A stretch of 34,362 bases of DNA from Propionivibrio sp. (lineage in GTDB: Bacteria > Pseudomonadota > Gammaproteobacteria > Burkholderiales > Rhodocyclaceae). The stretch is from contig NZ_JAEUOI010000196.1 in NCBI RefSeq assembly GCF_016790145.1, positions 1-34,362 of the forward strand, read 5' to 3'. The notes under the pieces were generated by a model. It was not told the origin of the DNA and did no database searches. It worked only from the letters and a program-made list of their open reading frames with translations. Shown here piece after piece: positions 1-34,362 of the stretch (its first letter is position 1; the number at the start of each line of letters is the position of its first letter). Made by a program: the position numbers and the translations under genes.

Positions 1-150
1 GCATCACGCAAGGGGCAAGGTCGGCACTACAGCGTGTTTTGACGGTTTTGCTCACTCCCATGCCCTATCGATCAGACACTTATGCGCACGAAGCTCATCA
101 AAAATCGGAAAAATTGCGGCGAATAGCGGAAGTCGGGCTAGGAACTGAAC

Positions 151-456
151 ATGGCTGAACGACTTGACGAAATCCACCCCGGTGAAATTCTTCTGGAGGA
201 CTGTATGAAGCCGATGGGAAGTTCGGCGCGTCAGCTTGCGGCCGACATCGACGTCTCCCCCAGTCGCATCAGCGAGCTGGTGCACGGTTCGCGCCCGATA
301 ACCGCCGATACGGCACTGCGCCTGGGTCTGTTTTTCGGCATGGAACCTCGCTTCTGGCTGAACCTGCAGACGGAGTACGACCTGCGGGTTAGCGCGCGTG
401 CCATTCAAGAAAAGATCACTCATCGAATCCGAGTTTTTCATCGAGCTGTCCCCTGA
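151..456 (+). CDS. higA: HigA-family antitoxin (orphan)
   Basis: A 101-residue XRE-type helix-turn-helix protein of the HigA family (TIGR02607). Seen: the N-terminal HPGEILLEDCM signature, the HTH at about residues 25-65 (LAADIDVSPSRISELVHG), and the family ending YDLRVSARAIQEKI. The ATG follows an AGGA about 5 nt upstream. In this family the antitoxin normally binds and neutralises the RelE-like ribonuclease HigB, encoded just upstream, and represses the pair. Here the 150 bases upstream contain no recognisable HigB; a 32-codon reading frame at 60-158 resembles nothing I know. HigB may lie just outside the window or be lost. Family confident; pairing unknown. Confidence 0.88.
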   Translation: MAERLDEIHPGEILLEDCMKPMGSSARQLAADIDVSPSRISELVHGSRPITADTALRLGLFFGMEPRFWLNLQTEYDLRVSARAIQEKITHRIRVFHRAVP

Positions 457-546
457 GTCGTTTTGAAGTGCTCAACCCTCTCTAAAAGGATAGCGTTATA
501 CGAGCAACTGGATTATTGCGTGCATCCTTTTTACTTCCATTTTTTA

Positions 547-574
547 CCTAGAAAAAGTAGTATGTTTTTCTAGG
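547..574 (+). promoter_or_regulatory. Perfect inverted repeat ahead of the AbiE pair (probable operator)
   Basis: CCTAGAAAAA (547-556) and TTTTTCTAGG (565-574) are perfect 10-base arms around an 8-base spacer, ending 3 bases before the ATG at 578. AbiEi-type antitoxins are known to repress their own operon by binding inverted repeats in the promoter, so this is a likely autoregulatory site. The right arm also contains the AGGA that could serve as ribosome-binding site, so the hairpin or a bound repressor could also affect translation. Function inferred. Confidence 0.6.
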
Positions 575-595
575 AAAATGGCAGGCGTGATCGTG

Positions 596-1204
596 ATGCA
601 ATCTGTTAATAAAAAAGTGATTTTCAGGATATACGGGCGCGGGAGGGGTTGGGCATTCTCGGCGAATGATTTCGTCGAAGATTTCAGCCGCAACCAGATC
701 GATTATGCACTGTCGGAGTTGTGCCGTGAGGGGAAGATCCGCCGCGTTTGCCGGGGTATTTACGACTACCCGAAATTCAGCGAGTTGTTGCAGCAGGATC
801 TAAGCCCGGATTTCGACCAGGTGGCGCAAGCATTCGCGCGCAAGTTCAACTGGCGTATCCAGCCTTCGGGCGATGCGGCGCTGAATCTGCTGGGGCTTTC
901 CACGCAGGTGCCAGGCCGGCTGGTGTATCTCTCCGACGGGCCGAACCGCCAGTACGACATCGGCAATTACACATTGGAGTTCAAGAAGTCTGCGCTGAAG
1001 GATGTTGGCTTTAAATACCGCGAGAGTGGGCTGGTCGTGCAGGCAGTGAAGGCGTTGGGCCAGGAGCGGGTGGACGATGCAGTGATCGCCACGCTGCGCA
1101 AACAACTGGATGAAGCGGTGTGCAAGCGGGTTCTCAAAGACACGGTGACGGCGACCGGCTGGGTGTATGAAGCGATCAAACGAGTTTGCGGGGAGCGCGG
1201 CTGA
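596..1204 (+). CDS. AbiEi-type antitoxin (DUF6088 family)
   Basis: A 202-residue winged-helix protein of the DUF6088/AbiEi antitoxin group, the antitoxin half of AbiE-type (type IV) systems. Seen: the N-terminal VIFRIYGRGRGWAFSANDF motif typical of the family, a winged helix over about residues 1-65 (IDYALSELCREGKIRRVCRGIYDYP), then the C-terminal domain. I prefer the ATG at 596 because homologues begin MQSV..; an in-frame ATG at 578 would add six residues but has AGGA only 3 nt away. The stop overlaps the toxin start (TGATG), indicating coupled translation. It probably represses its own promoter through the inverted repeat just upstream. Confidence 0.85.
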   Translation: MQSVNKKVIFRIYGRGRGWAFSANDFVEDFSRNQIDYALSELCREGKIRRVCRGIYDYPKFSELLQQDLSPDFDQVAQAFARKFNWRIQPSGDAALNLLGLSTQVPGRLVYLSDGPNRQYDIGNYTLEFKKSALKDVGFKYRESGLVVQAVKALGQERVDDAVIATLRKQLDEAVCKRVLKDTVTATGWVYEAIKRVCGERG

Positions 1205-2187
1205 TGGAGTCGGTCGCGCACCTGTCATCCGCTGAACGTCGCGAACTGTTTGGCGAAACTGCAGTGCGCAAGGGAATGACGCCCGCCGTGGTGGAGAAGG
1301 ATTTCTGGGTGTGCTGGACGCTGGGCAGATTGTTTGCGCATCCCGAGCTGTCGCGCTTGCTGATGTTCAAGGGCGGCACCAGTTTGTCCAAGGTGTTCCA
1401 TCTGACCGAGCGGTTTTCCGAGGACATCGATCTGATTCTGGATTGGCGCGTGGTGATTGGCGAGGATGATCCGCTGGCAGAACGGTCCGTCGCGAAACAG
1501 GAAGCGCTGAACAAGACGGTTGATGCCAGGGCGGTAAATTTCATCGGGTGTGAGTTGCTGGCCATGATTTCACGGGCGGTTGATCCGGTCTGCCGCTGTG
1601 AGCTTGCTGCCGATGATCTGCATGCCTTGAATGTGATGTATCCGGCAGCCTTTTCTGATACGTATCTGCGACCGGAGGTACGCCTTGAGATCGGGCCGCT
1701 GGCCGCGTGGTTGCCCTACGACAATTATCGAATCCAGCCTTATGCCGCCGAGGAATTTCCTCAGCTATTCAAGCAGCCAGGTTGTGCGGTGCAGGCCATA
1801 CGCGCAGAGCGCACCTTTTGGGAGAAGGCGACGATACTGCACCATGAAGCCCATCGCCCGGAAAACAGCCCGCAGCCGCTACGCTATTCGCGGCACTATT
1901 ATGACCTGGCCATGATGGCGAATTCAGCGGTGAAGGATGCTGCACTGGCAGACCTTGTATTGCTGAAGGATGTGGTGGCGTTCAAGCTACGTTTCTATCG
2001 ACGTCCCTGGGCGCAATACGAACAGGCCACTCCGGGAACGTTCAGGTTGCTGCCTTCGGGGCATGTATTGACGGCAGTCGAGAAGGATTATGTGCAGATG
2101 CGCAACATGATGTTCGGCCGCTATCCTGGCTTCGACGAGATCATGGAGACGTTGCGGTCGCTGGAGCGGGAGATTAATGATCTATAA
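1204..2187 (+). CDS. AbiEii/AbiGii-type nucleotidyltransferase toxin
   Basis: A 327-residue nucleotidyltransferase of the AbiEii/AbiGii toxin family (PF08843). Seen: FKGGTSLSK at about residues 55-63 and FSEDIDLILD at 71-80, the substrate-loop and metal-binding Asp motifs of the DNA polymerase beta-like fold; EKDFWVCWTL near residue 31 and AERTFWEKATILHHEAHR further on are also family hallmarks. Relatives such as MenT toxins add nucleotides to tRNA acceptor ends, and AbiE modules give abortive infection to some phages. The start at 1204 overlaps the antitoxin stop; an in-frame codon at 1186 would only add a tail inside the antitoxin gene. The pair looks intact and active. Confidence 0.9.
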   Translation: MESVAHLSSAERRELFGETAVRKGMTPAVVEKDFWVCWTLGRLFAHPELSRLLMFKGGTSLSKVFHLTERFSEDIDLILDWRVVIGEDDPLAERSVAKQEALNKTVDARAVNFIGCELLAMISRAVDPVCRCELAADDLHALNVMYPAAFSDTYLRPEVRLEIGPLAAWLPYDNYRIQPYAAEEFPQLFKQPGCAVQAIRAERTFWEKATILHHEAHRPENSPQPLRYSRHYYDLAMMANSAVKDAALADLVLLKDVVAFKLRFYRRPWAQYEQATPGTFRLLPSGHVLTAVEKDYVQMRNMMFGRYPGFDEIMETLRSLEREINDL

Positions 2188-2480
2188 CGCGGATAGTGGT
2201 CGTCAGATTTGCGTTGAGCCACCGGCGGCAAAGGCCGATCTCGGCCTTTGGTCAAAATCGTCTCGACCGGCAACTTCTCGGCCTTATGTGAAGCTTTCCA
2301 TAAGGCCGATTATGCATAGCCGCTGATTATGGAAAGTCGACTCGATAAATGTGCTGTTAATGCACCGTACCCCGGCTTTCGTCGGAGTGACGAATCGTTT
2401 GGAGAGAACCGCCCTGAAGCGACGTCCCCCAGCCGCCCTGCGAAGCAAGTGGATGCATGACAGAAGGTTCGAAAAATCGC
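2188..2480. repeat. Gene-free gap with an inverted repeat and a short palindromic repeat
   Basis: No credible gene in this stretch. CTTTCCATAA (2294-2303) and TTATGGAAAG (2327-2336) form perfect 10-base arms around a 23-base AT/GC mosaic containing TATGCATA, which resembles a recombinase or IS-end type site. At about 2368-2393 (ACCCCGGCTTTCGTCGG..GTGACG) lies one member of the short palindromic repeat family also seen at 8.6, 11.6 and 25.1 kb. The gap separates the AbiE operon from the convergent helicase gene. Confidence 0.55.
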
Positions 2481-5400
2481 TCATCTGACCGGTGCAAAGA
2501 CCAGTTCAGGTACGAGCATCTCCCAGGATTCGCATCGTGTATTGATCCGGGATTTGTATTGATCTGCCACGTCGCAGGGGCGGCGCACGTGGATTGCGGT
2601 GACGCGGGCTGCGATGCAGTCCATGTTGTTTTCCGGCTCGAAGTGTTGCGACAGGGCGCCGATGTCTACGCCCTGCGTATCGCACAAGCGCCAGGTGCTT
2701 GCGGATTTCTGCCGTAGCTCGATCGGGCTTCCCACCGCCAGCGCGGCAAGCGCTCGATGAATGGCGTGGCCTGGCGGATACTGGGCGGCAAAGTCGAGGT
2801 CGATCTCCCGCCAGCCGAGCCGCCGATAGCGGCGGGCGAGTTCGGGCGGCGGCGTTGGCAGTACTGTCTTTGGGCGACGCAGAATGGCCGGGGATTCAGG
2901 CAATCCGTCGAGCAATCCCTGGCCGCGGTCGAAGCGGGCCAGCGCCAGAGTTTTCCGGGCGCGGGTCATGGCCACGTAATACAGGCGGCGTGTGGCATCC
3001 ACATCCTCGTTGGTGCCTCTCCGCCGCTGACTTTGCCCCCGACTTTTCCACCACTCGCCGTCGAGTACCGCGACGTGATCGAATTCGAGACCCTTGGCCT
3101 TGTGCGCAGTGAGCAGCAGCAAGCCGGTTTGCCGGCGCCGTGCTTCCCGGCCCCATTCGGCCAGCCAGTCGAGAAAGTGATCGTGTGGCAATTCGGCGTC
3201 GCCGACATCGAGCGCATATTCGGCGATGGCCTCGCGCAGGTAGTCCCACCAGTGGGCGCCGAGCCCACCTGCCGGCTGCAACTCCAGCCAGTGCGCGATC
3301 GTTGCGGCATCGATCAGCCCGCTAGCTCTTGCGCGCAGCCAGCCGAGCAGCGACTGCGTTTCGCGCAGGCTCCAGAAGCCGCTGCTGTCTTCATCGGCCT
3401 GCTGAACCGGGATGCCCTTCAGTTCGCAATAACTGCGCACGGGGTCGAGTGAGCGCCAATGGCGCGCAATGACGGCGCAGCGCGCCCAGTCCCAATGGGC
3501 TGCCAGATCGGCCATGCGCTCGAACTCGCCGATCACGGCCAGGGCCTGGGTCTGGTCGTTGTCGCCGGCCGGCAGGATCTGCACGCGACCGCGGCCGACC
3601 GGGTCGAGGCCGGCCCATTCGCCGCCTGCGGCCTGCGTTTTGCGCGCCGCATCGATGTGAATTGGGTGCGCCTGCTTCATGCGCTGCGCGGCCGGTGCGA
3701 TCAGCGCGTTGGCGGCTTCGACGATGTGCGCCGTCGAGCGATAATTTTCGGTCAGGAAGGCCGGTCTGGCGGCGTAGTCGGCCTCGAAGCGACGGATGAA
3801 TTCGACCGAGGCGCCGTTAAAGTCGTAGATGTTCTGGTCGTCGTCGCCGACAGCGAAGAGGTTGATGCGGCCCTCTTCTTCGGGTCGGGTGCGACCGGCC
3901 AGCGCCGAAATCAGCGCGTATTGTTCGGGCGCAATATCCTGATACTCGTCGACCAGAGTCCAGCGGAAGCCGGCCAGCAGTCGTTCGCGTAGCAGGTCGG
4001 CGTCTTCCGGCGGCAGCTCGTCGCCCTTGAGCAGGCTGACCGCCTGCTCGATGATCTGCTTGAACAACTCGCCATCCGCGCCCCTGACAAACCCCGTATT
4101 CTGCGTTGCCAGACTGGCGCCGACCAGGCGCATGGCCAGCGCATGCAGGGTCAGAACCGAAACGCCGCGTGCGTCATCGCCGATCAGTGCGGCCAAGCGC
4201 TGGCGAATCTGCACGGCGGCGTGGCGGTTGTAGGCCAGTGCCAGGATGCCGTTCGGGTTTTCGCGGCGGGCGCGAATCAGGTAGGCGATGCGATGCACCA
4301 GTACCCGTGTTTTGCCCGAGCCGGGGCCGGCCAGAACGAGAACGTTGGCATTTTCCCGATCGTCGGCAACGATCTCGCGCTGCGCCCGGTTGTTCAGCGC
4401 CTCGACAATGGTGTGCCACGATTGCGGCGTCGTCTGGCGCGCCAGCTCCTTGTCGCGATCGGGCAGCCAGCGGCGCATGAATTCGTCGCGCTGCAGGCTG
4501 AAGTAATCCATCGTCAGGTGCAGCGCTTCGGCCATGGTCGTCAGCCCGCGCTGCACATACTCGGCCATGACATGTATCTGCACCACCTGCTCGTCATAGT
4601 GCAGCTTGAGTGGCGCGAAATCCGGTGGTGTGAATTTCTTCTTCCAGTCGGGTTCCAGACGAATCGTCATCGCCGGCCGGAAGACGGCAAGCCCCTTGTT
4701 CAGCCGGATGATTTCCTGCTCGTGCAGCCACAGCAGCGCGCGATCAAGCAGCCTGGGCGTGATCGTCTTCTCGGCCTTGAGCAGCAGATCGGATTCCAGC
4801 GCCGCCAGCAGTTTGCCGAGCGTCGTTTCGGCCAGTTGATCGTTGCCACGCGCATCCGGGGGCAGGCAGGCGAGAAGGTGATCGAGCAGGCCGCCGGCCG
4901 CAGCGCGACGGCGGCGGGCGGTGGTTTCCAGGCTGGACCACTCGCGTTGCAGTTCAATCGCCACCGCTTCGGCATCGACGCGGCGCAGTTTCAGGCTCCC
5001 CTGTCCGCCTTCCTCGTCGCGGCCGTCGGCGGCGAGGCTGCTGAGCAACTGGCGCAGGCGTTCGGGCAGGGCGTCCGCATGGCCGGCGTCCTTCAGATGC
5101 TGGTTGGCGTGGCGCAGGTGCAGAACGGACGATTCGCCACGGCCCAGATCCGGGTGCTGCTCGCGCAACAGGCCGATCAACGCCGATTCAAGCGCGGCAG
5201 CCTGCTCGAAGCGTTTCCTCGACGAGCGTTCGACGGCAACATGAACGTAGGCGGTGAGTGCCGTATCGTTGCTGGCCAGCCCCAGCGCCTCAAGGTCGTA
5301 GAACGCGGCGCGGACTTTTTCGGACGAAAGCCCGGAAACGAGCATCAGCTCGTCGGTCGAGATTCCTTCATCGGCCGGCGCGCCGATCAGCGCACCGACA

Positions 5401-7670
5401 ATGGCCAGCAGGCTTTGCAGATACTCCGGCGCGATGCCCTTCTTCGCCAGTTTTTTCCGCGCTTCATCGAGCGAGGCGATACGCAGCGACGAGGGGAAAA
5501 TCTGCACCCGGTTTTCCTCGCGCGTGAGCAGCGAAGCTTCTTCCAGCCACGACACGGCGGTGCGCACGCGTGTGTCGTCGGTGGCCGAATCGCGCTCGAA
5601 AGCGCCGTCTTCGTCTTCGGCGAGGATCTCGCCGGCGGTGGCGATCAGGTCGCCGTCCTTGCCACCCTCCTTGCCGCCGCCCTTGCGCTTTTTCCGCTCA
5701 AGATTACGCAGCGAATGCAGGATGGCCTGGATTTCCTTGCGCGAGAGCCGCGAGCGCGCCGACATGCCGAACTGACGTTCGACATCCTCGACGGTGTACA
5801 GCAGGACGCAGCGTGCCGACAGACTATCGCGACCGGCGCGGCCGGCTTCCTGCAGGTAGTTTTCCAGCGAGCCGGGAATATCGGCGTGGATGACCAGTCG
5901 CACGTCCGGCTTGTCGATTCCCATGCCGAACGCATTGGTCGCAACGATGACGCGCAGACCGCCTTCGATGAAGGTTTTCTGGGTGCTCTTCTTGGTTTCG
6001 GGCGGCAGCCTGGCGTGATAGTGGCCGACCGCCCAGCCCTTCTGTTGCAGAAAGCCTGAGACTTCCTCGGTCTGCCTGCGCGTCGCGCAATAGACGATGG
6101 CCCCGCCGTGCAGCTCCGGCGGCAGATCGGCCTGCAGAATCTGATGGATGTGCGAGAACTTCTCGTTCGGGCTGGTCGGAACGACACAGAAATCAAGATT
6201 GGTGCGACTCGCACCGCCGTTGAAGCAGTGCAGTTCAATGCCGACCTTGTCCTTGAAATGGGTCAGGATGTCGGCCACCACATCGGGCCTGGCGGTCGCC
6301 GTCAGGCAGAGGACGGGCGGAATGGTTTTGTCGGGCTGAGCGCCGGCCTTCTCGCGAATAAACCGGCTGACATAGCGATAATCCGGGCGGAAATCCTGCC
6401 CCCATTTGGATAGGCAGTGCGCTTCGTCGAGCACCCAGGCGCCGATTTCGCGCTGCGCTAGCACCTTGCGCAACGTGCGGTTGCGCAGTTGCTCGGGCGA
6501 AACGATGAGAATGCCGATATCGCCGAGGCGCACCCGGTCGAGCACGTCGGCGCGCTCGGGCATCGAGAGCAGCCCGTTGAGCGCCGCACAGCTTTTGATG
6601 TTCTTCGCTTCCAGCCCGGCCACCTGATCGGACATCAGGGCCACCAGCGGCGAGATGACGACAGTCAGCGCACCGGTCTTGTCGAAACGCGAGAGGGCGG
6701 GGATCTGATAGCACAGCGATTTGCCGGTTCCGGTCGGCAGAATGCCCAGCAGATGCTCGCCGCGCAGTGCCGCTTCGACGATGCTTTGCTGAAGGGGGCG
6801 ACCATCGTCATCGGCCGGCTCGGGGCGAAACTCGGGGAAGCCGAACCAGTGCGCGAGTTCCTTTTGCGCATCGTGCCGTTCGCGGCACCAGGCGCACGCC
6901 GGGTCGGCGCAGGCGGTGTCGCGCAAACGCCTGATCAGCACGCCGGCCTGCGGAAACTGATGGCGCACCCACGGCGGCATCACCGAATTGCCGCCGGCCA
7001 CCGACAACCAGGCCAGTGCGTAAGCCAAAGCCCAGCCCTGCCCGGCGGCATCGGCCAGAATGTCGCCCATGTGCGTCTGGCAGGCCTGGCCGGCGAGCTG
7101 TGCGCGAATCGCGGCGAGCGCTTCGCCGTCGCCCGGCCGCGCCTTGTGGCGCAAGGACATGAAGAAGCGGTCAAGCCCTGCCCCGCTGTCATTGACGGTC
7201 GTCAGCCAGTGCCAGGCGAGAACCAGATTCGGCGCGGTCTTGCCCAGCGCCGCGTGCTGGTTGCGGAAGACTTCAAGCGTCAGTTGCGCGTCGAGCAGCG
7301 GGTCGTTCAAGCGCCCGCGTTTGAGTTGCCCATCCTGATAATGCTTGACCAGATGGTGGTAGGGATTGCGCGGAAAGGCCAGCGGATTGAGCCACAGCGT
7401 ATCGACCACCGGCAGTTTCAACAGCCGCAGATCGGGTTTGGCGGCGGCCAGATGCGGCAGGTCGAAAGCGATCAGGTTATGGCCGAGCAGGAAGCGGGCA
7501 CCATCGGCAAGCGCGTCAAGTTGCTCCAGCGCGGCAGGCAGATTGCCTTGTCTGAATTGCAGCGAGGCCTCCGGCTGGTCCCCACGAACGGCGGCAAAGC
7601 GGTGAATCCGCGTATCGCGCAACCCGACTTCAAGGTCAATGGAGAGGCAGCGGGGAGCAAAATGACTCAT
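2481..7670 (-). CDS. Exonuclease-RecQ-UvrD fusion helicase
   Basis: A 1729-residue three-part DNA-processing protein. Residues about 8-140 form a DnaQ/RNase H-like 3'-5' exonuclease: D12 and E14 in SIDLE, GHNLIAFD ending at D70, and D127 in NDPLLDA; the usual motif III His is Asn122. A RecQ helicase follows: GTGKS near 313, DEAH near 415, SAT-type motif LTATARP, and QEAGRAGRD motif VI, then a winged-helix region and a lysine/glycine linker (KKRKGGGKEGG). The C-terminal half is a UvrD/PcrA-type superfamily 1 helicase: GPGSGKT near 1116, DEYQD near 1242, GDDDQNIYDFNG, TENYRST, AHKAKGLEF near 1530 and YVAMTRAR near 1565. A 150-residue tail is unassigned. RecQ normally unwinds forks and D-loops; UvrD-type enzymes strip proteins and unwind 3'-5'. 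No clear ribosome-binding site; ATG at 7670 lies 23 bases after the HEPN remnant and may be co-transcribed with it. Fusions of this type occur in other proteobacteria and may serve repair or defence; the role is not established here. Confidence 0.92.
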   Translation of the reverse strand: MSHFAPRCLSIDLEVGLRDTRIHRFAAVRGDQPEASLQFRQGNLPAALEQLDALADGARFLLGHNLIAFDLPHLAAAKPDLRLLKLPVVDTLWLNPLAFPRNPYHHLVKHYQDGQLKRGRLNDPLLDAQLTLEVFRNQHAALGKTAPNLVLAWHWLTTVNDSGAGLDRFFMSLRHKARPGDGEALAAIRAQLAGQACQTHMGDILADAAGQGWALAYALAWLSVAGGNSVMPPWVRHQFPQAGVLIRRLRDTACADPACAWCRERHDAQKELAHWFGFPEFRPEPADDDGRPLQQSIVEAALRGEHLLGILPTGTGKSLCYQIPALSRFDKTGALTVVISPLVALMSDQVAGLEAKNIKSCAALNGLLSMPERADVLDRVRLGDIGILIVSPEQLRNRTLRKVLAQREIGAWVLDEAHCLSKWGQDFRPDYRYVSRFIREKAGAQPDKTIPPVLCLTATARPDVVADILTHFKDKVGIELHCFNGGASRTNLDFCVVPTSPNEKFSHIHQILQADLPPELHGGAIVYCATRRQTEEVSGFLQQKGWAVGHYHARLPPETKKSTQKTFIEGGLRVIVATNAFGMGIDKPDVRLVIHADIPGSLENYLQEAGRAGRDSLSARCVLLYTVEDVERQFGMSARSRLSRKEIQAILHSLRNLERKKRKGGGKEGGKDGDLIATAGEILAEDEDGAFERDSATDDTRVRTAVSWLEEASLLTREENRVQIFPSSLRIASLDEARKKLAKKGIAPEYLQSLLAIVGALIGAPADEGISTDELMLVSGLSSEKVRAAFYDLEALGLASNDTALTAYVHVAVERSSRKRFEQAAALESALIGLLREQHPDLGRGESSVLHLRHANQHLKDAGHADALPERLRQLLSSLAADGRDEEGGQGSLKLRRVDAEAVAIELQREWSSLETTARRRRAAAGGLLDHLLACLPPDARGNDQLAETTLGKLLAALESDLLLKAEKTITPRLLDRALLWLHEQEIIRLNKGLAVFRPAMTIRLEPDWKKKFTPPDFAPLKLHYDEQVVQIHVMAEYVQRGLTTMAEALHLTMDYFSLQRDEFMRRWLPDRDKELARQTTPQSWHTIVEALNNRAQREIVADDRENANVLVLAGPGSGKTRVLVHRIAYLIRARRENPNGILALAYNRHAAVQIRQRLAALIGDDARGVSVLTLHALAMRLVGASLATQNTGFVRGADGELFKQIIEQAVSLLKGDELPPEDADLLRERLLAGFRWTLVDEYQDIAPEQYALISALAGRTRPEEEGRINLFAVGDDDQNIYDFNGASVEFIRRFEADYAARPAFLTENYRSTAHIVEAANALIAPAAQRMKQAHPIHIDAARKTQAAGGEWAGLDPVGRGRVQILPAGDNDQTQALAVIGEFERMADLAAHWDWARCAVIARHWRSLDPVRSYCELKGIPVQQADEDSSGFWSLRETQSLLGWLRARASGLIDAATIAHWLELQPAGGLGAHWWDYLREAIAEYALDVGDAELPHDHFLDWLAEWGREARRRQTGLLLLTAHKAKGLEFDHVAVLDGEWWKSRGQSQRRRGTNEDVDATRRLYYVAMTRARKTLALARFDRGQGLLDGLPESPAILRRPKTVLPTPPPELARRYRRLGWREIDLDFAAQYPPGHAIHRALAALAVGSPIELRQKSASTWRLCDTQGVDIGALSQHFEPENNMDCIAARVTAIHVRRPCDVADQYKSRINTRCESWEMLVPELVFAPVR

Positions 7671-7693
7671 GGGCGAGGTTGGAGGGTGATGCG

Positions 7694-7783
7694 CTAAGCC
7701 GAGGCCAGCAATCTCTGCACACCGCCGGACGTCGCTTCAAACGCCTGCAAGCGATGAATGGCCAGCAAGTTTTCCAAGGTCAT
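7694..7783 (-). pseudogene. HEPN-domain partner, N-terminal remnant
   Basis: A 29-codon frame starting inside the 3' end of the nucleotidyltransferase gene (47-base overlap) reads MTLENLLAIHRLQAF.. and ends RLLASA. This matches the beginning of the HEPN-domain proteins that normally follow MNT-type nucleotidyltransferases (typical start M-x-LENLxxIGxLKxH, then ARRNLxDA), but stops where the first HEPN helix should continue. HEPN ribonuclease toxins are about 135-145 residues, and the catalytic RxxxxH is absent, so this is the stub of a deleted gene. The break lies just before the fusion helicase gene. Confidence 0.7.
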
Positions 7784-8345
7784 GTTCGGTTCCGATGACG
7801 AATAGTTTCGGCTTGGCGAGAATCCTGCCAATGAAGGCGTCCTTGTCGGAGATACGTCGGTTGAACTCGGCGGCGGTGTAGAGCGCCGGGTTGATTTCAC
7901 GTTGTAACTGCTCCTGCACCGGATGCAGCGCCTTGACGACGTCGCCAAAGGTGCAGTCGGCAATCAGGAGTAAATCGACATCGCTGCAGGCGTTCTCTTC
8001 GCCGCGTGCGATCGAACCGAAGATCAGCGCCAGTTCGGGTGCAGTACCAAGCGTGTGCAGGGCGTCGGCGATCACGCCAACCATGCCGCCGGTCTTGCGA
8101 AACAGGCCAGCCAGTTCAGCAAATACCGGGCACTCGCGGTTGGCGCGGTAGTGCACCTGATTGCCCTGCTTTTCTCGCAGCAGCAGGCCGGACCCGGCGA
8201 GTCGGGATAGCTCCTTGTGCAATGTGCCGGGCGTGGTGCCGGTCAATCGCGCCAGTTCGCGTACGTGATAGCTACTGTCCGGATGCAGCAGTAGCTGATT
8301 CAGTGCGCGCTGGCGGTAAGTACCGAAGAGAAGGTCAAGTAACAC
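7737..8345 (-). CDS. HTH-nucleotidyltransferase (MNT-type antitoxin)
   Basis: A 202-residue protein with an N-terminal ArsR/winged-helix DNA-binding domain (residues about 1-70: YHVRELARLTGTTPGTLHKELSRLAGSGLL) and a minimal nucleotidyltransferase domain (GSIARGEENACSDVDLLLI, G110-S111 and Asp122/Asp124). In MNT-HEPN modules the MNT antitoxin AMPylates and silences the HEPN RNase; the added winged helix suggests autoregulation. Starts with GTG at 8345. Its HEPN partner survives only as a 29-codon stub downstream, so the antitoxin looks widowed. Catalytic residues appear intact. Confidence 0.85.
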   Translation of the reverse strand: MLLDLLFGTYRQRALNQLLLHPDSSYHVRELARLTGTTPGTLHKELSRLAGSGLLLREKQGNQVHYRANRECPVFAELAGLFRKTGGMVGVIADALHTLGTAPELALIFGSIARGEENACSDVDLLLIADCTFGDVVKALHPVQEQLQREINPALYTAAEFNRRISDKDAFIGRILAKPKLFVIGTEHDLGKLAGHSSLAGV

Positions 8346-8359
8346 GATAGGCCGAATTA

Positions 8360-8407
8360 CGTAGCTTTAAAGGCTACGATTGTAGCTTGATTTGCTTCGT
8401 TTGTGAG
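8360..8407 (-). promoter_or_regulatory. Probable promoter and operator of the nucleotidyltransferase gene
   Basis: On the minus strand CTCACA (8402-8407) and TACAAT (8379-8384) are separated by 17 bases, a plausible sigma70 promoter with a good -10 and moderate -35. Just downstream CGTAGC (8360-8365) and GCTACG (8373-8378) form an inverted repeat, with one further GTAGC half-site at 8382-8386 overlapping the -10. The encoded protein has its own winged helix, so autorepression here is plausible. Inferred from sequence only. Confidence 0.45.
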
Positions 8408-8545
8408 GTGCCTATTTGCGGTGCTTATCTGCTTGATTGCCAAAGTACTGCGAAGACCCAAGCAGTAATCGTTCAAGATTGTCGTTCCGGTACGCAGCGC
8501 CAAGTCTCCTCAGAGCCTGTGAATTAATGGATAAACACCTCCCAA

Positions 8546-8693
8546 ACCGTGGCCCGAGGCCAGGCTTCGCGCTCATTCCGGCGAATGCCGGAATCCAGTG
8601 CCTTCCTCTGATATCCATCCATCAATCAATCAGATAAACGAGTTGGACCCCGGCTTCTGCCCCGAAGGGAACACTCTTGGGGTGCGCCGGGGT
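8546..8693. repeat. Cluster of short palindromic intergenic repeats
   Basis: The gene-free stretch 8408-8707 holds three repeat elements. Bases 8546-8578 match 25205-25237 exactly in inverted orientation (33 bases). Bases 8575-8594 are a palindrome, ATTCCGGC-GAAT-GCCGGAAT. ACCCCGGC (8647-8654) and GCCGGGGT (8686-8693) form a longer stem. These resemble the REP-like 'ATTCCGG..CCGGAAT' elements common between genes of many proteobacteria; no coding sequence was seen. Confidence 0.7.
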
Positions 8694-8707
8694 GACGAGC
8701 GCGGAAA

Positions 8708-9148
8708 TCAGGCGGCAGGGAGTTGGCCGAGATAATCGCTTGCAGCATTCGCCAGTTGCCGGTCGAAGGTGGCGAGCGGTGCCTTGAGCGCGCCGGCGAG
8801 CCACAGATAGGCGGCGTCGTAGGCGGTCAGGCGATAACGGCTGGCAATGGTGGCCACTTCTTCTGGAACGGGCGCATGTCTTTCCAGTTCCATCATGGAG
8901 AACTCGGCGAGGGCCAGTACGGCATTTTCCAGCGTCAGCTCATTTCGGCGCAATCGGGTGACCGCCACATTGGTCAGTTCGTAATCGATCAGCCCCGGCG
9001 CGTGCAGAATGAAGCCGCGCAATCGGGCTTCTGCGGCATCGCGTTCCATTTCGCCGAAAACGCAGGCCGCCAGCAGGCTGGCATCGACGACGAGCGGTGC
9101 CCGCGTCGGGTAGATGGTCGGCGGTTCGGCAAGGAATACTTCGGACAT
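8708..9148 (-). CDS. VapC-type PIN-domain toxin
   Basis: A 146-residue PIN-domain ribonuclease. The four acidic metal-binding positions are visible: D22 in VVDAS, E57 in IDYELTN, D111 in TAYDAAYLWLA and D129 in TFDRQL. Such toxins cut tRNA or rRNA when freed from the antitoxin. It starts 3 bases after the stop of the ribbon-helix-helix antitoxin gene, the usual vapBC arrangement. The N-terminus (about 17 residues before the first strand) is slightly longer than typical; no better start was found. Appears intact. Confidence 0.88.
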   Translation of the reverse strand: MSEVFLAEPPTIYPTRAPLVVDASLLAACVFGEMERDAAEARLRGFILHAPGLIDYELTNVAVTRLRRNELTLENAVLALAEFSMMELERHAPVPEEVATIASRYRLTAYDAAYLWLAGALKAPLATFDRQLANAASDYLGQLPAA

Positions 9149-9151
9149 CGA

Positions 9152-9475
9152 TCAGGCGGCACCTTTCGGCTCGCGGGTCTCCGCCCAGGCCTCGCCATAA
9201 CGGCCATCGCGCATCTGGCGGATCAGGCTGGCCGAGGAGACGGTGCTGCGCGAGGGAACGGGAAAGAGTGTGCGCCAACCTTGCAGGGAGTCCTCCACAC
9301 GACGCGTGCCCCGGTTTTCACTCGCCCCGGTGATGGCGGGCAAGTCTTCGCTTGCGGCCGCCTCAAGGATGGCCATCAACTCACCCTGCAATGAACGATG
9401 GTTGCGCTCGGCGCGAAGGCGCAAGCGCTGCGCAAGCGCCTCAGGAATGTTCTTGACTGAAAAACTGACACCCAT
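9152..9475 (-). CDS. VapB/FitA-like ribbon-helix-helix antitoxin
   Basis: A 107-residue antitoxin with a ribbon-helix-helix domain at residues 1-40 (FSVKNIPEALAQRLRLRAER, then SLQGELMAILEAA), as in FitA-type VapB proteins, followed by a C-terminal arm expected to cover the PIN active site. It pairs with the toxin gene 3 bases downstream. Start chosen at ATG 9475 (MGVSFSVKN); an ATG at 9487 would add four residues, and neither has a clear ribosome-binding site. The C-terminal part is longer than in many VapB proteins. Confidence 0.8.
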   Translation of the reverse strand: MGVSFSVKNIPEALAQRLRLRAERNHRSLQGELMAILEAAASEDLPAITGASENRGTRRVEDSLQGWRTLFPVPSRSTVSSASLIRQMRDGRYGEAWAETREPKGAA

Positions 9476-9484
9476 TGCTGGCAC

Positions 9485-9524
9485 CATTATGGAACTATTT
9501 TGACCAAGGGTTTCATTATGGAAC
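9485..9524 (-). promoter_or_regulatory. Direct repeats upstream of the vapB-type gene
   Basis: The 11-mer CATTATGGAAC occurs at 9485-9495 and again at 9514-9524, 29 bases apart; on the coding (minus) strand it reads GTTCCATAATG and includes a CATAAT -10-like hexamer. RHH antitoxins bind short direct or inverted repeats in their own promoter, so these are candidate operator half-sites. The proximal copy overlaps the possible upstream start codon. Confidence 0.35.
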
Positions 9525-9640
9525 CGTTCGGAAGTGTGAGTCAATCCCGGCGATGGGTGAGAGGGAGGCCGGACTTGCGTTCCTCCAGGCGGCTGACAGA
9601 CCGTCAACGTGATACGGCGAAGCACCCGGTTACCAAGGGG

Positions 9641-9672
9641 TACCAGAAAAAGCACAGAGAGCTTTTTCTTGG
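9641..9672 (-). terminator. Possible terminator of the ahcY-metF-tfoX operon
   Basis: AAAAAGC (9647-9653) and GCTTTTT (9661-9667) form a stem around a 7-base loop, extended imperfectly by CCAG/CTTGG. On the minus strand it lies about 80 bases after the stop of the TfoX-like gene and is followed by a short run of pyrimidines. The stem is A/T-rich and so only moderately convincing. Confidence 0.35.
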
Positions 9673-9751
9673 TGAATGTTTGTGTCTTTTGTCCCTCTTC
9701 AGGGAGGCATCGCGCTGTCTTGGCGGTTCCTCTCAGGCAGGAACTACCACC

Positions 9752-10114
9752 TCACTTGCGGGCAGTCGGTTTTTTCGGTTTGCGCGCACGCACCGCAGCG
9801 GCGAGCGCGAGGCGACCCCAGGGCTGCATTTCAACCGGGGATTCCAGCGCTTCGCTGGGTATGGTCCAGTAATTCATGGTTTCCGTGCGACCGTCCCTGG
9901 TGGTGAAGCGGAAGGGTTCGCCACCAGCCTGGCGGTAGCTGCCGGCGCTTTCGCTGTCAGCCTTCAGATAAAGCGTTTCATCGGCAACGATGGCGAAGAA
10001 AATCTCGTCGCAATAAAAGCCCCAGCCACCGAACATCGCCTTGACGCGAATCGACCCGAGCGGGGCGAACAACTCGCAGGCATGTTCGACGAATTCGGGC
10101 AGCGGGCGGGCCAT
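9752..10114 (-). CDS. TfoX N-terminal-domain protein
   Basis: A 120-residue protein consisting of the TfoX N-terminal domain (PF04993): FVEHACELFAPLGSIRVKAMFGGWGFYCDEIFFAIVADETLYLKAD. It lacks the TfoX C-terminal DNA-mimic part, and ends in a basic tail (RARKPKKPTARK). TfoX proper activates competence genes in Haemophilus; stand-alone N-domain proteins have no settled function. Its ATG begins 3 bases after the metF stop, so it is the last gene of the ahcY operon. Confidence 0.82.
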   Translation of the reverse strand: MARPLPEFVEHACELFAPLGSIRVKAMFGGWGFYCDEIFFAIVADETLYLKADSESAGSYRQAGGEPFRFTTRDGRTETMNYWTIPSEALESPVEMQPWGRLALAAAVRARKPKKPTARK

Positions 10115-10117
10115 GGT

Positions 10118-10951
10118 TTACGAAAGTTGCAGCCGCCGGCAGATTTCCAGCGTCAGCACCGACTGGTTCATGGAATAGAAGTGCAGTCCTGGCGCGCCAC
10201 CGGCCAGCAGGCGTTGGCATAACTCGGTCACGACATCGAGGCCGAAGGCACGGATGGCGTCGACGTCATCGCCGAGACCTTCGAACTTGCGGCGCATCCA
10301 GCGCGGCAGTTCGGCGCCGCAGGCGTCGGAGAAGCGCGCCAGCTTGGAGAAGCTGGCAATCGGCATGATGCCGGGAATGATCGGGATGTCCACCCCGAGC
10401 GCGCGCACTTCATCGACGAAATGGAAGTAGGCGTCGGCGTTGTAGAAATATTGCGTGATCGCCGAATTGGCGCCGGCTCTGGCCTTTCTGGCGAAGGCAG
10501 CGAGATCGTCGTGCGGGTTGCGCGCCTGCGGGTGCCATTCGGGGTAGGCGGCGACTTCGAGATGGAAATGATCGCCGGTCTCGCTGCGGATGAATTCGAC
10601 GAGTTCGTTGGCATAGCGGAATTCACCGGCTTCGGCCATTCCCGAAGGCAGATCGCCGCGCAGGGCAACGATGCGACGGATTCCGGCAGCCTTGTAGTCG
10701 AGCAGGATCTCGCGGATGTTTTCGCGCGTCGAGCCGATGCACGACAGGTGGGGCGCAGCGGCGAAACCTTCGGCGGCGATTTCCTTGATCACCGCGAACG
10801 TTCGTTCTCGCGTCGAACCGCCGGCGCCGAAGGTGACGGAGAAGAACTCCGGCTTGAGCACCGCCAGCTTGCTGCGCACCAGGCGCAGCTTCTCAACGCC
10901 TTCGGGCGTTTGCGGCGGGAAAAATTCAATTGAGAGTTCAGTGTGTTTCAT
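10118..10951 (-). CDS. metF: 5,10-methylenetetrahydrofolate reductase
   Basis: A 277-residue MTHFR that reduces methylene-THF to methyl-THF, the methyl donor for methionine synthesis. Seen: N-terminal ELSIEFFPPQTPEG, the FAD/folate barrel segments SVTFGAGGSTRERT, PHLSCIGSTRENI, RRIVALRGDLP, ANSAITQYFYNADAYF, PIIPGIMPI, and the C-terminal PGLHFYSMNQS. The family is 275-300 residues. I use ATG 10951 (MKHTELS); a TTG three codons upstream is in frame. It lies downstream of ahcY and a small membrane protein, an arrangement common in betaproteobacteria, and is presumably under the SAH riboswitch, linking SAH removal to methyl-group supply. Confidence 0.95.
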   Translation of the reverse strand: MKHTELSIEFFPPQTPEGVEKLRLVRSKLAVLKPEFFSVTFGAGGSTRERTFAVIKEIAAEGFAAAPHLSCIGSTRENIREILLDYKAAGIRRIVALRGDLPSGMAEAGEFRYANELVEFIRSETGDHFHLEVAAYPEWHPQARNPHDDLAAFARKARAGANSAITQYFYNADAYFHFVDEVRALGVDIPIIPGIMPIASFSKLARFSDACGAELPRWMRRKFEGLGDDVDAIRAFGLDVVTELCQRLLAGGAPGLHFYSMNQSVLTLEICRRLQLS

Positions 10952-10976
10952 GCGGATCAATCACATAAATTAGGCG

Positions 10977-11324
10977 TTAGTTCTTGCCGGAAACCAGCAG
11001 GCTCGACAGTGCCCACGATATGACGCTGTAGAGCATCGAGCCGAAGACTCCCGGCCAGAAGCCGCTGACCACAAAGCCTTCAATCATCGAACCCGCCAGC
11101 CAGAACATCAGGCCGTTGATGACAAAGATGAAGAGCCCGAGCGTCAGCAGCGTGACCGGCAGCGTCAGCAGCAGCAACACGGGGCGCAATAGGGTATTGA
11201 CCAGTCCGAGCAGCAGTGCCGCGAGCAGCGCCGAACCAAACGAGGCTACCTGAATGGATGGCAGCAGGTAAGTCACGGCAAGCAGCGCAACGGCGTTGAG
11301 TATCCAGAGCAGGATCAGGCGCAT
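10977..11324 (-). CDS. Four-TM phage-holin-family (PF04020) membrane protein
   Basis: A 115-residue hydrophobic protein with four predicted membrane helices (about residues 3-22, 27-50, 55-78 and 86-110), matching the 'phage holin family / mycobacterial 4-TMS' group (YvlD-like). Its function is unknown; despite the name it is a chromosomal gene. ATG 11324 has a GGAG about 7 bases upstream; longer versions lack hydrophobic character. It sits between ahcY and metF, a neighbourhood kept in many betaproteobacteria, although here repeats occupy the 320 bases separating it from ahcY. Confidence 0.85.
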   Translation of the reverse strand: MRLILLWILNAVALLAVTYLLPSIQVASFGSALLAALLLGLVNTLLRPVLLLLTLPVTLLTLGLFIFVINGLMFWLAGSMIEGFVVSGFWPGVFGSMLYSVISWALSSLLVSGKN

Positions 11325-11644
11325 GGTGTTCTCCGAGGCTAAAGGTCGTGGTTCAGTTAAGCCGAGCAACTGTTTTGACCTAGAAACAGCAGTTGAGCGC
11401 GACCGCCGTAACACAAAGTTTGGCGAGGGTTTGGCCCTCACCCCAACCCGCGGGGAGAGGGGGTGTGCACCCTTCTCCCAGCGGGAGAAGGGCCGGGGAT
11501 GAGGGCCTACGATATTGCCAATACGCTTAACTGCGTTTTTTAGGTTGAAGCGTCATTCCGGTGAAAACGGGAATTCAGAGATACGCCACTGGATTCCGGG
11601 TCAAGCCCGGAATGACGGGTTTCAAAACAGTTTGCTGCGAACAC
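11325..11644. repeat. Gap between ahcY and the 4-TM gene with two long palindromic repeats
   Basis: No gene was seen here. Bases 11433-11507 form a GC-rich palindromic element with ends GGCCCTCA/TGAGGGCC and an inner stem CCCTTCTCCC/GGGAGAAGGG. Bases 11551-11617 form a second element with perfect 11-base ends, CGTCATTCCGG and CCGGAATGACG. Both are of types found dispersed in intergenic DNA of many proteobacteria. They lie inside the ahcY-metF transcription unit and could attenuate or process its mRNA. Confidence 0.75.
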
Positions 11645-13048
11645 TCAATAACGATACTGATCAGCCTTGTACGGACCGGCCTTGGGGACGCCGATATAGG
11701 CGGCCTGCTGGTCGGTTAGTTCGCTGAGTTGGGCATTGAGTTTCTTCAACTGCAGGCGCGCGACCTTTTCGTCGAGATGCTTGGGCAGCGTGTAGACGCC
11801 CACCGGGTAGTCGGCGTTGCGCGTGAACAGTTCGATCTGCGCGATCGTCTGGTTGGCGAACGACGAGCTCATGACGTACGACGGATGGCCGGTGCCGCAG
11901 CCGAGGTTAACCAGGCGGCCCTTGGCGAGCAGGATGATGCGCTTGCCGTCGGGGAAGATGATGTGGTCGACCTGCGGCTTGATTTCTTCCCACTGATACT
12001 TCTCGACCGAAGCGACGTCGATTTCGTTGTCGAAGTGACCGATGTTGCAAACGATGGCCTGGTCCTTCATGGCCGCCATGTGCTCGTGGGTGATGACATG
12101 GTAGTTGCCGGTGCAGGTGACGAAAATGTCGGCCTTGTCGGCAGCATATTCCATGGTGACCACGCGGTAGCCTTCCATCGCCGCCTGCAGCGCGCAGATC
12201 GGGTCGATCTCGGTGACCCACACTTGCGCCGAGAGCGCACGCATGGCCTGGGCCGAGCCCTTGCCGACATCGCCATAACCGGCGATCAGCGCGACCTTGC
12301 CGGCGATCATCACGTCGGTGGCGCGCTTGATGCCATCGACCAGCGATTCGCGGCAGCCGTAGAGGTTGTCGAACTTGGACTTGGTGACCGAGTCGTTAAC
12401 GTTGATCGCCGGGAATTTCAGTTCACCCTTGGCGTGCATCTGATACAGGCGATGAACGCCGGTGGTGGTTTCTTCGGTCACCCCCTTGATCGCGGCCAGA
12501 CGCACCGAGTACCAGGCCGGGTCGGTAGCCAGCTTGGCCTTGATTGCAGCAAAGAGGATGGTTTCTTCTTCGGAACCCGGATTGGCCAGAACCGAGAGGT
12601 CCTTTTCGGCGCGCGCGCCGAGGTGCAGCAACAGCGTGGCATCGCCGCCGTCGTCGAGGATCATGTTCGAGTAACCGCCATCCTTCCATTCGAAGATGCG
12701 GTGCGTGTAATCCCAGTAATCCTCCAGCGATTCGCCCTTGACGGCAAACACCGGTGTGCCGCCGGCAGCGATGGCCGCAGCCGCGTGATCCTGCGTCGAG
12801 AAGATGTTGCACGACGCCCAGCGCACTTCGGCACCGAGCGCGGTCAGCGTTTCGATGAGCACGGCGGTCTGGATCGTCATGTGCAGCGAACCGGTGATGC
12901 GCGCGCCCTTGAGTGCCTTGGCCGCAGCGAATTCTTCGCGAATCGCCATCAGGCCGGGCATTTCGGTTTCGGCGATGCGGATTTCCTTGCGCCCCCAGTC
13001 GGCGAGGCTCAGGTCGGCAATAACGTAGTCGTTGAATTTTTCAGCCAC
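11645..13048 (-). CDS. ahcY: S-adenosylhomocysteine hydrolase
   Basis: A 467-residue adenosylhomocysteinase that splits SAH to adenosine and homocysteine, relieving inhibition of methyltransferases. Seen: N-terminal [38 protein letters not shown], the NAD-binding [13 protein letters not shown] loop, and the C-terminal tail ending DQYRY whose tyrosine reaches the partner subunit. Length matches the proteobacterial form (about 467-475). The start is GTG at 13048, set by AAGGAG at 13056-13061, 7 bases upstream; an ATG at 13102 would add 18 unconserved residues. It is first in the operon ahcY - 4-TM protein - metF - tfoX-like and follows a promoter and SAH riboswitch. Confidence 0.97.
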
Positions 13049-13166
13049 AGTAAAACTCCTTGATAACTGTGGCCGGGAGGGGAAGGAGGTTGCCTGGCGC
13101 AACTCGGCAGTGTGCTGAGGTAGTACAGATCAGACTCACCCGACTTCCCGTGCCCGGCACGGATTG

Positions 13167-13236
13167 GTTGGATGAGCGCCGTTTAAGGTTCCGAGCCTGA
13201 AACTGTCGAACAACAGTTTTGCAGCGCCCCTCGGAC
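13167..13236 (-). promoter_or_regulatory. SAH riboswitch upstream of ahcY
   Basis: On the minus strand CCGAGGGGCGCTGC (13221-13234), a variable hairpin, AGGCTCGG (13191-13198) and AACGGCGCTCATCC (13170-13183) appear in order. These are the conserved pieces of the SAH aptamer: P1 pairs CCGAG with CTCGG, and GAGGGGCGC with GCGCTC closes the pseudoknot. SAH riboswitches sit upstream of ahcY and metF/metH genes and turn expression on when SAH accumulates. A hairpin CCGTGCC..GGCACGG (13149-13163) follows and may belong to the expression platform. Confidence 0.9.
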
Positions 13237-13244
13237 AAGGTCGA

Positions 13245-13273
13245 ATTATACGCAGACTTGTTTCAGGTGTGAA
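13245..13273 (-). promoter_or_regulatory. Sigma70 promoter of the ahcY operon
   Basis: On the minus strand TTCACA (13268-13273) and a perfect TATAAT (13245-13250) are separated by exactly 17 bases. The predicted transcription start is only a few bases before the 5' edge of the SAH aptamer, as expected for a riboswitch leader of about 190 nt before the GTG start of ahcY. Confidence 0.75.
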
Positions 13274-13669
13274 GCACTGCACTCAGTTGAAGCCACCGGG
13301 CAGGCTGTACGCCTTATTCAGCAAGGGCTGTGGTGACGGGTTGTGTATTGCGGAGCAGTTGCCGTGAAATGTCTGAAACCATTGCACGGCAAGGCTCTCA
13401 GCGAACAACACGTGGCCAAGCCAGGGCAACTACGCCTGGGTACCACCGATCCATGCCCTCAAAATGGCGGCGTGATGCCACGAGACTGCGTCCGAGAAGA
13501 GCCGCACTCAAATTTGAACCAGTAGTAGAAGGCGAAAAGACTTGCCACTACTTGATCTCGGCTATTCGATATTTTCAGAAGGTACGCGCATGGGCACACG
13601 CTTATCATGGGCTTACCCGATTCGTTGAGAGTTGTTGGTTTCTATCTGAATCTCCCCCAAACCCAGGCA
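13274..13669. other. Gap without a recognisable gene
   Basis: About 400 bases between the ahcY promoter and the broken antitoxin gene. A 60-codon frame at 13343-13525 (+) and a longer one at 13330-13755 (+) have no recognisable domain and no good ribosome-binding site. I see no repeat or RNA structure that I can support. Confidence 0.4.
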
Positions 13670-14020
13670 TCAGGCGGGTGCGAGTTCTCCGGACGACTTC
13701 TTTCGCGCCACCTTGCGTGACTTTTCCTTCCCGACTGGGGCCGTATGCAACTTGATTTTCAAGGCCTTGATGACTTCAAGCCCGGTCGAGAATTCGGGGT
13801 TTCCGCTTGCCGAAAGCGTCTTGTAGAGTCCCTCACGGGTAATCCCTGAGTCACAGGCAAGCTGTGACATGCCGCGAGCGCGAGCACTATCCATCAGCGC
13901 GGCACGCACCACATTACTGGCACCAGGGCCTTCGTCAAGGCAGGCATCAAGATACAAAGCCATATCCTATTCGCTAGCGAGGTGGTCCGCCTGCTCCCAT
14001 CGCGCAAATTTTTCAGTCAT
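13670..14020 (-). pseudogene. HigA-like addiction-module antitoxin with an in-frame amber codon
   Basis: The antitoxin of the TIGR02684 group (HTH, partner of a RelE-like 'killer' protein). Reading from ATG 14020 gives MTEKFARWEQADHLASE, then TAG at 13967-13969, then DMALYLDACLDEGPGASNVVRAA. The family reads MTEKFTxWD..DxLxxEEDMALYLxAC, so the TAG replaces a Glu codon (GAG to TAG by one base). The remainder, with the HTH (MSQLACDSGITREGLYKTLS) and a basic tail, is intact; ATG 13963 could reinitiate and give a 97-residue protein lacking the first 19 residues. The start overlaps the toxin stop by ATGA. Whether any active protein is made cannot be told from sequence. Confidence 0.8.
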
Positions 14021-14097
14021 GCTATCTCCTTCCATGCCCTGGCAACTTCGATGGCTCGCTTGATGTTCGCGTCCTGCGTGTATCCGCCAGCCAGAAG
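14017..14097 (-). pseudogene. RelE-like killer-protein C-terminal remnant
   Basis: The last 26 codons of a frame ending at 14017 read LLAGGYTQDANIKRAIEVAR followed by AWKEIA. This matches the C-terminus of the TIGR02683 addiction-module killer proteins (LLxGGxKxxQxxDIKRAxxLAxxW). The frame continues to about 14136 but the rest of the roughly 100-residue RelE fold is missing, and the yicC stop codon lies at 14137. The toxin was therefore truncated to a tail, leaving the usual ATGA junction with its antitoxin. Confidence 0.65.
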
Positions 14098-14136
14098 CGA
14101 GCCACTCTGTATTGATCCGTACGATGGCCTGAAAAG

Positions 14137-15003
14137 TCACTCCAGATTCTGGATCTGCTCGCGCATCTGTTCGATCAGCAGCTTCAGTTCCATTGCCGTC
14201 TGCGAAACCTCGCTGACCACCGATTTTGAACCGAGGGTGTTGGCCTCGCGATTGAGTTCCTGCATCAGGAAATCCAGGCGCTTGCCGCTGGCGCCTCCGG
14301 CTTTCAGCACGCGCTCGACTTCGTCGAGGTGGGTTGACAGGCGAGCCAGTTCTTCGGCGACGTCGATGCGTACGGCGAAAACCGCAACTTCCTGCCGGAT
14401 TCGCTCGTCATCCGAACTGCCGATGGCATCGATCAGCCTTTGCTTGAGCTTGTCCTGAAACGCCGCCTGTGCCAGCGGTATCCGCGGTGCCACGTCGCGC
14501 ACCAGATCGCGCATGCGGGCTACCCGTTCAAGAATCACCGCCGCCAGTTTTTCGCCCTCGCGCGCCCGACTGGCGGTAAAGTCGTCCAGTGCCTCCCTGG
14601 CCAGCGCGAGGCAGGCCGGAACCAGCGCCTCGCAATCGAGCGTGTCGTCCCCGAACATTCCTGGCCAGCGCAGGACATCGCTGACCGCCAGCGGTGCGGC
14701 CAGCGGTAGCTCGTTGCGCACCTGCGCCTCGAAGGCTTTCAGACGCAGCAGCAGGTCGGCGTTGAGGTCGAGTTGCTGGGTTCGCGCTGCCGCTGCCGCA
14801 AAATTTACCCGGCATTCCAGCTTGCCGCGCGCCAGCCGTGCGCTGAACATTTCACGCATTGCCGGTTCAACGGCACGCAATTCTTCGCAAACGCGAAACT
14901 GGAAATCAAGGTAACGCGAGTTCACGCTTTTCAGCTCGATATGCAGCGCGCCGCGTTCAACATTGAGCGTTCTGGCGGCATAACCGGTCATGCTATAGAT
15001 CAT
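14137..15003 (-). CDS. yicC: YicC family endoribonuclease
   Basis: A 288-residue YicC/YloC protein. Seen: N-terminal MIYSMTGYA, the conserved ELKSVNSRYLDFQFRVCEELR, the DUF1732 C-terminal region with GKRLDFLMQELNREANTLGSKS, and ELKLLIEQMREQIQNLE at the end. E. coli YicC (RnaY) is an endoribonuclease linked to small-RNA turnover. Length fits the family (about 287-293). ATG 15003 follows AGGA; the upstream ATG would add 19 unconserved residues. It diverges from the kinase gene across 82 bases. Confidence 0.93.
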   Translation of the reverse strand: MIYSMTGYAARTLNVERGALHIELKSVNSRYLDFQFRVCEELRAVEPAMREMFSARLARGKLECRVNFAAAAARTQQLDLNADLLLRLKAFEAQVRNELPLAAPLAVSDVLRWPGMFGDDTLDCEALVPACLALAREALDDFTASRAREGEKLAAVILERVARMRDLVRDVAPRIPLAQAAFQDKLKQRLIDAIGSSDDERIRQEVAVFAVRIDVAEELARLSTHLDEVERVLKAGGASGKRLDFLMQELNREANTLGSKSVVSEVSQTAMELKLLIEQMREQIQNLE

Positions 15004-15085
15004 GGAAATCCTGAGGAATTGGAGAGCGAATGGGCAAGCGGCTTTACAGTCAACCGCCAAAGCCTGAGAATGGCCGGAAAACTAC

Positions 15086-16054
15086 ATGATAGCTTCTATA
15101 CCGATGGCGCAACAAGCGAACTACGCCCTTCCTGCCGGTTACCAACTCGATGAATATCGGATCGAGCATCAGCTATCCTTGGGCGGGTTTTCCATAGTCT
15201 ATCTGGCAACCGACAACAAGGGCGAGACGGTGGCCATCAAGGAGTACCTGCCGAATAGTCTGGCCTTGCGTGCCGAAGGCGAAATCAAGCCACTGATCAG
15301 CGAAGAGCACATTCCCGCATTCCGTTACGGCATGAAGTGTTTTTTTGAAGAAGGCCGTGCACTGGCCAGGCTTTCGCACCCGAATGTAATTCGTGTGCTG
15401 AATTTCTTCCGCGCCAATGATACGGTTTACATGGTCATGGAGTACGAGCACGGACGCACGCTGCAGGAGTTCATCCAGAAGAACAGGGCGGTCGTCACCG
15501 AGAATTTCATCCGCAATGTCTTTACCAAGCTGCTCAATGGCCTGCGTGAAGTGCATTCGCACAAGCTGCTGCATCTTGATCTCAAACCGTCAAATATCTA
15601 CATGCGTAATGACTATACGCCGGTACTGATTGATTTTGGCGCGGCACGCCAGACGCTGGCCTGCGACACACCGATGCTCAAGCCCATGTACACACCGGGT
15701 TTTGCCTCACCGGAGCACTACCACCAGCGAGAATTTCTTGGCCCCTGGAGCGACATCTACAGCGTTGGTGCTTCAATGTATGCCAGCCTTGCCGCATCGG
15801 CACCACAAGCCGCTGATAGCCGTATGGAAAAGGACAAGCTGATTCCTGCCATGGTGCGCTGGGAAGGACAATACTCCGATCAATTGCTTGAAACGATTGA
15901 CTGGTGTTTATGCCTGAATCATCTTTATCGGCCACAAAGCGTCTTTGCACTGCAAAAGGCGCTCACCGAGAAGGTCAACAAACCGAAATTAATCAAGAAG
16001 AACTGGCTTGGCCATATGGTTGGCAAGTTCAAGGGTAAGACTGGAACATCATGA
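15086..16054 (+). CDS. Hanks-type serine/threonine protein kinase
   Basis: A 322-residue soluble protein kinase. Seen: glycine loop LSLGGFSIVY (30-39), which lacks the canonical first glycine; catalytic lysine K52 in VAIKEYLP; alpha-C glutamate around 88-89 (FFEEGRAL); HLDLKPSN catalytic loop (D165, N170); DFGAAR (D183); APE-like FASPEHY. There is no transmembrane segment or PASTA domain, so it acts in the cytoplasm. It overlaps the PP2C phosphatase gene by ATGA, so kinase and phosphatase are co-translated and probably act on the same substrates. This pair upstream of rph is found in other betaproteobacteria. An internal ATG at 15104 is an alternative start. Confidence 0.92.
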   Translation: MIASIPMAQQANYALPAGYQLDEYRIEHQLSLGGFSIVYLATDNKGETVAIKEYLPNSLALRAEGEIKPLISEEHIPAFRYGMKCFFEEGRALARLSHPNVIRVLNFFRANDTVYMVMEYEHGRTLQEFIQKNRAVVTENFIRNVFTKLLNGLREVHSHKLLHLDLKPSNIYMRNDYTPVLIDFGAARQTLACDTPMLKPMYTPGFASPEHYHQREFLGPWSDIYSVGASMYASLAASAPQAADSRMEKDKLIPAMVRWEGQYSDQLLETIDWCLCLNHLYRPQSVFALQKALTEKVNKPKLIKKNWLGHMVGKFKGKTGTS

Positions 16055-16971
16055 AATTCACCATTTATCAGGAAAGCCGACCCGGCAAGCGCGCCAACAA
16101 TGAAGACAGGCTGGCACACAGTTATTCGCGTGAAGCCTTGTTGATGGTCGTTGCCGACGGGATGGGTGGCCATTACTATGGCGAAATTGCCGCGCAGATC
16201 GCCGTGCAGGTACTCGTCGAATCGTTTCAGCGGGAAGCAACACCGGCAATTCGTGACCCCTTCCTGTTCTTGCAGAAATCGATGACCAATGCGCATCGCG
16301 CGATTATCGATTTTACCGATGACCACAACCTGAAAGATTCGCCGCGCACGACCTGCGTAGCCTGCATCGTCCAGGACAGCATTGCTTACTGGGCGCATGC
16401 CGGCGACTCCCGTCTTTATCTGATGCGCGACGGTAAAGTGCTGACGCACACGCGCGACCACTCGCGCGTACAGTTGCTCAAGGATCAGGGTGTGATCAAC
16501 GCCGCGCAGGCCGCCGTGCACCCGGACCGTAACAAGGTCTATAGTTGCCTTGGTGGTCGACAGACGCCGGAGATCGAGTTCTCGCGCAAAACACCGCTTG
16601 AAGCGGGCGATGTGCTGGCCCTGTGTACGGATGGCTTGTGGGGTGTGTTGTCTGGCGAGATGATGGCTGTCGCCCTGAAGAGCGAAAATCTGATGCAGGC
16701 GGTGCCGATGCTGCTTGGACAGGCCGACATCCGCGGCGGTCCGAACGCCGACAACCTCTCCATTCTTGTCGTGCGCTGGGAGGACAGCTACATCGAAGAA
16801 GGGGCCACTCCAACCAGCGTTATTTCAACGCAAACGATGTCGCGCGATACGATCACCACCCGACTCGACGAATTCGGACGCAACCCGAATTACAAGACCG
16901 AGTTGAGCGATGAAGAAATCGAGCGCGCCATCGAAGAAATCCGCTCAACCATTCAGAAGTATTCAAAATAG
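16051..16971 (+). CDS. PP2C-type serine/threonine phosphatase
   Basis: A 306-residue metal-dependent phosphatase of the PP2C/Stp family. Seen: E18-D19 in ANNEDR, VADGMGG (D36), AHAGDSR (about 116-121), TDGLW (D193) and [13 protein letters not shown] (D233), the motifs supplying the Mn/Mg-binding acids. Residues 245-306 form a hydrophilic Thr-rich and Glu-rich extension ([15 protein letters not shown]..) that could be a phosphorylation target of the neighbouring kinase. It overlaps the kinase stop by 4 bases and is followed after 8 bases by rph. Confidence 0.93.
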
Positions 16972-16979
16972 GACCATAC

Positions 16980-17708
16980 ATGCGCCCCAGCCAACGCCAG
17001 CCTGCACAGCTTCGTACCATCCGCATCACGCGCAATTTCACCCGCCACGCCGAAGGTTCGGTACTCATCGAAATGGGCGATACGCAGGTGCTGTGCACGG
17101 CCAGTGTCGAAGAGTCGCTGCCGTCCTTCCTGCGCGGCAAGGGGCAAGGCTGGGTGACCGCCGAATACGGCATGCTGCCACGGTCGACGCACACGCGCAG
17201 CGCTCGCGAGGCGGCCAAGGGCAAGCAGAGCGGCCGCACGCAGGAAATCCAGCGTCTGATCGGCCGTTCGCTGCGCGCCGTGACCGACCTCAAGGCCCTC
17301 GGCGAACGTCAGATCACGCTCGATTGCGATGTGCTGCAGGCCGATGGCGGAACCCGCTGCGCTTCGATCACCGGCGCCTGGCTGGCGCTCAACGATGCCT
17401 GCGAACAACTCGTCGCCAGGGGAAAGCTCGACGCAAATCCGCTCCGCGATCACGTTGCCGCCATTTCGGTCGGTATCTACAAGGGAATACCGGTACTTGA
17501 CCTCGACTACCCCGAGGATTCAGGGTGCGACACCGACATGAACGTGGTGATGACCGGCAGCGGCGGCATCGTCGAGATTCAGGGCACGGCCGAGGGCGAA
17601 CCGTTCTCCCGCGCACAGATGAACCAGTTGGTTGATCTCGCCGAAGCCGGAATCAATGAACTGGTTGCACGCCAGAAAGCGGCTCTGGCCACGCTCGTCG
17701 CGGCATGA
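16980..17708 (+). CDS. rph: Ribonuclease PH
   Basis: A 242-residue phosphorolytic 3'-5' exoribonuclease that trims tRNA 3' ends. Seen: [91 protein letters not shown] and [20 protein letters not shown]. Length is usual for the family (about 238-245) and no frameshift is present. It overlaps rdgB by 4 bases (GCATGA). Confidence 0.97.
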
Positions 17709-18304
17709 AGCTGGTCGTCGCCTCGAACAATCCCGGCAAACTGCGCGAATTCGGCGCACTGCTCGCACCGCTCGGCTGGGAAACGATAGCGCAAAAGGAA
17801 CTCGGGGTTCCGGAGTGCGCCGAGCCGCACCACACCTTCGTTGAAAACGCACTCGAAAAGGCGCGTCATGCGGCCAGGTGCACCGGCCTGCCGGCACTCG
17901 CCGACGACTCCGGACTCTGCGTCAACGCGCTTGGCGGCGCACCCGGCGTCTATTCGGCGCACTATGCACAAACCGCAGCCGGCGAAGCGAAATCCGATGA
18001 GCGTAACAATCGGAAACTGATTGCCGATCTGGCCGGCAAGACCGACCGGCGCGCCCATTACGTCTGTGTTCTGGTCTTTGTGCGCCATGCCGACGATCCG
18101 CAACCGATCATTGCCGAAGGCGAATGGCACGGCGAGATCGTCGATCAGGCACGCGGCAACGCGGGATTCGGTTACGACCCCTATTTCTTCCTGCCGGAAC
18201 TCGGCCTGACTTCGTCCGAACTCGACCCCAGCGAAAAGAACCGTCGCTCGCACCGCGGGCAGGCACTGGCACGACTGGTTAAACGCCTGCAAGCTCGTCG
18301 CTGA
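17705..18304 (+). CDS. rdgB: XTP/dITP diphosphatase
   Basis: A 199-residue Ham1/RdgB pyrophosphatase that removes non-canonical purine nucleotides (dITP, XTP) and so limits their incorporation into DNA. Seen: [11 protein letters not shown] (6-16), [35 protein letters not shown] (D67-D68) and GFGYDPYFF. The start overlaps the rph stop, and its own stop overlaps the hemW ATG (TGATG at 18304), so translation is coupled. Confidence 0.96.
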
Positions 18305-19545
18305 TGCCTGAACAGTCGTTCACGCGCGTCATCCCGATCGTCCCGCACAGTCAATCGGCGGGCGCAAGCGGCACCCGGCTTGAGTTCCGCAACCCGCCAC
18401 CGCTCTCGCTTTATGTGCATATCCCCTGGTGTGTGCAGAAGTGCCCCTATTGCGACTTCAACTCGCATCAAGTCCGCGATTCCATACCCGAAGCAGACTA
18501 TGTTGCGGCCTTGATCGCCGACCTCGAATCGGCTTTGCCTCTGGTCTGGGGGCGCAAGGTATCGAGCGTTTTCTTCGGCGGCGGCACGCCGAGTCTGCTT
18601 TCCGGGCCGGCGCTCGACACCTTGCTGACAGCCATTCGCACCCTGTTGCCAGTCCTGCCCGACGCCGAAATTACCCTGGAAGCCAATCCCGGTACGGTTG
18701 AAGCCGAAAAATTCGCTGCCTTTCGCGACGCCGGCATCAACCGGATCTCGCTCGGCATCCAGAGCTTCAATCCGATGCACCTCAAGGCGCTGGGCCGAAT
18801 TCATGACGAGTTCGAAGCCCGGCATGCCATCGAGATTGCCGCCACCCACTTTGATAATTTCAATCTCGACCTGATGTACGGACTGCCAGGACAAACGCTT
18901 GAGCAGGCGCTGAGCGACATTGAAACCGCGCTGTCCTTCGCTCCGCCGCATCTCTCCTGCTACCAGTTGACGCTCGAAGCGAACACCGCCTTTGCTGCCG
19001 CTCCGCCGGTATTGCCCGACCACGACGCGTGCGCAGACATGCAGGACGCCATCGAATCCAGGCTGGCGAGCGGGGATAAAGCGGCCGGCTACACGCATTA
19101 CGAAACCTCGGCCTTTGCCCAGGACGGACGGCAATGCCGGCACAACCTCAATTACTGGACTTTTGGCGACTACCTCGGGATTGGTGCCGGCGCGCATGGC
19201 AAACTCACGCTGCACGATCGCGTGCTGCGCCAGATGCGCTGGAAGCAGCCGAAACAGTATCTGGCCAGGGTCGCAGAACAAACACCCCTGCAGGAAGAGT
19301 TTTCGGTCGACATCGCCGATCTCCCCTTCGAATTCATGATGAACGCGCTGCGTCTCAATCAGGGATTCGCTGCGCCGCTCTTCGCGGCGCGCACCGCGCT
19401 GCCCCTGATCCACATTGAAAGCACGCTGCGACAGGCCGAACAGGAGGGTTTGATCGAACGCCAGCCAGGGCACATCGCCCCCACGGATCGCGGACGGCGC
19501 TTTCTCAATCGCTTGCTGGAGATGTTTCTCGCCGAGCGCCGCTGA
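18304..19545 (+). CDS. hemW: HemW radical-SAM heme chaperone
   Basis: A 413-residue HemN-like radical SAM protein of the HemW group. Seen: PWCVQKCPYCDFNSH with the CxxxCxxC cluster (C43, C47, C50), FFGGGTPSLL, EANPGTVEAEKF, NRISLGIQSFNPMHLKALGR, LDLMYGLPGQT and NLNYWTFGDYLGIGAGAHGK. HemW binds heme and helps deliver it to respiratory proteins; it is not a coproporphyrinogen oxidase despite older labels. It starts inside the rdgB stop; the conserved rph-rdgB-hemW order is typical for betaproteobacteria. The first 30 residues are a variable extension. Confidence 0.95.
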   Translation: MPEQSFTRVIPIVPHSQSAGASGTRLEFRNPPPLSLYVHIPWCVQKCPYCDFNSHQVRDSIPEADYVAALIADLESALPLVWGRKVSSVFFGGGTPSLLSGPALDTLLTAIRTLLPVLPDAEITLEANPGTVEAEKFAAFRDAGINRISLGIQSFNPMHLKALGRIHDEFEARHAIEIAATHFDNFNLDLMYGLPGQTLEQALSDIETALSFAPPHLSCYQLTLEANTAFAAAPPVLPDHDACADMQDAIESRLASGDKAAGYTHYETSAFAQDGRQCRHNLNYWTFGDYLGIGAGAHGKLTLHDRVLRQMRWKQPKQYLARVAEQTPLQEEFSVDIADLPFEFMMNALRLNQGFAAPLFAARTALPLIHIESTLRQAEQEGLIERQPGHIAPTDRGRRFLNRLLEMFLAERR

Positions 19546-19687
19546 ACGCTGACGTCATGACCAGAATCCGGATTTTGCGCCTCCAGCTTAATGAAGTATG
19601 AAGGGTGATGCGCGTTTGTCGCTAAGCACTTTGAATCTTGCTCCCGATCTGTCTATCCCAAATGTTCAGGGCACTCTCTAACGGAAC

Positions 19688-20485
19688 TCAATTCTTACAC
19701 CGCTCATTGAAGTGGGTTTGCCAATGGGTTTGGTCCGAACTGAGCGGCAATCCACCTTCGCAAAATTCGACAACAGCGCTAGCGAGAGCAACAGCAATCC
19801 TCTTTTGATAACTTGAGCTTCGAAGGAGGAGTTCCTCATGCCGGTTGACGATCAAACCGGCTTCAAAGAGTACCGCCGGCATCCTGGTAGACTTGAGCAC
19901 CACCAAATCGTCAAAACGGTAAATACCGAGTTGCTCGTCCAGAAGCTCTCTGTTTTCGCCTGGGATCTTCTCGGCGTGATGTAAAGTCGGGATAAAGCAG
20001 CCGTTGCGCAATTGATTGCCCAGCAGGTGCGCTAATCGTACGCTGCCAGTGGCGTCGCCGTTTTTTTCAGAAACGAATAGCGAGTAGCCTTTGATGTCGT
20101 CGGTGTAAAGGCGGCGCTTTCCCAGATATGTCCAGGTGGACAGATAGTGCGTTTGCGCCGAGTCGTGGTGTATCGAGAGGAACAATTGTGCTTTGCGCTC
20201 GTTGGCCAACAGCGCACGATCAATCAACGAGATCGATGCCTGGTTCCTGTTCGTGAGAAAGGCCTTGGCAAAGCCAGCATGCACAAGTTCATCCAGCAGG
20301 TATCGCGCCAGGTTTTCGTTGAGCTGCACCTCGGGTACCCCGCGAGCGCTGATCGCGCCGGGCCTGGCACGAGTGTGTCCAGGGTCGATGGCGATCACGA
20401 AGTCGCCTCGCTCGCAGGCCTGCGCCACGCTGCCGGCAACGAGCGACAGGCTTAGTGCCAGGCAATAAAATGCGGTTCGCAGCAT
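19688..20485 (-). CDS. Secreted N-acetylmuramoyl-L-alanine amidase (Amidase_3)
   Basis: A 265-residue zinc amidase of the AmiA/B/C type (PF01520), which cuts the bond between MurNAc and the stem peptide of peptidoglycan. A signal peptide is evident (LRTAFYCLALSLSLVAGSVAQA, cleavage near residue 23). Predicted zinc ligands are H37 in AIDPGHT, E52 in PEVQLNE and H106 in SIHHDS; the catalytic Glu is E208 in LFEAG. It has no AMIN or LysM targeting domain and shows a long insert (about 110-200) containing YLGKRRLYTDDIKGYSLFV. Its ATG lies one base after the stop of the TIR-domain gene, so the two form a tight operon. The pairing suggests a function outside ordinary cell separation; this is inference. 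Confidence 0.87.
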   Translation of the reverse strand: MLRTAFYCLALSLSLVAGSVAQACERGDFVIAIDPGHTRARPGAISARGVPEVQLNENLARYLLDELVHAGFAKAFLTNRNQASISLIDRALLANERKAQLFLSIHHDSAQTHYLSTWTYLGKRRLYTDDIKGYSLFVSEKNGDATGSVRLAHLLGNQLRNGCFIPTLHHAEKIPGENRELLDEQLGIYRFDDLVVLKSTRMPAVLFEAGLIVNRHEELLLRSSSYQKRIAVALASAVVEFCEGGLPLSSDQTHWQTHFNERCKN

Positions 20486-20486
20486 G

Positions 20487-21650
20487 TTATTTCTCGGTGC
20501 TCAAGACCTTCTCTCGTTGCGCCACGATGGTCAGATCGCCATTCGTCAGGCGTAGTTGCAACTCTTCCCGAGCCACGCCAGACTTGCTGTCGGCACGGGC
20601 AGGGTTGGTGACCCGGTATTGCATGGTGTAGGACACCTGCACCGTGCCATCGCCTTGTGGCTGTTGCACATCTATTGTGCTGACCAGGCGGTTGTCCACC
20701 TCGGTCCAACGACGGTAGAAGTTTTGTCTATCCTTGAGTATGAAATCCTTGTCTGCCGACTTCTGATTGTAGTAGTCAACCCGGTCGGCATAGAAAGGCA
20801 GCAACTGGGTTGCGTTCGCGCTGTTCTGTGCAGCGAGGTAGCGGCCGACAAAATCATTCACCTGCGAATCGGTGATGAGCGCCGCCATCACCTGCTTGTG
20901 AGTCTCCAAACCGGTTGCTGAGCCGGTCGCCATCACCTGCTTGTTAGTCTCCATAAGGGTTGTAAGCGAATCTACAGCAGCCTGCGAATGTGTGCGAATA
21001 GAAGCCTCAGCCTCTTCCTGCCGACTCTTCATGTTGGCGAACAGTGCATATCCGATAGCCACGACGCAGACCACGATGACAGCAGGGATGATCTTCATCG
21101 GAAAGTGCCGCTGTGCGCTGATCCCTCTTTCAATTGGAGTATTTGCGTCCACCGGTTTGCCAGACTCCGGTTTGTCGTGCTTAACACTAATCGCCGCTTT
21201 CGGTGGACTGTCTAAGCTTGGTTGCACTGGTTGATCAGCCCTAGGCACTGCAAGCGGAGAGGACAGCGCGTTCAGCGTCGCTATGAGTTGCTGATAGGCG
21301 TCATCAAAATCGCCCGTGAAGTCGATGTACTGAAGCCGCTTCAAACGAAATGGGATGTTGCCCGATTGCAGAAGAATGGGAATGACCACCTTTTTTTCGT
21401 CGAGTGCATAAGACACCTCGTCCAACACGTTTTGAGATTGAGAGGATGCCGGGGAAAGTGCAACCAAAAGGCATCTACTCGCCTTCAGCGCCTTTTCAAC
21501 CTCTTCATCCCAACGCCCACCTTTAGGAATGTCGAGCTGGTCGACCCAAATGTGCCTTCCCTCCTTGCGCAGGGCTTTTGCGACCTTGAGCACGAAGTCC
21601 GCATCGCTACGGGAGTAACTGAAAAACACTTTATGAATTTCATCGGGCAT
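20487..21650 (-). CDS. TIR domain - transmembrane - NTF2-like protein
   Basis: A 387-residue protein in three parts. Residues 6-130 are a TIR domain: KVFFSYSRSDADFV, IWVDQLDIPKGGRWDEEV, RCLLVALSPASSQSQNVLDEVSYALDEKKVVIPILL; E78 in LDEVSYAL aligns with the catalytic Glu of TIR NADases. A proline-rich linker leads to one membrane helix at about 187-207 (IIPAVIVVCVVAIGYALFAN). Then comes a short helical region with a near-repeat (METNKQVMA / LETHKQVMA) and, at 264-387, a region resembling a SnoaL/NTF2-like fold. Predicted topology is TIR inside, C-terminal domain in the periplasm. ATG 21650 follows AGGGAAA; GTG 21674 would add eight residues. The secreted amidase gene begins one base after the stop. 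Function unknown; bacterial TIR proteins commonly act in phage defence by NAD+ breakdown or signalling. Confidence 0.85.
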   Translation of the reverse strand: MPDEIHKVFFSYSRSDADFVLKVAKALRKEGRHIWVDQLDIPKGGRWDEEVEKALKASRCLLVALSPASSQSQNVLDEVSYALDEKKVVIPILLQSGNIPFRLKRLQYIDFTGDFDDAYQQLIATLNALSSPLAVPRADQPVQPSLDSPPKAAISVKHDKPESGKPVDANTPIERGISAQRHFPMKIIPAVIVVCVVAIGYALFANMKSRQEEAEASIRTHSQAAVDSLTTLMETNKQVMATGSATGLETHKQVMAALITDSQVNDFVGRYLAAQNSANATQLLPFYADRVDYYNQKSADKDFILKDRQNFYRRWTEVDNRLVSTIDVQQPQGDGTVQVSYTMQYRVTNPARADSKSGVAREELQLRLTNGDLTIVAQREKVLSTEK

Positions 21651-21674
21651 TTGGTTTCCCTTTTCTGTCAGCAC

Positions 21675-22134
21675 GGCATGATCTTGTACTGCTCCGCCAA
21701 AAATTTCGCCAATGGAGGGCTGGTTGATTTAACGTGCCACTGTAAACGTCAAATGTGGCTGCTTCCATGGGTCTGTGCTACCGAAGAAAGGATAGAAAAA
21801 TCAAGGGCACGAGCGAGAGTATGTCCGACCCTGATAGTCACGGTCAATCGGAGATTTCTGGCCGGCAGCACCAACGATACGGTCAGCATGGCGATCCGAT
21901 CACAGCCTGTAATCATATTGCTTTCAGCCTTCAGCCTTCAGTCTTGTAGCCACAAGCATTAGTTCAACCATGAAGAAGGACTATCGTTTCGACCTGACTG
22001 CGATTCAACTCCGTTCGTCCCGAACTTGATGCATATTGGGCAGACTTCGAGGCGTTCAGCCCGATCGGAATTTGAACTTCACCTGGCCAGATCAATAAAT
22101 TCAGTTGCCGAAGATTTTCGCATGCGCCTTGCTC
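21675..22134. other. Gap upstream of the TIR operon
   Basis: About 460 bases without a convincing gene. A 64-codon frame at 21755-21949 (+) has no recognisable domain. A short tandem repeat of TTCAGCC (21923-21936, with a third degenerate copy to 21943) is present. The promoter of the TIR-amidase operon should be in the left part, but no strong -35/-10 pair was identified. Confidence 0.35.
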
Positions 22135-23271
22135 TTATTCGGACTTTCCCAAAGCGCAGACTGCTTGCTGGGCGAAGGCCTCAGCCGCCTCGACGATCAG
22201 CGAAAAGGCAATGCCGTCACCGCGCTCGCAGACCAGGGCGGAAAGTTCGGGCGACGCCATGCGCATGATGACCGGAACGTTCATCTCTCGGGCGTGCAGG
22301 GCGATCTGCAGGTTGATGGCGTCAACTTCGGTGACCGTGACGATCAGTGCAGCGCGCTCGAGGGCGGCGAGTTCGAGTGTTTCCCTGCGCGTGGCATCGG
22401 CGATGATGGCGTGGTGTCCGGCGAGCCGGAGCGCGGCGATATTGCGGCTGTCGGCGCTACGCTCGATGATGACTACTCGCATTCCATCGGCCGCCAGCAA
22501 TTCGGCAACACTAAAGCCGATGTTCCCGGCACCGACGATGATCACGTGTCCGTTGCCGCGCTCGCGGGTTCGTCCGTAAAGCATGTCGAGCCGACGACTC
22601 AGTACCCAGTCCGAGAGCAGCGCGAAGAGCACGGCGATGAAGCTGGCGCCGGCGAGCATCAGGGCCATGCCAAAGAGTTTGACTGCGGCCGGCGCGTCGC
22701 GCAGCGAAATGTCGCCGTAACCGACCGTCATGACCGTCGTCCACACGAAATACAGTGCGTCGATGTAGGAGAGGTCGAGCGCCTTGGAGAAAAACAGGGC
22801 CGACGGGAAAACCAGGAGAAAAAGGCAGAGCAGTGCGCCAAGAAGAATGCGGTCCGCCTGGAAGGGCCGAGCTGACCTGGTGTGCTGACGGTGCCTGGTA
22901 CGGGTAGGCGCAGACGGTTCATCAAGCAGGCGGCGGGCGGCGGCGGCCAGCACCGGCGCGGTAATCCGGGACATGCTGAGAATGCTGACATCGGGGATGG
23001 CCTCGCCAAGATACGAGGCCAGCGCCGTGTCGAACAGGCGCACGACGAGGCGCAGTTCAGGCTTGATCCGCCGCGCCCTGAGCGCCAGGTCGACATTGCC
23101 CGCATCATCGTCGGCGGCCAGCACCAGCACATCGGCACGTCGACAAAGCGCCGGATCGAGTCCGTCTGCATCGTCGCCACAGGGACGCAGCCGCTCAACC
23201 GGATGGCCGCTGGCGCGCACTCGTTGTTCGATAGCCGCTGCCAGTTGTCCGCTGCCGGCAATCAGGATCAT
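22135..23271 (-). CDS. K+ channel with two RCK/TrkA-N domains
   Basis: A 378-residue potassium channel protein. Residues 1-115 form a TrkA-N-like Rossmann domain (ILIAGSGQLAAAIEQRV). Two membrane helices (about 143-162 and 197-222) flank a pore with the selectivity filter TVGYGD (182-187). Residues 241-378 form a second RCK domain (VIIVGAGNIGFSVAELL). The usual bacterial arrangement has the RCK only after the pore, so the additional N-terminal domain is uncommon. The start ATG 23271 (MILIAGSG) is preferred because the Rossmann strand starts there; longer versions run through the divergent promoter region towards ubiB. It probably gates K+ flux in response to nucleotides or redox state. Confidence 0.9.
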   Translation of the reverse strand: MILIAGSGQLAAAIEQRVRASGHPVERLRPCGDDADGLDPALCRRADVLVLAADDDAGNVDLALRARRIKPELRLVVRLFDTALASYLGEAIPDVSILSMSRITAPVLAAAARRLLDEPSAPTRTRHRQHTRSARPFQADRILLGALLCLFLLVFPSALFFSKALDLSYIDALYFVWTTVMTVGYGDISLRDAPAAVKLFGMALMLAGASFIAVLFALLSDWVLSRRLDMLYGRTRERGNGHVIIVGAGNIGFSVAELLAADGMRVVIIERSADSRNIAALRLAGHHAIIADATRRETLELAALERAALIVTVTEVDAINLQIALHAREMNVPVIMRMASPELSALVCERGDGIAFSLIVEAAEAFAQQAVCALGKSE

Positions 23272-23403
23272 GGTTTGAAGTGTCCGAAAAACAGAAGAAG
23301 TCGATCCGCGGAGTTGCCAAGACCAGCTCACGATCAATTCGAGAGTAGCATAAGCCACTATTCGGGATAAACTCTCGCTTTCGTTTTTTACTATTGTCTT
23401 TGC

Positions 23404-24942
23404 ATGCGCATTTTCCGTCTTGCCAAAATTGTCAGTGTTGCCAGTCGTTATGGCATCGACGAGATGGTCTTCGAACACGAGCCCAGCGGTCGTCTGGCGG
23501 CGCTGTCACGCTTCGCGCACTTCTGGCGGCGACTTGATGCACCGCGTGCGGTTCGTCTGCGGCTGGCGCTGGAGTCGCTCGGGCCGATCTTCGTCAAGTT
23601 CGGGCAGGTGATGTCGACGCGCCGCGACCTGCTGCCGCTCGATATTGCCGACGAGTTGGCCAGATTGCAGGACCGCGTTCCCCCTTTCTCTCCTGAACTG
23701 GCGCTGTCGCAAATCCAGCAGGCCTATGGCCGGCCGGCGAGCGAGGTGTTTGCCGAATTCGACGCCATACCGGTAGCCAGCGCGTCGGTTGCGCAGGTGC
23801 ATTTTGCCAGGCTGCACGCCAGGGATGGCGGCCATGAGGTGGCGGTCAAGATCCTGCGCCCGGACATGCATGGCGTGATCGACCACGATCTGGCCCTGCT
23901 CGACACGCTGGCCGGGCTGCTTGAAAAGATCTGGTCCGACGGCAAGCGCCTGAAGCCGCGCGAAGTCGTTGCCGAGTTCGCCAAGTATCTCTACGACGAA
24001 CTGGACCTGATGCGCGAAGCGGCCAACTGTTCGCAACTGCGCCGCAACTTCAGCGATTCCAGGCTGCTGCTGGTGCCGGGGGTGTATTGGGATCACTGCA
24101 CGACGACGGTGATGGTCATGGAACGTATGCGTGGCATCCCGATCAGCCAGATCGAAGCGCTGGTTGCAGCCGGCATCAACCTGCCGGCGCTGTCACGGGC
24201 CGGGGTTGAAATATTCTTCACGCAGGTTTTCCGCGACGGGTTTTTCCACGCCGACATGCACCCCGGCAATATTTTCGTCGCCACCGACGAAGTGCATCAC
24301 GGCAAGTACGTCGCGCTCGATTTCGGCATCGTCGGCACGCTGACCGACGTGGACAAGAACTATCTCGCGCAGAATTTTCTCGCCTTCTTCCAGCGCGACT
24401 ACAAGCGCGTGGCGATGGCGCACATCGAGGCCGGCTGGGCACCGGCCGATACCCGCGTCGACGAGTTCGAAGCGGCCATCCGCTCGGTCTGCGAGCCGAT
24501 CTTCGACCGGCCGCTGCATGAAATATCCTTCGGTCGAGCGCTGTTGCGCCTGTTCCAGACCTCGCGCCGCTTCAACGTCGAGATTCAGCCGCAGCTCGTG
24601 ATGCTGCAAAAGACCCTGCTCAACATCGAGGGGCTGGGCCGTCAGCTCGACCCCAACCTCGATCTATGGACTACCGCCAAACCCTTCCTCGAACGCTGGA
24701 TGGCTGAGCAGATCGGCTGGCGTGCGCTGGCGCGCGGGTTCAGGCAGGAGGCGCCGAACTGGGCGCGCACCCTTCCGCAATTGCCGCGCCTGCTGCATCA
24801 GGCGCTGAACCGCGACAAGCCCACTGAGCTGGCGCCTCTGCTCGGGGAACTGGCCGCCGCCCAACGCCGGCAAAACCGCCTGCTCGGCCTGATTGCCGTG
24901 CTGCTGGTGGTGATGCTGATCTGCCAGTACCTGTACAGATAA
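23404..24942 (+). CDS. ubiB: UbiB ubiquinone biosynthesis kinase-like protein
   Basis: A 512-residue ABC1/ADCK atypical kinase-like ATPase required for ubiquinone synthesis. Seen: the KxGQ motif [21 protein letters not shown] (65 onward), the Ala-rich nucleotide loop [31 protein letters not shown] and the metal-binding ALDFGIVG. Two closely spaced hydrophobic segments at the C-terminus ([20 protein letters not shown]) anchor it in the inner membrane. Length fits E. coli UbiB (546) with slightly shorter ends. It is transcribed away from the K+ channel gene, with 132 bases between the two starts. Confidence 0.94.
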
Positions 24943-25322
24943 AACTCAGGGTAGCAGTTGATGCATCAGGTCGGAATCAGCGCTACAGGCCTCTGCTCAG
25001 CATCTAACTGTATAAGCGACGAAGAACGGGCCGACTCGTACAACAATGACCTACAGCAGTTCAAAGAGGTGAACGCCAGGCGCAGGTTAAATTTGTTCTA
25101 ACAGTCCACCGTCATTCCGGCGCAAGCCGGAATCCAGTTCGTTTGTCTGATCAAGAAGTTAAAAGAACAGTTTGATAAACAAACCGGATTCCGGGTCAAT
25201 CCCCGAATGAGCGCGAAGCCTGGCCTCGGGCCACGGTATTTCAATGATCAGCTTGAGCCCGAATAAACCCCAACAACGAGCTATCTCAGCGCTTCAGGCG
25301 GTTCACGGTCGCCCTGCTGGCA
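24943..25322. repeat. Gap after ubiB with paired palindromic repeats
   Basis: No gene seen. ATTCCGGC-GCAA-GCCGGAAT (25114-25133) and ATTCCGGG..CCCCGAAT (25188-25208) are two REP-like palindromes about 55 bases apart, partly inverted copies of each other. Bases 25205-25237 match 8546-8578 exactly on the opposite strand (33 of 33). Confidence 0.7.
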
Positions 25323-25898
25323 TCACTCCTTGATGGCCTCGACGGCGATGCTCAGGGTGACCTCGTCGCTGACATCCGGCACGTACTTGGCCATGTTGAA
25401 GTCCGAGCGTTTGATTTTGGCGAACGCATCGGCACCGATCGCGTCCTTCTTGACGAAGGGGTTCGGCTTCGCACTAAAGGAGGTCACGGTCAGCGTTACC
25501 GGCCTGGTCACGCCCTTGATCGTCAGATTGCCTTCGACGGCGACCGGTTTCCCGCCATCGAACCTGACCTTGCTCGACTTGAAGCTGATGTTCGGGTGCT
25601 TGGCCGTGTCAAAAAAGTCTTCGCCCTGAATGATCTGGTTGAACAGCGCAAGGCCGGTGTTGACCGACGTGGCGTCAATCGTCACCTCCACCGATCCGCT
25701 CTGCGCGGCACGGTCGAGGACGATCTTGCCGCTGCTCTTGTCAAAGCGGTGCATCTGTTTGGTGTAGCCGTAATGGCTGTATTCGAAGCGCGGCGCGGTA
25801 TGGTTTGGATCGATCACATAGGTTTCGGGAGCGGCGAGCGCGGCGGCGGAAAATGCGCATAGGCTGGAGACGGCAACAACGAAAGCGAGCTTTTTCAT
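25323..25898 (-). CDS. YceI-family periplasmic protein (second copy of operon)
   Basis: A 191-residue YceI-like lipocalin-fold protein. Signal peptide MKKLAFVVAVSSLCAFSAAALA, then YVIDPNHTAPRFEYSHYGY, VEVTIDATSVNTGLALFNQI, FFDTAKHPNISFKSS, VEGNLTIKGVTRPVTLTV, all typical of the family. YceI proteins bind isoprenoid quinone-like lipids in their barrel and are often induced by stress or high pH. ATG 25898 follows GGAG; the frame upstream is not conserved. Third gene of the cytochrome b561 operon, 31 bases after the first YceI gene. Confidence 0.92.
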   Translation of the reverse strand: MKKLAFVVAVSSLCAFSAAALAAPETYVIDPNHTAPRFEYSHYGYTKQMHRFDKSSGKIVLDRAAQSGSVEVTIDATSVNTGLALFNQIIQGEDFFDTAKHPNISFKSSKVRFDGGKPVAVEGNLTIKGVTRPVTLTVTSFSAKPNPFVKKDAIGADAFAKIKRSDFNMAKYVPDVSDEVTLSIAVEAIKE

Positions 25899-25929
25899 GG
25901 ATCTTTCTCCTGATTGAAAAGTGCAACGT

Positions 25930-26499
25930 TTACTTTGCGGCGGCGGTAGCCACCAGACGGTACCTGACCTGGACCTCGTTGGCAACGGTGCCGAAGTCGG
26001 CCCACATGCCTTCGCCGATCGCATAGTCGGCACGCTTGAGAACCAGGCTGCCTTCGAGGGTGGCGCTGTTGCCTTCCTGGCGTAGCGTGACGGGGGCTGT
26101 CAGGTCCTGGGTCCTGCCCTTGATCGTCATCCTGCCGGCAACCTCGAAACGGTTGTCACCCAAGGGCTTGACCGAGGTCAAGACGAACTTCGCGACAGGG
26201 AAGACTTTGGTATTGAACCAGGCCTTGCCGGCCAACTCGTCGTTGGCGTCCTTCGAGCCGGCATCGATGCTGACCAGGTCGATTTCCAGTTCGGCGGAGG
26301 CCGCCGCGGGCTTGGCCGGGTCGAAGGCGAGCCTGCCGCGAAAGCTCCTGAACCGGCCTTCGACCGGCACGCTCATCTGCTTCGAGACGAAGGTCAGCGC
26401 GCTCTTTTCGGTTTGCACCTGATTGAACTCGATGGCGTTCGCGGTCGTTGTTGCGCTGACCAGCACGCCAAGCAGCAATGCAGAAAAAGCGTAGTTCAT
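25930..26499 (-). CDS. YceI-family periplasmic protein (first copy of operon)
   Basis: A 189-residue YceI-like protein with signal peptide MNYAFSALLLGVLVSATTTANA. Core motifs are divergent from its neighbour: SALTFVSKQMSVPVEGRFRSFRG, ELEIDLVSIDAGSKDANDELAG, WFNTKVFPVAKFVLTSV, MTIKGRTQDLTAPVTL. The start overlaps the cytochrome b561 stop (ATGA). Two dissimilar YceI proteins behind one cytochrome b561 occur in several proteobacteria, suggesting a quinone-linked envelope redox function; the reaction is unknown. Confidence 0.9.
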   Translation of the reverse strand: MNYAFSALLLGVLVSATTTANAIEFNQVQTEKSALTFVSKQMSVPVEGRFRSFRGRLAFDPAKPAAASAELEIDLVSIDAGSKDANDELAGKAWFNTKVFPVAKFVLTSVKPLGDNRFEVAGRMTIKGRTQDLTAPVTLRQEGNSATLEGSLVLKRADYAIGEGMWADFGTVANEVQVRYRLVATAAAK

Positions 26500-27095
26500 C
26501 GGGTATCTCCGTGACTTGGTTTATTGCCGAGAAAGGGCACCATGCGCGCCAGCACCTCGTCGCGGTCAATGAAATGGTGCTTGAGCGCGGCACCAAGGTG
26601 GGCGACGACCAGGGCCGCCATGCCGTAGTTGAGCAAGGTGTGCACCTGCTGTAGCCGTTCTCCAAGTTCGTCATTCCTGACCAGCAGATCCGGTAGCGGC
26701 AGGACGCCAAAATAGACGGTCTGAAAGCCCATGGCCGAACTCATCAGCCAGCCGGTGATCGGAATGACGACCATCAGCAGGTAGAGCAGCACGTGCGTCG
26801 CCGCGGCCACCTTGCGCTGCCAGGCGGGAATGGTGTCGGGCAGTTCGGGTGGGCGGTGCGACAGGCGCCAGACAAGGCGCACCAGCACGCAAAGAAAGAT
26901 CGTTACCCCGGCCCACTTGTGCCACGAGTAGAACTTGAGTTTCTGCGGTGACAGCGGCAAATCGGACATGTACAAACCAAGCGAAAAGCTGCCGAGAATG
27001 GCGATCGCGATCAGCCAGTGCAGGCCGATGGCGACACCGCCGTAGCGTGTGCCGGGATCCGGGGCAGAGGAAGGCGTGGGACTCATGGTGTTCAT
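26496..27095 (-). CDS. Cytochrome b561
   Basis: A 199-residue four-helix membrane b-type cytochrome (PF01292). Seen: histidines in GLHWLIAIAILGSF, YSWHKWAGVTIF, ATHVLLYLLMVVIPITGW and VHTLLNYGMAALVVAHLGAALKHHF, which supply the two heme pairs; the C-terminal RDEVLARM(V/L)PF motif is typical. It transfers electrons between the quinone pool and periplasmic acceptors. ATG 27095 or the nearby ATG at 27086 may be the start. First gene of the operon with two YceI proteins. Confidence 0.92.
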   Translation of the reverse strand: MNTMSPTPSSAPDPGTRYGGVAIGLHWLIAIAILGSFSLGLYMSDLPLSPQKLKFYSWHKWAGVTIFLCVLVRLVWRLSHRPPELPDTIPAWQRKVAAATHVLLYLLMVVIPITGWLMSSAMGFQTVYFGVLPLPDLLVRNDELGERLQQVHTLLNYGMAALVVAHLGAALKHHFIDRDEVLARMVPFLGNKPSHGDTR

Positions 27096-27204
27096 GGGGG
27101 GCTTCGGTCTCAGGGCAGGCGAGGTCTTCTTTTCACTTTATGTGGAGGATAGAAAGATCGGCAAGCAGAGAGGAAATGACAGGAGTTGCAAAGGCAAGGC
27201 ACCA

Positions 27205-27234
27205 AGTATCCTCGACCGTTTCACCACCGGTCAA
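27205..27234 (-). promoter_or_regulatory. Probable promoter of the cytochrome b561-YceI operon
   Basis: On the minus strand TTGACC (27229-27234) and GATACT (27205-27210) are 18 bases apart, about 110 bases before the first gene. The spacer TGGTGAAACGG is closely shared with the promoter of the PEP-CTERM gene at 29.8 kb, where the spacing is 17. Confidence 0.45.
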
Positions 27235-27507
27235 GACTGATTTTGTAACGATAAACTGCCTGGCGAGGCAGTATTCCCCCCTCGCACCGCGCTGCAAGTC
27301 TGGATGCATCGCGCCGCGCAAGCTGGAGTAGCCTTCGGACCATGCGCCAGTGCTTGCCGAACTCGATTCGTTCCAGGGAGGCGGTTGACTTGCAGTGCTG
27401 GTGCCAGCCCGGCGTTCAAGCGTTATGCCCAGGCAGGTGATCTGCTTCGCAACTGCGGCCCCCTCCCTGGCACTCACCCAACTGCGCCGAGGGAGGGCCG
27501 GCCAGGG
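27235..27507. other. Gap without a gene; strong hairpin after the PEP-CTERM gene
   Basis: No convincing gene in about 270 bases. CTGCCT-GGCG-AGGCAG (27258-27273) is a small hairpin. GGCCCCCTCCC (27457-27467) and GGGAGGGCC (27491-27499) form a GC-rich stem beginning 8 bases after the stop of the minus-strand PEP-CTERM gene; it lacks a U tract, so it is only a possible terminator or mRNA-end structure. Confidence 0.4.
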
Positions 27508-29805
27508 CTAGCGAATCGAGCCGATGCGCCACCGCCGTCTTGTCGCGGTCGCCACGACCAGTAGCCCCATGCCAAGCATCGCATACGTCTGCGGTTCCGG
27601 AACAGCCGCCAAGGTGAAGCCGCTACCGTCCCACTCGCCGACGTAGCCAGCCGGGAGCCCGACGAGGTCGAACGTGACCAGTCCCAAGCCGTACACGCCC
27701 CCACTGGTCGTCACGTAGTCGGCGAACGAGAAGCGCCGACCGGGCTCGGGTAACAGGCCGCCGAGGAACGAAAAGCGCACCGTCGCCCCTTGCTTGAAGT
27801 TCAGGGTGCCGGTCACGTCGAGGTGGTCGCTGGCCGTGGGGGAGAGTTCCAGTTCGAGGACGCCGTCGATCACCATCGAGCCCAACACGGTTAGGGTGCC
27901 AGGCGAGGTGCCAGGATTGACAGTGGCATTGGCGCCTACCGTGAGCAGGATGGTCGAGACGCGGTCGCGGCCCTTGAGGATGCCCTCTTCGATCTCGACG
28001 GTCTGGGCTTGCAGCAATCCGTTGACGATGGTGACCGCGTTGGCGCCGGTCTGACGATAGCGCACGAGTTGCAGCATCGCACCGCCTTCGTCGACTTGTA
28101 CCGTGCCGGTGTTGGTAACGACGCCACCGGAGAAGCTACCCGCTGCTCCCCCTATGACCCCGTCGCCGGTAAAGACGAGTCGGCCATGGTTGGCAACGGA
28201 TCCTTGATTCTCGAAGTACCCACCGGAGACCTGCACCAGGCCGTGGTTCGTGAATTCGGCACTGCTGGAGTTGGCGATGTGGCCGCGCAGCCGAAGGTGG
28301 ACGTCGTCGTTCACATTTCCCGAATTACCGTTCCAGAGATGGCCGTTGTTGAGCAGCTCACCTTGCACCTCCAGGATCGAGCGGTTGTCGAGGACGCCGT
28401 CGTTCTGGAAACTGCCCTCCACCCTGATCGTGCCCCGACCGGGGTCTGCTAGCGAAACGGCGTCGTTGATGCCGTTCCTCAGCGTGCCGCTGTTGATGAA
28501 CTCCGAGTTGCCGAGGCCTGTCGCTTCGAGCACATCCAGGACACCCTGGTTGTCGAGCGTGCCGCTGTTGATGAAACGGCCGCGACTTTCCATGCGCTCA
28601 TAGTTGAGGAAGCTTCCGCCTAAGTGTTCCACTTTGCCCGCGTTGACGAGCGTGCCGCCCGTGGCATGCGCCGTCCCATTGGTAAAGTTGCCTTCGTTGC
28701 TGAAGGTCGCGTCCAGGCCAACCGTGAAGGTGCCGGTGTTGTCAAACTTCGCACCAACAGTGTTATTCACCTTGCCGTTCGCGGCCAGGTCAAGCGTACC
28801 CCGATTGAAAAAGCCTGGATCGCGGGAAAACGGCAGGTTTGGGTCTATGGGCGAGGGGTCGCCGGCGAAAGAGGCCATGTTGTCAATCGTGGCGGCACCG
28901 GTGATCAAACCACCGGCTTCGTTCACCAGACGACCGGAGTTGGCGATCTGGCTGGCAGGGAGCATGTTGAGGCTGCCCCGGTTGGTAAGCTCGGTAAGGT
29001 GCGACGCTTCTTCGATGAGAATGCTGCCGCCGTTGTCGAGAATGCCACGATTGTTGAGTTTGTCGCGAATCCGGATGGTGCCGCCGTTGAACACTACCCG
29101 GTTGTTGTAGGCGTCGTCGTCTTTCTCGATTTCGATCGTGCCGTCGTTGACGAACGGTGCGATCTGGTAGCGGACGATGGCGCCGGTAACCTTGACCTCG
29201 AACTGGTCGATGGTGATATTGGTGGGCGCTGCGGCCGTCCACACTCGGATTTGCGCGCCAAGCCCGACCGGTATCATTGACGGTGCGGGATCGGTGACGA
29301 AGGGACCGCGTTCGGCCTTCTTGACCAGATGGAGGAAAGAATTGGCCGAGCCGGTCTTCGTCTCGAAATCGAAGTTGGCGTCAAAGTTCTGGGTGCCAGC
29401 GGAATCGGAGCGGGTGACGAATTGCCATGTCCCGCCGGAACTTGGCTGGGCGGGGAAACTGACCTGGTTGCCCTTTTGGCCAGCGGCCAGCCCGGAATTC
29501 GACGGACCGTAGAAATAGATTTCGGTGTCGAAGAATCCGCCCTGGCTCAGCGCACTACCGGGAGCGAGGATGGAGATGGTATCGAGGGTGACTTCGCCGA
29601 GCAGTTCGGGCTGATACGCGGTCGGCGTTACGAAGTACGTGAAGAGCGGGCCGATCCCGTCAAAGGTCTGGGTGGCACTGCCGCCATTACGCTTGAACTC
29701 CCAAGTGAATTCCTTGGCTTCGGAGGCGCATGCCAAGCAAAGGGCGAAGGCTGCGATGGCCAGTCGGCAGTGCGTGCGGCGGCGAGATAGTATCGAAGGA
29801 AGCAT
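27508..29805 (-). CDS. PEP-CTERM exported repeat protein (adhesin-like)
   Basis: A 765-residue surface-type protein. A signal peptide is seen (MLPSILSRRRTHCRLAIAAF, then ALCLACASEA). The centre (about 280-640) is built of short beta-solenoid-like repeats of the form N-x-G-x-L-x-N-x-G (for example RGILDNGG, NRGSLNM, NSGTLDNQG, NSGTLRNG, NDGVLDNRS). A passenger-like region follows (VNPGTSPGTLTVLGSM, LDVTGTLNFKQG). The end is VPEPQTYAMLGMGLLVVATATRRRWR, a PEP-CTERM sorting signal recognised by exosortase and typical of bacteria making exopolysaccharide. No exosortase gene is in this window. ATG 29805 is supported by the promoter 38 bases upstream, although no ribosome-binding site is evident. 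Confidence 0.85.
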   Translation of the reverse strand: MLPSILSRRRTHCRLAIAAFALCLACASEAKEFTWEFKRNGGSATQTFDGIGPLFTYFVTPTAYQPELLGEVTLDTISILAPGSALSQGGFFDTEIYFYGPSNSGLAAGQKGNQVSFPAQPSSGGTWQFVTRSDSAGTQNFDANFDFETKTGSANSFLHLVKKAERGPFVTDPAPSMIPVGLGAQIRVWTAAAPTNITIDQFEVKVTGAIVRYQIAPFVNDGTIEIEKDDDAYNNRVVFNGGTIRIRDKLNNRGILDNGGSILIEEASHLTELTNRGSLNMLPASQIANSGRLVNEAGGLITGAATIDNMASFAGDPSPIDPNLPFSRDPGFFNRGTLDLAANGKVNNTVGAKFDNTGTFTVGLDATFSNEGNFTNGTAHATGGTLVNAGKVEHLGGSFLNYERMESRGRFINSGTLDNQGVLDVLEATGLGNSEFINSGTLRNGINDAVSLADPGRGTIRVEGSFQNDGVLDNRSILEVQGELLNNGHLWNGNSGNVNDDVHLRLRGHIANSSSAEFTNHGLVQVSGGYFENQGSVANHGRLVFTGDGVIGGAAGSFSGGVVTNTGTVQVDEGGAMLQLVRYRQTGANAVTIVNGLLQAQTVEIEEGILKGRDRVSTILLTVGANATVNPGTSPGTLTVLGSMVIDGVLELELSPTASDHLDVTGTLNFKQGATVRFSFLGGLLPEPGRRFSFADYVTTSGGVYGLGLVTFDLVGLPAGYVGEWDGSGFTLAAVPEPQTYAMLGMGLLVVATATRRRWRIGSIR

Positions 29806-29842
29806 GGCTGGAAAGGATAGGAATTTCAACTGCACTTTTTTA

Positions 29843-29871
29843 AGTATCCTTAGCCGCTTCACCAATGTCAA
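29843..29871 (-). promoter_or_regulatory. Sigma70-type promoter of the PEP-CTERM repeat protein
   Basis: On the minus strand TTGACA (29866-29871) and GATACT (29843-29848) are 17 bases apart. This predicts a leader of about 30 nt before the ATG at 29805 and supports that start. The spacer resembles that of the cytochrome b561 operon promoter. Confidence 0.6.
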
Positions 29872-29959
29872 TGATGCCGAATTTGCCATCAATCCCATGA
29901 GGAAATACCTATTCCGCCTCACCCTTGCGCGTAAGAGAGCGCGAAAAGCGGGTCCGAAT

Positions 29960-29998
29960 AGCGGGTCAGAGTCATTTGACATTTTCTGGCTCACTAAG
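29960..29998 (+). repeat. 39-base dispersed repeat, copy 1
   Basis: This sequence (AGCGGGTCAG..TTTTCTGG..TCACTAAG) matches 34167-34205 at roughly 30 of 39 positions in the same orientation. GGGTCAGAGTCA-type motifs are often seen beside REP-associated transposases, but none is encoded here. It lies in the gene-free stretch between the two divergent PEP-CTERM genes; nothing else is evident between 29999 and 30300. Confidence 0.55.
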
Positions 29999-30317
29999 GT
30001 GATTCGTTATTGCCCTGGAATAAGAAATGTCTCTGGCCCCATTGGTGCCCTGACACAGGGGGCCAATGGCAGAATTGGTACATTCGGACTATTGAGCGTT
30101 CGCGTCTAACCGTGGTAGGGTTGTTCTCGGTCTCGTGGTCTTTTTATGCATTGAGCCTCCCTAACTTAGCGAAAAAACATCTGAAAATTGAATTGACACC
30201 GTTGCGTCAAATGCTGATCGAGTTTTTCCAATTGCCATTCGGCCTATTGAAACTACTTCATTGTTGAACAGGTTTGGTGGGCATCAAAAGCGTAGTATCT
30301 AACCATTGGAGAGTTCC

Positions 30318-30962
30318 ATGAAATCAATTCGAACGATCGCTGCAGCCTACGCTCTTGCCGTTGCCGGTGCAGTTCTCGCCGCACCTGCGCCAGTGCTGTC
30401 CAATTTTTCCTTGGATTCGGAGGGCTGGATAACGGTGGACCTGTTCGGGTTGACCGGTCCGGGCACCGTAACTTGGGATACGGCCGGTTTCATCGCCTCC
30501 TACGACACCCACAAGTGGAACGCGTTTTCTGCGCCGGCCAAGTTTCTCGGCGACAAAGGGGGTTTCCTGGGCGGCACACTGAGTCTGAAGCTTTCCGACA
30601 GCATGAGCGACGCTCAGCCAAACTGGCCTGTCGTGGTCATCACCGATGGCGCGATCAAATTGGCGTCGTGGCCTTTTGCCAGTCCGGGCAGCGACTTCAC
30701 GGACTTTTCCTTTGCCCTGGATGCTGGAAGTTGGGTGAAAGTGGACTCGACCCATCCGTCTGCGTCCGAGTTTGCGAAAGTCCTTGGTGGACTGACAGGG
30801 GTCTTCGTCAATGCTGATTTCAAGACCAGTGGCAACGACTACGCGAGGCTCGACGATGTCGTGCTGACCGCTCCCGTTCCAGAGCCTGAGACCTATGCGC
30901 TCTTCCTTGCGGGTCTCGGTGTACTGGGTGTTTCCTTGGGTCGCCGTCGGCGCGGCGCCTGA
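30318..30962 (+). CDS. PEP-CTERM sorting-domain protein
   Basis: A 214-residue exported protein. Signal peptide MKSIRTIAAAYALAVAGAVL followed by AAPAP; the body (WITVDLFGLTGPGTVTWDTAG, DKGGFLGGTLSLKLSD, SDFTDFSFALDAGSWVKVD) resembles the laminin-G-like/choice-of-anchor type seen in small PEP-CTERM proteins. The C-terminus is VPEPETYALFLAGLGVLGVSLGRRRRG, with PEP motif, hydrophobic stretch and arginine tail. ATG 30318 follows GGAGAG; an upstream TTG at 30306 is in frame. Transcribed divergently from the large PEP-CTERM protein. The function is unknown. Confidence 0.87.
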   Translation: MKSIRTIAAAYALAVAGAVLAAPAPVLSNFSLDSEGWITVDLFGLTGPGTVTWDTAGFIASYDTHKWNAFSAPAKFLGDKGGFLGGTLSLKLSDSMSDAQPNWPVVVITDGAIKLASWPFASPGSDFTDFSFALDAGSWVKVDSTHPSASEFAKVLGGLTGVFVNADFKTSGNDYARLDDVVLTAPVPEPETYALFLAGLGVLGVSLGRRRRGA

Positions 30963-31382
30963 ATTTGCGGAGTGGCGCTTCTGACCCCGCTACGGGGGCT
31001 CTCTGGCTTCACTTGGCCTGTGCGGCATTATCAGGTTGGTCTGCGCTGATCCGCTCAAAGGGTCGGTATGTTCGTCAAGATCGGCGGTATATCCAGCGGG
31101 TTAAGGTCGTCCGTGAAATGAGTTGTCCGTCCGCCTTTCTTGCACCGGGAAGCGGCATCCGGGTATTCGGAAGTTCCACAATGGCACTCATGCCACAAGG
31201 GCACCTATGGCACTCGCTGAGCTTGATTTCGCAAGCAGCCATTGTGGCTTTGCCGTGCGTCCGCTGCTCGGCTTCGACCCACAAGTACTACGCAACCCCT
31301 TTAGCCGGATTCCCTTTCGGGGTATCTTGAAAGAGTTCAACTTCTTTTAGATACACTCACTACCCAATCCCCCCGCAACGCG
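30963..31382. other. Gap with a structured segment
   Basis: No convincing gene in this 420-base stretch. CCACAATGGC (31176-31185) and GCCATTGTGG (31238-31247) are perfect 10-base inverted arms, and ATGGCACTC is repeated directly at 31181-31189 and 31207-31215 within them. TTCTGACCCCGCTAC near 30980 resembles the inverse of the GGGTCAGA motif at 29964. A foldback RNA or mobile-element remnant is possible; neither is shown. Confidence 0.35.
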
Positions 31383-31387
31383 AAGCC

Positions 31388-31640
31388 ATTCGCTATCTCG
31401 ACGTCCCCCTGCTGGTTTGGCGGATCCCGGTTCGCGAGGATCACCCGGAAATTCCCGGCAAGTGGCAGAACCGTCTGCGCTATCTGCTGGTTGATGAGTA
31501 TCAGAACACCAACGCTTGCCAGAACAAGCTGCTCAGACGGCTGCCGCGCGATTACCCGAACCTCAAGCTGATCAAGCTCAAACAGAACTAACGCTCGACG
31601 GTGCGCATCATGAAGGCGGCCAATGCACTGATTGGCGGGT
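31388..31640 (+). pseudogene. Rep/UvrD-type helicase internal fragment
   Basis: Translation from 31388 gives IRYLDVPLLVWRIP, KWQNRLRYLLVDEYQNTNAC, QNKLLRRLP, then DYPNLKLIKLKQN, TAA at 31589-31591, and RSTVRIMKAANALI. This is the centre of Rep helicase (KWQxRxRYLLVDEYQDTNxxQ ... LKVIKLEQNYRSTxRILKAANALI). About 30 residues, including the GDDDQSIY motif, are deleted after LLRRL, and the Tyr of QNYRS is changed to a stop (TAC to TAA). Both ends of the gene are missing. A relic, not a functional gene; its codon pattern in frame is otherwise preserved. Confidence 0.8.
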
Positions 31641-31884
31641 CTGGGTCTTCTGGGCTTCATTGCTCGTTGCCGCAAGCAGAAGTAAGGTTCTGCTTTCATC
31701 GTTTAATCAGACGGGGACTTCAGTTCCCGTTTTTCATTTCTGGCGAATGGCCGCAGCCAGTCTGTTACGGTCAGAGCTGTAGGAAAATCCGTAGGCCAGT
31801 TTCAATTTGAACCGGAGTTTCCATCTTGCAATCAGTGTCAGATCAAGTTCCGGCTGCTATATCCAGGGCGACTGGTGCGCCAGA

Positions 31885-33123
31885 TTACTCGCCCGCGTAG
31901 TCCGAAGCCTTGCGGGTGCGCAGTTCTTGTGCCTTGGCCGCAAGCAATTCAGCGTGCTTCTTCAGGGCCGGGGCGATGATGGCGGCGTCGAGTACTTTCA
32001 GCAAGGTCTGGCCATCGGGATATTCCAGCGGATCGAGTACCCAGTTGTACTTGATCCAGAGGTCCTTGAACATCGGGAACGGTTCTTCGCGCTCGGCAAT
32101 GATGGGCACCAGCGGCACCATATAGTCGGGTACCGTGGCCTGCAGTTCGAGTGGGCTGGAGCGCGGGTTGGTAATGTCGGCGATGATGAAGCGGCTCAGG
32201 CCGGCCAGCGTCTTGACGGTTTCGGTCAGGTCGCGCTGTTCCGGCTTGTCGAAATCGAAGATCATCGGCACGTAGCCGCGCTGGCGCAGGCCGTCGCGCA
32301 GGGCGTCGAGCACCGCCTTGCGCTCGGCCGTGAAGCGGCCAAGGATGAGCACGCCTTTCTTGCAGACGGTATCGATGACGCCACGAATCTTCGGGTTGGT
32401 GAGCAGCAGGTACACGAATTGCGCGACCTCGATGTTGTCCACCGCCACTTCGGCCTGATCGCCGGGGGTGACGATCAGGTCGCGGCGCAGGGCGTCATTG
32501 TCGTCAATCTGCACATCCCAGGCCGAAACACCATAGACGCGGCAGCCGCAGAGATTCGCCCCGCGCAGGTCGGCGCCGACCAGATTGGCCCGCGAAAGAT
32601 TGCTGCCCTGCAGCCTCGCATCCTGCAGTCGTGCGCCGGCAAGGTTGGCGCCGGAGAGGTCGGCATCCTGCAGGTCGATCCCGGTCAGGTCGGCGCCGCG
32701 CAGATCGGCTTCCATCAGGCGAGCGCCCGAAATGCACGCGCCACGCAGGCTGGCACTTTGCAGTCTGGCACCCTTCAAGGACGTCCATTGGCGGTTCTGC
32801 GTGGCAAAGGTGACGCCATCAAGGCGGGCGCCGCGCAGGTCGGCATAGCCAAGGCAGACATCGATAAAAGTCGCCCCGCGCAGGTCGATGGCCGGCGCAG
32901 TCAGCGAGCGGATGTAGTCGCCCTTGGTCCACAGCCCTTGTTTGCCGGGTTGTTGCCTGACGAACAGCGCTTGCTTCCGCAGCTTGTATTCACTCCAGGC
33001 GGCTAGCGCGGATTCGCGTTGCTCATGGCGAATCGGCGAAGCGAGCAGAGCCTCGAAAGCCTCGAGGTCAGCCGGGTTACCTTGAAAACGATGGGGGTCG
33101 GTCAGCGTGGGGAGATCTAGCAT
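31885..33123 (-). CDS. Pentapeptide-repeat protein with TIR-like C-terminal domain
   Basis: A 412-residue protein. After a 75-residue N-terminal helical region, residues about 79-195 are pentapeptide repeats of the A(D/N)LxG form ([38 protein letters not shown]), which fold as a right-handed quadrilateral helix. Residues 255-365 form an alpha/beta domain: GVLILGRF, then [70 protein letters not shown]. The order of strands and helices, and E327 after the third strand, resemble a TIR fold, but this is inference. ATG 33123 follows AGGAG. It stands alone and convergent to the rep relic. No membrane segment was seen. A role as sensor, scaffold or defence effector is possible. Confidence 0.8.
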
Positions 33124-33268
33124 GGGTGACTCCTGGTGTAAGGCTGGGTGCGCTGGTGATAGTTTCAATGTCAGCAGATTGTATCGTAGCCCACTGGTAT
33201 GCCGAATTGCTGGCAGCAGTCAAAATGAACATTCATAATTACATCGTTCTGTACAGATCGAGATTGCC

Positions 33269-33496
33269 ATGAAACAAGCGACATTCACCGAAGTGCGCAA
33301 GCACGCCAGGCAGTATTTCGACATCGTTGCGGCAGGCGAAACCGTGCGCGTGTTGCGCAATGGGAAGCCCATTGCCGACATCGTTCCGGTTATGGCCGGG
33401 CTTCCTTCATGGAAGCGGCGCAAGGCGCAACCGCTGGTGCTGGATGGCGTCTCCATCACTCGCATGATTCTCGAAGAGCGCGGAGCCGGCTGGTGA
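33269..33496 (+). CDS. Phd/YefM-type antitoxin
   Basis: A 75-residue Phd-fold antitoxin: MKQATFTEVRKHARQYFDIV, ETVRVLRNGKPIADIVPV, then a C-terminal toxin-binding tail (WKRRKAQPL, ITRMILEERGAGW). Such proteins repress their own promoter and bind the partner toxin, usually Doc, YoeB or a PIN-domain VapC. The partner here was a VapC, but only a 20-codon stub remains downstream, so this antitoxin is orphaned. Confidence 0.85.
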   Translation: MKQATFTEVRKHARQYFDIVAAGETVRVLRNGKPIADIVPVMAGLPSWKRRKAQPLVLDGVSITRMILEERGAGW

Positions 33497-33509
33497 TCGG
33501 GGAGGCTTG

Positions 33510-33574
33510 ATGCTCGTTTTTTTGATACCTCAGCCTTCGTTAAACGCTATGTCGGCGAAGCGGGAACCGGATAA
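33510..33574 (+). pseudogene. VapC PIN-domain toxin remnant
   Basis: From 33515 the frame reads RFFDTSAFVKRYVGEAGTG and then stops (TAA at 33572-33574). This is the beginning of a PIN-domain VapC (MxFFDTSALVKRYxxExGS). The ATG at 33510 is out of frame with it by two inserted bases, and about 110 residues with the other active-site acids are gone. A GGATAA/TTATCC inverted repeat (33569-33587) lies exactly at the break. Follows the Phd-type antitoxin as in Phd-VapC pairs. Confidence 0.7.
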
Positions 33575-33630
33575 GCGCGCTTTATCCTATCGGCTGTACA
33601 ATCAGCAGCATATTTACAGAGGTGATAACC

Positions 33631-33855
33631 ATGGGAAATCAACTTGAAATACTCGAAGCCGAAGCACTGAAACTAACAGCCGGTGAGCGCGCAGCTTTCG
33701 CCCAGATATTGCTCGCCAGTCTCGACGAAGATGCCGAAATTGAGGAAGCGTGGGCCATCGAAACCGAGCGCAGAATTACTGACATCGAGAGTGGATCGAC
33801 ACAAGTCATTCCGATTGCTGACGCGCTTGCACAAGTCCGTGCAGCACTGAAGTGA
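33631..33855 (+). CDS. Addiction-module antitoxin (TIGR02574 family)
   Basis: A 74-residue antitoxin of the 'putative addiction module component' family: LEILEAEALKLTAGERAAFA, LLASLDEDAEIEEAWAIETE, then DIESGSTQVIPIADALAQVR. ATG 33631 has GAGGTGA 6 bases upstream; GTG 33622 would add three residues. It precedes a ParE/RelE toxin gene, with a 4-base overlap, and should neutralise it. Confidence 0.88.
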   Translation: MGNQLEILEAEALKLTAGERAAFAQILLASLDEDAEIEEAWAIETERRITDIESGSTQVIPIADALAQVRAALK

Positions 33856-34145
33856 AGCTCGTCGTTTCTCCACCGGCGCTCGCCGAATTGCACGACGCAG
33901 CAGCGTTTTATACACTTAAGGCCAATATCGATCTTGGTCTGGCGTTTGTGACGGAGTTTGAACGAACGGTCAATCTCGTTCTGGCCAGTCCTCTGCTAGG
34001 TGGAGAATTTCGTGGTACTCGCCGGCAATATTACCTCCGTCGGTTTCCCTACAGCATCATCTATCAAGTCACTGTAGAGGAACTTCGAATTCTCGCCGTT
34101 GCGCATCACAGACGGCGCCCAGGCTACTGGTCCGGGCGGAAGTAG
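33852..34145 (+). CDS. ParE/RelE-family toxin
   Basis: A 97-residue RelE/ParE superfamily toxin: LVVSPPALAELHDAAAFY, a helical pair, GTRRQYYLRRFPYSIIYQV, EELRILAVAHHRRRPGYW. The ending AHHRRRPGYW is typical of the toxins paired with TIGR02574 antitoxins. GTG start at 33852 overlaps the antitoxin stop (GTGA), so the two are translated together. Length and fold are complete, so the pair may be active; whether the target is mRNA or gyrase cannot be read from sequence. Confidence 0.88.
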   Translation: MKLVVSPPALAELHDAAAFYTLKANIDLGLAFVTEFERTVNLVLASPLLGGEFRGTRRQYYLRRFPYSIIYQVTVEELRILAVAHHRRRPGYWSGRK

Positions 34146-34166
34146 TGACCCCTTGAAAAGTTGAAA

Positions 34167-34205
34167 AGCGTGTCAGGATTATCTGATTTTTTCTGGTTCA
34201 CTAAG
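34167..34205 (+). repeat. 39-base dispersed repeat, copy 2
   Basis: An imperfect same-strand copy of 29960-29998, sharing the block TTTTCTGG..TCACTAAG. It lies 20 bases after the ParE-type toxin stop. The remaining 90 bases up to 34294 contain no recognisable feature. Confidence 0.55.
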
Positions 34206-34294
34206 CGCGCTTTGTTTACCTCGACAAGCCAAACCCTTTGGTACCGCAGGGTTTACGACGATTTTACTGTTTCATCAGAGTGGCTACAGGGGGA

Positions 34295-34360
34295 TTAGAG
34301 CTTAACGCCCAGCAAATCGAGAATGCGCTGCTGATCATCATCGGGCTGGGTCACCTGATC
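34295..34360 (-). CDS. Partial gene, possibly a transposase C-terminus
   Basis: The last 21 codons of a minus-strand gene entering from the right edge: DQVTQPDDDQQRILDLLGVKL, then TAA (34295-34297). The ending '..PxxxQxxILxLLGVxL' resembles the C-termini of some IS-family transposases, but too little is present to be sure. The flanking 39-base repeat would fit a mobile-element border. Confidence 0.35.
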   Translation of the reverse strand, partial: DQVTQPDDDQQRILDLLGVKL

Positions 34361-34362
34361 GA

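Follow-up and report, generated by a model that had tools for sequence, protein, structure and literature searches.

Several described systems share parts with the locus analysed here. The amidase CwlD lacks the inhibitory helix, needs the lipoprotein GerS and is activated allosterically, and LytH depends on the transmembrane protein ActH; AmiC2 and CwlV are also helix-less and are active alone (PMC8496864). TIR domains work by self-association, and SpbK is a TIR NADase that is switched on by clustering (PMC12847820). Defence by Zorya requires peptidoglycan binding by a periplasmic domain (PMC11890865). NTF2 ligand-binding domains are found beyond a transmembrane segment in GTPase-centred conflict systems (PMC7159879), and RsgI9 is an anti-sigma factor whose S1C domain is credited with polysaccharide binding (PMC12203970). 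In some cases an endolysin-like amidase is encoded close to a bacterial gasdermin, and lysis at an early stage that aborts infection has been raised as a possibility for such loci (PMC9612521). All of these accounts are taken from extracts of the cited papers. A word search of the main text of a survey of TIR domains gave no mention of NTF2 (PMC7075850). Among the full-text literature matches listed, a scope that excludes subscription papers and most preprints, no TIR-amidase/NTF2 pair is described, in agreement with an earlier note on this DNA, whose author knew of no such system.

The window is the whole stretch of Propionivibrio sp. DNA that was analysed, 34,362 nucleotides in length. The two genes of interest, encoding the proteins P0001 and P0002, and their parts are given below; L003 is the homologous locus in a second genome.

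20487..21650, minus strand: TIR-transmembrane-NTF2-like protein P0001, 387 residues (open reading frame and Pfam)
21276..21638, minus strand: TIR domain, residues 5-125 (Pfam TIR_2)
21417-21419, minus strand: codon of Glu78 (alignment with Cat1 and TIR-APAZ)
21096..21275, minus strand: predicted cytoplasmic linker, residues 126-185, poorly conserved (comparison with L003; low pLDDT)
21036..21092, minus strand: predicted transmembrane helix, residues 187-205 (Kyte-Doolittle 2.74)
20880..21035, minus strand: stalk, residues 206-257, poorly conserved (comparison with L003)
20490..20879, minus strand: predicted NTF2-like ectodomain, residues 258-387 (AlphaFold2 and Foldseek)
20483..20489, minus strand: junction TAA-C-ATG, translational coupling (sequence reading)
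19688..20485, minus strand: predicted secreted Amidase_3 protein P0002, 265 residues (open reading frame, Pfam and structure model)
20417..20485, minus strand: predicted amidase signal peptide, about residues 1-23 (hydrophobic segment 6-24; cleavage AQA/C by eye)
19691..20416, minus strand: mature amidase with presumed zinc ligands H37, E52 and H106 and presumed catalytic E208 (24-sequence alignment)

Both open reading frames were located where the earlier note had placed them, and a single base separates the stop of P0001 from the ATG of P0002. The list of open reading frames begins P0001 at an upstream GTG (position 21674). The ATG at 21650, from which the minus-strand frame runs to a stop ending at 20487, was favoured as the start because the N-terminal MPD is common to the L003 homologue and AAAGGGAAACC precedes this ATG.

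In P0001, Pfam TIR_2 was matched at residues 8-123 (E = 1.1e-29), and the Pfam scan recognised no other domain in the cytoplasmic part. Glu78 aligns with the Glu of CRISPR-associated Cat1 (9mud) and of SPARTA TIR-APAZ (8fex, 8j7s), which we take to be the catalytic Glu of TIR NADases, and it is kept in the L003 homologue. The earlier note had described a TIR domain with this putative catalytic residue and had regarded the lack of a catalytic pocket as grounds for dropping the idea; Glu78 was found to be present. The best solved fold for the TIR part was SPARTA TIR-APAZ 8qlp (Foldseek, 1.5e-6), and the matches of the P0001 model included Toll-related TIRs and SARM1. PADLOC matches (Aga_TIR, SAVED-TIR, ThsB and other models) fell, in their best stretches, on residues 3-128, which is the TIR part. 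The domain scored above the Pfam ThsB_TIR cut-off (24.1 versus 21.2 bits), and the NCBIfam ThcB4 score was 18.3 bits versus a cut-off of 220. Thoeris was rejected because the adjacent genes (amidase, K+ channel/TrkA-N and HemW) include no ThsA-type effector. Membership of a CBASS or Argonaute system was rejected as well, since the partner genes were not recognised in the window.

In the hydropathy profile of P0001, a single segment stood out as strongly membrane-like (residues 187-205, Kyte-Doolittle 2.74), as the earlier note had read it. The numbers of Lys and Arg residues before and after the helix were 3/0 in L003, 3/3 in the window protein and 1/1 in the related protein of genome G445 described below, so that the positive-inside bias is clear in L003 only and charge is balanced in the other two. 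Because the TIR domain is N-terminal, has no signal peptide and is followed by one helix, the C-terminal domain is probably periplasmic. The structure of P0001 was modelled by AlphaFold2 from three sequences, with a mean pLDDT of 62. Blocks of the TIR domain scored 49-85 and those of the C-terminal domain 50-87, while linker and stalk were mostly at about 29-43.

Within the C-terminal domain (residues 258-387), helices followed by a long-stranded sheet were predicted, with pLDDT mostly 69-87 and a dip to 50-60 around residues 281-300. NTF2-fold structures were among the Foldseek matches of the model: 3gzr (5.1e-5), 3h51 (1.0e-4), and both the S1C-NTF2 structure of RsgI9 (7sjy) and yeast NTF2 (1gy7) at 1.4e-4. 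The Foldseek listing prints no aligned ranges, and these matches were placed on residues 258-387 because this is the sole folded part besides the TIR domain. Pfam SnoaL_2 stayed below threshold (E = 0.062; 14.3 bits versus a cut-off of 27), and a PDB profile search with a three-row alignment of the ectodomain gave no sequence match at E ≤ 1. The modelled fold supports an NTF2-type alpha+beta domain and agrees with the NTF2/SnoaL-like, likely periplasmic domain proposed in the earlier note.

P0002 carries a hydrophobic segment at residues 6-24 (Kyte-Doolittle 1.63), and the cleavage site AQA/C was picked by eye. Amidase_3 (E = 5.1e-31) was the only domain found by Pfam, with no AMIN domain. Residues H37, E52, H106 and E208 were invariant in 24 of 24 aligned sequences, P0002 included; from family roles, we take the first three to be the zinc ligands and E208 to be the catalytic Glu. 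The description of P0002 as a signal-peptide-bearing Amidase_3 with complete zinc ligands and no targeting domain was thus upheld. The comparison with AmiC-type amidases under periplasmic activators, also drawn in the earlier note, turned out to be weak. The P0002 model (pLDDT 91) had mycobacterial Ami1/Rv3717 as its nearest folds, then AmiB, AmiA, AmiC, CwlD-GerS (7rag) and LytH-ActH (7tj4). In the model, strand 134-138 leads into helix 145-161, with none of the long insertion that bears the inhibitory helix in AmiB and AmiC, and no further long helix comes before strand 204-211; the regulatory (autoinhibitory) helix of the AmiA/B/C type, sought by eye in this secondary structure, was absent. 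The scores of P0002 were far below the NCBIfam cut-offs for AmiA (68.8 versus 400 bits), AmiB (66.5 versus 532) and AmiC (50.1 versus 700). Because the model has no such helix, AmiC-style control does not appear transferable to P0002, and control by a LytM activator was rejected on the missing helix and the lack of an AMIN-like second domain. An amidase modelled with no regulatory helix and encoded with a separate, membrane-anchored, extracytoplasmic protein matches the arrangement of CwlD and LytH, with topology taken from hydropathy and co-encoding being a criterion of our own.

A scan of genome contigs with the amidase gave 61 loci. Only L003, in genome G374 of the same genus as the window, has a P0001-like TIR protein upstream together with the NTF2-like domain; because at least 5 of the 61 loci have less than 0.9 kb upstream, this count of one is a lower bound. 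In the other 60 relatives, neither a TIR nor an NTF2 neighbour was seen. The TIR proteins of the window and L003 are 55% identical overall, and the amidases 71-72%. With P0001 as query and at most four candidates scored per genome, 56 of 395 family genomes gave some match and two, G000 and G374, a full-length match; the TIR form is thus in two genomes, both of one genus. Among 40 relatives, an amidase match at E ≤ 1e-20 was present in 11; at this threshold, P0002 was the sole match in G000, and G374 had the paired copy and one more. A search of 369 class genomes with the C-terminal domain matched three: G000, G445 and G449, the last being a remnant next to a transposase-like frame where the contig ends. 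G445 belongs to another family of the same class. Its NTF2-like domain belongs to a protein of 235 residues that has a membrane segment (residues 17-35) but no TIR domain, and the stop of this gene overlaps the ATG of a same-type amidase that is 52% identical to P0002. The ectodomain of the window protein is 63% identical to that of L003 and 29% identical to that of G445.

Start and stop of the paired genes lie between -4 and +4 bases apart in all three genomes (window, G374 and G445). Since the NTF2-like domain and the amidase adjoin in three genomes with three different surroundings, two of them with TIR, their adjacency exceeds chance. The view of the earlier note that the two genes belong together was therefore strengthened, and its concern that the adjacency might be confined to one genome proved unfounded. 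The genes could also be neighbours with no joint function, the coupling reflecting shared transcription only. The very few examples and an unpartnered amidase at locus L004 fit such an explanation, but the repeated close spacing in different surroundings does not, and we consider it quite improbable. The earlier proposal that the TIR protein controls the amidase found no support, because in G445 the NTF2-like domain and the amidase are paired with no TIR; for the same reason, the pairing outside the membrane appears to be independent of the TIR domain.

The ectodomain was found in 10 of 398 genomes of the phylum, in 2 of 345 of the family and in 1 of 379 of the order, in samples that overlap, count G000 each time and do not all hold G374; it was also present in one of the two genomes of the family of G445. 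The NTF2-amidase family is rare. Twelve distant relatives of the ectodomain were obtained, from nine genomes of other classes of the phylum, from G061, from a Microvirga plasmid and from one viral contig. Those of the nine genomes are on proteins with a start that resembles a secretion signal by eye, and in G061 and the viral contig the domain follows a membrane segment. No amidase was found beside any of the 12 (flanks of about 2.4-5 kb each way, except for one of 0.7 kb in G061), whereas all three intact close relatives, counting the window, have one, which points to ectodomain and amidase as the conserved partners. None of the further NTF2-domain matches from wider domain searches carried a TIR domain. 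The conserved unit seems to be a membrane-anchored NTF2-like ectodomain plus an amidase, with the TIR domain either an add-on or lost from the anchor.

In a midpoint-rooted tree of 49 amidases, the three paired amidases and that of L004 formed a group of four (ultrafast bootstrap 96, SH-aLRT 92), and in 18 of 500 shuffles the pair label clustered equally well. Since the amidase of L004 lacks an NTF2 or TIR partner, the tree requires that the pairing was gained once and lost once, or gained twice. Two genes downstream of the L004 amidase lies a protein that looks SnoaL-like by eye and shows no trace of a membrane anchor. A separate group was formed by seven unpaired amidases from the genus of the window.

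Constraint was estimated from one pair of sequences, window and L003, by the Nei-Gojobori method, with high dS values. The TIR domain was the best conserved part (76% identity, dN 0.137, dS 0.947), and the amidase (74%, dN 0.167, dS 0.904) and the NTF2 domain (63%, dN 0.223, dS 0.579) were also constrained. The linker (22%, dN 0.70, dS 0.98) and the stalk (residues 208-257; 21%, dN 1.06, dS 0.96) drift. Because linker and stalk are poorly conserved, clustering suits the protein better than a rigid or finely geared push across the membrane. These values bear on the inside-out lysis switch of the earlier note, in which the TIR domain would sense infection, oligomerise and turn on the amidase through the ectodomain, so that the cell lyses before phage are made. 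Such a switch could draw on the self-association of TIR domains (PMC12847820, in part) and on a P0002 that is complete with its signal peptide, and abortive early lysis is the possibility raised in the extract on endolysin-like amidases near gasdermins (PMC9612521). However, it would have to act through a 60-residue linker and a 50-residue stalk that are hardly conserved, the TIR domain is the only recognised domain inside the cell, and the pair also exists without it in G445. The amidase, being helix-less in its model, may moreover be active anyway, as the excerpt of PMC8496864 reports for CwlV and AmiC2. We regard the switch as unlikely.

The genes flanking the pair differ among the three loci: HemW (by eye) and a K+ channel/TrkA-N gene in the window, a GH15 glucodextranase-type gene and a 180-residue lipoprotein-looking gene with no Pfam match in L003, and a UbiA gene and a glutamine amidotransferase gene in G445. 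The identified neighbours are not division genes, a setting that the earlier note had held to tell against a defence role if it were constant. The genes identified directly beside the pair are, in 3 of 3 loci, also not known defence genes. Farther off, at about 10-19 kb from the TIR-amidase pair, the window contains AbiE, a DpdF-like/UvrD helicase protein (these two at 12-19 kb) and a PIN/RHH pair; housekeeping genes occupy the DNA in between. PADLOC models were applied to six neighbour proteins of L003 and three of locus L106. A Ser/Thr kinase with a cNMP domain, which lies past the lipoprotein-looking gene of L003 and two genes from the pair, matched PD-T4-6 (1.7e-71), and one L106 protein matched PDC-S33 over part of its length (6.8e-17); the other seven gave no match at 1e-10. 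We judged the L003 kinase match to be generic because a kinase of the window at 15086-16054 also matches PD-T4-6 (8.3e-37). In none of the three cases is the locus a clear defence island.

This setting would also suit an envelope housekeeping role, in which the NTF2 protein tethers or activates a wall-remodelling amidase and the TIR domain serves non-catalytically in clustering or localisation, with no part in defence. The TIR-less pair of G445 beside housekeeping genes suits that role, and so does the frequency of unpartnered amidases (the 60 of 61 above, again with at least five short upstream flanks). However, no part of the module is better conserved than the TIR domain, which retains Glu78, and a scaffold needs no conserved catalysis. 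We consider housekeeping rather unlikely.

The G+C content of the pair is 54.1% versus 59.2% for the window, within the lowest 2.5% of window stretches of the same size. The values were 62.0% versus 63.3% in G374 (20 kb) and 59.5% versus 60.1% in G445 (10 kb); because the pair does not stand out in either, recent acquisition as read from base composition was given little weight. Plasmid spread was rejected: of the 35 plasmid records that matched P0001, none reached 60% identity or covered 80% of the protein. The C-terminal domain gave one plasmid match (29.9%) and the amidase 127, all below 60% identity. In 50,697 phage records, no match to P0001 was found at E ≤ 1e-5, and a pattern scan of viral contigs gave no relative of P0001. 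The ectodomain alone had one relative in viral contigs, L120, with neither amidase nor TIR, and the amidase matched 13 phage records, all below 60% identity. A phage lysis cassette was rejected, as no phage gene adjoins the pair in the window. The one phage-named family in the window is Phage_holin_4_2 at 10977-11441, 8 kb off and between metabolic genes. A clean empty site could not be demonstrated, because the next genes of the window follow hemW in none of 20 hemW loci of relatives (two with less than 1.2 kb on the 3' side, the others with about 1.5 kb) and a search of the other 28 genomes gave nothing related to the K+ channel gene at E ≤ 1e-40.

Our preferred reading, held tentatively and at somewhat less than an even chance, is a coupled envelope module that acts as an outside-in wall receptor, with ectodomain and amidase outside and the TIR domain signalling by clustering. 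The module would consist of two translationally coupled genes. The ectodomain, on its one-pass anchor, would work with the small zinc N-acetylmuramoyl-L-alanine amidase outside the inner membrane, as its cognate tether or activator, as a binder of the wall fragments that it makes, or as both. In the lineage of the window, the anchor additionally carries a cytoplasmic TIR domain with the catalytic-position Glu intact. A change in peptidoglycan (phage entry, lysis, wall damage or wall debris) would be read through ectodomain and amidase and would cause the protein to cluster in the membrane. Clustered TIR domains may then form active sites, and NAD+ cleavage or an ADP-ribose signal could shut down or alert the cell. 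We favour an outside-in receptor with an amidase partner because of the precedents of CwlD and LytH, SpbK, the NTF2 domains of conflict systems, Zorya and the gasdermin loci. In its favour are also the retention of the pair among different neighbours in G374 and, minus the TIR domain, in G445, the grouping of three paired amidases with one unpaired (96/92), and the distant ectodomain relatives on proteins with an apparent secretion signal or a membrane anchor. Against it stand the restriction of the TIR form to 2 of 395 family genomes of one genus, the lack of clear defence genes beside the pair in three loci, the unpaired L004 amidase in the same group with 18 of 500 shuffles as good, and the balanced Lys/Arg charge in the window protein (3/3) and G445 (1/1). 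NADase activity is also putative, as read from sequence, and many TIR domains are scaffolds.

In a more specific form of the outside-in receptor, P0001 would function as a bacterial Toll-like receptor. Its periplasmic NTF2-like domain would read the products or state of its own amidase and report a wall breach to the TIR NADase, the whole having arisen by addition of TIR to a pre-existing partner of a wall amidase. We put this forward as a rather doubtful proposal. If the TIR domain does signal from the wall, bacteria would have a TIR receptor in the membrane whose sensor lies outside and whose co-factor is a wall hydrolase, and the layout of animal Toll pathways would be contained within a single two-gene unit. 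On a more modest reading, the locus suggests a membrane-anchored NTF2-like partner for a group of apparently helix-less Gram-negative amidases, which is directly testable, and it shows a TIR domain attached to an envelope module of which a TIR-free version is known as well.

Compared with known systems, P0002 resembles AmiA, AmiB and AmiC, which work with EnvC, NlpD or ActS, in being an Amidase_3 protein that is predicted to be secreted and keeps the metal ligands. It differs in having no AMIN domain and, in the model, no regulatory helix, and no LytM gene is present in the two-gene unit. By analogy, CwlD and LytH with their membrane partners appear to be closer precedents than AmiC control. 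CwlD-GerS and LytH-ActH likewise combine an Amidase_3 protein with a membrane-attached partner, CwlD again with no regulatory helix. However, these partners are a lipoprotein and a transmembrane protein that the excerpted text does not describe as NTF2-like or TIR-bearing, and the partnership, demonstrated there (PMC8496864), is a predicted one here. P0001 shares the TIR fold and the catalytic-position Glu with SpbK, SPARTA TIR-APAZ and Thoeris ThsB, but unlike these defence proteins it is predicted to cross the membrane once, to expose a domain outside and to have an amidase as partner, and no Argonaute, ThsA or other defence partner was recognised beside it. With Zorya, it would share the principle that a protein of the membrane links the condition of the peptidoglycan to a defence response in the cytoplasm (PMC11890865, in part); however, the genes identified near the pair in the window include neither ZorA nor ZorB, and the inside part of P0001 is a TIR domain. 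RsgI9 is likewise a membrane signalling protein with an extracytoplasmic NTF2-like domain, and its structure was among the fold matches (7sjy, 1.4e-4), but it is an anti-sigma factor with an S1C domain, and the extract of its report mentions no amidase partner (PMC12203970). Gasdermin operons also encode an amidase near a protein of the innate-immunity type (PMC9612521, in part); no gasdermin or protease gene was recognised beside the TIR-amidase pair. The parts of the module are thus all of known kinds, and their combination is, as far as seen, new.

The window carries defence-type genes away from the pair formed by the TIR protein gene and the secreted amidase gene, together with several other genes, as follows.

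578-2187, + strand: AbiEi/AbiEii pair (PADLOC, 3.9e-63 and 3.6e-103)
2481-8345, - strand: 1729-residue protein, a DpdF-like DEAD/DEAH helicase fused to a UvrD/GajB-like helicase, with an adjoining gene
8708-9655, - strand: PIN-domain protein and FitA-like ribbon-helix-helix protein
10977-11441, - strand: Phage_holin_4_2-family membrane protein (E = 4.6e-34)
15086-16971, + strand: Ser/Thr kinase and PP2C phosphatase, genes mutually overlapping
27508-30962: two PEP-CTERM proteins, one of 828 aa and one with a Laminin_B domain

The product of the gene adjoining the double helicase is 202 residues long, contains a nucleotidyltransferase domain and matched the candidate defence family PDC-M05A (5.9e-76); together with the helicase gene it could be a two-gene defence candidate. 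The PIN-domain and ribbon-helix-helix genes are likely a toxin-antitoxin pair. The holin-family gene is flanked by genes for methylenetetrahydrofolate reductase and S-adenosylhomocysteine hydrolase, and what looks like an RNase PH gene directly follows the kinase and phosphatase genes.

The part of the TIR gene that codes for the stalk contains a near-exact direct repeat of ~27 bases, noted by eye (window about 20885-20955, - strand) and encoding METNKQVMA ... LETHKQVMA. Slippage at this repeat may change the length of the stalk.

The NTF2-like domain was also found in other settings.

L120 2483-7684 (whole gene run; viral contig IMGVR_UViG_3300032365_000044): membrane-anchored NTF2-like protein, 221 aa
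L107 4912-5449 (G449, a class-level relative): NTF2-like domain remnant at a contig end, adjoining a transposase-like frame

The viral gene run also encodes a protein resembling kinases (its Pkinase match, E = 0.0071, is too weak to pass the cut-off), a protein carrying a superinfection-immunity domain and a zinc ribbon, and two proteins that were named by eye as isochorismatase-like and vWA-like. This is a further setting for the NTF2-like ectodomain, in a gene run that may be a conflict-type operon. In L110, L112, L117 and L118 the domain is joined to an N-terminal domain judged ClpP-like by eye, and the start of these proteins resembles a secretion signal; the L110/L144 copy of the ClpP-like domain gave no Pfam match. 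The hosts of these four loci are genomes from another class of the same phylum.

A further TIR-transmembrane protein, of about 320-340 aa, was encoded at two loci hosted by another genus within the family of the window.

L073 1-2196, - strand: TIR-transmembrane protein and overlapping next gene
L076 1444-3447, + strand: TIR-transmembrane protein and overlapping next gene

At both loci the product of the overlapping downstream gene has a lipoprotein-like start, with weak matches below the cut-off to OmpA in L073 (E = 0.0033) and to TPR in L076 (E = 0.0029). These loci represent a second TIR-membrane protein, whose partner may be secreted.
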